A stretch of DNA of 42,720 nucleotides from Sulfurovaceae bacterium (GTDB lineage Bacteria; Campylobacterota; Campylobacteria; Campylobacterales; Sulfurovaceae). This document shows positions 1 through 42,720 of this stretch, piece by piece. Under the pieces are notes generated by a model, which ran no database searches, had not been told where the DNA came from, and saw only the letters and a program-made list of their open reading frames with translations. The stretch is taken from the NCBI GenBank assembly GCA_028714675.1, contig JAQTLV010000008.1, forward strand, positions 1 to 42,720, in the 5' to 3' direction. Both the position numbers and the translations under genes were made by a program. How positions within the stretch are numbered: position 1 is the first letter of the stretch; every line of letters begins with the position of its first letter.

Positions 1-41
1 GGTTATGAGCCGAGTGCTCTAACCAGCTGAGCTAAAGACCC
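1..41 (-). tRNA. tRNA-Met (anticodon CAT), 5' part only
   Basis: Read on the minus strand, a tRNA starts at 41 with a seven-base acceptor strand GGGTCTT, then TA, a D-stem GCTC...GAGC with a GGTTA loop, and the first part of an anticodon stem CTCGG. The loop CTCATAA puts anticodon CAT at positions 7-5. The window edge cuts off the rest of the anticodon arm, the variable and T arms and the 3' acceptor strand. CAT can be elongator Met, initiator Met or lysidine-modified Ile. The acceptor start and the CGG-CTCATAA-CC anticodon arm favour elongator Met, but the missing half would decide. The tRNA begins five bases after the rodA stop codon on the same strand. Confidence 0.85.
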
Positions 42-46
42 ACTTT

Positions 47-1174
47 CTAGATAGCTAGACTAACTTTTGCGTCAGAATTATACCCTAAATAATTTTGAAA
101 AGCAATTAAATTCTGTAAAATTCCTAGTAAAACAGCAAAAATTATAAAAGAAGTCCCCCCATGGCTAAACATAGGTAGAGGAACACCAACAACAGGTGCG
201 AGACCTATAATCATATATATATTTACACTCATATATACAAAAAAGATCAAACTCAGTCCTATGGCAAAAACTTTGATATAATAATCCGTAAATGGCTGTA
301 TTCCTATATAAAAGAGATGTAGTATCAGTAGTACATAAAGTGTTATGATAGTCATCATACCTAAAAATCCAAATCTCTCACCAAGATATGCAAATATAAA
401 GTCACTAGAAGATATAGGAAGAAATTTTAGTTGTGTTTGTGTTGATTCTTCTTTTGCTTGTCCAGTAAATCCTCCAGATCCAATAGCAATTAGAGCCTGC
501 CGTACTTGATAACTTGGTTGATTCACCATATCATAGATTCTTTGTTTCTGGTATGTTTTAAGCCCATATTTATATACCAAAGGAGCAGATAAAGACATAA
601 GTATAATTAGGCTTATCCATATCTCTTTTTTTACACCAACGACAAACAATATGCCAAATCCAACTATAAGTGTTATTACAGCAGTCCCCAAATCAGGTTC
701 TTTTGCTACGAGCAAGAAAGGTATAATAATTAGAATAGAGAATTTTAAAAAAGCTATCCAACTATATCCCTCTTTTGGAGGAGGTGTTTTTCTAATCATA
801 TATGCTAATGTCATAACTATACTTACTTTGATAAACTCTGAAGGTTGTATAGTTAGTCCAATTCCAGGTATTTCAAGCCATCTTTGAGCACCAAGTATAG
901 TTTTCCCAGCCACATCAACCAACAATAATAGTAGAAGATTAAAGCCATAAAGTGTAGGCACTAGCCACCAAAATATAAGTCTCCATGGGATTATAGCAAA
1001 TATAATAAATGCCATAAGTGCTACTACATAATAAATCATTTGTTTTTTAAAAAGTTCTGGATTTATCTCAAAAACCAACAAGGATGACATTATGAAGATA
1101 GGTATTAGTTGAATCATTAAAAGGTAATTAAAATTTTTGAAAACTCTTTGATTGAGGTTTAACCAAGAAAGCAT
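47..1174 (-). CDS. rodA: Rod shape-determining protein RodA (SEDS glycosyltransferase)
   Basis: This is a SEDS-family polytopic membrane protein of 375 residues, the usual length for RodA. RodA polymerises lipid II into peptidoglycan during side-wall elongation, working with a class B PBP. Visible signatures are GAQRWLEIPG and IQPSEFIK in the first half, KEPDLGTAVI in the middle and PVVGVPLPMFSHGGTS near the C-terminus. The VVGVPLP form points to RodA rather than FtsW. About ten hydrophobic segments are visible. The start at MLSWLNLN is chosen because TTAGGATTTTAT sits just upstream; the longer reading frame from 1261 would overlap pgeF and lacks such a site. It is transcribed divergently from pgeF, and the tRNA follows five bases after its stop. 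Confidence 0.92.
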   Translation of the reverse strand: MLSWLNLNQRVFKNFNYLLMIQLIPIFIMSSLLVFEINPELFKKQMIYYVVALMAFIIFAIIPWRLIFWWLVPTLYGFNLLLLLLVDVAGKTILGAQRWLEIPGIGLTIQPSEFIKVSIVMTLAYMIRKTPPPKEGYSWIAFLKFSILIIIPFLLVAKEPDLGTAVITLIVGFGILFVVGVKKEIWISLIILMSLSAPLVYKYGLKTYQKQRIYDMVNQPSYQVRQALIAIGSGGFTGQAKEESTQTQLKFLPISSSDFIFAYLGERFGFLGMMTIITLYVLLILHLFYIGIQPFTDYYIKVFAIGLSLIFFVYMSVNIYMIIGLAPVVGVPLPMFSHGGTSFIIFAVLLGILQNLIAFQNYLGYNSDAKVSLAI

Positions 1175-1225
1175 ATAAAATCCTAATTTTTTTGATAGTA
1201 TATCAAAAATAACTAGAGGTTTACT

Positions 1226-1984
1226 ATGGACGATATATTGAAATATGATAAATTTAAACAATTTGATAAATTAATACACGGTACCACACTTAAAAATGAT
1301 ATTTTTCCACATATGTTTAGTTTCGCATTTCATACTGGAGAGGATATAAAAGAAATATCCAAAAATAGAAGCTATTTATTAGAGAAATTAGGAATAGATA
1401 AAGATTTTGATATCGTTTTAGCAAACCAAACACACAGCAGTAATATTTTAGTTATAAATAATGCCAAAACATTAGGATGGAAAAATCATGATGATGCTGT
1501 CGAAGATTGTGATGCACTTATAACAAATCAAAAAAATATTTTGATAGGTATATTGACAGCTGATTGTGTTCCAATATTGTTATTTGACAAAACAAAAGAG
1601 GTTATAGCTGCTGTTCATGCTGGATGGAAAGGCACAAAAGCAGAGATACTTTTAAAGACAGTTCAAAAAATGTCTGAAACTTTTAACTCTAATCCAAAAG
1701 ATATATATGCCATTATCGCTCCATCGATTGGTGCTTGTTGTTATGAAGTTGGTAGTGATGTGGCAGATAATTTTGGACAAAATGTAAAAAAACAACTATC
1801 AAATGATAAATATATACTTGATTTAAAAATGGAAAATTATAATCAGCTCATAAATGCAGGATTGAAAAGCGAAAATATAGAAGCCAGCCAAAAATGTACA
1901 TCATGTGACAATGATAGATTTTTTTCTTATAGAAAAGAGCAGGGGTGCAGTGGTAGATTTCTTAGTTTTATAGGGATGAAGTAA
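1226..1984 (+). CDS. pgeF: Peptidoglycan editing factor / multi-copper polyphenol oxidase (YfiH, DUF152) family
   Basis: This is a 252-residue laccase-domain (COG1496) protein of normal family length. Family members act on purine nucleosides (phosphorolysis or deamination), and E. coli PgeF (YfiH) removes wrongly incorporated amino acids from the peptidoglycan stem. The metal-site residues are visible: His70 in NQTHSSN, Cys114 in LTADCVPILLFD and His131 in AAVHAGWKGT, followed by APSIGACCYEVG. The C-terminal CTSCDNDRFFSYRKE motif is also typical. AGAGG lies six bases before the ATG. The gene is divergent from rodA, so two cell-wall genes lie back to back. Which substrate this member uses cannot be read from sequence. 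Confidence 0.9.
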   Translation: MDDILKYDKFKQFDKLIHGTTLKNDIFPHMFSFAFHTGEDIKEISKNRSYLLEKLGIDKDFDIVLANQTHSSNILVINNAKTLGWKNHDDAVEDCDALITNQKNILIGILTADCVPILLFDKTKEVIAAVHAGWKGTKAEILLKTVQKMSETFNSNPKDIYAIIAPSIGACCYEVGSDVADNFGQNVKKQLSNDKYILDLKMENYNQLINAGLKSENIEASQKCTSCDNDRFFSYRKEQGCSGRFLSFIGMK

Positions 1985-2008
1985 ATTATGTGAGTGTGTG
2001 AGTGTATA

Positions 2009-2083
2009 GTCATTCTGAATTTGTTTCAGAATCTAAAATTTATTCTAAAAAGTTAGATGCTGAACTAAATTCAGCATGATAGA
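2009..2083. repeat. REP/MITE-like double hairpin between convergent genes
   Basis: Two imperfect copies of a roughly 26-base sequence face each other. The left one contains ATTCTGAA-TTTG-TTTCAGAAT and the right one ATGCTGAA-CTAA-ATTCAGCAT, so each arm folds on itself and the two arms can also pair with each other. The element sits between the convergent ends of pgeF and the next gene. It resembles the dispersed palindromes common in intergenic regions of this phylum and may act as a bidirectional terminator. Just before it, TGTGAGTG is tandemly duplicated. Confidence 0.7.
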
Positions 2084-2120
2084 CATTATTATTTCAGATA
2101 TATTACTATTAATTTGAAAC

Positions 2121-3317
2121 TTATACTTCCATCTCTTTGATTTTCCAAGGAAGTCCCTGCGTATTCATAAGTTCCATAAATGGATCTGGGTCAAGTTGTT
2201 CCATATTAAATACTCCTTTGCCACTCCAGATACCATCAAGCATAAGCTTCGCCCCTATCATAGCAGGAACACCTGTTGTATAGCTCACTCCTTGGCTCAT
2301 AACTTCTGCATAACATTCTTCATGGTCTTTAACCTGATAAATATATATCTTGCGTTTTTTGCCATCTTTTAGACCCTCGGCAACTATACCGATATTTGTT
2401 TTCCCTTTTGTTCTAGGTCCCAAACTCGCAGGATCAGGCAATAGTGTTGCTAGAAATTCTATTGGAACTATTTTCATTCCTTTATGCTCAACCTCTTTGA
2501 TCCCGAGCATTCCAACATTTTCCAAGCATTTCATATGTGTTAGATAGCTTTGCCCAAAAGTCATAAAAAATCTAATTCTTTTAAGACCTTTGATATGTTT
2601 TACTAAGCTTTCCATCTCTTCGTGGTAGAGTAAGTAACTATCTTTTGGGCCAACTTCTGGATAATCCCAAACTTGCATAATTTCCATTGGTTGTGTTTCT
2701 ATCCACTTACCATTTTCCCAATATCTACCTTTTGCGCTTACTTCTCTTAAGTTTATCTCTGGGTTAAAGTTTGTTGCGAATGGATATCCATGATCTCCAG
2801 CGTTACAGTCAAGTATATCGATGGTATGAATTTCATCAAAATAGTGTTTTTGTGCATAAGCACAGAACATATTTGTAGCGCCTGGGTCAAAACCGCTTCC
2901 AAGAAGTCCCATGATACCAGCATCTTTGAATGCTCCATCTTTTGCCCATTGCTCTTTGTATTCAAATTTTGCAGTATCTGGATGTTCATAGTTTGCAGTA
3001 TCTAAATAATCTACTTTTGTAGCACAACATGCATCCATGATGGTTAGGTCTTGATATGGAAGTGCAACATTTATAACTATATCTGCTTTTGTTTTTTCAA
3101 TTAGTTTTATTACTTCATTTGTATCATCTGCATCTACGCTTGCCACATCTATTAAAACACCAGTTTTATCTTTTATATTTTTTGCTATCGTCTGACATTT
3201 GCTAATAGTTCTACTTGCTAGTGTTATATTGCCAAATGTATTTTTGTTCATTGCACATTTGAACGCCACTACATTTCCAACGCCACCAGCACCTATAATC
3301 AGTGTATTTTTAGACAT
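2121..3317 (-). CDS. Carboxynorspermidine/carboxyspermidine dehydrogenase (saccharopine dehydrogenase family)
   Basis: This is a 398-residue saccharopine-dehydrogenase-fold protein with an N-terminal Rossmann motif, LIIGAGGVGNVVA, directly after the start. In Campylobacter and Vibrio this COG1748 group makes carboxy(nor)spermidine by reductive condensation of aspartate semialdehyde with putrescine or diaminopropane, replacing the SpeE route to triamines. Conserved stretches include DTANYEHPD, GFDPGATNMFCAYA and GVSYTTGVPAMIGAKL. The ATG at 3317 is preferred because AAGGAGA lies four bases upstream; an 11-residue longer reading frame has no such site. speA, about 4 kb away on the same strand, fits the same pathway. 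The partner decarboxylase is not in the window. The exact triamine product is inference. Confidence 0.82.
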   Translation of the reverse strand: MSKNTLIIGAGGVGNVVAFKCAMNKNTFGNITLASRTISKCQTIAKNIKDKTGVLIDVASVDADDTNEVIKLIEKTKADIVINVALPYQDLTIMDACCATKVDYLDTANYEHPDTAKFEYKEQWAKDGAFKDAGIMGLLGSGFDPGATNMFCAYAQKHYFDEIHTIDILDCNAGDHGYPFATNFNPEINLREVSAKGRYWENGKWIETQPMEIMQVWDYPEVGPKDSYLLYHEEMESLVKHIKGLKRIRFFMTFGQSYLTHMKCLENVGMLGIKEVEHKGMKIVPIEFLATLLPDPASLGPRTKGKTNIGIVAEGLKDGKKRKIYIYQVKDHEECYAEVMSQGVSYTTGVPAMIGAKLMLDGIWSGKGVFNMEQLDPDPFMELMNTQGLPWKIKEMEV

Positions 3318-3388
3318 ATCTTCTCCTTGGAATTTAACGAATTTTATCATAAAAAAGCTACATTTTAGAATTTGACATTGTATTTAGA

Positions 3389-3394
3389 TATAAT
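3389..3394 (+). promoter_or_regulatory. -10 element for the DedA-like gene
   Basis: TATAAT lies 31 bases before the TTG start of the 3425 gene, in a T-rich context typical of sigma70 promoters in this phylum, which need little -35 conservation. A TTGACA lies only 11 bases upstream, too close to serve as its -35. Confidence 0.5.
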
Positions 3395-3424
3395 ACATTT
3401 TCATTTTTATACTAAAGGGAAATT

Positions 3425-3982
3425 TTGGAAGAAACTCTGTCTTCATTGGTTACATGGGGTTATATTGCTATAGCCTTTTTTTCTTTAGCAGGCTCTTTGG
3501 TTATAGTCGCAGCAGTTGGTGTTTTTTCATCTTTGGGTAAAATAGATTTATTCACTGCTTTGAGTGTTGCAGCATTATTTAACTTTTTGGGCGATATTTT
3601 ATTGTTTTATCTAGCAAGATATCAGAAACAATCCATAATGCCTTATTTTAAAAATCATACTAGAAAACTTGCACTATCCCATTTGATGTTTAAAAAATAT
3701 GGAAACTTGGTAATATTTGTTAAAAAATATATATATGGGTTAAAAACTCTTATACCATTAAGTATGGGGTTGTCAAAATATCCATTTTGGAAATTCGCAT
3801 TTTATAATTTTTTTGCTTCTATAATTTTTGTCGCATCAATAGGTCTTAGTGGATATTATGCAAGCGGATTTATAGTTATAGTATTTGATAAAGTGTCAGA
3901 TAATCCGTGGATAGCACCTTTGGTACTATTTAGTGTGCTTGGAGCTATCTGGTATTTTTTAGAAAAAGCTACAAAGAGATAA
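3425..3982 (+). CDS. DedA-like (SNARE-associated/VTT) inner membrane protein
   Basis: This is a 185-residue polytopic membrane protein. Visible features are hydrophobic segments near residues 12-35, 40-62, 130-150 and 160-180. Between them lies a DedA-like central region with GDILLFYLARYQ and a hydrophilic stretch leading to KKYIYGLKTLIPLSMGLSKYPFWKF, which corresponds to the family's RF-PGxR segment but lacks the usual Arg pattern. DedA proteins are proposed lipid scramblases or flippases that support membrane homeostasis. The start is TTG with AAAGGGAAA upstream, and no in-frame ATG would keep the first membrane segment intact. It is convergent with the aminotransferase gene, with three bases between stops. 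Family membership is fairly sure; the transported lipid is unknown. Confidence 0.75.
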   Translation: MEETLSSLVTWGYIAIAFFSLAGSLVIVAAVGVFSSLGKIDLFTALSVAALFNFLGDILLFYLARYQKQSIMPYFKNHTRKLALSHLMFKKYGNLVIFVKKYIYGLKTLIPLSMGLSKYPFWKFAFYNFFASIIFVASIGLSGYYASGFIVIVFDKVSDNPWIAPLVLFSVLGAIWYFLEKATKR

Positions 3983-3985
3983 AGC

Positions 3986-5155
3986 TTAATCTCTTCGTGA
4001 TTCTACGAATTTTTTGATTCTTCTAATACCATCTTGGATAGTTGTCATATTAGTAGCAAATGAAAATCTAAAATATCCTTCGCTCCCAAATCCAACTCCT
4101 GGAACTACAGCAACACCAGTCTCTTTTAGTAATTCTTTACAAAATTCTACAGAGTTGTCAGAAACATCTTTTATGTTAACAAAAAGATAAAAAGCGCCCT
4201 GTGGTTTAAGTACGCTAAGCCCATCTATACTGTTTAAAAGCTCTACAGATTTAACTGCTCTTGCTTCGAATGCTTGTCTCATCTGTTCTATTTCATCATC
4301 AACTTCGCCATTTAGTGCTATGATAGCGGCTTTTTGGGTTATCGAATTGATATTTGAAGTACTTTGGCTTTGTAGTCTATCCATGGCAGAGATAAGCTCT
4401 TTGTTTGGAGACGCAAGGTATCCAAATCTCCATCCTGTCATAGCTACAGATTTGCTTAAACCATTTATAGTTATTGTTCTTTTGAACATATCTTCACTAA
4501 TGCTTGCAGTAGAAACAAAGCTAGTTCCAAAAACAAGTTTTTCATACATTTCATCACTAGCTACTAAGATGTTAGTACCTTTCAATACTTTAGAAATTTG
4601 AATTAATTCTTCTTTGCTATATACACAACCAGTTGGGTTTGATGGAGAAGTCAGAATCAACATTTTTGTATTTGGTGTTATAGCATTTTTTAGTTGCTCT
4701 GGCGTGATTTTAAACCCACTCTTTTCATCGGTATCTATGATTATTGGAATACCACCACTATAAACTACAAGTTCTGGATAAGTTACCCAATATGGAGCTG
4801 GGATTATGACTTCATCACCTTCATCAATCACGGCTTGGCAAAGATTAAAAAGGGACTGTTTCGCGCCATTGCTTACGATTATTTGATTTGGTTCATACTT
4901 TAAACCATTATCTCTTTCAAGTTTTCCACTGATAGCTTTCAATAGTTCAGGAATTCCTGCTGTTGCAGTGTATTTTGTAAAACCATCATTTATTGCTTTT
5001 ATAGCTTCTTCTTTGATTTTTTTAGGAGTATCAAAGTCAGGCTCTCCTGCCGAAAAACTAACAATGTCTTTTCCAGCTGCTTTTAATTCTTTTGCTAAAG
5101 TTGCAACTGCAATAGTGAGTGATGGCGAAAGTGCTTTTACTCTTTTTGAAAGCAT
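3986..5155 (-). CDS. aspC: Aspartate (or aspartate/prephenate) aminotransferase, class I PLP enzyme
   Basis: This is a 389-residue fold-type I aminotransferase, subgroup I-gamma. The N-terminus SFSAGEPDFDTP, the TSPSNPTG stretch near residue 170, the PLP-binding lysine K235 in NGLSKSVAMTGWRFGY and the C-terminal substrate arginine in GYFRFSFA are all visible. It catalyses aspartate + 2-oxoglutarate to oxaloacetate + glutamate; subgroup I-gamma members may also use prephenate. This links the reductive TCA cycle to amino-acid synthesis. The start ATG has AAGGG upstream. It is the last gene of the long minus-strand run but has its own candidate promoter in the 78-base gap after cysE. Confidence 0.9.
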   Translation of the reverse strand: MLSKRVKALSPSLTIAVATLAKELKAAGKDIVSFSAGEPDFDTPKKIKEEAIKAINDGFTKYTATAGIPELLKAISGKLERDNGLKYEPNQIIVSNGAKQSLFNLCQAVIDEGDEVIIPAPYWVTYPELVVYSGGIPIIIDTDEKSGFKITPEQLKNAITPNTKMLILTSPSNPTGCVYSKEELIQISKVLKGTNILVASDEMYEKLVFGTSFVSTASISEDMFKRTITINGLSKSVAMTGWRFGYLASPNKELISAMDRLQSQSTSNINSITQKAAIIALNGEVDDEIEQMRQAFEARAVKSVELLNSIDGLSVLKPQGAFYLFVNIKDVSDNSVEFCKELLKETGVAVVPGVGFGSEGYFRFSFATNMTTIQDGIRRIKKFVESRRD

Positions 5156-5182
5156 ATATAACCCTTGTTAAAATATTGTAAT

Positions 5183-5188
5183 ATTATA
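5183..5188 (-). promoter_or_regulatory. -10 element for the aminotransferase gene
   Basis: On the minus strand TATAAT lies 27 bases before the ATG at 5155, within an AT-rich 78-base gap. No clear -35 box is visible. It suggests the gene need not depend on read-through from cysE. Confidence 0.45.
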
Positions 5189-5233
5189 CTAATTATTTGA
5201 TAGTAATTTACTTACACACTAGCTTTAATTGAA

Positions 5234-5941
5234 TTAGTTTTTCATTGATTTTAAAAATGCCTGATATAATTCTTCAAGTTCATTATCTTTTGAACCTATA
5301 TTAGAAGTATCTTTTGAAATAATAGCATTTTCCAAAACAGCAATTCTTTGCAAAATATAAGCAAAAACTTCTTTGTCAATATCTGGAATTTTATTGTGGC
5401 TAAGAGGACTTTTGTCAAAGCCTTTTTCTATCACACGAGCAGGAATTCCTATGGCAGTTGAGTTATCTGGGACATCTCTTATTACAACCGAATTTGCACC
5501 TATTTTTGCATTTTCTCCAATTGTGATATTTCCCAATACTTTGGCACCAGCACCTATAACAGTTCCACTTTTAATAGTTGGATGTCTTTTTATATCTTTA
5601 TCTAAACTAACTCCACCAAGCGTAACTTGTTGATATATCAAAACATCATCTTCAATTACAGCAGTTTCTCCAATCACTACACCAATCCCATGATCTATAA
5701 AAATTCTTCTGCCTATTGTTGCAGCTGGATGTATATCAATAGAGGTCAAAAACAGACCAAGTCCTGACAACATTCGCGGAAGATATGGAATTTTTGATTT
5801 ATATAATAAATTTGCAATACGGTAATAAAAAAGAGCCCAAATTCCTGGATAATTAAAAAATAACTCCAAGTTACTCTTGAAAGCTGGATCATTTTTTTTG
5901 ATTGTTTGAAAATCTTCTAATATTACTGAAAAAAGTCCCAT
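5234..5941 (-). CDS. cysE: Serine O-acetyltransferase
   Basis: This is a 235-residue serine acetyltransferase that transfers acetyl from acetyl-CoA to serine, giving O-acetylserine for cysteine synthesis. An N-terminal helical part (PAFKSNLELFFNYPGIWALF) precedes the left-handed beta-helix. IDIHPAATIG and IDHGIGVVIGETA carry the conserved Asp/His catalytic residues, followed by hexapeptide repeats (TVIGAGAKVLGNITIGENAKIG) and IPARVI. AGAGG lies six bases before the ATG. It starts 16 bases after the speA start region's opposite end: speA begins upstream and its stop is 15 bases from this ATG, so the two are probably cotranscribed. The C-terminal tail after IPARVI is about 60 residues, longer than in E. 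coli CysE. Confidence 0.93.
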   Translation of the reverse strand: MGLFSVILEDFQTIKKNDPAFKSNLELFFNYPGIWALFYYRIANLLYKSKIPYLPRMLSGLGLFLTSIDIHPAATIGRRIFIDHGIGVVIGETAVIEDDVLIYQQVTLGGVSLDKDIKRHPTIKSGTVIGAGAKVLGNITIGENAKIGANSVVIRDVPDNSTAIGIPARVIEKGFDKSPLSHNKIPDIDKEVFAYILQRIAVLENAIISKDTSNIGSKDNELEELYQAFLKSMKN

Positions 5942-5956
5942 TATAACCTCTTTAAT

Positions 5957-7816
5957 TTATTGCTGAAGCGCTTGTATAGTTTTAAGATAGCTATTTTCAC
6001 TTAAATACAGATAAAGAATACCAAGAAGCTCTCTCTTCTCATCATTAGTCAAAATAGAAGATTCTTCTATTTTATTTTTTAATGATTTATCAATTAAGCT
6101 AGTGTCATAATCTAAATCATCTAGTATATCCATAAGATTTTGTGCCTCTATAATCCCATCTGCATTATATTCACCATTTTTGTCAAATCTTATGATAGCT
6201 TCTGTTGGATGTGTAAAAAGATTATGTTTCATTCCAAGTACTTCTTGATATGCTCCTGTCAAGAAAAATGCCAAAAAGTACTCTTCTTCTTCTACATCTA
6301 TATCATGAAGATACAAAGGTGTTTTTGGCTTAAAGCCAAGTTCGCCATCACTATCACATGTAATATCCCAAATACTTGCTGGATTTGTAGGCTTTATATC
6401 CAGTTTGTTTAACGGAACAATAGGAAAACTTTGTGATAAGCCCCAAAAATCAGGCAATGATTGGAATACTGAAAAATTAACTAAATACTTTTCTTGTATT
6501 CTGCCTTGAAGCCTTCTTAGTTCATTGACATCTTCATCTTTTAAAAGCTGAATGGATTTTTTGATGATTAAATTGACTAAAATTTCCGTATTAGACCTAT
6601 CTTCAAGATCAATATAACCCAAATCAAATAGCGTAAGCAAGCTTTCCATGTGGTCTAGTGCATCATGCATATATTCTCTAGCATTTGTTTTTTTAAGAGA
6701 ATTGTATAAATCATATAACTCTTGTATTAGTGGCGGATTTTTCTCTTTTAGTCTTAAACTTTTTTCATTGTATTCTTGGGAAAAAAGTTCCAATACAGGT
6801 GCAATCAAAACAGAGTGATTTGCAGCTATAAAACGACCAGATTCAGTAAATATGTCAGGTTCTGGAACATTTTTGCTTTTTGAAATCTCTTGCATAAGAT
6901 ATATAACATCGTTTGAAAACTCTTTTATCGAATAATTTCTCTCTTGAGCATATGAGTGTTGAGAGTATTCAACAGCAAGACCACCACCTATGTTTATTGC
7001 CCTCAATGACTCAACGCCTCTCTTTTTGAGTTCAGCATAGATATTTCCAGCTTCTCTCAAAGCTTTTTTCAATGGAGCAATGTCTCCCATTTGTGAACCG
7101 ATGTGAAAATGTATCATCCATAGGCTATCAAGTAATGAATATTCTTTTAACATCTCATATGCTTCAAGAAGTTCTGTTGATGTTAAACCAAATTTTGAAC
7201 TATAACCACCACTTTTTGCCCATATACCAATTCCTGAACTATGCAATCTTATTCTAACACCAATTTTTGGAACCACTCTTTTTTTCACATCACTATTTAA
7301 CTCTTTGTCAACTTGTATGATAGTTTCAAGCTCTGTGATACCCTCTATGGTTATGGTTATATTATGACCCATTTTAGCAGCTATGAAACATAGAGCTATC
7401 ATCTCTTTGTCTTTAAAACCATTTACTGTTATAGGAGCACCTATAGGAGTTAAAGACATAGCTATAATAAGCTCAGCTTTACTACCAGCTTCCAATCCAT
7501 AATTATAGTTTTTTGCTATATCCATTAATTCATGTATAAAGTTAGGAAATTGATTTACCTTAAGAGGAAAAACTGCATGAAAATCACCCTTGTAACCAAA
7601 CTCTTTTTTTGCACTCTTGAAAGTTTGGAAAAGTGTATCAATCTGTTTTTTTATTAAGTGTGGAAATCTAAGAAGGACGGGACCTTTATATCCTCGTTCT
7701 CTTATATTGTTTGTAATATCTAAAAGTGATGGTTGTTTTCCATGGTTAACATTGATCGTATCTTTTTTGATAATAAAATTATTATCACTCCAGATATCTA
7801 TACCAAAATGCTTCAT
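5957..7816 (-). CDS. speA: Biosynthetic arginine decarboxylase
   Basis: This is a 619-residue fold-type III PLP decarboxylase that converts arginine to agmatine, the entry to polyamine synthesis. Visible features are the PLP lysine in FPLKVNQFPNF, GLEAGSKAEL, the MIHFHIGSQMGD motif, the glycine loop INIGGGLAVEY and the active-site cysteine stretch WDITCDSDGEL, all in the usual order. The ATG at 7816 is chosen over a TTG two codons upstream because AGGA then sits six bases before it. The gene follows pgpA after a 63-base gap that contains a TATAAT. With the carboxynorspermidine-type dehydrogenase at 2121 it suggests the agmatine, putrescine, carboxyspermidine, spermidine route. Confidence 0.94.
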   Translation of the reverse strand: MKHFGIDIWSDNNFIIKKDTINVNHGKQPSLLDITNNIRERGYKGPVLLRFPHLIKKQIDTLFQTFKSAKKEFGYKGDFHAVFPLKVNQFPNFIHELMDIAKNYNYGLEAGSKAELIIAMSLTPIGAPITVNGFKDKEMIALCFIAAKMGHNITITIEGITELETIIQVDKELNSDVKKRVVPKIGVRIRLHSSGIGIWAKSGGYSSKFGLTSTELLEAYEMLKEYSLLDSLWMIHFHIGSQMGDIAPLKKALREAGNIYAELKKRGVESLRAINIGGGLAVEYSQHSYAQERNYSIKEFSNDVIYLMQEISKSKNVPEPDIFTESGRFIAANHSVLIAPVLELFSQEYNEKSLRLKEKNPPLIQELYDLYNSLKKTNAREYMHDALDHMESLLTLFDLGYIDLEDRSNTEILVNLIIKKSIQLLKDEDVNELRRLQGRIQEKYLVNFSVFQSLPDFWGLSQSFPIVPLNKLDIKPTNPASIWDITCDSDGELGFKPKTPLYLHDIDVEEEEYFLAFFLTGAYQEVLGMKHNLFTHPTEAIIRFDKNGEYNADGIIEAQNLMDILDDLDYDTSLIDKSLKNKIEESSILTNDEKRELLGILYLYLSENSYLKTIQALQQ

Positions 7817-7842
7817 TGCCAATCCTGAGTATAATTTTGATA

Positions 7843-7848
7843 ATTATA
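7843..7848 (-). promoter_or_regulatory. -10 element for speA
   Basis: On the minus strand GATATAATTATC places TATAAT 26 bases before the speA ATG. It lies in the gap after pgpA, next to an AT-rich palindrome (ATTTAATATTAAAT) that overlaps the pgpA stop. It suggests that speA can be transcribed separately from pgpA. Confidence 0.45.
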
Positions 7849-7879
7849 TCGAAAAGAACTGTACATTTAATATTTAATA

Positions 7880-8371
7880 TTAAATAATTTTTTGCAATAA
7901 TACAAGAATCAAGCCAGTCAGAAGACCACTTGCGATCCCGGCTAGTATGTCGTCTCCCATAACGCCAAGGCCACCTTTTACTTCTCTATCAATCCAACCA
8001 ATAGTAGATGGTTTATATATGTCAAAAGCTCTAAAAAATATAAAACTTAAAACATATCCCAGAATAATTAGAGTCGAACTACTTGTTATTGCTAAAACAC
8101 TATGGGTAAATAGCATAGCAATCCACATTCCACTTACTTCATCAATAACTATTTCACTATTATCATGAGAGTTTGTTGCAATTTCATACTTATTTATCTC
8201 AAAAATTGCAATTATCGTTATAGCAAGAGTTAACATAAAAAGTGTGCTTATACCAAGCGTATATATTATAGGAATTCCAACAATAAAAGCAGCAAAAGAA
8301 CCAGCTGTTCCTGGTGCCTTTGGAGAAAGTCCTGAACCAAAAAATGTTAAAAAAAGTTTTTGTAATGACAT
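7880..8371 (-). CDS. pgpA: Phosphatidylglycerophosphatase A
   Basis: This is a 163-residue integral membrane phosphatase of the PgpA family, which dephosphorylates phosphatidylglycerol phosphate to phosphatidylglycerol. The family blocks are present in order: KAPGTAGSFAA near the N-terminus, IVIDEVSGMW in the middle and VKGGLGVMGDDILAG toward the end, with four hydrophobic segments. AAAGG lies upstream of the ATG. The gene begins 12 bases after the ATP-sulfurylase-like gene, so it is in the same operon. I recall the same neighbour set (ispDF, response regulator, sat-like, pgpA) in Campylobacter jejuni. Confidence 0.93.
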   Translation of the reverse strand: MSLQKLFLTFFGSGLSPKAPGTAGSFAAFIVGIPIIYTLGISTLFMLTLAITIIAIFEINKYEIATNSHDNSEIVIDEVSGMWIAMLFTHSVLAITSSSTLIILGYVLSFIFFRAFDIYKPSTIGWIDREVKGGLGVMGDDILAGIASGLLTGLILVLLQKII

Positions 8372-8383
8372 ATAATTTAACCT

Positions 8384-9580
8384 TTATGTTAATGAGCTAG
8401 TTTGGTATAGTGTTATGAGTTCTATATAAAATGATTCATCAGTTTGCTCTTCTAAAAGTCCAGAGTTTGGAAACATATCATAATATAGATTTTGAACATC
8501 TTCAAATCTATTTGGAAATAATTGAGACAGTATATAGGAAGAAATCTCTTTTCTAACAAGTATAGTTGGTGGGACAACACCATTTTCTAAAAGTTTCAAT
8601 ATAGCATTTGAATTGTATTTTATGTGATGATGAGATCCATGAGGGCATGTTTCTCTACTTACTAATGTTTTGCAAATATTACAATAAACATACTCTTCTA
8701 CTACTTCAATATTTATTGATAGATTACCATATTCGCACTCATTAAATATAGTATTTATTTCATTGTCAGAATAATATACACTAAGCCCACCATGGTTTTT
8801 GCCAACTGTAAGTTCACTGCATCCATAATTTTTTGCAACTATAGCATCAAGAATTAGTTCATTATAGCCTGCAAATATATATGTATTTTCAAGAGGAACT
8901 ACTATCACCTTGTTTTTTGGTAAAAAGTTATCTATAAGTTTTTCCAGAGCTTTACTTCTTATGTCATAACTCAAACCATCATTATTAAAAGGTTTTCTTA
9001 AAAATAGTATGACTAAATCTGAGTGATTTAACTTTTGTCTTATTATTCTCTCATGAACCCTATTGAAAGGATTTGCGGCAAGCATCATTGCAGTTATCTT
9101 TTTTGCTCCCGTTTCTTGTATGGCATCTTTAACCTTCTTGATATTGTCTTCAACAGGAGGGTATTTTACACTATAATTACCACTAACTGCCATTTTCCCA
9201 AGTCTATTTATAGTATTTTTTACACCAGGATGAAGGGTATCGTTTGTTCCAAAAATATTAAATATTCTCTTTTCTGGGTCTATCTCAAAAATCTCTTCAA
9301 CAGTAAGTTCTCCAACTTTGCTATCATTACTTATCAAATCAACTATTTCTCCAGCTTTCAAAGATGATATTACTTCAAAGTTTTTTTTACCACTAGGCGC
9401 TAGTATAAAAGAAAAAGGCAATGGCATACCTTTGAAAACTTTACTTTTATCAACTTGCTCTGAAGTTTTTTTATTCATTAATCCATCAACAGGGTGTATT
9501 AGACCAGCTTGAACCAATGCAAGAGAAGATAATGCCTCCGTGTCTATATAGATTGATTTACTTTTTTTTGTAAATGTCAT
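8384..9580 (-). CDS. ATP-sulfurylase-like protein with degenerate active site
   Basis: This is a 398-residue homologue of dissimilatory/assimilatory ATP sulfurylase (Sat) over its full length. An N-terminal PUA-like part (IHPVDGLMNKK, IDPEKRIFNIFGT, HPGV) leads to the nucleotidyltransferase domain and a C-terminal zinc-ribbon-like YCNICK...CPHG. In Sat the catalytic motif is QxRNPxHRxHE. Here residues 167-177 read LAANPFNRVHE, so Gln, Arg and the first His are replaced. The GRDHAG loop reads GKNHGG at 260-265. Sulfate activation is therefore doubtful. It overlaps the response regulator by 23 bases and is followed by pgpA. AGGAAAAAAT precedes the ATG. Possible roles are another nucleotidyl transfer or a regulatory ligand-binding function; neither is shown. 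Confidence 0.85.
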   Translation of the reverse strand: MTFTKKSKSIYIDTEALSSLALVQAGLIHPVDGLMNKKTSEQVDKSKVFKGMPLPFSFILAPSGKKNFEVISSLKAGEIVDLISNDSKVGELTVEEIFEIDPEKRIFNIFGTNDTLHPGVKNTINRLGKMAVSGNYSVKYPPVEDNIKKVKDAIQETGAKKITAMMLAANPFNRVHERIIRQKLNHSDLVILFLRKPFNNDGLSYDIRSKALEKLIDNFLPKNKVIVVPLENTYIFAGYNELILDAIVAKNYGCSELTVGKNHGGLSVYYSDNEINTIFNECEYGNLSINIEVVEEYVYCNICKTLVSRETCPHGSHHHIKYNSNAILKLLENGVVPPTILVRKEISSYILSQLFPNRFEDVQNLYYDMFPNSGLLEEQTDESFYIELITLYQTSSLT

Positions 9581-10436
9581 ATTTTTTCCTTTTCTCCCAT
9601 AAGCTTTTTCTTGACATACCTAATTTTTTTGACAGTTCTGTATCTGGATATTTACTTTGAAATTCAACAATCATTTGTTGAGTATATTCATCTATTGTTA
9701 AAATATCATTTTGTAAACCAAGTCTATTTTTTACTAATATTTCAATCTTTTCATAGTTTGTTTCTAAATCATTGTTGCTGACTAAAATAAAATTGAATTT
9801 TGATATTTCATTTAAGACATTTTCTTTTTCTGATTTTTTTAAATTATCAAAATCATTTATATAAAATATCTCATTCGCTTTTTGTTCAATCTGTTGCTTC
9901 CAATTGCCGTTTTGAGAGGATAAGAAAACCAAATTATAATTATTAGTTTTTGCATAATCAAAGGCAAGTTTATCTGAGATAATTTGATTATTGGTGATAA
10001 TTATTGATTGTTTTGAGGTTATTTTTTCTAAATTTTCAGATTCAAGGCTTTTGAATTTTGAATCCATATAGTCGTCGAAAAAAGATACTTTGTTTTTTAG
10101 TTTTTGAAATTCTTGATAGTGTTCTATCTTTCTAAATAACTCTTCAATTCTAAATGGTTTTAAAATATAGTCGATTGCACCAAGTTTTATAGGTTCTCCA
10201 ACTGTATCATTATTTATGTAATTAACCATCAAAATTATAATTTTATTTTTATATTTTTGAATAAACGAGTGTAGTGTTTCATTTGGAGCGTTGGTTGAGA
10301 GCAGATACACATCTCCATCTGATTCCATAGCTTCTTTGGGTGATCTGTGTATCTCAAATTCAAAGCCATGTTGATTTATCTTTGATGCTATACTTTGAGC
10401 CAAATATAACTCATTTTCTACGATTATTATTTTCAT
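9558..10436 (-). CDS. Atypical orphan response regulator (HP1021/Cj1608-like)
   Basis: The protein has 292 residues. The N-terminal 120 residues form a receiver-like domain: KIIIVENELY has E7/N8 at the acidic pocket and LKPF has K93. The residue at the phosphoacceptor position after strand three is Ser47 (VYLLSTNAP), not Asp. A poorly conserved middle leads to a C-terminal helix-turn-helix near residues 268-286 (LSKKLGMSRKSLWEKRKK), which is Fis/NtrC-like. Length, Ser substitution and location next to ispDF match HP1021 of Helicobacter and Cj1608 of Campylobacter. These are phosphorylation-independent regulators linked to redox response and oriC binding. The ATG at 10436 overlaps the ispDF stop as ATGA. 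A TTG four codons upstream is less likely. Confidence 0.85.
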   Translation of the reverse strand: MKIIIVENELYLAQSIASKINQHGFEFEIHRSPKEAMESDGDVYLLSTNAPNETLHSFIQKYKNKIIILMVNYINNDTVGEPIKLGAIDYILKPFRIEELFRKIEHYQEFQKLKNKVSFFDDYMDSKFKSLESENLEKITSKQSIIITNNQIISDKLAFDYAKTNNYNLVFLSSQNGNWKQQIEQKANEIFYINDFDNLKKSEKENVLNEISKFNFILVSNNDLETNYEKIEILVKNRLGLQNDILTIDEYTQQMIVEFQSKYPDTELSKKLGMSRKSLWEKRKKYDIYKKK

Positions 10437-11551
10437 AGTTTTGTCCAATTAAAGTAATTTAGCGTGGCAATAGCATGAACGCTGATTCCTTCACATCTTC
10501 CAACAAAACCAAGTTTTTCAGATGTTGTTGCTTTGATATTTACACTTCTTTGATTTATACCAAGTATTTTAGAAAGTGTTTGCCTCATTTTTTCTTTGTG
10601 TGGAGATATTTTTGGAATTTCAGCCAGTATAGTTATGTCAACATTGTTTATATCAAATCCATATGTATTTATCCTGTCAACACAAATTTTTAGAAGTTCT
10701 TTTGAGTCTATGCCTTTGTATTTGTTGTCGGTATCTGGGAAAAATTCTCCGATATCTCCTAGTCCTGCTGCCCCCAAGAGAGCATCTATGATAGCATGTA
10801 TTGCCACATCGCCATCACTATGAGCTTTGAAACCGAAACTATTTTCTATCATTTCTCCACAAAGATACATAGGTTTATTTTGCTCAAAAGGATGCGTATC
10901 TATGCCAAAACCTACAAAAGTTTTTTGTGATGGTGGTTTTAAGCAAGTAAGTTTTTTTAAGTCATCTGCAAATGTAAGCTTATGTGCATTTTGTGAACCT
11001 TCAACAAAAAGAATTTTATTGCCACTTTTGTGCATAGCACTACTATCATCCGTAAATACTTCATCGCTTTGTATGGCTTTTAAGAGGAGTTTAGTTTCGC
11101 TTAATTGTGGAGTTTGAATAAGCTTTGCACTTTCTCTATTTGCAGGGGAGTTGTCCATATATAAAGTATCTGATATATTTAGTGCCGGAACTATACAATC
11201 AGCTTTTTCTCTATTTCCTAGTATTCTTTTTATCATATCATGATTAATACAGCATCTAGCGATATCACTAACTAATACATATTTTGTTGAGACATTTTTC
11301 AAGGCATTTTTCAAAGACTCTTGTCTTGTTTCTCCACCCTCAACAAATGTGAATGTATCAAATTTTTTCATGTATTCTATTTCTTGAAAAGATGAAACGA
11401 TAATAGTTTCTTTGAAGCCATAACTTTTAAATTGTTTTGTTACAAAATACCACAATGGATCATCGCCTATATATAGCCATTGTTTTTTAGCTTTTAATCC
11501 AAATCTTGTAGAGTTTCCAGCCCCCAAAAGCACCAATGTAATATTATTCAA
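10433..11551 (-). CDS. ispDF: Bifunctional IspD/IspF (MEP isoprenoid pathway)
   Basis: This is a 372-residue fusion. Residues 1 to about 205 are IspD (2-C-methyl-D-erythritol 4-phosphate cytidylyltransferase), with LLGAGNSTRFGLKAKKQW for CTP binding and VSDIARC. Residues from about 212 on are IspF (MECDP synthase), with GFGIDTHPF, KAHSDGDVAIHAIIDALLGA and DIGEFFPDTD supplying the metal ligands. The fusion of two non-consecutive pathway steps is standard in Campylobacterota. The start is TTG with AAGGATTACTAT upstream; the N-terminus matches the family start. It heads the minus-strand operon and overlaps the next gene by four bases. Confidence 0.95.
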   Translation of the reverse strand: MNNITLVLLGAGNSTRFGLKAKKQWLYIGDDPLWYFVTKQFKSYGFKETIIVSSFQEIEYMKKFDTFTFVEGGETRQESLKNALKNVSTKYVLVSDIARCCINHDMIKRILGNREKADCIVPALNISDTLYMDNSPANRESAKLIQTPQLSETKLLLKAIQSDEVFTDDSSAMHKSGNKILFVEGSQNAHKLTFADDLKKLTCLKPPSQKTFVGFGIDTHPFEQNKPMYLCGEMIENSFGFKAHSDGDVAIHAIIDALLGAAGLGDIGEFFPDTDNKYKGIDSKELLKICVDRINTYGFDINNVDITILAEIPKISPHKEKMRQTLSKILGINQRSVNIKATTSEKLGFVGRCEGISVHAIATLNYFNWTKL

Positions 11552-11587
11552 ATAGTAATCCTTAGTTTAAAACTAAAATGTAACAAA

Positions 11588-11593
11588 ATTATA
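11588..11593 (-). promoter_or_regulatory. -10 element for the ispDF operon
   Basis: On the minus strand GTATAATTTTG places TATAAT 36 bases before the ispDF TTG start. TTGACA lies only four bases further upstream, too close to be its -35. The 193-base gap between ispDF and thiC is divergent and holds promoters for both sides. Confidence 0.45.
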
Positions 11594-11691
11594 CATTTGT
11601 CAAACTTTATATAGACTTTTTTATCGAATATGAAGAAAATAAGACAAAAAAACTCTTTTTTAAAAAATATTTTGTAAAATGTATATTATTT

Positions 11692-11697
11692 TATAAT
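11692..11697 (+). promoter_or_regulatory. -10 element for thiC
   Basis: TATAAT within TTTTATAATAATTT lies 47 bases before the thiC ATG, after a T-rich periodic stretch. The leader between here and thiC is too short for a TPP aptamer, and none of the THI-box landmarks is present anywhere in the 193-base gap. Confidence 0.45.
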
Positions 11698-11744
11698 AAT
11701 TTAAGATTCTGTAGGTATAACTACAAAATATTAAGGATGGACTT

Positions 11745-13118
11745 ATGAGAGAAAAATGGATAGAAGATAGAAAAAGTGACAGAGTAAGAACTCAGATGTA
11801 TTATGCAAAAAAAGGCATTATTACTGAAGAGATGAAATATGTTGCAAAAATAGAAAACATTGACCCAGAGTTACTTAGAAGCGAATGCGCTAGAGGAAGA
11901 TGTATAATTCCAGCAAATGTAAATCATAGACATCAAATACCTATGGCTATTGGAATGGCTGCTAGTTGTAAAATAAATGCAAATATAGGCTCATCAGCAC
12001 TTGCAAGTGATATATCTGGAGAGATAGAAAAAGTTGATGTGTGCCTAAAATATGGTGCTGATACAATTATGGATTTAAGTACAGGCGGCGACCTAGATAG
12101 TATAAGAGAAGCAGTCATTGCTCACTCTACTGTGCCGATAGGAACAGTCCCGATGTATCAAATATTGCATGATTGTAACAATAAAATAGAAGATTTAACG
12201 ATAGAAAAAATGCTTGAAGTAATAGAAAAACAAGCAAAGCAGGGTGTTAGTTATTTTACAATTCATGCAGGGTTTTTGCTTAGATTTATGCCGCATGTTG
12301 CAAAGCGAAAAATGGGAATAGTGAGTCGTGGTGGATCTTTGATGGCTGCTTGGATGATGCATTACCATAGAGAAAATCCTTTTTATGAAGCCTACGATGC
12401 TATTTTAGATATTTGTCAAAAATATGATGTTGCTCTTTCTCTTGGTGATAGTCTTCGTCCAGGGTGTTTGCATGATGCTAGCGATGAAGCTCAGCTTAGT
12501 GAACTTAAAGTATTAGGTGAATTGACTCTAAGGGCTTGGGAAAAAGATGTTCAAGTTATGATAGAAGGACCAGGACATGTTCCACTTAATCAAATTGAGA
12601 GAAATATGAAGTTAGAGCGTGAATATTGCCATGAAGCACCTTTTTATATATTAGGACCTCTTGTAACAGATATAGCCGCTGGATATGACCATATAAGCTC
12701 TGCAATTGGTGCGGCAGTTGGCGGATGGCATGGTGCATCTATGCTTTGCTATGTAACACCAAAAGAACATCTTGGGCTTCCAAATGCAAATGATGTAAGA
12801 GAGGGTATAATTGCTTATAAAATTGCAGCACATGCTGCCGATATTGCAAGAGGCAGAAAAGGTGCAAGAGATGTGGATGATCTTATGAGTGATGCCAGAT
12901 ATAAATTTGATTGGAATCGTCAATTTGAACTAGCTCTTGATCCTGATCGTGCAAAAGAGTTTCATGACGAAACTTTACCTCAAGATGTATTTAAAGATGC
13001 AGAGTTTTGCTCCATGTGTGGACCAAAATTTTGTTCATATAAAATTACACAAAGTATCGTCGAAGAGCATGGCGAGACTATGAAGAATTCTCAAATTTTG
13101 AGCCAAGCTCAAAATTAG
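11745..13118 (+). CDS. thiC: Phosphomethylpyrimidine synthase ThiC
   Basis: This is a 457-residue radical SAM enzyme that rearranges 5-aminoimidazole ribotide to HMP-phosphate for the thiamin pyrimidine. Strong family blocks are [67 protein letters not shown] and [13 protein letters not shown]. The C-terminal CX2CX4C cluster ligand set (C422, C425, C430) is intact in [21 protein letters not shown] precedes the ATG. The last codons lie inside the arm of a repeated hairpin element (13089-13153), so the C-terminal LSQAQN tail may derive from that element. No TPP riboswitch is visible upstream. Confidence 0.96.
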
Positions 13119-13153
13119 GTCTTCAGCAGACGGCTCTCGCGACTAGTCGCTCT
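13089..13153 (+). repeat. 65-bp hairpin repeat, copy 1 (thiC/mrp)
   Basis: This copy aligns base for base with 16869-16933. It contains AATTTTGAGC-CAA-GCTCAAAATT, then GTCT-TCAGC-AGAC, then the perfect palindrome GCGACTAGTCGC. The first stem differs from copy 2 by paired changes that keep it intact. It overlaps the thiC 3' end and stop codon. No T-tract follows the stem, so it is not a canonical intrinsic terminator. Confidence 0.85.
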
Positions 13154-13194
13154 GTTTAATTGGTTTAATTTAAAAATTTATTAAAAGGAAAAAA

Positions 13195-14352
13195 ATGACA
13201 AAAGATAATGTTTTAGAAGCACTAAAAAATGTTACATATCCAGGGTTTACCAAAGATATAGTAACTTTTGGTTTTGTGAAAGATATAGATATAGTTGGAG
13301 ACAGGGTGGCTGTGGTTATTGATATAACTTCAAGTGCTGATGAGGTAAGAGATCAAATAAGCAGTGATGCAAAAGTTGAACTTACCAAAATTGGGGTATC
13401 AGAAGCTATAGTTACTATAAATCAACCTAAGGCTCCAAAGCAGATGAGTAACTCTATGAGTGGGAAAAATCTTGTTCCGCAGGTTAAAAACTTTGTAATG
13501 GTAAGTTCTGGTAAAGGCGGAGTTGGCAAATCTACAACTTCTGTTAATATTGCAATCGCTATGGCAATGCAGGGCAAGAAAGTAGGGCTTTTGGATGCTG
13601 ATATATATGGACCAAATGTTCCTAGGATGATGGGGTTAATCGATCAAAGACCAGATATCGTTGGTAATAAAGTAGCACCACTTAAAGCTTATGGTGTTGA
13701 AGTAATGAGTATGGGCTCACTTATGGAATCAGGACAATCTCTTATTTGGAGAGGTTCTATGATCATGAAAGCCATAGAGCAATTCCTTAGAGATATTTTA
13801 TGGAGCGAGTTAGATGTACTTGTTATAGATATGCCGCCAGGTACTGGTGATGCACAACTCAGTTTAGCTCAAAGTGTACCTGTAACTGCTGGAATTACAG
13901 TAACTACACCACAAGAAGTAAGTTTAGATGATAGTAGAAGAAGTCTTGATATGTTTCAAAAACTTCATATCCCAATAGCTGGTGTTATAGAAAATATGAG
14001 TGGTTTTATTTGTCCAAAATGCGAAACCGAATCAGATATATTTGGCATGGGAACAAGTGAAGCCGTAGCAAAAGAATTTGATACCGAACTTATGGTCAGA
14101 ATCCCTATCGAGCCTGCAGTTAGAATAGGTGGAGACACTGGTATGCCTATAGTTTATAATAAGCCTACAAGTGAGAGTGCAAAAAGATATATCGAAGCCG
14201 CAAATAAACTTATAGATTTTATCGACAAAGTAAATGCAGAGGGTGGGGCGGATAACTCAGCTATCCAGCCTACAACTCCTCCAGGTGTTAGTGCATGTAG
14301 CACAGGAGCTGCCTCAAAAGAAAACAATGATGGCGGATGTGGCTGTCACTAA
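13195..14352 (+). CDS. mrp: Iron-sulfur cluster carrier ATPase Mrp (ApbC/NBP35 family)
   Basis: This is a 385-residue P-loop scaffold or carrier that loads Fe-S clusters onto target proteins. An N-terminal MIP18-like domain (residues 1-80) precedes the deviant Walker A VSSGKGGVGKSTTSVN (GKGGVGKST from residue 106). Then come LDADIYGPNVPRM, DMPPGTGDAQLSL and the cluster-binding CXXC in FICPKCE. The C-terminus is extended and ends in CGCH. GGAAAA lies before the ATG. It follows thiC, a Fe-S enzyme, by 76 bases that hold a repeat element; a functional link is plausible but unproven. Confidence 0.95.
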   Translation: MTKDNVLEALKNVTYPGFTKDIVTFGFVKDIDIVGDRVAVVIDITSSADEVRDQISSDAKVELTKIGVSEAIVTINQPKAPKQMSNSMSGKNLVPQVKNFVMVSSGKGGVGKSTTSVNIAIAMAMQGKKVGLLDADIYGPNVPRMMGLIDQRPDIVGNKVAPLKAYGVEVMSMGSLMESGQSLIWRGSMIMKAIEQFLRDILWSELDVLVIDMPPGTGDAQLSLAQSVPVTAGITVTTPQEVSLDDSRRSLDMFQKLHIPIAGVIENMSGFICPKCETESDIFGMGTSEAVAKEFDTELMVRIPIEPAVRIGGDTGMPIVYNKPTSESAKRYIEAANKLIDFIDKVNAEGGADNSAIQPTTPPGVSACSTGAASKENNDGGCGCH

Positions 14353-14374
14353 ACCATTTCGTCATCCTCTAACA

Positions 14375-14405
14375 TCTCGTTCCCATCGTTATGATGGTAG
14401 TGAGA
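14375..14405. terminator. Hairpin between convergent mrp and TPM gene
   Basis: CCATC-GTTAT-GATGG forms a five-base-pair stem, and outer TCTC and GAGA extend it across mismatches. It lies between the convergent stops of mrp and the 14415 gene and could terminate both. There is no strong T-tract. Confidence 0.4.
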
Positions 14406-14414
14406 GTATTAAAT

Positions 14415-15032
14415 CTATATCTCTATAAGGTAATTTGGTAGTTCATTTTTATCATTTTCTTGTACAGGAAATTTTTCAATCAAAATTTCACCAATTTCCT
14501 CTATTGCTTTTAGATAGCCAGCTCCAAATTTTTTATTTTTTACCATGGTGGTAAATTTATTTACAGTATTTTGCCAAACATCATTATCTATTTGGCTATT
14601 TATTCCACTATCAGTTAGTATTTGCACATATCTCTCATATACACTTACATAGATCATTACTGCTTGATGATTGCTAGTTTTTTGAAGTCCTAGAATGTTA
14701 AAAGTTTCAAATGCTTTTAACTTTGCTTTTTTTTGCAATATACTTTTTGGCAAGAACCAAATTAATATATTTTCAATACTAAGTAGCAAAAATACGATAA
14801 CAAAAAAAACAATTTGGATTTGATATACCAATAATGCATCTACAAATGGACGATAGAGTAAAATAAATGCAGGTAACATCAATGTTAGTATGGAAACTAT
14901 AAGCAATGCTATGAATGAGTAGTTACCACTTTTTTGAGTTATGACTGCTACAAGTTCGCAAGAGCTTTTTTCTTCTACTTTGGCAATTGCTTTTTCTATA
15001 TCTAGTTTCATTTGTTTATTTATATTTTTCAT
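14415..15032 (-). CDS. TPM-domain membrane protein
   Basis: This is a 205-residue protein with a TPM-like split layout. A short N-terminal alpha/beta part (IEKAIAKVEEKSSCELVAVIT) is followed by two long hydrophobic helices around residues 40-65 and 72-95, then the rest of the domain (HQAVMIYVSVYERYVQILTDSGI). This matches COG3762-type membrane-anchored members. The ATG at 15032 shares one base with the preceding gene's TAA (TAATG), implying translational coupling. It is the third gene of a lemA, secreted TPM, membrane TPM cluster on the minus strand. Function is unknown; TPM proteins have been linked to membrane-protein quality control and phosphatase activity in other lineages. Confidence 0.75.
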   Translation of the reverse strand: MKNINKQMKLDIEKAIAKVEEKSSCELVAVITQKSGNYSFIALLIVSILTLMLPAFILLYRPFVDALLVYQIQIVFFVIVFLLLSIENILIWFLPKSILQKKAKLKAFETFNILGLQKTSNHQAVMIYVSVYERYVQILTDSGINSQIDNDVWQNTVNKFTTMVKNKKFGAGYLKAIEEIGEILIEKFPVQENDKNELPNYLIEI

Positions 15033-15883
15033 TACCAATCCCCACTTGCTCCACCGCCACCAAAGCTTCCGCCACCACTACTAAATCCCCCAAAATCACT
15101 GCTTCCAAAATCACTACCACCGAAACCGCCACTGGTTGGATGATAGTTTCCATCAGACCAATTTGAATTTGAGCCAAATAGAGTAAGTAAAAATACTATT
15201 ACGGCTATAAAAATACTCACACCAAGCACAAAAAATATTACCCAGCTAATAATCCCTGCGACAGAGCCAGAAATAATTGCTGGTATAAGTCTCTTTTTCT
15301 TATCTTCGCTTTTTGGTATAACATTGATAAATATAATCACAATAAATAGTATTGGAAATAAAAAACCAATAGGTGTATTTTGATTTGTTGGTTTTGCTGG
15401 TTTGTATTCGCCTTTTATGGTTGCCATAATTTTGTCAACGCCATTATTGACACCATTATAATAATCCCCTTTTTTAAAAGATGGCAAAATATCATTTTGA
15501 ATGATAGTTTTAGAAGTCGCATCAGGCAATATTCCTTCCAATCCATAGCCTACTTCTATTCGTACTTTTCGCTCATTTGGAGCGACAATAAGTAAAATTC
15601 CATTATTTTTGTCTTTTTGACCTATCCCCCAATATCTTCCAAGTTGATATCCATAGTCAGATATATCATATCCATCAAGAGATTTAACAGTAACAACAAC
15701 TATTTGATTTGATGTATTCGTTTCGTGATTTGCTAACTTTTTGTCTAAATTAATTTTTTGATTTTCATCAAAAAGTCCAGCATCATCAACAACTCTCGAA
15801 TTGTTTAGTTTTGGGAAAGTTGGAGCAGAAAAAGCCAAACAAGCCAAAAGCATCAAAAGTGTGATGCTTTTAAATAATTTCAT
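15032..15883 (-). CDS. Secreted TPM-domain protein (YgcG family)
   Basis: This is a 283-residue protein with a signal peptide (KLFKSITLLMLLACLAFSA, cleavage near residue 20). The TPM domain spans residues 25-160 and includes VVDDAGLF, QIVVVTVKSLDGYDI, GQKDKNNGILLIVA and RIEVGYGLEGILPD. Two membrane segments around 168-190 and 202-232 follow. The Gly/Ser/Phe-rich tail ends in GGGGASGDW, typical of this family. AAGG sits seven bases before the ATG and overlaps the lemA stop region, nine bases away. It is very probably exported with the TPM domain in the periplasm. The biochemical role is not established. Confidence 0.85.
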   Translation of the reverse strand: MKLFKSITLLMLLACLAFSAPTFPKLNNSRVVDDAGLFDENQKINLDKKLANHETNTSNQIVVVTVKSLDGYDISDYGYQLGRYWGIGQKDKNNGILLIVAPNERKVRIEVGYGLEGILPDATSKTIIQNDILPSFKKGDYYNGVNNGVDKIMATIKGEYKPAKPTNQNTPIGFLFPILFIVIIFINVIPKSEDKKKRLIPAIISGSVAGIISWVIFFVLGVSIFIAVIVFLLTLFGSNSNWSDGNYHPTSGGFGGSDFGSSDFGGFSSGGGSFGGGGASGDW

Positions 15884-15892
15884 AAAATAGCC

Positions 15893-16483
15893 TTAAAATG
15901 CCACTTTTGGCGTAGCACTCTCTGCTGGAGTTGTAGTAAAATTTTGTTTTACTTCAGCTTCTGGATAAAGCAATGCAGCTACCCATTTACCTGGAACTGT
16001 TCTAAGTTCAAGATTATAATCTTTTACCGCTTCTATATAATCTTTTCTAGCAACTGCGATACGATTTTCAGTGCCTTCTAATTGGGATTGAAGTTGTAAA
16101 AAGTTTTCATTTGCTTTTAGCTCTGGATAGTTTTCAGTAACCATCATAAGGCGCGAAAGGGCGGAGCTAAGTCCATCTTGTGCATTTTGATATGCCTTAA
16201 AAGCTTCTGGATTATTTAAAACTTCAGGTGTTAAAGTCATTTGTCCAACTTTTGCTCTTGCTTCTGTTACTTGAGTTAGCACATCTTTTTCATGACTAGC
16301 ATATCCTTTTACTGTTGCAACCAAGTTTGGTATCAAATCAGATCTTCTTTTGTATTGATTATCAAGTTGAGACGCATACATATTAACATTTTCATCAAGT
16401 TTTGGTACATTATTTATTCTTGGTAATACTACAAGTGCGGCGAGTAAAAGCAATACCCCAACAATTATTCCTACTATTTTCAT
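15893..16483 (-). CDS. lemA: LemA family protein
   Basis: This is a 196-residue protein with one N-terminal membrane helix (IVGIIVGVLLLLAALVVL) followed by the LemA four-helix domain. The signature YKRRSDLIPNLVATVKGYA, then DVLTQVTEARAKVG and NRIAVARKDYIEAVKDYN, are all present. The C-terminal tail after KWVAALLYPEAE is low-complexity. LemA proteins commonly precede TPM-domain genes, as here. AAGGTTGATTT precedes the ATG. It is divergent from the small acidic protein at 16588. A role in envelope stress or membrane-protein turnover is suggested by its partners only. Confidence 0.92.
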   Translation of the reverse strand: MKIVGIIVGVLLLLAALVVLPRINNVPKLDENVNMYASQLDNQYKRRSDLIPNLVATVKGYASHEKDVLTQVTEARAKVGQMTLTPEVLNNPEAFKAYQNAQDGLSSALSRLMMVTENYPELKANENFLQLQSQLEGTENRIAVARKDYIEAVKDYNLELRTVPGKWVAALLYPEAEVKQNFTTTPAESATPKVAF

Positions 16484-16551
16484 AAATCAACCTTGTTTTA
16501 AATTATATATGTCATTATACATTAAATTATAAAAATTATAAAAACATCTGC

Positions 16552-16557
16552 TATAAT
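16552..16557 (+). promoter_or_regulatory. -10 element for the small acidic protein gene
   Basis: TATAAT in CTGCTATAATTTTAAAA lies 30 bases before the ATG at 16588, with TTATAAAAA runs upstream. The gap to lemA is 104 bases and divergent. Confidence 0.5.
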
Positions 16558-16587
16558 TTTAAAATAAGCACTAAGGAGGAAAATAAC

Positions 16588-16848
16588 ATGACTTCAAAAA
16601 ATAAACTTCATGCTTTATTGGAAAAAGATATCATACCGGATTTGGAAAGTGCAATTGATGAGTTATTCGAAGCTATAAGTGATGGCAACGGAGACATAAA
16701 AGAACATAAAGAAGATCTTGATGAGCTTCGAGATATGAGAACAGAGTGTTTTGCTATCTTAGAAGAGATAAAAAGAGATGAACTAAGCGACGATGAAATC
16801 GAAGAGTTGCTCGCAGAGTTTACAGATATGAGGAATTTTGAGGAATAA
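16588..16848 (+). CDS. Small acidic coiled-coil protein, function unknown
   Basis: This is an 86-residue protein, strongly acidic (about a third Asp/Glu), predicted to be almost entirely helical with heptad-like spacing (LESAIDELFEAI, EELLAEFTDM). I do not recognise a named family. The coding call rests on a very strong ribosome-binding site (AAGGAGGAAAATAAC before ATG), a matching -10 element and codon use like its neighbours. An open frame of similar length on the opposite strand is its mirror and is not supported. The size and charge would fit a small cytosolic adaptor or regulator. Confidence 0.75.
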   Translation: MTSKNKLHALLEKDIIPDLESAIDELFEAISDGNGDIKEHKEDLDELRDMRTECFAILEEIKRDELSDDEIEELLAEFTDMRNFEE

Positions 16849-16868
16849 TATTGGACTATTTGATTAAC

Positions 16869-16933
16869 TCTCAAATTTTAGGCAAAGCCTAAAATTAGGT
16901 CTTCGGCAGACGGTTCTCGCGACTAGTCGCTCT
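16869..16933. repeat. 65-bp hairpin repeat, copy 2 (between convergent genes)
   Basis: This is the second copy of the 13089-13153 element. Its first stem is AATTTTAGGC-AAA-GCCTAAAATT, followed by GTCT-TCGGC-AGAC and the same GCGACTAGTCGC palindrome. It lies between the convergent ends of the small acidic protein gene and glmS, a usual place for dispersed palindromic repeats or bidirectional terminators. Confidence 0.85.
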
Positions 16934-16969
16934 TTTGAACCATATTTATTTACAATCTTAACTGTTAAC

Positions 16970-18778
16970 TTATTCTACAGTAACACTTTTTGCCAAGTTT
17001 CTAGGCATATCCACATCATTCCCAAGTCTTATAGAAATTTCAAGAGCTAACAGCTGAGTTATAACCATCATTTCAAAAAACTCCAACATTGGATGTGAAT
17101 CATACCCAGTTTGTACAAAATCGTCTGCTAAGTTAAATGGCAATGGAGATATAGCCAGTATTGTTGCATCTCTAGCACTAAGCTCTTCCACATTGCTTTT
17201 GATTTTTTCATAATGGATGCTTCGAGGCATAAGAGCTACTGTAAATAAGTTACTATCAGCCAAGGCAATAGGACCATGTTTCATTTCTCCTGCAGGATAA
17301 CCTTCTGCATGGAGATAGCTTATCTCTTTTAATTTTAGAGCACCTTCAAGTGCTAGAGGATAGAATATATCTCTTCCTATAAAGAAAAATCCATGACCAT
17401 GTAGATATCTTTTTGATAATCTATGAATCTTAGAATGAAGTTCGTCATTTACGAGTAGTGCTTTTGGTGTATGTATCATTGCATCTATCTCTTGTGATAG
17501 AGTTTCTTTTGATATTGTTCCTCTTTGTATTGCCATATATACACTCAACATCCAAAGTACCATAGTTTGTGTAGCAAATGCTTTTGTACTTGCCACACCT
17601 TTTTCTATGCCAGCTCTTGTTAGAATTGCCTTATCGCTTTCTCTAACAATAGAAGAGTTATCAACATTACAAATACTCAGGCTTTTTAATCCTGCTCTTT
17701 TTGCCATTTTTAGAGCTTCTAGGGTATCAGCAGTTTCACCACTTTGACTTATAGTGATAAATAGCGTATTTTTATCTAACAGAGGGTCTTTGTATCTAAA
17801 TTCACTTGCAATTTCAACTACACAAGGAATTTTTGCAATTCTCTCAAACATATAACTCGACGCCAATGCGGAATGATAGCTTGTTCCACAGGCACATATT
17901 TTTATAGCATTAATATCTTTTAAAAATTCACTATCAAGCTCTTCAAAATATATATTATTGCCATTTACTCTGCCCATCATGGTTTCACTCATTACACGAC
18001 TTTGTTCGTATATTTCTTTTTCCATAAAAAATCTATATCCATCTTTTTGAGCCGTTGATTTGTCTTTTGATAATGGTTGTTTTGTAAATGTTTTTTCGCC
18101 ATTTATGTCATATAGTTTTACAATACCATCTTTAGCATAACCATATTCTCCATCATTGAGATAATACACATCTTTTGCTTTTCCAATTATTGGTGTGTCA
18201 GAAGAGGCAAAATATATATCTTTGTCATCAAAACCTATAAGCATAGGCGACCCACTTTTGGCAAAAAATATAGTGTCTGGAGCAGTTTCACTAATCAACA
18301 AAGTAGCATAAGCACCATCTAGTTCATCCACAGTTTTACTAAAAGCTTCAAAAGGTTGCATGTTTTGTTTTTGATTGTACTCAAAAAGGTGAACTATAGT
18401 TTCTGTATCGGTTTGACTTATGAAAGTAATTCCATTTTGTTGTAGCTTTTGTTTTAGTTCTTGATAGTTTTCTATAATTCCATTATGTACAACAAAACTT
18501 TTTTCTCCAAGATGCGGATGAGCGTTGAGTTCTGTTGGTTTCCCATGTGTTGCCCATCTAGTATGTCCTATGGCTACTCCAAAACCAGATGAAAGATAAT
18601 TTTTAGTTTTTGATGCTAAATTTTCTAGTTTCCCAACAGCTTTAAAATAAGTTAATTTTTTATTTTCTATTACAGCGATACCAGCACTATCATATCCTCT
18701 ATATTCAAGCTCTTTTAGCCCATCCAAAATTATCTCTTTTTTCTCTTTTAAACCTATATAGCCGACTATTCCGCACAT
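16970..18778 (-). CDS. glmS: Glutamine--fructose-6-phosphate aminotransferase (isomerizing)
   Basis: This is a 602-residue enzyme making glucosamine-6-phosphate, the first step to UDP-GlcNAc for peptidoglycan and LPS. The N-terminal nucleophile glutaminase domain begins MCGIVGYIG with catalytic Cys2 and contains GHTRWATHG. Two SIS isomerase domains follow (CGTSYHSAL, SQSGETADTLEAL, GRDIFYPLALEGALKLKEISY). The C-terminus ends KSVTVE as usual. AAGGG precedes the ATG. It starts three bases after the glnD stop, so nitrogen sensing and amino-sugar synthesis are cotranscribed. No glmS ribozyme is visible upstream. Confidence 0.96.
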   Translation of the reverse strand: MCGIVGYIGLKEKKEIILDGLKELEYRGYDSAGIAVIENKKLTYFKAVGKLENLASKTKNYLSSGFGVAIGHTRWATHGKPTELNAHPHLGEKSFVVHNGIIENYQELKQKLQQNGITFISQTDTETIVHLFEYNQKQNMQPFEAFSKTVDELDGAYATLLISETAPDTIFFAKSGSPMLIGFDDKDIYFASSDTPIIGKAKDVYYLNDGEYGYAKDGIVKLYDINGEKTFTKQPLSKDKSTAQKDGYRFFMEKEIYEQSRVMSETMMGRVNGNNIYFEELDSEFLKDINAIKICACGTSYHSALASSYMFERIAKIPCVVEIASEFRYKDPLLDKNTLFITISQSGETADTLEALKMAKRAGLKSLSICNVDNSSIVRESDKAILTRAGIEKGVASTKAFATQTMVLWMLSVYMAIQRGTISKETLSQEIDAMIHTPKALLVNDELHSKIHRLSKRYLHGHGFFFIGRDIFYPLALEGALKLKEISYLHAEGYPAGEMKHGPIALADSNLFTVALMPRSIHYEKIKSNVEELSARDATILAISPLPFNLADDFVQTGYDSHPMLEFFEMMVITQLLALEISIRLGNDVDMPRNLAKSVTVE

Positions 18779-18781
18779 ATC

Positions 18782-21238
18782 TTACCCTTGAGTTAATTTT
18801 TTCCTAATTAATTTGATATTATTGCAAATTTTTCCATCTTTTTCGATTAGAAACATATCTCTAGCACGATTTTTGGCAGTTAAAATTTTTGCACTTGCTA
18901 TATCTATTGACAAGTCATCAAATATCTCCAAGACAAAAGCAAGTAAACCTTTTTGATTTTTTGTATGTAGATACATTGAAACATAATTTTGTGAATGTTC
19001 ACAATCAAACTCTATCTCTTTTGGTAAAATTTTCGGTCTTTGGATGTCCGCTTTTTTATTTGGATCAAAAGAGTCTGCTATGATGCTTTTAATTATCATT
19101 AAATCATCATGGGTTACTTTTTCATTATATTCTATTTTAAAATATTTTAAATCATCAAATATCTTGAATATATCCATATTAACAATTTCAAGACGAGCTA
19201 ATTTACCAAGTAAATACCCTAAATTTAGAGGAATTACACGAATAATTTCTATGCATAGATAATCATCATTTGATATTTTATAACTGTATTTATCATTTGT
19301 TTTAAATCCCATTTTTGAAATATCCATTATTATTTCAGGCGAGTATTTTAAAAACATATAATTGGAAGGTATTTGAAGTATTTTGTTTTGTTTTGTTTTA
19401 TCCAATTCCATAAACTCTGCATTTTTTTGTAAATGTAATTCTTTTTTTGTTCTTTTTGATACTTCATCAATTAATTCTTTGTTTTCTAGTGCTTGTATAG
19501 AATTCAAATAGAGTGTTTGAAGAAGTTTTGATGTAAAGCCGTTATAGATATTGTTTTCTACCCCACTCATATCCGCATATGTCAATAGATATAACATATC
19601 AATCATTTTTTTATTTTTTAACTTTGATACAAAGCTAAGAATAGTTTTTTCATTGTACAAATCTTGACTTTGAGCCGTTTTGCTCATCAGTGTATGGTTC
19701 AATATAAGAATTTCCCCAAGTTTTATAAGCTCATCACTAAAAAGGAGTTTTTTGGCAAAAGATTTGAACAGCAGTGCTCCAACTATTGAATGGTCTTTGT
19801 TTCTTCCTTTGCCTGTATCGTGCAAAAGTGTTGCAAGTTTTAGTATAGCCTTTTCATCATCACTTAGAGTGTTATATATATTTTCTATCTCTTTATCTTT
19901 TATATTTTCCAAATAATGCAAACATCTAACCAAGTGCTTATCTACTGTATATCTATGGTATCCATCAAATTGCGGTAAATTCATAATTTTTCTAAAAGGC
20001 GGCACTATGTTACTCAAAATCATGGCATCAAACAAAACATTGATTATTTTTGAAGTGTGATTGGCATAAAATATTTTTTTTATTTTAGGTATTACATTAT
20101 TTGAAAGAAAAGTTTTATTTTTGCAATTTAGCATGGCATTTACAAGCAAATAATCCTTCTTAAAATCCTCTTTTGCTTCTCTTTTTAGCAATATGTCCAA
20201 GATGTTTTCAATTGTTAGTTTATTTGGCAAAGAATCACTTTTTTTGCTATCTTTGTTGATCATTTTTTGTATCCAAACATCACAATAAAGATGAATAGTT
20301 CTAAGTGAGCCTATAACTTTTTGTGCCAGTCTGACATGTTCTCTGTTTGTATTTTTATAATCAAGCAAAGAAGCAATGTCAGGTATTAGCTCAAGTCTTA
20401 GTGTGTCTTCTTTTTTGCCAGTAACTATATGCAATGCCGCTCTTATACGAAATAAAAACTCTAGAGCCACCCTAAAACTTTTATACTCTTCGTCTGTTAC
20501 TATATCTTCTGGAATTTGTTTAATGTTGTCAACATTATATAGAATTTTCCCTATCCAAAATACTAGATTTGCATCTCTAAAACCACCAACACCATCTTTG
20601 ATATTTGGCTCCATAGTTAGTTCAAAATTTTTATATCTCTCTTCTCTATCTATTAGCTTTTGGGCTATATACTCTTTCGGTTCAAAATTTCTTATACTGT
20701 TTAATGAATTTTGTGTTGATGTCCAAACATATTTAGATCCCTCTATAAATCTTGATTCTAAAAGAGCTGTTTTTATGGTTATATCTGTTTTTGAAACTTC
20801 CAAAAGTTCATCTACGGTATGAACTCTATGTCCTATCTTTAACCCAGTATCCCAAAGTATATATAATATTTTTTCAATAATTAGTTGTGTGTTAAATCCC
20901 TCAATTTCTTCATATACTATCATGATATCTATATCACTATACACACACAACTGCTCTCTACCATAACTTCCCAATGCCACCAAAGCAATAGGAATAGAGT
21001 TTTTTGGAGGTACAAAAAGCCCAAAAGCTTCTCTAACGCTTGCTTTGTAAATGATTTGCAAGATGCTATCGATATATCTTGTATGACTGAAAAGAAAATC
21101 TTTGCCGCTACTTTTCTTAAAACTATCTTCTAAGTTCGAGAAGTATTCATTTAAAGTTTTTTTGATAGCTTTTGCTATCTGTAGGTTTGAAGCATTGTTG
21201 TACAAAAGCTCTTCTATTTCTTCATTTATAGTTCCCAA
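18782..21238 (-). CDS. glnD: [PII] uridylyltransferase / uridylyl-removing enzyme GlnD
   Basis: This is an 818-residue GlnD, which modifies PII signal protein in response to glutamine. The nucleotidyltransferase motif GSYGREQLCVYSDIDIMI lies at residues 90-107, with GVGGFRDANLVFW downstream. The HD hydrolase motif LLHDTGKGRNKDHS lies near residue 470. C-terminal ACT-like parts follow (YLHTKNQKGLLAFVLEIFDDL, IASAKILT). The start is TTG with AGGAGA upstream, and no ATG is available near the family's N-terminus. It is divergent from mqnE and runs directly into glmS. No PII gene is in the window. Confidence 0.93.
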   Translation of the reverse strand: MGTINEEIEELLYNNASNLQIAKAIKKTLNEYFSNLEDSFKKSSGKDFLFSHTRYIDSILQIIYKASVREAFGLFVPPKNSIPIALVALGSYGREQLCVYSDIDIMIVYEEIEGFNTQLIIEKILYILWDTGLKIGHRVHTVDELLEVSKTDITIKTALLESRFIEGSKYVWTSTQNSLNSIRNFEPKEYIAQKLIDREERYKNFELTMEPNIKDGVGGFRDANLVFWIGKILYNVDNIKQIPEDIVTDEEYKSFRVALEFLFRIRAALHIVTGKKEDTLRLELIPDIASLLDYKNTNREHVRLAQKVIGSLRTIHLYCDVWIQKMINKDSKKSDSLPNKLTIENILDILLKREAKEDFKKDYLLVNAMLNCKNKTFLSNNVIPKIKKIFYANHTSKIINVLFDAMILSNIVPPFRKIMNLPQFDGYHRYTVDKHLVRCLHYLENIKDKEIENIYNTLSDDEKAILKLATLLHDTGKGRNKDHSIVGALLFKSFAKKLLFSDELIKLGEILILNHTLMSKTAQSQDLYNEKTILSFVSKLKNKKMIDMLYLLTYADMSGVENNIYNGFTSKLLQTLYLNSIQALENKELIDEVSKRTKKELHLQKNAEFMELDKTKQNKILQIPSNYMFLKYSPEIIMDISKMGFKTNDKYSYKISNDDYLCIEIIRVIPLNLGYLLGKLARLEIVNMDIFKIFDDLKYFKIEYNEKVTHDDLMIIKSIIADSFDPNKKADIQRPKILPKEIEFDCEHSQNYVSMYLHTKNQKGLLAFVLEIFDDLSIDIASAKILTAKNRARDMFLIEKDGKICNNIKLIRKKLTQG

Positions 21239-21264
21239 ATCTATATCTCCTAAACTTATATTGC

Positions 21265-21270
21265 TATAAT
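21265..21270 (+). promoter_or_regulatory. -10 element for mqnE inside a palindrome
   Basis: TATAAT lies 25 bases before the mqnE ATG and is the centre of the perfect 15-base palindrome TTGCTATAATAGCAA (21261-21275). The gap to glnD is 57 bases and divergent. The palindrome could be an operator covering the start of both transcripts. Confidence 0.5.
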
Positions 21271-21295
21271 AGCAAAAAATTACATGGAATGTTAG

Positions 21296-22357
21296 ATGGA
21301 TTTGGTCAAAAAAATAGCAGATGGCATAAGACTTACCAAAGAAGAGGCAAATAAGCTTTATGATTTGGATCTAGATACTCTAGGTAAACTAGCGGATGAC
21401 ATAAGAAAAAAGAGATTTGGTAAAAAGAGTTATTTCAATATCAATCGCCACATAAACCCTACCAATGTATGTGCTGATATATGTAAATTTTGCGCTTATA
21501 GTGCAAGTAGAAAAAATCCAAGTCCATATACCATGACTCATGAAGAGATAGTAGAAATCGCCAAAAATTCTTATGCACATGGGGCAAAAGAAGTTCATAT
21601 AGTTTCAGCTCACAATGCCGAAGTTGGACTTGATTGGTATATGGGGGCATTTAGAAAAGTCAAAGATGCCCTGCCAGATATTCATATCAAAGCTCTCACA
21701 GCTGCAGAAGTTGACTTCCTCTCTCGTCAATATGGACATGATTATGACACTATCATAGATATGATGATAGCAAATGGAGTTGATAGTATGCCAGGAGGTG
21801 GAGCAGAGATATTTGACGAGAGTGTTCGCGAATATCTATGCAAAGGCAAGGTTAGTTCTACTGGTTGGCTAGAAATCCATAGAAAATGGCATGAGAGAGG
21901 CAGACAAAGCAACGCTACTATGCTTTTTGGACACATAGAAAGCAGGGAACACCGCATAGACCATATGCTACGCCTTCGTGATTTGCAAGATATCACAGGC
22001 GGATTCAATGCCTTTATCCCACTTGTCTATCAAAAAGAAAACAACTTCCTCAAAGTTGAAAACTATCCAACAGCTATCGAGATACTAAAAACTTATGCCA
22101 TAGCACGCATACTGCTAGACAACATCCCACACATCAAAGCTTATTGGGCTACATCTACCATAGGATTAGCCCTTGTTGCTCAAGAGTATGGTTGTGATGA
22201 CCTTGATGGCACTATAGAGCGTGAAGCTATCCAGAGTGCCGCAGGAGCTGCTAGTAGCCATGGTATGAAACTCGATGAGTTTGTAGGGCTTATCAAAAAT
22301 GCAGGATTTGTTCCTGTTGAACGCGATAGTTTGTATAATGAATTGAAGGTTTGGTAA
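21296..22357 (+). CDS. mqnE: Aminodeoxyfutalosine synthase (radical SAM)
   Basis: This is a 353-residue radical SAM enzyme that joins the radical SAM adenosyl group to 3-[(1-carboxyvinyl)oxy]benzoate, a step of the futalosine menaquinone pathway. The cluster motif CX3CX2C is C59, C63 and C66 in NVCADICKFCAYSA. Further family blocks are HIVSAHNAEVGLDWY, MPGGGAEIF, LFGHIESREHRIDH, GGFNAFIPLVYQ and AYWATSTIGLALVAQEYG. MqnC is the close paralogue, but these blocks and the length favour MqnE. The last codons and the stop (AAGGTTTGGTAA) recur 597 bases downstream. Other mqn genes are not nearby. Confidence 0.93.
   Translation: MDLVKKIADGIRLTKEEANKLYDLDLDTLGKLADDIRKKRFGKKSYFNINRHINPTNVCADICKFCAYSASRKNPSPYTMTHEEIVEIAKNSYAHGAKEVHIVSAHNAEVGLDWYMGAFRKVKDALPDIHIKALTAAEVDFLSRQYGHDYDTIIDMMIANGVDSMPGGGAEIFDESVREYLCKGKVSSTGWLEIHRKWHERGRQSNATMLFGHIESREHRIDHMLRLRDLQDITGGFNAFIPLVYQKENNFLKVENYPTAIEILKTYAIARILLDNIPHIKAYWATSTIGLALVAQEYGCDDLDGTIEREAIQSAAGAASSHGMKLDEFVGLIKNAGFVPVERDSLYNELKVW
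22345..22357 (+). repeat. 13-bp direct repeat, left copy (mqnE 3' end)
   Basis: GAAGGTTTGGTAA, which includes the last codons and stop of mqnE, is repeated exactly at 22942-22954. The two copies bracket the GIY-YIG gene and repeat element A. Confidence 0.7.
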
Positions 22358-22367
22358 GGATATAATT

Positions 22368-22787
22368 ATGAATACAATAAAAAATGTTATAAGCGAGACT
22401 GAAAGTTTTTTTGAAAAACATTGGTGCAAGAATGTGGAAATACCTCAATGGATTGGTGATTGGAAGTGGGAAGGTTCTGTGCCAAATCATGATAAAGTTG
22501 GTGTTTATGCACTTATTAATGAGAATGGAGAAGTGGTATATATCGGCGTAGGTGCTTCAAGAGGTGGTGGGCAATATAAAAATCATGGTTTGTCTTATAG
22601 ATTGTTAAACCATGTTATTACTACAGACAAGGGAAAAAGAAGAGGTTGTTATATAGCAAAAGAAAGATGGAAAGATGTTAAAGAGATTTATACGATAGGT
22701 TTTCCCGTGGATTCTTATATGTCTTTGGCATTGGAAGATTATTTAATTGCCAAATTGCAACCGACAAGAAACATTAATAAAAAATAA
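22368..22787 (+). CDS. GIY-YIG nuclease-domain protein
   Basis: This is a 139-residue protein. The GIY-YIG core is readable: GVYALI at 45-50 and VVYIG at 57-60 form the first two strands. Arg78 in YRLLNHV, Glu123 in ALEDYLIAKL and the QPTRNIN tail match the catalytic Arg and Glu and the terminal Asn. The N-terminal 40 residues, rich in Trp, are not recognised. There is no other domain, so it resembles small stand-alone GIY-YIG proteins of mobile elements or repair. AAGGATATAATT, overlapping the mqnE stop, is its ribosome-binding site, and the gap is ten bases. It may be read from the mqnE promoter. It is the first cassette of the accessory island. Confidence 0.75.
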   Translation: MNTIKNVISETESFFEKHWCKNVEIPQWIGDWKWEGSVPNHDKVGVYALINENGEVVYIGVGASRGGGQYKNHGLSYRLLNHVITTDKGKRRGCYIAKERWKDVKEIYTIGFPVDSYMSLALEDYLIAKLQPTRNINKK

Positions 22788-22790
22788 AAT

Positions 22791-22937
22791 CTAGCTCGTT
22801 TTTCTGGTTTCTCTGGTTCCACCTCTCCTGAGGTGTAACCCATAATTGTTACCTTTAGTAAGGATAGAAAATATAGAGAGCGGATGTGTTATAATGTTGC
22901 AAATATGTATGTATTCCACCTCAAGAGAGTTGGAACG
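22791..22937 (+). repeat. Promoter-bearing inverted-repeat element, copy A
   Basis: The left arm 22815-22838 and the right arm 22914-22937 are inverted copies, 20 of 24 positions identical. Each arm also folds on itself (CACCTC-TCCT-GAGGTG; TTCCACCTC-AAGA-GAGTTGGAA). Between them lies an extended -10, TGTGTTATAAT (22890-22895), in a 36-base block (22868-22903) identical to copy C. The left flank TAGCTCGTTT also recurs in copy C. The element leads into the HARE-HTH/nuclease gene. Confidence 0.85.
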
Positions 22938-22941
22938 AAAA

Positions 22942-22954
22942 GAAGGTTTGGTAA
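22942..22954 (+). repeat. 13-bp direct repeat, right copy
   Basis: This is an exact copy of the mqnE 3'-end sequence at 22345-22357, located directly after element A and before the ribosome-binding site of the next gene. Confidence 0.7.
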
Positions 22955-22973
22955 AATATATTAGGAGTAATAA

Positions 22974-23942
22974 ATGACAATAAAAGAAGCAATATTAAAA
23001 AGTTTAGAAGAAATTGATGGCTTGTCTAATCATTTGAAAATATACGAACATATTAAAAAAAAATCATATTACAATTTTAAGGATGCAAAAACTCCAGAGT
23101 CTACAATCTCGGCACTATTGGGGGATTTTATTAGAAAAGGTGACAATAGAGTAAAAAGAGTAAAGCAAGATGGAGGAACTTTCTCTTACTATCTTACTAA
23201 AAATGAACAAAATCTTGATATTGATAGTTTAAATACTGAGACAAAATCATCAGCTATAAGTACTAAAAATAAAAATTCTTATATGGAGAGAGATTTACAT
23301 AAACTTCTTAGTAGTTATTTGCATAATTCAAACATATATTCAAAAACAATTTTTCATGAGCAGTCAAATGGTAAAGATAACAGCCAAATTTGGACACATC
23401 CAGATATGGTTGGTATTAAATTTTTAAATCTACAAAGCAAAATAAGTCAAAATTTTTTAAAATCAATAAACCGTGTTGATACATTTAAAATATATTCTTA
23501 TGAATTAAAAAAAGAAATAAATAATGATACACAGCTTAAGCAGGCATATTTTCAAGCAGTTTCAAATAGCAGCTGGTCAAATTATGGTTATTTGGTTGCA
23601 TTTGATTTTAGTGATAGTTTGTTTGAAGAAATGGAAAGATTAAATCAATCATTTGGAATAGGAATTATAGAGCTTAATGCAAATCCATGGCAGAGCAAAG
23701 TTTTATTTACTTCAAGATATAAAGAGTTGGATTTTAAAACCATAGATAAGCTTTGTAAAATGAATAAAGAATTTGAAAGTTTTATAGAGTATGCAGAAAA
23801 AATAATGACTGCTGATGAAAAATATTTTGATGGTGTAAAAAAAGAGTTTAATGGTTTTTGTGATGAATATTTATCTGATGATACTGAAGTTGAAAAGTAC
23901 TGTAAAGAAAAACATATTCCTATGGAAGATGTGAATGACTAA
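22974..23942 (+). CDS. HARE-HTH plus PD-(D/E)XK nuclease-like protein (HrgA/COG2958-like)
   Basis: The protein has 322 residues. Residues 1-75 look like a HARE-HTH winged domain (IKEAILKSLEEIDGLSNHLKIYEHI, then TISALLGDFIRKG and GTFSYYLTK), a module linked to restriction systems. After a polar linker, residues 105-215 have a nuclease-like set: E105, D144 in THPDMVGIKF, E177-L-K179 in YSYELKKE and Q194 in AYFQAVSNSSW. This is the order expected of PD-(D/E)XK enzymes. It resembles HrgA, found at a restriction-modification locus in Helicobacter pylori; that match is from memory. AGGAG lies six bases before the ATG. It is followed by a HEPN-like gene after 32 bases, probably one operon driven by element A. 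No methyltransferase is nearby. Confidence 0.7.
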   Translation: MTIKEAILKSLEEIDGLSNHLKIYEHIKKKSYYNFKDAKTPESTISALLGDFIRKGDNRVKRVKQDGGTFSYYLTKNEQNLDIDSLNTETKSSAISTKNKNSYMERDLHKLLSSYLHNSNIYSKTIFHEQSNGKDNSQIWTHPDMVGIKFLNLQSKISQNFLKSINRVDTFKIYSYELKKEINNDTQLKQAYFQAVSNSSWSNYGYLVAFDFSDSLFEEMERLNQSFGIGIIELNANPWQSKVLFTSRYKELDFKTIDKLCKMNKEFESFIEYAEKIMTADEKYFDGVKKEFNGFCDEYLSDDTEVEKYCKEKHIPMEDVND

Positions 23943-23974
23943 GATAATTGTCAGCCGTTGTAGGTAGGAGCAAT

Positions 23975-24511
23975 ATGGACTTCATCAAACTTATTAATGA
24001 TTCTGAAAAATGGCCTAGCTTTGAGAGTCCAAGTCATCTCGATGAGTTGAATGAAATTGCGGATGAAGCATTCAAGAAAAATACGATTGAGGGCTATCTT
24101 GCTATGTTGTTAATTTACCATCAACTTTGTGAAGAGATGGTAAAACTACTAATTGAAGACTCTAGATTTTTCATAAAAGCAAGCATATATCCAACTGAAA
24201 TTAAGTTTCCAAACAGCAATAAGATAATGTTTGGACGCACAATTGAACAATTGAAAGAATCTGTGGAATTTCACAATAAAGACTTATTCATACAAAAATG
24301 CCAAAGTTTTAACGAAGTCAGAAATTCAGTTGTTCATGGGCTGACCAAGCAGACTTCAGTAAATACAGTTAAGAATAAACTAAAAAAAGTAAAGACCATT
24401 TTTGACCAAATTTTCAACTTGTTCGAAGAATCACATGACTGGTTTCACTTATGTTTTAAAGATTTTAAAAAAGATAAGTTCATTGATTACGACAATGAAT
24501 CAAATCTATAA
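23975..24511 (+). CDS. HEPN-like protein (RX4-6H motif)
   Basis: This is a 178-residue, mainly helical protein. The HEPN RNase signature is readable as R116-NSVV-H121-G in FNEVRNSVVHGLTK, at the start of a long helix, and an earlier helix carries LAMLLIYHQLCEEMVKLLIED. HEPN proteins are often ribonuclease toxins or defence effectors. The ATG at 23975 is chosen because TAGGAG precedes it by four bases; the frame opens nine codons earlier from a TTG with no site. It follows the HARE-HTH/nuclease gene and precedes repeat copy B. No MNT antitoxin neighbour is present. Toxic activity is inference from the motif. Confidence 0.65.
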   Translation: MDFIKLINDSEKWPSFESPSHLDELNEIADEAFKKNTIEGYLAMLLIYHQLCEEMVKLLIEDSRFFIKASIYPTEIKFPNSNKIMFGRTIEQLKESVEFHNKDLFIQKCQSFNEVRNSVVHGLTKQTSVNTVKNKLKKVKTIFDQIFNLFEESHDWFHLCFKDFKKDKFIDYDNESNL

Positions 24512-24544
24512 TAACGAATATAAGAACCATCCGCTTGAGAATAG

Positions 24545-24656
24545 AAAATATAGATATGGGAATGTGTTATAATGTTGCAAAGTATGTATACATTCCACTT
24601 CGGGAGAGATGGAACAAGAAAAGGTATATATACATTCCACCTGTGTAGAGGCAGAA
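24545..24656 (+). repeat. Promoter-bearing repeat element, copy B, with duplicated hairpin leader
   Basis: The block AAAATATAGA...GTGTTATAATGTTGCAAA matches copies A and C with one insertion. It continues with TGTATACATTCCAC, where TGTATACA is a palindrome at 24585-24592, and the right-arm hairpin ending GGAAC. The arm plus its flank is then tandemly repeated with period 42 (24582-24623 and 24624-24665, about 32 of 42 identical). The left arm is degenerate. It leads into the BrnA-like gene. Confidence 0.75.
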
Positions 24657-24673
24657 CAAAGAGAGGGATTTTT

Positions 24674-24901
24674 ATGAGCAACATTAAAGATAGAGAAAAA
24701 TTCGACAATTATGAGATGAAAGAGGAATATGACTTTAGCGGAGGTGTGAGAGGTAGATTTTATAAACCAAAAAAGATACCAACTACACTTAGACTTGATG
24801 ATGATATCATTTTGTATTTCAAAAAAAGAGCAAGTGAAGAGAAAGTTCCATATCAGACGCTTATCAATGCATTTTTAAGAAAAGAGTTAAAAGCTGTTTG
24901 A
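24674..24901 (+). CDS. BrnA/CopG-like antitoxin, apparently without toxin
   Basis: This is a 75-residue protein with the layout of BrnA-type ribbon-helix-helix antitoxins: YDFSGGVRGRFYKP, then IPTTLRLDDDIILYFKKRA, then VPYQTLINAFLRKEL. Such proteins neutralise BrnT RNase toxins and repress their own promoter. A BrnT gene would normally sit directly upstream; here the 162 bases upstream hold only repeat copy B. The ATG at 24674 follows AGAGAGGG; the reading frame could extend 34 codons upstream, but those codons read through the repeat. The orphan may repress the shared promoters of this island. Antitoxin family is fairly sure; the target is unknown. Confidence 0.78.
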   Translation: MSNIKDREKFDNYEMKEEYDFSGGVRGRFYKPKKIPTTLRLDDDIILYFKKRASEEKVPYQTLINAFLRKELKAV

Positions 24902-24910
24902 AAATAGTCT

Positions 24911-25048
24911 TAGCTCGTTTCTTTGGTTCCACCTCTCCTGAGGAGTAACCCACATTATTATATCTAATAGATGGGTAAAAATATAGAGAGCGGATGTGTT
25001 ATAATGTTGCAAAAGTATGTATACATTTCACCCAAGGAAATGCGGAAC
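24911..25048 (+). repeat. Promoter-bearing inverted-repeat element, copy C
   Basis: It is column-aligned with copy A: TAGCTCGTTT, left hairpin 24925-24950, the identical 36-base promoter block 24978-25013 with TATAAT at 25000-25005, the palindrome TGTATACA at 25018-25025, then a decayed right arm ending GCGGAACG. The distance from left arm to promoter block is exactly 56 bases in both copies. It precedes the GNAT gene. Confidence 0.85.
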
Positions 25049-25111
25049 GATAAAAACCACGCTTTCTAAATTCACAAAAAGTACATTTTAACTTTTCGCG
25101 TAAGGAAATAT

Positions 25112-25570
25112 ATGAATATTGAACTTATTCAAGCAACCACAGACGATGCTTCTGAAATTCTGGCACTTCAGAAAATCGCATATGTAAAAGAGGCAATATT
25201 ATATAATGATTGGAATATTCCTCCTCTGACTCAAAGTCTTTCTGAAATTCAAAATGAATTTAGAACAAGTAGAGTCATTAAAGCGATAGTGAGCACCAAG
25301 ATTATCGGCTCAGTAAGAGCATCATTTGAATCTGACATATGTAAAATAGGTAGACTTATTGTTCATCCAGAATATCAGCATAAGGGTATCGGATCATTGC
25401 TAATGCATAATATAGAAAACCAATTTCCAAATGCAAAACGATTTGAATTATTTACTGGCACTAAAAGCGTTGATAATATTCGGCTCTACCGAAAATTAGG
25501 CTATATGGAATGCCATCAACAGGAATTATCACCTAATGTACGAATTGTATTTATGGAAAAAATAAAATAA
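25112..25570 (+). CDS. GNAT family N-acetyltransferase
   Basis: This is a 152-residue GNAT acetyltransferase. The acetyl-CoA loop is readable in RLIVHPEYQHKGIGSLLM (Q89xxGxG), and the C-terminal NIRLYRKLGYMEC strand is typical. AAGGAAATAT precedes the ATG. The substrate is not predictable; candidates include small molecules, antibiotics or, in toxin-antitoxin contexts, aminoacyl-tRNA. No DUF1778/RHH antitoxin is directly adjacent, though the orphan BrnA-like gene is 210 bases upstream. Several arginine codons are CGN (for example CGG and CGA near the 3' end), unlike the AGA-rich neighbours, which fits acquisition by transfer. Confidence 0.85.
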   Translation: MNIELIQATTDDASEILALQKIAYVKEAILYNDWNIPPLTQSLSEIQNEFRTSRVIKAIVSTKIIGSVRASFESDICKIGRLIVHPEYQHKGIGSLLMHNIENQFPNAKRFELFTGTKSVDNIRLYRKLGYMECHQQELSPNVRIVFMEKIK

Positions 25571-25656
25571 GAGCCACCAACTAAGTAGCTTGTTTCTATC
25601 GTTTTGATGAGAATGCATATAAATCCTATATTCTTGCAAGATTTTAGAATTTTATA

Positions 25657-25662
25657 TATACT
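25657..25662 (+). promoter_or_regulatory. -10 element implying a leaderless transcript
   Basis: TATACT ends seven bases before the ATG at 25669, so a transcript would begin about at the start codon. No ribosome-binding site is visible in CTTCTTGT before the ATG. Confidence 0.4.
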
Positions 25663-25668
25663 TCTTGT

Positions 25669-26100
25669 ATGAAAAATACATTGATAGAGGAACAAAGTGT
25701 TTCCTTAATAAGTTGGACAAGAGCATTGGCAGCATGGTTTTTTATCGCAGTTGCGGAATCAATACAAGGAACTATCCGAAGAATCTTTATATTGCCAGTG
25801 ATAGGCGACTTGCGTGCACATCAAGTTGGAATATTGATTGCATCAGTCATCATCTTTATCATTTCATGGATTTGTATTCGCTGGATTGGTGCGAGAACAT
25901 TTTCGGAACAATTAAAAGTTGGAGCGTTGTGGGTGGTTCTTATGGCCATTTTTGAGGTTAGCCTCGGTTTGGCATTTGGCTATTCACAAGAGCGTATTTT
26001 TTCCGACTATAACATCGCGGAGGGTAGGCTTATGATTTTTGGCATGATTTTTATGTTGTTCGCTCCAGCACTTGCGGCAAAGGCACGCGACTTCAGCTAA
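25669..26100 (+). CDS. Small four-helix membrane protein, unknown function
   Basis: The protein has 143 residues with hydrophobic segments near 18-34, 52-70, 84-103 and 122-137, separated by short charged loops (IRWIGARTFSEQLKVGA). I do not recognise a family. The gene is clearly richer in G+C (about 43 percent by eye) and uses CGT/CGC/CGA for more than half of its arginines, unlike the surrounding AGA-rich genes. This points to horizontal origin. The ATG lacks a ribosome-binding site; a -10 directly upstream suggests a leaderless mRNA. It closes the accessory island before the surface-protein locus. Confidence 0.7.
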   Translation: MKNTLIEEQSVSLISWTRALAAWFFIAVAESIQGTIRRIFILPVIGDLRAHQVGILIASVIIFIISWICIRWIGARTFSEQLKVGALWVVLMAIFEVSLGLAFGYSQERIFSDYNIAEGRLMIFGMIFMLFAPALAAKARDFS

Positions 26101-26168
26101 ATCTCACTAATAGTGGATTGAAAGGGAATTGACTTAAATTGATTTTTTCATAATATCCTTTAATATGG

Positions 26169-26174
26169 TATAAT
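26169..26174 (+). promoter_or_regulatory. -10 element for the surface-protein locus
   Basis: TATAAT in ATGGTATAATACTATAAG lies 22 bases before the ATG at 26196 and is the only clear promoter in front of the five-gene DUF11 locus. No -35 consensus is seen. Confidence 0.5.
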
Positions 26175-26195
26175 ACTATAAGAATGGAGTCAAGC

Positions 26196-27158
26196 ATGAG
26201 AAGATTCATATTAGTTGCCTATGTATGGATATTGTTAGGAGTTGCTTGTATCTACGCTAAAGGCGTTTTAGCAGGTACCGAAATTAGCAATTTTGCTACA
26301 TTACAATATGAGATTAATGGAATACCATATACTGCTGATAGTAATACTATTACAGATAAAGTTGATCAGATAATAGATGTTGATGTAGTATGGAATGATA
26401 TATCTCCGATAATTGTAGCAAGTGGAGAAACAGAACGAGCACTTAGATTTAAAGTTACTAATATAGGCAATGGGGATGATACATTTAACCTCATTTATGA
26501 TATAGCAGATCTTTCTTCTGATTTTACTGTAACAAATCCAAAAATTTATATAGATACTAATAATAATGGGATATTTGATATATCAGTAGATCAGGAGACA
26601 TACAGTATTACTTTGACAGCTGATGCCTTTTCTACAATTTTTTTAGTTTCAGACATGCCGACAGAGTCATACATATCTGGAAGCATCTCAAACAATGCCA
26701 TAGAGGCCAAATCTACTATTGGTGGTTCAGGAGCTCCAGGAACTACATACGCTGGAGCAGGTACAGATGGTGTCTTCGCAGTAGATGGCATGAGTGGTGG
26801 TGTAGATAAAGACTGGGGAAAGTATGAAATGAGCAATAACCTTGGAGTTAAACTTACCAAAAGTGCTACACATAGTGGCACTGAAGTAACTACTGGTACA
26901 ATTATGATGTATAATATAGTTGTAGAACTTCAAGGAAATGGAAGTGTGGATAACTTAATCATTACAGATGCTATACCAGTAGGTACTACTTATGTAGCTG
27001 GCTCTTTGAAGCTTGATGGTGTTATCTTGACTGATATTGCCGATGGTGACAGTGGTATATTTACTGGTAGTGGTATAGAAGTAAATTTAGGTACTGCTAC
27101 GCAAACGACAGGAGTTCCGTATATAAAAACCATTTCATTTGAGGTAATGATAAACTAG
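26196..27158 (+). CDS. Secreted DUF11-type surface protein (locus gene 1)
   Basis: The protein has 320 residues with a signal peptide (RRFILVAYVWILLGVACIYA). The N-terminal module reads AGTEISNFATLQYEINGIPY, a pattern shared with the proteins at 27791 and 28962. The middle is beta-rich, Asp/Thr/Gly-rich and contains calcium-loop-like DTNNNGIFD near residue 130. The last 95 residues form a DUF11-like domain (IMMYNIVVELQGNG, VDNLIITDAIPVGTTYVAGS). The ATG is chosen because GGAG lies six bases upstream; an ATG four codons earlier has no site. It is likely exported by Sec; whether it is anchored or released is unknown. Two hairpins follow the stop. Confidence 0.75.
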   Translation: MRRFILVAYVWILLGVACIYAKGVLAGTEISNFATLQYEINGIPYTADSNTITDKVDQIIDVDVVWNDISPIIVASGETERALRFKVTNIGNGDDTFNLIYDIADLSSDFTVTNPKIYIDTNNNGIFDISVDQETYSITLTADAFSTIFLVSDMPTESYISGSISNNAIEAKSTIGGSGAPGTTYAGAGTDGVFAVDGMSGGVDKDWGKYEMSNNLGVKLTKSATHSGTEVTTGTIMMYNIVVELQGNGSVDNLIITDAIPVGTTYVAGSLKLDGVILTDIADGDSGIFTGSGIEVNLGTATQTTGVPYIKTISFEVMIN

Positions 27159-27162
27159 GCAG

Positions 27163-27232
27163 CCTCTCTAAATTTTGTGTGCAAGATTTAGAGAGGTTAC
27201 CTAAAACCTTCAAGCTAGCTGCAAATAGCTTG
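27163..27232 (+). terminator. Two hairpins between locus genes 1 and 2
   Basis: CCTCTCTAAAT (27163-27173) pairs with ATTTAGAGAGG (27186-27196). CAAGCTA (27211-27217) pairs with TAGCTTG (27226-27232), followed by TATTTT. The first lacks a T-tract; the second could attenuate or stabilise the mRNA and sits just before the next ribosome-binding site. Confidence 0.6.
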
Positions 27233-27253
27233 TATTTTAAATAAGGAGCAAGC

Positions 27254-27706
27254 ATGAAAAAAGGCTTTTTATCTATATTATTGATTATTGCTTTTTCTTT
27301 CGTATTGTATGCCGATGTGAATATCAAATCTGAATCACTTCAAGAGAAAATTATAAATAAGCAAACCAAATGGGTACAGGCTGCCAAGGTAATACCTGGG
27401 ACAAAAATACGCTATGTCAATACAGTTACCAATAATGGAAACGAAACAGCGCAAAATTTAATAATTAGTAATCCTATGCCAAAGCATATGCTTTATGTAG
27501 CTGGAAGTGCAAAGTGTGCTGGAGTTTGCAGTATCACATATTCATTGGATGGTAAGCTTTTTGATGTGCCAGCTAAGCTTTTTGTGATTGAAAATGGTAA
27601 AAAAAGACTCGCCAAAGCTATAGAATACAAAGCTATAAGATGGGTAGTCCAAGCATTGGGTGCGAAACAAAGCAGTAGTGTCCAATTTGATGCGACTTTA
27701 GAATAG
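27254..27706 (+). CDS. Small secreted DUF11-like protein (locus gene 2)
   Basis: This is a 150-residue protein with a signal peptide (KKGFLSILLIIAFSFVLYA). The mature part is essentially one DUF11-like domain: AKVIPGTKIRYVNTVTNNGNETAQ, then NLIISNPMPKHMLYVAGSA. A two-cysteine insert CAGVC recalls the cysteines in the C-terminal domains of genes 3 and 5. AAGGAGCAAGC precedes the ATG. It may be a minor subunit or partner of the neighbouring surface proteins. Function is not known. Confidence 0.75.
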   Translation: MKKGFLSILLIIAFSFVLYADVNIKSESLQEKIINKQTKWVQAAKVIPGTKIRYVNTVTNNGNETAQNLIISNPMPKHMLYVAGSAKCAGVCSITYSLDGKLFDVPAKLFVIENGKKRLAKAIEYKAIRWVVQALGAKQSSSVQFDATLE

Positions 27707-27710
27707 AGGT

Positions 27711-27730
27711 GGGTTTCTTAAAGCCCTTTT
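27711..27730 (+). terminator. Weak intrinsic terminator/attenuator between genes 2 and 3
   Basis: GGGTTT-CTTA-AAGCCC forms a six-pair stem (one G-T) followed directly by TTTT. Confidence 0.5.
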
Positions 27731-27741
27731 AAGAGAGGTAA

Positions 27742-27779
27742 TTGTATCTACTCAAGGATTAAAGCTTGGGTTAATACAA
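27742..27779 (+). promoter_or_regulatory. Leader hairpin directly before the gene 3 ribosome-binding site
   Basis: TTGTAT...ACTCAAG pairs with CTTGGGT...AATACAA across about 15 positions with two mismatches. The stem ends one base before the GGAGG of the 27791 gene. Such 5' stems can protect a processed mRNA. Confidence 0.5.
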
Positions 27780-27790
27780 AGGAGGAAATT

Positions 27791-28846
27791 ATGAAAAAGA
27801 TTTTAGTCATAGCATTATTAATGCTAATAGGATTTAGTGGTGCATATGCTGTAGGTACTGTAGCTGGAACACAAGTGCAAAATAGTGTTACATTGAATTA
27901 TGCAGTAGGCGGCATAAGTCAAACGGCTATCAATGCAAACGATGGTTCTGGATTTTTGGTGGATAATGCAATAGACTTTACAGTTGCAAACAATGATGGT
28001 GCTCAAATAACTGTAACACCTGGCGACACAGGTAAAATTACCAATTGGACATTGGCAAATACTGGCAATGCTGCTCAATATTTTACATTAGCATCAACCA
28101 ACCTAACTGGCGGGGAGAGTATTTATAGTCATGCAGATACAGCTAATACAAGCACACCATATACTATAACATATAGTACAGATGGAGGAAGTACTTATAA
28201 TCCATATACTGGTGCATTTCAATTGGCAATAGGTGCATCAGTGCTTATTAGAGTGTCAGCTGATATACCTTTAAGCGTTGTAAATGGCGATGTGATGAAC
28301 ATACAGTTAGAAGCAACTGCTACTGATTCTGGAGGTACAGCATTGACTGCAACAAGTGGCTCTGATACCATAGGAAGTGTGGATATAGTATTGGCAGAAG
28401 GTGCTGGTGTTTCTACACAAGGCAACACCCAATATGATGGTAAATTTTCTGCATGGGGTGGATATATTGTTGAATCTGCTAATTTATCGGTAACTAAAAC
28501 TTCTTGTATTATTAGTGACCCAGTAAATAGTACAACAAATCCTAAGCGTATTCCAGGTGCAGTTCTTCGTTATCAAATTCAAGTTGCCAATACAGGCACA
28601 TCTGATGCAACAAGTGTTACCGTAGTGGATACGATTCCAGCTGAATTTGGCACTTCTGCTACAAATCTTGATGTGCGAACAGCCGCATGTCCTGCAATAT
28701 CTTCTGGTGTATGTGGCGCTAAAACAGGTACTGTGGAAACAAATGCTGGTACTACTGGTGCAGGAACTTCAAGTGTAACACTTGATTATGATGGTGTTGC
28801 CGCAGGTGCCACTAACTGTGGATATATCGAAGTGATTATCCAATAG
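27791..28846 (+). CDS. Secreted DUF11-type protein, probable major component (locus gene 3)
   Basis: This is a 351-residue protein with a clear signal peptide (KKILVIALLMLIGFSGAYA). Residues 22-65 carry the shared N-terminal module (AGTQVQNSVTLNYAVGGI). The middle is Thr/Ser/Gly-rich and beta-rich. Residues from about 230 on form a domain shared with the 32957 protein: KTSC, DPVNSTTNPKRIPGA, LRYQIQVANTG, VTVVDTIPAEF and a terminal NCGYIEV. Four cysteines are conserved in this domain. The strong AAAGGAGG site and the flanking hairpins suggest high expression. It is probably a cell-surface or matrix subunit; there is no LPXTG or lipobox. Confidence 0.78.
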   Translation: MKKILVIALLMLIGFSGAYAVGTVAGTQVQNSVTLNYAVGGISQTAINANDGSGFLVDNAIDFTVANNDGAQITVTPGDTGKITNWTLANTGNAAQYFTLASTNLTGGESIYSHADTANTSTPYTITYSTDGGSTYNPYTGAFQLAIGASVLIRVSADIPLSVVNGDVMNIQLEATATDSGGTALTATSGSDTIGSVDIVLAEGAGVSTQGNTQYDGKFSAWGGYIVESANLSVTKTSCIISDPVNSTTNPKRIPGAVLRYQIQVANTGTSDATSVTVVDTIPAEFGTSATNLDVRTAACPAISSGVCGAKTGTVETNAGTTGAGTSSVTLDYDGVAAGATNCGYIEVIIQ

Positions 28847-28855
28847 CTAAAAGCT

Positions 28856-28926
28856 CTTGATAAATCAAGTAATTTTCCTCTTTCTCTTGTCGGTTTCCAT
28901 GCGAGCCGCAAGAGTATTATATTTTT
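28856..28926 (+). terminator. Tandem terminator-like hairpins between genes 3 and 4
   Basis: CTTGA-TAAA-TCAAG (28856-28869) is followed by TAATTTT. CTCTTG-T-CGG (28884-28893) pairs with CCG-CAAGAG (28906-28914) and is followed by TATTATATTTTT. Together they should cut transcription entering the beta-barrel gene. Confidence 0.65.
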
Positions 28927-28961
28927 CCAAAGCCCCTTATGTTGATTACAAAAAGATTGTG

Positions 28962-31900
28962 ATGACCATGAGGAGTTTTTTGCTAGTGCTATTTTTTAGT
29001 ACTTTCTCTTGGGGAGCAAATGTTGGCGATGTAATAACAAATACAGCTAATACCACATATACTGTTAATGGTATATCTAAAAGTGCAGCTTCCAATGAAG
29101 TCGATGTTACTATTACATCTCAAGAAGAAAACAAAATTTGGGTAGAAAAAAGTGTTGACAAATCAGTAGTAGGCATAGGAGAGATAGTTCGCTATACAAT
29201 CAAGATACATAACGATGAAACTGTTGCAGTTGACAATATTGTGTTAAATGACCTTATGCCACAAGGTGTGAAGTATGAGGCTGGTACATTTAAGGTCAAC
29301 GGTATGAGTGTTATACCAACTTTATCAATTGATGGCACAGAACTATCAACTACTATATCCACCATAGCATCACATGGTCAAGTTGAAATCACATTTATAG
29401 CAGTAATAGGAGCTGGGATTGGCACCAAAGAAGTGGTAAATCAAGCTTGGGTGACCAATTCATCATTAATCAAATCCAATGTAGCCACCGCTTCATTAAT
29501 GGTAAAAGAAGAGTTGTTTCGTTCCACTGGTACTATACTCGGTCAAGTCTATGATGAATCATATAAAGAAGATAAGAAAGGTCATGGCATTGCAGGTGTG
29601 AGGCTTTATCTAGAAGATGGTACATATGTAGTTACGGATAAAGATGGTAAATATCATCTTGAAGGAATCAAAGCAGGCACACATATAGTTCAGGTAGATG
29701 TAGATCTACTTCCTCATGGATATATAATGGCTCAATGCCAACAAAATGCAAGATTTGGTAATCGATCATTTTCTCAGTTTGTAAATTTAGGACAAGGAGC
29801 ATTAAAAAGAGCAGATTTTTGTCTCAAAAAAATAGATACCAATGCCACAAATAATGCAATAGAATCTAAAGAAATAAACAATACAAAATTATATGAAACT
29901 CCTACTGAAGAAGCGAAGATGCCTATCTACAATGAAAGTGATTTGCAAAATAATACAACAGAAATATTATGGCCACCACAAAATTATGTGCCTTCCATAC
30001 CCGCCACTAAAATAGCAGTACGATATCCAAAAACTAACAAAGCAGAAGTATGGCTCAATGGAGAAAAGATAAGCATGCTTAATTTTGATAGTAAAAATAG
30101 TTCACGAGATCAAAATATGGCCATAGACATATACAGAGGTGTAGATTTGTTGAATGGTCAGAACAAAATAGAGATAAGACTATATGATATATCAGGAAAA
30201 GTTTATGATACACTAAAAAGAGAGATATATGTAGCCAATACTCCTGCAAAAATAATATATATGTCTAAGCTTTCAAATCCAGTAGCAGACGGTATTAATC
30301 CATGCATAATAGCAGTCAAGTTATTAGATAGTGCCAATAAGCCTTTAAGACAAGGTATGATTGGAAGCTTTTCGGTCAATGAACCATATCGCTCCATGAG
30401 TAGTGTTGAGCAATTTAAAAATAATCCAATTTCCCCTATTCAAACAGCTAATACATATACAGTGGGAGCTGATGGTATAGCATATATTGCATTGCAGCCT
30501 ACTACCCAAACAGGAGAAGCTACATTAACTTTTAAGCTTGAATACAAAGAAGACAATATAAAAGTATGGCTAAAGCCAAGTATGCGTAAATGGATTATGG
30601 TTGGATTTGCAGAGGGAAGCATAGGTTATAATACTCTCAAAAAACATAAAGAATCTCTCCATGACACAAAAGAAGGAGTAGTGAGTGAAGGGCAAGTCTC
30701 ATTTTTTGCCAAAGGAAGCATAAAAGCCAATTGGTTGCTAACCATGGCATATGATACTGGCAAAGATACTAAAAATAGTAGGTATTTTGGGACTATCGAC
30801 CCAAATACCTATTACACTATCTATAATGATGATACTACACAAGCATATGATGCCGCGAGTCGTAAAAAACTTTATATCAAGTTGGAAAATAATGAATTTA
30901 ATATCCTTTTTGGAGATTTTAATACAGATATGAGTGCTACAAAGCTTACCCAATACAATCGTACATTTACAGGGATAAAAAGCGAATATCATACAGAAAA
31001 TCTAGAGGCCAAAGCATTTGTGGCATATACAGATCAGGTTTTCCAAAGAGATGAGTTGAGAGGTGATGGCACATCAGGGTATTACTATCTTAAAAATAAA
31101 CCTGTCATAACAAATTCAGAAAAAATATTCATAGAAGTTAGAGATAGATACAGAAATGAGATAATCTTAAGCACAAAAGAACTACAAAAATATAGAGATT
31201 ATGATATAGATTATAATTTGGGAAGACTGTATTTCAAAGAGCCAGTATATAGCGTAGATGGAGATTTTAATCCTATATATATCATAGCTAAGTATGAGAT
31301 AAAAGGAGATGGTTCAAAACATTACACTTATGGAGGCAGAGGTGTAGTGAAGATAAAAGATGATGATGTAGAATTAGGTAGTACCTATGTGTCCGAAGAT
31401 ACTGGAACAGGTAAAAATGAGATGATGGGAGCAGATACTACTGTTAAGCTTGGAGCAGATACTACATTTAAGGCTGAGTATGCAAAAACCAAAAATACAA
31501 AAGATGGAGAAGTCACAAAAGGAGATGCCAAATTAGCAGAGATAGAACATCTCTCAAATGGGCTTTATATGAGAGGATACTACAGAGAGCAGGATAGCTC
31601 TTTTGGGCTTGGACAACTTTCAAATCAACTTGGCGGCACACGTAAAATAGGCATGGATGCCGTAAAAACATTTGATAATCGCACTATTTTAAAAGCCTCG
31701 GCATACAAAGACAGCGATTTGCTTACTGGCAAAGATCATGATGTAGTCGAATCAAGACTTCAAATAGATGAAACATTATGGAGTGCCTACACTGGATATA
31801 GATATGCAGATGCTAGCGACACAGACTCAGTCAATCAAATTCTAATAGGAGGTTCATATTCGCTGTTTAATCAAAGACTCAAACTTCTAGCATCGCATGA

Positions 31901-32963
31901 TAGATCAATAGGGGCAAACAAAGACGAACTGTTTCCTACTAAGACTATAGTAGGATTTGATTATATGCTTAGTCCATGGGCAGATATCTTCGGATCTTAC
32001 GAATGGGGGAAAAGCGATAAACAAGATTATAATATGGGTCGAGTCGGCACAAGAGTAACGCCATGGAGTGGTATGACAGTTGAAAATACCACTTTAAATG
32101 AATCTAAGAATGGTATTACTAGATTATATAATACTACAGGTTTGCTCCAAAGCTATCAAATCACTCCAAACTTATGGCTGAGTGGTGGATATGAAAATGG
32201 GGTACTTCTAGATGGTAATGCTACCAAAGAAAATGATAAATTCGATGCATATAGATTTGGTGTTGCATATCGAACAGGTCTATATTCTGTGATACTTAAT
32301 GGTGAATATAGAAATGGTACTTTTGATAATAAACAAAATATTGCACTTGGAGTATATACACAGCCAAATGATGATATAGGGTTAGCAGCTAGTGGTTTGT
32401 ATAACAATGTATATAATGATGTAAATAATACCAAAAATATAGAAATCAGATTGGCTTTGGCATATAGGCCGCAACAGACGGACTGGATAGTATTAAATAA
32501 ATTAGAATATATAGATACTGAGGAGAGTGGAGATATAGAAGGCAAGACACAAAAACTTATAAATAATATCCAAGCCAATTATAATCCAAATGATACTTTT
32601 GAGCTATCTTTGCAGTATGGTGTCAAATATGTGTTTGATTCATTGGATGATTATGAACATAGAGGCTGGGCGCATTTAGTCGGTATAGATGTTAGATATG
32701 ACATCACCAAAAAAATGGATATAGGTTTGCAAACTAGTGCTTTGTTTGCACAAAGTGCTGGCAATTTAGATTATGGGGCAGGAGTATATATAGGGTATAA
32801 TTTAGTAGATACTATGTGGTTATCCATCGGTTATAATTGGGCAGGTTTTGGTGATAATGATTTTGATTTGCAAACTTATCGCACTCAAGGACCTTATGTC
32901 AAATTTCGTATGAGATTTGACCAAAAAACATTAGGTGAAATGGCAAAGGTACTTTCATGGTAA
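28962..32963 (+). CDS. Large outer membrane protein: DUF11, carboxypeptidase-regulatory-like and beta-barrel domains
   Basis: The protein has 1333 residues. A signal peptide (MRSFLLVLFFSTFSWGA) precedes the short module ITNTANTTYTVNGISKSA. Next come a DUF11 domain at about 58-180 (VRYTIKIHNDE, NIVLNDLMPQGVKYEAG) and a carboxypeptidase-regulatory/SdrD-B-like domain at about 189-250 (GILxGQVY-type start, VVTDKDGKYHLEGIKAG). A linker and an Ig-like part (NPVADGINPCIIAVKLLD) follow. From about 545 on, amphipathic strands rich in Tyr/Gly with short turns run to a C-terminal FRMRFDQKT...VLSW, as in outer membrane barrels. It may anchor or export its small DUF11 neighbours. The start is uncertain: ATG at 28962 or 28968, neither with a strong ribosome-binding site; a TTG 35 codons upstream would place a hairpin in the coding region and spoil the signal peptide. 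Confidence 0.75.
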   Translation: MTMRSFLLVLFFSTFSWGANVGDVITNTANTTYTVNGISKSAASNEVDVTITSQEENKIWVEKSVDKSVVGIGEIVRYTIKIHNDETVAVDNIVLNDLMPQGVKYEAGTFKVNGMSVIPTLSIDGTELSTTISTIASHGQVEITFIAVIGAGIGTKEVVNQAWVTNSSLIKSNVATASLMVKEELFRSTGTILGQVYDESYKEDKKGHGIAGVRLYLEDGTYVVTDKDGKYHLEGIKAGTHIVQVDVDLLPHGYIMAQCQQNARFGNRSFSQFVNLGQGALKRADFCLKKIDTNATNNAIESKEINNTKLYETPTEEAKMPIYNESDLQNNTTEILWPPQNYVPSIPATKIAVRYPKTNKAEVWLNGEKISMLNFDSKNSSRDQNMAIDIYRGVDLLNGQNKIEIRLYDISGKVYDTLKREIYVANTPAKIIYMSKLSNPVADGINPCIIAVKLLDSANKPLRQGMIGSFSVNEPYRSMSSVEQFKNNPISPIQTANTYTVGADGIAYIALQPTTQTGEATLTFKLEYKEDNIKVWLKPSMRKWIMVGFAEGSIGYNTLKKHKESLHDTKEGVVSEGQVSFFAKGSIKANWLLTMAYDTGKDTKNSRYFGTIDPNTYYTIYNDDTTQAYDAASRKKLYIKLENNEFNILFGDFNTDMSATKLTQYNRTFTGIKSEYHTENLEAKAFVAYTDQVFQRDELRGDGTSGYYYLKNKPVITNSEKIFIEVRDRYRNEIILSTKELQKYRDYDIDYNLGRLYFKEPVYSVDGDFNPIYIIAKYEIKGDGSKHYTYGGRGVVKIKDDDVELGSTYVSEDTGTGKNEMMGADTTVKLGADTTFKAEYAKTKNTKDGEVTKGDAKLAEIEHLSNGLYMRGYYREQDSSFGLGQLSNQLGGTRKIGMDAVKTFDNRTILKASAYKDSDLLTGKDHDVVESRLQIDETLWSAYTGYRYADASDTDSVNQILIGGSYSLFNQRLKLLASHDRSIGANKDELFPTKTIVGFDYMLSPWADIFGSYEWGKSDKQDYNMGRVGTRVTPWSGMTVENTTLNESKNGITRLYNTTGLLQSYQITPNLWLSGGYENGVLLDGNATKENDKFDAYRFGVAYRTGLYSVILNGEYRNGTFDNKQNIALGVYTQPNDDIGLAASGLYNNVYNDVNNTKNIEIRLALAYRPQQTDWIVLNKLEYIDTEESGDIEGKTQKLINNIQANYNPNDTFELSLQYGVKYVFDSLDDYEHRGWAHLVGIDVRYDITKKMDIGLQTSALFAQSAGNLDYGAGVYIGYNLVDTMWLSIGYNWAGFGDNDFDLQTYRTQGPYVKFRMRFDQKTLGEMAKVLSW

Positions 32964-33994
32964 GAAAAATAATTTTAATCTGGATATTGTTTATAGTGAA
33001 TGCTTCTGCAGATTTGCAATACTTAGTGCGTTCTACCCCTACAGCAACCTCGCTTGATACTCATACGGGGGCAGCAACAACATGGTCAAATCCTCCAAAT
33101 GATGGATCTTTATTGATAAATATAGGATTTAGCTTTCCTTTTAATGGTACAACATATACTCAAGTAAGGATTACTACAAATGGAATGTTAAATTTTGGAT
33201 CATCTTATACATCAGGATCAAATTCAGCTCTTCCAAATACAGCAGGTGCAGCTGCACAGAGTCTTTATCCATATTGGGACGATCTAGATCCAAATGCAAT
33301 ATTGGCACTAGGTGGAAACGGATCGATAAAATATGAAACTCTAGGTAGCGGTGATACTCAAAGATTAGTTGTGACATATACAGATATTCCAAAATGTACA
33401 CTTTATGTTCTAGGTTTATGCGTAACAAGTGGTGGTAACTTTTCATTTCAAGTAGTGCTATATAAAAATGGAGATATTCGGTTTCGCTATCCTTCTGGTG
33501 GGAACAGTGCAAATGGTTCAAGTGCTACTATAGGAGCACAGGAAAATACGACTTATTATAACCAATATTCAAATAATTCAAGTTCTATAGATTTTACAAA
33601 AGATATACTTTATTCATATACTCCAAGCATATCAGTTTCTAAAACCTCTTGCGTTATATATGATCCTATAAATACTACGACTAATCCAAAACGTATCCCT
33701 GGTGGCACTATACGATATGCGATACAAGTAAGCAATTCTACCTATGGAACCGCCTCAAATGTATTTGTTACCGATACAGTAGACAGTAGTAAATTTGATA
33801 CTAGTACGATTAAATATCTGCAAATACAAAGTGGAACATGCAATTGCACAGGAGTGAGTAGTGCAAACAATAATGGAAGTGGTGGTTCAGGAGATGGCGT
33901 AAATCCAGTTATATTAGATTATGGGAGTGTAATAGGGGTTGTGGGAGGCATACCTACTTATAAGTGTGGATATTTTGAAGTGAATGTAAAGTAA
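32957..33994 (+). CDS. Secreted protein with NIDO-like and DUF11-type domains (locus gene 5)
   Basis: This is a 345-residue protein with a signal peptide (RKIILIWILFIVNASA). Residues about 45-215 resemble nidogen-like/adhesin domains (NIGFSFPFNGTTYTQVRITTNG, LYPYWDDLDP, GDIRFRYPSG) with an internal Cys pair. Residues from about 224 on repeat the C-terminal domain of gene 3 (KTSC, DPINTTTNPKRIPGG, IRYAIQVSN, terminal KCGYFEV) with the same four-cysteine plan. It overlaps the barrel gene by seven bases, so translation is probably coupled. AAAGG lies upstream. Likely a surface adhesin or capping subunit; this is inference. Confidence 0.77.
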   Translation: MVRKIILIWILFIVNASADLQYLVRSTPTATSLDTHTGAATTWSNPPNDGSLLINIGFSFPFNGTTYTQVRITTNGMLNFGSSYTSGSNSALPNTAGAAAQSLYPYWDDLDPNAILALGGNGSIKYETLGSGDTQRLVVTYTDIPKCTLYVLGLCVTSGGNFSFQVVLYKNGDIRFRYPSGGNSANGSSATIGAQENTTYYNQYSNNSSSIDFTKDILYSYTPSISVSKTSCVIYDPINTTTNPKRIPGGTIRYAIQVSNSTYGTASNVFVTDTVDSSKFDTSTIKYLQIQSGTCNCTGVSSANNNGSGGSGDGVNPVILDYGSVIGVVGGIPTYKCGYFEVNVK

Positions 33995-34127
33995 TTTTGA
34001 TTGTGTTTGAGTATTTGTCATGCTCTGCATTTATATTATATAAATGAATTATTTAGTTTTAGTTGTATAAAATACAAGATACAAAAAGAAAAAAATAATC
34101 AATATAAATTTGCATCGAAGTTTAAAT

Positions 34128-34148
34128 AAGATAGTATAAAACTATCTT
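34128..34148 (+). terminator. Hairpin after the surface-protein locus
   Basis: AAGATAGT-ATAAA-ACTATCTT is a perfect eight-pair stem followed by TAAATT. It lies 134 bases after the locus stop, within a 206-base AT-rich gap that holds no gene. Confidence 0.5.
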
Positions 34149-34171
34149 TAAATTAAGTCTGCGTAGCGGTT

Positions 34172-34198
34172 TTGGCTTTTTTTACTCTAAAAGGCCAA
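34172..34198 (+). promoter_or_regulatory. Hairpin that hides the ribosome-binding site of the 34201 gene
   Basis: TTGGC-TTTT (34172-34180) can pair with AAAA-G-GCCAA (34189-34198, one bulged G), burying the AAAAGG that would serve the TTG start at 34201. It could restrict translation, or be the end of a terminator. Confidence 0.4.
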
Positions 34199-34200
34199 GC

Positions 34201-34842
34201 TTGACCATCGTAAAATTATCGCGAACAGAATATTTTGATTCTGTACAACAAATCGAAGATTTAAATAGTTTAAAATTCGCAAAACAAGCAATGGATTGGT
34301 GGGATAATTATCATAGCTGGACCAAATTTCCTCCTTTGTGCATTAGAGAAAATGGTGAAGATATATGTTATTTGTTCTATGAAGTTTCCAACAATAAAGA
34401 GTATCTCACTATACACAATATATTGACTCCAAAAGCATATAGAAACAAAGGTTATGCTTTTACTTTACTAGAGCATCTCTTTTTAATACTTGCTCATAAA
34501 AAAATAAATAGGTTTAAATTAACTTGTGTATCCTCATCTATAGATTTTTACAATAAAATAGGGCTAAACTATTGGGGAGTAAATCATTTAGGGCAATACT
34601 ATTGTGATTTTAAAATGCCACACTCAAGTATCTTGGAAATTCCAAAAATAGTAGCAGATGCAGACGTAAATGAATTTTCAGATGAGAGTTTGCTCAAGAT
34701 TTATGAAAAATTGCGATTGAATGGAAAAGAGTTTGATGAAAAAAGTAAAAGAACATATGATAATTGCCTAAAAAAGATGGGTAAAAGGTATATTTTTGAA
34801 AAGTTGTATAAAAGGGCTAAATTGATTGTCATAAAATTGTAA
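34201..34842 (+). CDS. GNAT-like acetyltransferase
   Basis: The protein has 213 residues. A GNAT-type core is suggested by DICYLFYEVSNNKEYLTIHNILTPKAYRNKGYAFTLLEHL, where RNKGYA resembles the acetyl-CoA loop, followed by FYNKIGLNYWGVN, the usual last strand region. Residues from about 150 on form a charged helical extension ending KLYKRAKLIVIKL that I do not recognise. The start is TTG, the first available; the next Met is about 30 residues in, beyond the first strand. Low G+C and AAA-rich codons match the neighbours. The substrate is unknown. Confidence 0.65.
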   Translation: MTIVKLSRTEYFDSVQQIEDLNSLKFAKQAMDWWDNYHSWTKFPPLCIRENGEDICYLFYEVSNNKEYLTIHNILTPKAYRNKGYAFTLLEHLFLILAHKKINRFKLTCVSSSIDFYNKIGLNYWGVNHLGQYYCDFKMPHSSILEIPKIVADADVNEFSDESLLKIYEKLRLNGKEFDEKSKRTYDNCLKKMGKRYIFEKLYKRAKLIVIKL

Positions 34843-34891
34843 GAATATCCATATATTATTTGTGTTAGTAAAATTTATTTAGGGATAATAA

Positions 34892-35812
34892 ATGAAACAT
34901 AAAATTATGGCTTTTCTCTCGATTACTATCAGTATGCTTCTGTTTTGCCTTCCAGCAATGGCAAAAGAAACACACCCAGAGCCAATCATATCTAAAATCA
35001 TGAACACAAAACAGGCGATACTCAAAAGTGCCAAAGATCCTTCATCTAGTAAATTTATATTTTTAGCTTTTTGGGATTTTGACGGCACAATCTTAAAAGG
35101 TGACTGTTCGGAAGGATTGGATAGTAATGGAACAATATCGTATAAGGGGCTAGCCGAACTGGCTATCAATTCTGGTTACTCTAGCATATATCCACCAAAA
35201 GGTGGAGCTGATAAATTTTGGAAAGACTACCGCCATATGGAGCAAGATATAGGTAAATGGCTTGCGTACCCTTTTATACCACAAATGCTTTATGGTGCCA
35301 AGTTGAGCGATATTCATAAGCTAAGTGAAAAATACTTTAGTAAGGTGCTTAGTGATTATTATTTTATCTCTTCTATTCAAATATTAAAAGCACTCGAAAA
35401 AGATGGGGTTGAGTGTCATGTGATATCTGCAAGTGCAGATGTTTTTTTAGATGCTGCAGCACCAACACTTGGGCTAGATGTGAGTCGTTTTCATGGGATA
35501 GAGGTTCGTATAAAAGATGGACGGCTAACAAGAGAATTAGTATATCCTGTGACATACTCTGATGGCAAGAGAGAAAAGCTGATGTCTATAGTTAAAGAGA
35601 TAGCACGACAACATCCAGACAAACAGGTGATAGTGCTTGCTGCTTTTGGTAACAGTTATGGTACAGATGGTCCTTTTATGAAATATGTTGCTACACAAAC
35701 ACTCCCAACAGGACATCCTGTTGCCGTAATGATAAATGGCGGGAATTCTCCAACAGTATATCGCGACCTTTTTGTTAAAGTAGAACAGTCTGAAACAGTA
35801 GGTAAGCACTAA
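34892..35812 (+). CDS. Secreted HAD-superfamily phosphatase (SerB-like)
   Basis: This is a 306-residue protein with a signal peptide (KHKIMAFLSITISMLLFCLPAMA). HAD motif I is D62-F-D64-GT in FWDFDGTILKGD, motif II is the Ser in HVISASADVF and motif III is the Lys in SDGKREK. Motif IV is unusual: AAFGNSYGTDGPFMKY where a GDxxxD pattern is expected. The helical cap between motifs I and II places it near the phosphoserine-phosphatase group (HAD-IB). It should work in the periplasm as a phosphomonoesterase. TTAGGGATAATAA precedes the ATG. It is the first of two exported genes before the phosphoribosyltransferase. Confidence 0.8.
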   Translation: MKHKIMAFLSITISMLLFCLPAMAKETHPEPIISKIMNTKQAILKSAKDPSSSKFIFLAFWDFDGTILKGDCSEGLDSNGTISYKGLAELAINSGYSSIYPPKGGADKFWKDYRHMEQDIGKWLAYPFIPQMLYGAKLSDIHKLSEKYFSKVLSDYYFISSIQILKALEKDGVECHVISASADVFLDAAAPTLGLDVSRFHGIEVRIKDGRLTRELVYPVTYSDGKREKLMSIVKEIARQHPDKQVIVLAAFGNSYGTDGPFMKYVATQTLPTGHPVAVMINGGNSPTVYRDLFVKVEQSETVGKH

Positions 35813-35861
35813 AACTTTTATTTTCTATTTCCTTGTAAGATTTGGAAAATTTGCATATACT

Positions 35862-35867
35862 TATAAT
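35862..35867 (+). promoter_or_regulatory. -10 element for the 35887 gene
   Basis: TATAAT in ACTTATAATAAAAAGG lies 20 bases before the ATG at 35887. The same frame stays open 15 codons upstream, but the position of this box supports the downstream start. Confidence 0.45.
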
Positions 35868-35886
35868 AAAAAGGTTTTTGTGTCAA

Positions 35887-36480
35887 ATGTTTAAAAAAAT
35901 TATATTTTTGTTAATTATGATGCTTGGATTTGATGGGGCTTTTGCAAATAATACCAACATTGATAAGCAAACAAAAAAGAGCTTAGATAGTGCAGTTGCC
36001 AAAGTGATTGAAGCATTCAAAACACAAGATCAAGAAGCTATAAATACTTTTATAAATAAAAAAATAGGTTTTTATATTATCTTTAGGCGAGGAGTTATGG
36101 ATGAATTTACCCATGTAAATTATATAGATTTCAAGTCACCCATACCAGAGTACCTTCCATATAGTCATCCGGAAAAAAAATACTATTCGTTGAGATACAA
36201 AAAAGCACCAACATTTAGTTGTGATAGCGAAAAGTGGAGCGATTGGGGCGTTATCATAGATACACATAGCAGATATAATGTCTTATCTAGCATCGCAATT
36301 GCACAAAAAAAGTATAATGATGTAAAATATACATCTAAAGAGTTTGGTATATATAAAAAAGTGGAACAGCAGAGCATAAAAGTGGTAGCAACAGCAGATG
36401 ATTTTGTATTTTATATGATTTTGATTGATGGCAAATGGTATTTGTCAATACTTGATAGAGCAGAGTATTGTAGCGCATGA
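35887..36480 (+). CDS. Secreted hypothetical protein
   Basis: The protein has 197 residues. A signal peptide is evident (FKKIIFLLIMMLGFDGAFA), so the ATG at 35887 is preferred to the longer reading frame. The mature part begins with a helical stretch (DSAVAKVIEAFKTQDQEAINTFI) and continues with mixed strands (GFYIIFRRGVMDEF, IKVVATADDFVFYMILIDGKWYLSILDRA). The layout recalls NTF2-like or DUF4440-type periplasmic domains with a final GKWYLS strand; that is a guess. Two cysteines (FSCDS and YCSA) could form a disulfide. No named family is recognised. Confidence 0.65.
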   Translation: MFKKIIFLLIMMLGFDGAFANNTNIDKQTKKSLDSAVAKVIEAFKTQDQEAINTFINKKIGFYIIFRRGVMDEFTHVNYIDFKSPIPEYLPYSHPEKKYYSLRYKKAPTFSCDSEKWSDWGVIIDTHSRYNVLSSIAIAQKKYNDVKYTSKEFGIYKKVEQQSIKVVATADDFVFYMILIDGKWYLSILDRAEYCSA

Positions 36481-36501
36481 GTTTTATAAAATTTAAAAGT
36501 G

Positions 36502-36507
36502 TATAAT
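36502..36507 (+). promoter_or_regulatory. -10 element directly before the phosphoribosyltransferase start
   Basis: TATAAT ends six bases before the ATG at 36514, so transcription would start at or within a base or two of the start codon. No ribosome-binding site is visible there. Confidence 0.55.
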
Positions 36508-36513
36508 ATAACT

Positions 36514-36969
36514 ATGATAAAAGAATATTACTCATATGAAGATTTTAGAAGAGACCTTAGAACATTAACAAAAAAGATAAATAAGCCATTTGATACTATC
36601 ATGGGCATATCAAGAGGTGGGCTTAGCATGGCTCAGATGTTGGGTGAATATTATAATATCAGAAAAGTTTATGCCATAAACTCTATCGGTTATGATGATA
36701 CCATAAAACTTGATGAGGTAAGAATATTTAATACCCCAGATCTCAGCGATAGCAAAGCAGTACTGATAGTTGATGATATACTTGATAGTGGCGAAACAAT
36801 GGTAAAAGTTTTAGATATTTTAAAAGAAAAATACCCAGATGTAATTTTATATGTCGCCTCTATTTTTTATAAGAAAAGTGCTAAAATAGCACCAGATTGG
36901 TTTGTAAAAGAACCACAAAACTGGATTGATTTTTTTTGGACAGTTGATTTAAAAGAGGATAAAGTATGA
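36514..36969 (+). CDS. Phosphoribosyltransferase (purine-type)
   Basis: This is a 151-residue type I phosphoribosyltransferase. The PRPP loop is VLIVDDILDSGET at 83-95 and the upstream MGISRGGLSMAQML is the usual second motif. Small size and the hood residues near the C-terminus (DWFVKEPQNWIDFFW) resemble xanthine/hypoxanthine-guanine phosphoribosyltransferases, so purine salvage is likely; the base is not certain. The ATG at 36514 fits the family start. A GTG 15 bases upstream is also in frame but would sit before the -10 element. It overlaps the glutamine amidotransferase gene by four bases (ATGA). Confidence 0.85.
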   Translation: MIKEYYSYEDFRRDLRTLTKKINKPFDTIMGISRGGLSMAQMLGEYYNIRKVYAINSIGYDDTIKLDEVRIFNTPDLSDSKAVLIVDDILDSGETMVKVLDILKEKYPDVILYVASIFYKKSAKIAPDWFVKEPQNWIDFFWTVDLKEDKV

Positions 36970-37535
36970 TTTTGATGATAGATAATTATGATAGTTTCAC
37001 ATATAATATAGTTCAGTATTGCAAGGAACTCGGAGCAGATCTTAAAGTTATTAGAAATGATGAGATGAGTGTAGATGAGATAAAAAAACTTAATCCAGAT
37101 AAAATCATACTATCACCTGGACCAGCCACACCAGATGATGCTGGAGTAACTTTGGATGTTATCAAGGAGTTTGGTGGCATTGTGCCAATATTTGGCATAT
37201 GTTTGGGTCATCAAAGCATAGCTCAGGCATATGGAGCAGATGTAGTAAGGGCTACAAATATGATGCATGGCAAAACATCTCAAATAGTTATTGATAAACC
37301 AACACAGATTTTCAAAAGTTTACCAAACGAATTTAGAGCTACAAGATATCACTCTCTTATAGTCAAAAATGAAAATTTGCCAAACGACATAGTTGTTACT
37401 GCTCACAGCAAAGATGATGGTGAAATCATGGCATTAGAGATAAAAGATAAGAATATATATGGCGTTCAATTCCACCCAGAGTCTATTATGAGTGAATATG
37501 GGCATGAAATGATTGATAACTTTTTGAAATTATGA
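36966..37535 (+). CDS. trpG/pabA: Anthranilate/aminodeoxychorismate synthase glutamine amidotransferase subunit
   Basis: This is a 189-residue class I glutamine amidotransferase. It begins MILMIDNYDSFTYNIVQY and has SPGPATPDDAG. The nucleophile is C79 in FGICLGHQSIAQ, and the catalytic pair is H170 and E172 in GVQFHPESIMSEYG. It delivers ammonia to TrpE or PabB. The partner is not adjacent, so TrpG, PabA or a shared role cannot be told apart; stand-alone copies often serve folate synthesis. It overlaps both neighbours by ATGA junctions, which implies tight translational coupling with a purine salvage enzyme and a membrane protein. Confidence 0.9.
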   Translation: MILMIDNYDSFTYNIVQYCKELGADLKVIRNDEMSVDEIKKLNPDKIILSPGPATPDDAGVTLDVIKEFGGIVPIFGICLGHQSIAQAYGADVVRATNMMHGKTSQIVIDKPTQIFKSLPNEFRATRYHSLIVKNENLPNDIVVTAHSKDDGEIMALEIKDKNIYGVQFHPESIMSEYGHEMIDNFLKL

Positions 37536-38617
37536 TTAAAAGCATTTTAGTAAATAAGATTACGATTTATCTGTTTTATGCAATCATAATTTGCTACTTT
37601 GCTTATTTTATTCCTATAACACCAAACGAAGCATTTGAATTTTACAAATCAGACAATTTAGTCTCAAAAATGATGCATTTTGGATATGGTTTTTTCAATA
37701 ATACCTTTGGTTTGAGGCTTTTGTTTGTGATAAATGCAGTAATTTCACTGTTTTTGTTTTACATTTTTTCAAAAGATATTTTAAAAAATGAAAGAGATGT
37801 TCTACAAGCAAGTGCAATTTTTTCTCTTTTGCCAGCTATGATATTTGGGGGAGCAATAGCCAATATTGCCTTAATAGTCTTTAACTTAGTACTACTTTAT
37901 CTAATTTTTTATTATAGAAAATGGCATATTGGAGAGGCAGTGGCATTGTCGTTATTGTTTTTAATTCATAATGCTTCTATATTTTTCTTTTTGTCTATTT
38001 TGATTTATGGTGTATTTAAAAAAGAGAAAATAACAGCTATTTTTGGTGCTATTGCACTACTTGGGTTTTGGTATTTCCATAGAGGCATAGAGATAGGCGG
38101 GCATCCATGGGGGCATTTTATTGAAACTTTCAGCATATATTCGGCTATATTTTCACCTTTTGTTTTTTTATATTTTTTATATGTAATTTATAGAATATGG
38201 ATAAAAGAGGAGAAAGATATAGTTTGGAGTATATCATCATTTGCTATTTTCGTATCAATTCTTTTATCCATTAGACAAAGGATTTTAATTACAGACTTTA
38301 CCCCTTATGTACTTGTTGGGTTTGTGTTAATGTTCAAAGTATATTTTAAGAGTCTTAGAGTTAGATTGCCTAAATTTCAAAAAATTTATCAAAATGGCTT
38401 TAATCTTTCTGTAGGGGTATTGATTGTTGCTTTGGTATTTGTTTTTTTGCAACCCATAATATTTAATTTTAATGGACAATATTTATTTACAAAAATATAT
38501 GAACCACTTAAAATACAACAAAATTTGAAATCAAAAAATATACATTGTTATAATTCTAAAAACTCAAAAGAAGAGTTGCAACTAAGATTTTATGGTATAA
38601 GCAGTTGTGAAAAATAA
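37532..38617 (+). CDS. Multi-pass membrane protein, possible GT-C-type glycosyltransferase
   Basis: The protein has 361 residues with about nine hydrophobic helices and aromatic-rich loops. The N-terminal NKITIYLFYAIIICYFAYFIPITPNE, with an acidic Glu after the first helix, and the mid region RKWHIGEAVALSLLFLIHNASIFFFL resemble GT-C/ArnT-type architectures. I see no decisive motif. The C-terminal 40 residues are soluble with a Cys pair (IHCYNS, SSCEK), probably periplasmic. It overlaps the amidotransferase gene by four bases. Function is unknown. Confidence 0.7.
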   Translation: MIKSILVNKITIYLFYAIIICYFAYFIPITPNEAFEFYKSDNLVSKMMHFGYGFFNNTFGLRLLFVINAVISLFLFYIFSKDILKNERDVLQASAIFSLLPAMIFGGAIANIALIVFNLVLLYLIFYYRKWHIGEAVALSLLFLIHNASIFFFLSILIYGVFKKEKITAIFGAIALLGFWYFHRGIEIGGHPWGHFIETFSIYSAIFSPFVFLYFLYVIYRIWIKEEKDIVWSISSFAIFVSILLSIRQRILITDFTPYVLVGFVLMFKVYFKSLRVRLPKFQKIYQNGFNLSVGVLIVALVFVFLQPIIFNFNGQYLFTKIYEPLKIQQNLKSKNIHCYNSKNSKEELQLRFYGISSCEK

Positions 38618-38654
38618 TATTAGTTTTTGTTTCCAAAATACACAATTTAAGACA

Positions 38655-38680
38655 GTTTTGCTTCTAAAAGCACAAAAACA
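38655..38680. promoter_or_regulatory. Inverted repeat upstream of aclBA
   Basis: GTTTTG-CTT pairs with AAG-CA-CAAAAC around CTAA (two-base bulge). It ends about 31 bases before the aclB -10 element, a usual place for an activator site. It is a candidate only. Confidence 0.35.
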
Positions 38681-38710
38681 TAACAATTAGAATGTATCTA
38701 ATGGTAATAT

Positions 38711-38716
38711 TATAAT
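38711..38716 (+). promoter_or_regulatory. -10 element for aclBA
   Basis: TATAAT in AATATTATAATAACC lies 30 bases before the aclB ATG, in the 123-base gap after the membrane protein gene. Confidence 0.5.
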
Positions 38717-38740
38717 AACCAAAACAACAAGGAGAACTTA

Positions 38741-40075
38741 ATGGCTCAAAAGGCGATTAGAGAGTATGATGCCAAATCTATTTTGGCAAAACATTGGAAT
38801 AAATATTTTCCAGATTTTACATATGCTTACGAAACAGTATTAGTTGAAAATGGTACTGGGTTAAAAGACGAAGCAAAAACAAAAACTTGGCTTACCAATA
38901 AAGCCTTAGTAGCCAAACCTGATATGCTTTTTGGGAAAAGAGGCAAGAATGGTTTAGTGTTATTTAGAGATAACAAACCAGGTGATGTTACTTTAGAAAA
39001 AGCAGCATCCTGGATAGATGAAAAAGCAAAAGAAAAACAAAATGTATATTTTTCTTTTCATGGTGATACACCAGATGGAGAACCTAAAACAGACTTTTTA
39101 ACTCAATTTATAGTTGAGCCATTTACTCCTCACGCACAAGAAGAAGAGTACTATATAAGTGCAACTTGTGTTGGCGATGATGATGTTTTATATATGTCAG
39201 CAGAAGGTGGTATGGAAGTAGAAGAAAATTGGGATAAGGTGATAGAAGTTACTTTCCCTATTACTGCTACAGAAGATGAGATTGAAGCAAAAATAAGAGC
39301 AAATATTCCTGCAGATGTTGCAGGCAAAGATAAAGAAGGATTTGCAAAATTTGCAATAGGTTTTTTTAAGGCATATAGAGAATTAAATTTTGCATATCTT
39401 GAAATAAATCCATTTGTAATGCAAGGCAATAAAATAGAACTTCTTGATATGGTTGCCAAACTTGACGATACAGCTGGATTTATGATGACTAAAGAGTGGG
39501 GAGATATAGAATACCCAACAGCATTTGGCATGGAAGAGAAATCTCCTGAAGTTATGGCGATAGAAGAAGCTGATAGCAAATCTGGTGCATCATTGAAATT
39601 AACTATTTTAAAACCTGAAGCTAGAATTTGGACTATGGTTGCAGGCGGTGGAGCATCTGTTGTTTATGCTGATACCATTGCAGACCTTGCTGGAATTGAA
39701 GATTTAGCAAACTATGGTGAATATAGTGGCGGACCGACAACGGGCGAAACACAATTTTATGCAGAAACCGTTTTAGATTTGATGACAAGAGAAAAAGATC
39801 CAAAAGGTAGAGATAAAGTTCTTATTATTGGTGGGGCTATTGCAAACTTTACAGATGTTGCAGCAACATTTACGGGTATTATCAAAGCATTTGAAAATTA
39901 TGCCGAAAAAATGAAAGATGTTGGCATCAGAATATATGTTAGAAGAGGTGGGCCTAACTATGAAAAAGGTCTTAAAGATATCAAAGAAGCAGCAGATAGA
40001 CTTGGTCTTTGGATAGATGTATATGGACCAGAAACACATGTTACGGATATCGTTAGAATGGCAGTTGAGGCATAA
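38741..40075 (+). CDS. aclB: ATP-citrate lyase, small (beta) subunit
   Basis: This is a 444-residue subunit with an ATP-grasp fold related to succinyl-CoA synthetase beta. Visible blocks are REYDAKSILAKHW at the N-terminus, KPDMLFGKRGKNGLV, FIVEPFTPHAQEEEYY, ELNFAYLEINPFV and the citrate-binding WTMVAGGGASVVYADT and GEYSGGPTTGETQF. Together with AclA it cleaves citrate with ATP and CoA to acetyl-CoA and oxaloacetate, the key step of the reductive TCA cycle. AAGGAG lies before the ATG. The aclA start is nine bases after its stop. The pair marks an autotrophic lifestyle. Confidence 0.95.
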   Translation: MAQKAIREYDAKSILAKHWNKYFPDFTYAYETVLVENGTGLKDEAKTKTWLTNKALVAKPDMLFGKRGKNGLVLFRDNKPGDVTLEKAASWIDEKAKEKQNVYFSFHGDTPDGEPKTDFLTQFIVEPFTPHAQEEEYYISATCVGDDDVLYMSAEGGMEVEENWDKVIEVTFPITATEDEIEAKIRANIPADVAGKDKEGFAKFAIGFFKAYRELNFAYLEINPFVMQGNKIELLDMVAKLDDTAGFMMTKEWGDIEYPTAFGMEEKSPEVMAIEEADSKSGASLKLTILKPEARIWTMVAGGGASVVYADTIADLAGIEDLANYGEYSGGPTTGETQFYAETVLDLMTREKDPKGRDKVLIIGGAIANFTDVAATFTGIIKAFENYAEKMKDVGIRIYVRRGGPNYEKGLKDIKEAADRLGLWIDVYGPETHVTDIVRMAVEA

Positions 40076-40084
40076 GGAGAGAAA

Positions 40085-41899
40085 ATGGCACAATTATTTA
40101 CAAGAGATACACAAGCAATTTTTTGGAACAACAACATTAGCGCAATCCAAAGAATGCTAGATTATGACTATACTATTAAAAGAGAAAAGCCTTCAATTGC
40201 AGCCATAGTTGCTCCAACAGCTGAGAGTAAATTCCAAAAGTTTTTCTGGGGTGGCGATGAGATTATGATTAATCTTTATAAAACTACTAGCGAGGCTAAA
40301 AAAGCCCATCCAAATGCTGATGTGCTTTTGAATTTTGGATCATTTAGAACAGCCTATGATGTTACTATGGAAGCACTAGATATGGGCGGTTTTACGACTA
40401 TCATGATAACTGCTGAAGGTATTCCTGAGAGACTCGCAAGAAAAATGAATGCAGTAGCTAGAGAGAAAAATGTCACAGTAATAGGACCAGCAACAGTTGG
40501 TGCTATAAGTCCTGGTGCATTTAAAATTGCAAATATTGGCGGAACAATCGAAAATATTATTAATTCTAAACTTCATAGAGCTGGAAGTTGTGGGCTTGTA
40601 ACTCGTTCAGGCGGTCTATTTAATGAGCTTTCAAATATCATTGCTATCAATGCAGATGGAATTGCAGAAGGTGTTGCGATAGGTGGGGATAGATTTGTTG
40701 GCTCAGTATTTATTGACAATCTCCTTAGAATGCAAGACAATCCAGAAGTAAAATATATGTTGCTTCTTGGCGAAGTTGGTGGTACAGAAGAGTATAAAGT
40801 GATTGATGCTGTTAAATCAGGCAAAATTACTAAACCAATTATTGCTTGGTGCATAGGAACAATTGCAAAACATTATAGTAGTGGTGTACAATTTGGTCAC
40901 GCAGGAGCTAGTGCAAATGCTGATCGTGAAACAGCAGAAGCAAAAAACAAAGCCATGAGCGAAGCTGGTATTTATGTACCAAGTTCATTTAATGATTTGC
41001 CAACAAAAATATCTGAAGTTTATAATAAACTAAAAGCAGATGGTATTATCTCTGAGATACCTGAGCCAGCAATGAATACAGTTCCAAAAACTAGAAGAAG
41101 CAAACAATTTATTTGTACAATTAGTGATGATAGAGGAGATGAGGCTACTTATGCTGGTTTCCCAATCTCTAGTGTTGCTACTCCAGATACAGGTAAGGGA
41201 ATCGGTGATGTTATTTCACTTCTTTGGTTTAAAAAACAATACCCAAAATGGGCTACACAATTTATAGAAACTGTTATCAAAACAGTTGCAGATCATGGTC
41301 CAGCGGTTAGTGGAGCGCATAATGCAAAAGTTACAGCTCGTGCAGGAAAAAGTGTTGTTGAATCACTTGTAACAGGACTTTTGACAATCGGACCAAGATT
41401 TGGTGGAGCGATTGATGGTGCAGCTGAGCATTTCAAATATGCAGATGACAATAAATTAACACCAGTAGAGTTTTTGAATCATATGAAAAAACTAGGAATT
41501 CCAATTCCTGGTATCGGGCATAGAATAAAATCTCTAAGAAATCCAGATTTGAGAGTTGTTGGACTTAAAAAATTTGCAGCTGAACATTTTCCAAGCACAC
41601 CATTGCTTGATTATGCTTTGAGTGTTGAACAACTTACAACATCAAAAAAAGATAATCTTATCTTAAATGTTGATGGTACTATTGGTATTTTGATGGTTGA
41701 TATGTGGAGAGCATTAGGCTATAGTGAAATTGAAATTGATGAATTTATCTCAAGCGGCACACTAAATGCATTTTTTATTGCAGGAAGAACTATAGGATTT
41801 ATTGGTCATGTTCTTGATGAAAAAAGACTTGCAATGCCTATGTATAGACATCCTATGGATGATATATTATATCAAGTTGATATGGCTGAAGAAATATAA
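40085..41899 (+). CDS. aclA: ATP-citrate lyase, large (alpha) subunit
   Basis: This is a 604-residue subunit. The N-terminal half resembles succinyl-CoA synthetase alpha and carries the phosphorylated histidine H272 in QFGHAGASANADRETAEA. The C-terminal half is the citrate-synthase-like (citryl-CoA lyase) domain, with SGAHNAKVTARAGKS, GPRFGGAIDGAAEHF, IPGIGHRIKSLRNPD and FIAGRTIGFIGHVLDE. Length and domain order match the two-subunit enzyme of Chlorobium and Sulfurimonas. AAGGAGAGAAA precedes the ATG. It works in the cytoplasm in complex with AclB. No other reductive TCA gene is in the window. Confidence 0.96.
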   Translation: MAQLFTRDTQAIFWNNNISAIQRMLDYDYTIKREKPSIAAIVAPTAESKFQKFFWGGDEIMINLYKTTSEAKKAHPNADVLLNFGSFRTAYDVTMEALDMGGFTTIMITAEGIPERLARKMNAVAREKNVTVIGPATVGAISPGAFKIANIGGTIENIINSKLHRAGSCGLVTRSGGLFNELSNIIAINADGIAEGVAIGGDRFVGSVFIDNLLRMQDNPEVKYMLLLGEVGGTEEYKVIDAVKSGKITKPIIAWCIGTIAKHYSSGVQFGHAGASANADRETAEAKNKAMSEAGIYVPSSFNDLPTKISEVYNKLKADGIISEIPEPAMNTVPKTRRSKQFICTISDDRGDEATYAGFPISSVATPDTGKGIGDVISLLWFKKQYPKWATQFIETVIKTVADHGPAVSGAHNAKVTARAGKSVVESLVTGLLTIGPRFGGAIDGAAEHFKYADDNKLTPVEFLNHMKKLGIPIPGIGHRIKSLRNPDLRVVGLKKFAAEHFPSTPLLDYALSVEQLTTSKKDNLILNVDGTIGILMVDMWRALGYSEIEIDEFISSGTLNAFFIAGRTIGFIGHVLDEKRLAMPMYRHPMDDILYQVDMAEEI

Positions 41900-41925
41900 T
41901 GTTTACATTTGCTTATAACTTGTGA

Positions 41926-41931
41926 TATAAT
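41926..41931 (+). promoter_or_regulatory. -10 element for the pseudopilin gene
   Basis: TATAAT in GTGATATAATTTT lies 30 bases before the ATG at 41961, just downstream of aclA. It suggests the pseudopilin is transcribed separately from aclBA. Confidence 0.45.
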
Positions 41932-41960
41932 TTTAATAATTATATTGCAAGGTTGCAAAA

Positions 41961-42590
41961 ATGTTAAAAAATAAAACAGCTTTTACTATGATTGAGCTTG
42001 TTTTTGTAATAGTGACTATGGGAATAATAGCTGCTGTTGCAATCCCTAGACTTCAAAATGATAGTAGACAAGAGGCTATAGATCAAGTTCTCTCAGATAT
42101 TCGTTACGCTCAACACCTTGCACTTACTGATGATGTGACTAATCCAGCTAATCCAAATTGGCAACGAGCTTTTTGGGGAATTAGATTTGTAAATGATGGC
42201 GGACAGTGGATTTATAGTATAGGTTCTGATAAAAACCTAGGTGGTAATTTTGATGGCAATGAATATGCTATTGATTCTTTAAGTGGTTTACCAATGAATG
42301 GCAATAATACAGCAGCTAATCCGAGTGTTTCCCCGAGAACAAAACTTTTTAAAAAAGGCGTTACCAATGTTACTTTTGGTGGAGCAGGATGTGCAGCTGC
42401 ACCTCAACATATAGGTTTTGATAGATTGGGTAGACCACACCAAAGTTATTTTGGTTCAACTTCGCCAGATTATAGTAGTGTATTAACAAATACTTGTGAT
42501 ATTACTTTTACTCATCCAAGTGGAAATTTTGTTATTAGAATAAATCCAGAAACTGGTTATGCATTTGAGACAAGCCAGCCAGATATGTAA
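41961..42590 (+). CDS. Type II secretion/type IV pilus pseudopilin-like protein
   Basis: This is a 209-residue protein with a class III signal peptide: a short basic leader MLKNKTA, cleavage before F8, E12 at position +5 of the mature protein and the hydrophobic helix FTMIELVFVIVTMGIIAAVAIP. The residue before cleavage is Ala instead of the usual Gly. The globular part is Asn/Asp/Gly-rich (NLGGNFDGNEYAID) and has two Cys (GGAGCAAAP and TNTCDITF), which could pair. AAGG lies eight bases before the ATG. It stands alone here, without pilus assembly genes, as often seen for scattered minor pseudopilins in this phylum. Whether it serves secretion, DNA uptake or pili is unknown. Confidence 0.85.
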   Translation: MLKNKTAFTMIELVFVIVTMGIIAAVAIPRLQNDSRQEAIDQVLSDIRYAQHLALTDDVTNPANPNWQRAFWGIRFVNDGGQWIYSIGSDKNLGGNFDGNEYAIDSLSGLPMNGNNTAANPSVSPRTKLFKKGVTNVTFGGAGCAAAPQHIGFDRLGRPHQSYFGSTSPDYSSVLTNTCDITFTHPSGNFVIRINPETGYAFETSQPDM

Positions 42591-42636
42591 TTTACAAATT
42601 TTTCTCCAAATTTCTCCACTTTTTTCCAAAAAACAC

Positions 42637-42665
42637 TTGACATATAAAAACTTTGGTGCTATAAT
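42637..42665 (+). promoter_or_regulatory. Consensus sigma70 promoter, probably of a stable RNA operon
   Basis: A perfect -35 TTGACA (42637-42642), a 17-base spacer and a perfect -10 TATAAT (42660-42665) are followed by a GC-rich discriminator ACGCGTCC. A pyrimidine-rich stretch lies upstream and a hairpin CTTAAC-TAAGTTT-GTTAAG (42688-42706) lies in the leader. No open frame begins before the window ends. This is the only full consensus promoter in the window; such promoters usually drive rRNA or tRNA operons. Confidence 0.8.
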
Positions 42666-42720
42666 ACGCGTCCACAAACACAGAGACCTTAACTAAGTTT
42701 GTTAAGTGAGTGAGAGTGAA

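Follow-up and report, generated by a model that had tools for sequence, protein, structure and literature searches.

Three intergenic regions (A, B and C) of the stretch analysed here, 42,720 nucleotides of a Sulfurovaceae bacterium (the window), are copies of one repeat family whose arms are REP hairpins. The same REP flanks a REP-associated tyrosine transposase (RAYT) gene in the same genome, and the copies lie in a hotspot of exchanged cargo which, in the congener G010, holds an attC array. We consider it probable that a cassette hotspot has been colonised by REPINs, from which the accessory genes found there receive portable promoters.

The features of the locus, including a further module D, are collected in Table 1. 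Sharing of the 36-base block goes far beyond chance: intergenic regions A and C have 36 bases as their longest exact match, against 13 for the best of 300 dinucleotide shuffles. The block lies at the same distance from the left arm in both elements, 53 bases when counting begins at GGTTCC, or 56 with an arm start three bases earlier, and the flank TAGCTCGTTT occurs in the window at 22792 and 24911 only. Compared over their full length as inverted repeats, the arms of A match at 25/33 positions, and the block of B is a 69% copy of the 36-base block in which TGTGTTATAATGTTGCAAA is kept exactly. The earlier note on this DNA had described one repeat family at these three places, with the shared block, the equal spacing, the common flank, self-folding inverted arms in A (there given as 20/24) and a right arm found twice in B, all of which was borne out, with the arms matching covariance model R1. 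Its three regions were placed correctly, but it had not recognised their arms as REP hairpins or the loss of the left arm from B, and it had missed module D. The REP of the latter, at 25589-25620 behind the GNAT gene, gives E 0.92 with R1 alone and is followed by a promoter-like stretch extending to ~25664; in G001, two homologous modules stand before a CAT-like gene and before one of 109 aa.

Table 1. Elements, genes and borders of the variable segment (window positions)
Feature	Coordinates	Strand	Basis
Anchor gene, radical-SAM menaquinone-pathway (MqnC/CofH-like)	21296..22357	+	Pfam Radical_SAM + CofH_C
Variable (hotspot) segment	22358..34200	.	synteny comparison
GIY-YIG domain protein, 139 aa	22368..22787	+	Pfam PF01541
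Element A, left REP hairpin	22813..22845	+	covariance model R1, 40.0 bits, E 1.6e-8
Element A, 36-base block with extended -10 TGTGTTATAAT	22868..22903	+	identical to 24978-25013
Element A, right REP hairpin (canonical type), predicted 5' leader hairpin	22907..22939	-	R1, 43.3 bits, E 2e-9; fold
HARE-HTH protein, 322 aa	22974..23942	+	PF05066 weak, below cut-off
HEPN-like protein (RNSVVH), 187 aa	23948..24511	+	weak matches to HEPN parts of Csm6/CARF-HEPN
Element B, promoter block, left REP missing	24546..24581	+	block comparison; 24535-24620 matches R2 positions 48-125, E 1.4e-11
Element B, first right REP hairpin	24586..24618	-	R1, 38.5 bits
Element B, second right REP hairpin, degenerate tandem copy	24628..24660	-	R1, 18.7 bits
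BrnA/CopG-like antitoxin, 75 aa	24674..24901	+	PF14384 above cut-off
Element C, left REP hairpin	24923..24955	+	R1, 24.1 bits
Element C, 36-base promoter block	24978..25013	+	identity to A block
Element C, right REP hairpin, degenerate	25019..25051	-	R1, 13 bits, E 0.32; recognised solely from position
GNAT acetyltransferase, 152 aa	25112..25570	+	PF00583
Module D, degenerate REP + promoter-like TATATATACT, before ORF 25669-26100	25587..25664	+	alignment with two G001 modules; REP scan
143-aa protein, no Pfam match	25669..26100	+	Pfam search
Conserved phosphoribosyltransferase-like gene right of hotspot	36499..36969	+	synteny comparison

The arms are short intergenic palindromes, within the 20-50 nt expected of REPs, with a conserved hairpin. 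Folding with a covariance model, which the earlier note had called for, revealed covarying stems: 58 cells were changed on both sides versus 18.5 in shuffles, and stem cells were paired in 96% of cases versus 35-54% when slid. In two relatives, inverted pairs of the arm flank an ORF of ~180 aa whose match to NCBIfam NF047646 'REP-associated tyrosine transposase' exceeds the cut-off. The own genome has an intact homologue of this RAYT (73% identical) at C3:303538-304068, with CTCGTTCCACCTCTCTGTAGGTGGAATGCATAC and inverted copies of it on its flanks; these REPs share their consensus with the arms of A-C. The RAYT sequence also matches, weakly, the solved TnpAREP 4er8. Because RAYT is flanked by this hairpin, whose stems covary, in the own genome and in congeners, A and C, both inverted doublets with a spacer, are classed as REPINs (REP doublets), B as a REPIN that has lost its left arm, and D as a single REP. 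By their length, ~127 bp compared to the 82 bp usual in the genus, A, B and C are assigned to a long REPIN subtype. The REP tag is CTCG throughout, with no GTAG beside the hairpin, which puts these repeats outside the GTAG superfamily; the tag has been described as 'most often GTAG' (PMC8266576) and is hence not strictly required. The family is widespread; its copy number is low, at least 24 REPs being present in the own genome. A search of published text with the hairpin sequences returned unrelated papers only, and an Rfam search of the entire window gave no match.

The spacer of the long subtype holds a conserved extended -10, TGTGTTAYAAT, the promoter-like core which the earlier note had attributed to the copies, and the blocks of A, B, C and G001 C54 read TGnTATAAT. 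Among six full elements, mean pairwise identity was 84% for the -10 block versus 60% for the spacer and 48% for the right arm, and the block is absent from the 82-bp REPINs of congeners. The stretch in module D differs from the A-C block, yet is also promoter-like. Elements A-C may switch on the adjoining gene via the predicted promoter in their spacer. A sigma-70 -35/-10 scan returned 28 sites versus 18.8 in shuffles, the extended -10 sites not being among those listed. The leader folds of A, B and C, with z-scores of -0.8, -1.5 and -0.4, respectively, did not differ significantly from shuffled sequence, and the idea of leader hairpins as specially stable RNA was rejected on these values.

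The variable segment begins at the stop codon of the anchor gene. In three congeners, G002, G007 and G009, the ortholog of the anchor gene is directly followed by the phosphoribosyltransferase-like gene and the hotspot segment is absent, while in G001, G010 and G006 other cargo occupies the site, one genome per species having been compared. The site in the window is a gene-exchange hotspot whose cargo differs between species. Differing cargo is interleaved with shared intergenic modules in the window and in G001, and the long element precedes unrelated genes both here and at a second syntenic hotspot (hotspot 2) in two species, in line with the earlier note's placing of the copies before unrelated accessory genes. 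As to copies beside ordinary genes, which that note had considered, long elements stand before accessory genes at the hotspots; single family REPs also adjoin ordinary core genes. The search for further copies that it had suggested was productive in relatives and, in the own genome, at a second locus with diverged promoter-block copies (contig C2:134372-134489 and 135479-135568), but at 3 mismatches the own genome yielded none besides A, B and C. The exact promoter-block pattern was without a match in viral contigs. In G006 (C81), one full element copy has no same-strand gene start downstream. Behind element A, at 22934-22954, an apparent copy of the anchor-gene 3' end with 13 exact bases was set aside because 8/400 Markov resamples matched as well; at hotspot 2, anchor 3'-end copies are significant in G000 (32 nt, 91%) and G010 (42 nt, 88%).

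With respect to the cargo, the HARE gene has relatives in 72/399 genomes of the order, and in ~20 other genomes no family REP was found near its homologues. No relatives of the GIY-YIG gene were found at E<=1e-8 in the 399 genomes of the order, nor of the GNAT gene at E<=1e-20 in 175 genomes of the family, and the BrnA/CopG-like antitoxin gene has no adjoining BrnT toxin gene. No instance of one gene bounded by the same REP in differing places was thus found, the HARE homologues having no REP and the GIY-YIG and GNAT genes no close relatives. The proposal of the earlier note that the repeats carry and move their cargo as cassettes was not supported: the arms appear to be self-moving RAYT/REPIN elements, and travel of cargo with its own REP is unsupported for the HARE gene.

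The comparison with integrons made in the earlier note proved apt in another way. At the same site, G010 carries an attC-type (CALIN) cassette array, with several attC-type sites at the stop codons of consecutive small ORFs (L087 1867, 2391, 3734 and 4041, 80-95 bits, plus two weaker ones). As the earlier note had stated, no attC is recognisable after the cassette genes near A-C, whether by attC model match or by a generic scan of the variable segment (1 candidate versus 2.7 in shuffles). One R3 match lies at 27146-27214, outside the repeats. The cut-off of the IntI model TIGR02249 was unreached in 11/11 genomes, all matches being XerC/D-like, and a weak XerC/D-like signal was seen in all 14 control genomes as well; only complete integrons require IntI. 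Elsewhere within the family, some attC sites have a REP inserted in them, and in places, as at hotspot 2 of G001, a REP stands where an attC begins (CTCTAACAAATGG then REP).

This last arrangement, the palindromic sites between the genes and the attC-type array that G010 has at this position could suggest a degenerate CALIN array, in which A, B and C would be integron recombination sites that have diverged and bear a superficial likeness to REPs. Such an interpretation is largely refuted because the arms match the REP model, with E down to 2e-9 and a consensus common to the RAYT flanks; the attC scans speak against it too, and we regard it as highly improbable. Local copying of an intergenic region and its promoter by plain segmental duplication, without a mobile element, would account for the flank TAGCTCGTTT, left arm and block that A and C share in register; it is very unlikely, in that the element also occurs on another contig, in two other species and at a second hotspot, and its arms belong to a widespread REP family.

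It is likewise improbable, if less remotely so, that promoter, gene and REP move as one REP-bounded cassette, modules being inserted and removed by REP recombination or RAYT in an integrase-free analogue of the integron. The intergenic modules are constant and the cargo variable at two syntenic hotspots in two species, most cargo genes have a REP in the same sense behind their stop codon, like attC in integrons, and at the border of the hotspot 2 array, immediately outside a REP, lies the 32-nt near-copy of the anchor 3' end. However, a position downstream of genes is the norm for REPs (PMC3733652), solitary REPs adjoin core genes, the hotspot cargo of G010 has no REPs of the A-C type, and of the cargo genes tested, the HARE gene has REP-less homologues and the other two offer no close relative for comparison. 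We are more doubtful still of REP and RAYT as an integrase-free cassette system that has replaced attC and the missing Pc in former attC arrays, units of promoter, gene and REP being cut and joined single-stranded at the REPs. Lastly, the conserved block might be the part of the REPIN recognised by RAYT rather than a promoter, which we also deem unlikely: its conservation is as high as would befit a structural part, and beside the REP the outward reading of some RAYT left ends is GTTATAGTTGC or GTCATAATTTGC, but RAYT ends and the 82-bp REPINs of the genus have no constant TATAAT, against the TGnTATAAT motif of A, B, C and G001 C54 and the different, yet promoter-like, stretch of D.

In the interpretation that we favour, A, B, C and D would be REP/REPIN-type elements settled at the accessory-gene junctions of the hotspot, with RAYT as the likely mover of REP hairpins through single-stranded DNA. 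The spacer between the hairpins of A, B and C would keep a strong extended -10 promoter, the REPIN thereby providing each accessory gene with a portable promoter of its own. Transcription is predicted to start at about the edge of the right hairpin, so that the mRNA of the downstream accessory gene would begin with that hairpin, which may function as a leader. Cargo would be gained and lost at the site by another route than the REPs. The window would represent an acquired-gene hotspot, perhaps once made of attC cassettes and later colonised by REPINs; since no attC remnant is seen near A-C, the attC past of this array is only a guess.

Similar to CALIN arrays, the locus has small accessory genes in one orientation, among them toxin-antitoxin and defence-like genes, each stop codon being followed by a palindromic site, and G010 has the array at this site; it differs in that the palindromes are REPs, the window has no attC near A-C, and the genus has no IntI above cut-off. 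Mobile elements known to insert into attC include group IIC introns and IS1111-attC (PMC7923331). Some family REPs have settled in attC like these elements, whereas the unit inserted here, in some attC sites, is a REP of 33-127 bp. TIRYT/TIRtrons (PMC3733652) likewise have a RAYT-type gene between inverted repeats without GTAG, some of them self-complementary and family-forming, but the GGGGWSAS motif is missing here, and the protein of the present family passes the RAYT model NF047646. The closest parallels are with REPIN/RAYT systems, in the two inverted self-folding intergenic hairpins with a spacer, the consensus shared with hairpins flanking a Y1 HUH transposase gene, and a spacing of 94-96 bp, within the 71-110 bp of P. 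fluorescens REPINs (PMC3116915). Unlike those systems, the present family has the tag CTCG with the tail GGAATGCATAC instead of GTAG, a low copy number, and a long subtype in whose spacer a promoter-like sequence is conserved; the copies found of this subtype lie mostly in accessory-gene hotspots.

REPINs are commonly regarded as selfish or neutral. In the long subtype, which stands before unrelated accessory genes at two syntenic hotspots, the promoter-like block is better conserved than the right arm, and a REPIN could in this manner pay its way by making newly arrived genes expressible. The family, low in copy number and marked by its CTCG tag, is a testable one. If confirmed, the reading would connect RAYT/REP with integron attC, both of them systems of single-strand hairpins, at a single site, and would contribute to explaining how cassettes are expressed in arrays devoid of integrase and Pc.

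An earlier note had proposed that one repeat family occupies three intergenic regions of the window, and elements A, B and C were located as such (Table). A block of 36 bases was identical between A and C, the longest common word in shuffles of both regions being 13 bases. The spacing and flank of these two copies stood as claimed, save that the start of the arm was counted differently, and the right arm was present twice in B, with the left arm absent. Elsewhere in the window, a direct repeat of 100 bases (13081-13180 and 16861-16960; 79% identical, 3.8 kb apart) contained GGTCTTC-GCAGACGG..TCTCGCGACTAGTCGCTCT.

When element A was searched against genomes of the family, many of them yielded the arm without the rest, frequently arranged in inverted pairs; the complete element was confined to congeners G001 and G006 and to another site of the host genome. 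In two relatives, inverted arms flanked an open reading frame of ~180 amino acids matching the NCBIfam model of the REP-associated tyrosine transposase (RAYT) above cut-off. The host genome carries one intact RAYT homologue (C3:303538-304068), bordered by CTCGTTCC-stem-GGAATGCATAC hairpins; those of G002, G006, G009 and G010 were likewise hairpin-bordered, with a stem sequence particular to each genome. The match of RAYT to the solved E. coli TnpAREP (4er8) was weak. Stem covariation was strong in a covariance model of the arms (n = 32), which matched both arms of A and a right arm of B at E-values of 2e-9 to 4e-8 and revealed at least 24 REPs in the host genome, a lower bound since scoring covered only 150 of the 421 initial candidates. 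The REP consensus also occurred in Gammaproteobacteria, Deltaproteobacteria, other Campylobacterota and a few other groups. One host REP lay within a stretch identical on two contigs (C2:313422 and C9:21611), which reflects either a duplication in the chromosome or a misassembly.

The typical REPIN (inverted REP doublet) of the genus measures 82 bp. Longer copies of ~120-130 bp, namely A, C, two on host contig C2 and those of G001 and G006, all kept the block TGTGTTAYAATRTTRCAA; a constant TATAAT was absent from the 82-bp REPINs and from RAYT ends. Identity among six full copies was 91% in the left hairpin, 84% in the promoter-like block, 60% in the spacer and 48% in the right arm. Downstream of most long copies, the next gene started within 30-200 nt in the same sense, G006 C81 being the exception. 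From the sequence and conservation of the block we infer a promoter role, and the common transcription signal suggested previously is likely right. Another promoter-like block, TTTATAGAAATTTATATATAATKGTTGTTRAATA, preceded five different accessory genes of host hotspot 3 within locus L095 (C3:180000-194000), two copies being 99% identical over 79 bp. At the purH flank, a further promoter-like stretch accompanied a REP in G000, G005 and G009, and therefore seems ancestral and fixed at that place.

Elements A-D lie in a variable segment, hotspot 1. A phosphoribosyltransferase-like gene directly follows the MqnC/CofH-like anchor gene of hotspot 1 in G002, G007 and G009, whereas 14 kb separates the two in the window, of which 22358-34200 is not common to G001. 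The cargo of G001 there comprises an Mrr-like nuclease, an M50 peptidase, a CAT-like protein and others; the same long REPIN sits between Mrr and M50, with the Mrr reading frame terminating inside its left hairpin, and a module homologous to D lies 5' of the CAT-like and 109-aa genes. Hotspot 2, between a leucine-rich-repeat gene and a nifN-like gene, repeats the pattern with other cargo in the host (DUF4238-like, 77 aa, 124 aa) and G001 (ParE-type toxin pair, 147 aa, 113 aa). About 13 of the 24 host REPs fall in three hotspots that together make up roughly 0.8% of the genome, a share biased upward because the hotspots were recognised partly by their REPs.

Coordinates of the features discussed
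Feature	Locus	Positions	Remark
Anchor gene, MqnC/CofH-like	window	21296-22357	
Element A	window	22791-22940	intergenic copy
Element B	window	24535-24660	intergenic copy
Element C	window	24911-25053	intergenic copy
Module D	window	25587-25664	degenerate fourth module, 3' of GNAT gene
ATP-citrate-lyase-like genes	window	38741-41899	
TTTATAGAAATTTATATATAATKGTTGTTRAATA block copies	L095	5394-5472, 6641-6683, 7856-7934, 8486-8528, 10724-10802	
purH-flank stretch + REP	L095; L047; L123	2112-2160; 1904-1951; around 1570	
Leucine-rich-repeat gene 3'-end copies	L043; L092	2173-2202 and 4070-4101; 3625-3669 and 5863-5903	32 nt, 91%; 42 nt, 88%
attC-type arrays without integrase	L087 (G010 C6); L301 (host C4)	1867-5338; 717-784 and 1449-1519	
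REPs in attC	L298 (G127 C86)	1640-1770 and 1910-2090	minus strand

The mobile cassettes proposed earlier, with the repeats moving the genes, are hypothetical. At hotspot 2 of two species, a near-copy of the leucine-rich-repeat gene's 3' terminus lay next to a REP at the distal end of the inserted block, suggesting block insertion at this site. No REP lay within flanks of roughly 1.5 kb around the HARE-gene homologues of ~20 genomes, close relatives of the GIY-YIG and GNAT genes were not found for comparison, and single REPs also adjoined core genes.

Integrons are already on record in Campylobacterota (PMC8618304). Sites of attC type (~70 nt) occurred at host hotspot 3 (C3:182-191 kb), whose genes include an AbiU-like and a 4TM effector-like gene, and sites of this kind were found in 19 of 175 family genomes; exactly at hotspot 1 of G010, several coincided with the stop codons of small ORFs lying in a row. 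No IntI reached cut-off in the genus, and the arrays, with two attC subtypes in L087 and L301, would therefore be CALIN arrays. REPs interrupted three attC sites, one at L095:6529-6609 and two in the family genome G127; two of these hairpins were inserted at almost identical positions in the attC stem. At hotspot 2 of G001, a REP directly followed an attC-like start. Among loci fetched mainly for their attC, 4 of 24 sites had a REP within 150 bp, 0.08 being expected were REPs uniform and 0.8 were they confined to one tenth of the genome. No attC was seen near A-C in the window. A hairpin 3' of the DUF11 gene (window 27146-27214) reached 33 bits (E 7.5e-7) under the attC-type model despite its different letters; it may be an attC, a terminator or a chance match.

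Judging from its ATP-citrate-lyase-like genes and from named relatives with the same REP, we take the host to be a Campylobacterota-type autotroph. Its A-D elements are of an already known kind, REPIN/RAYT; what is new compared to known members is the CTCG tag, the long subtype with a predicted promoter, and the position at the junctions of a cassette hotspot.
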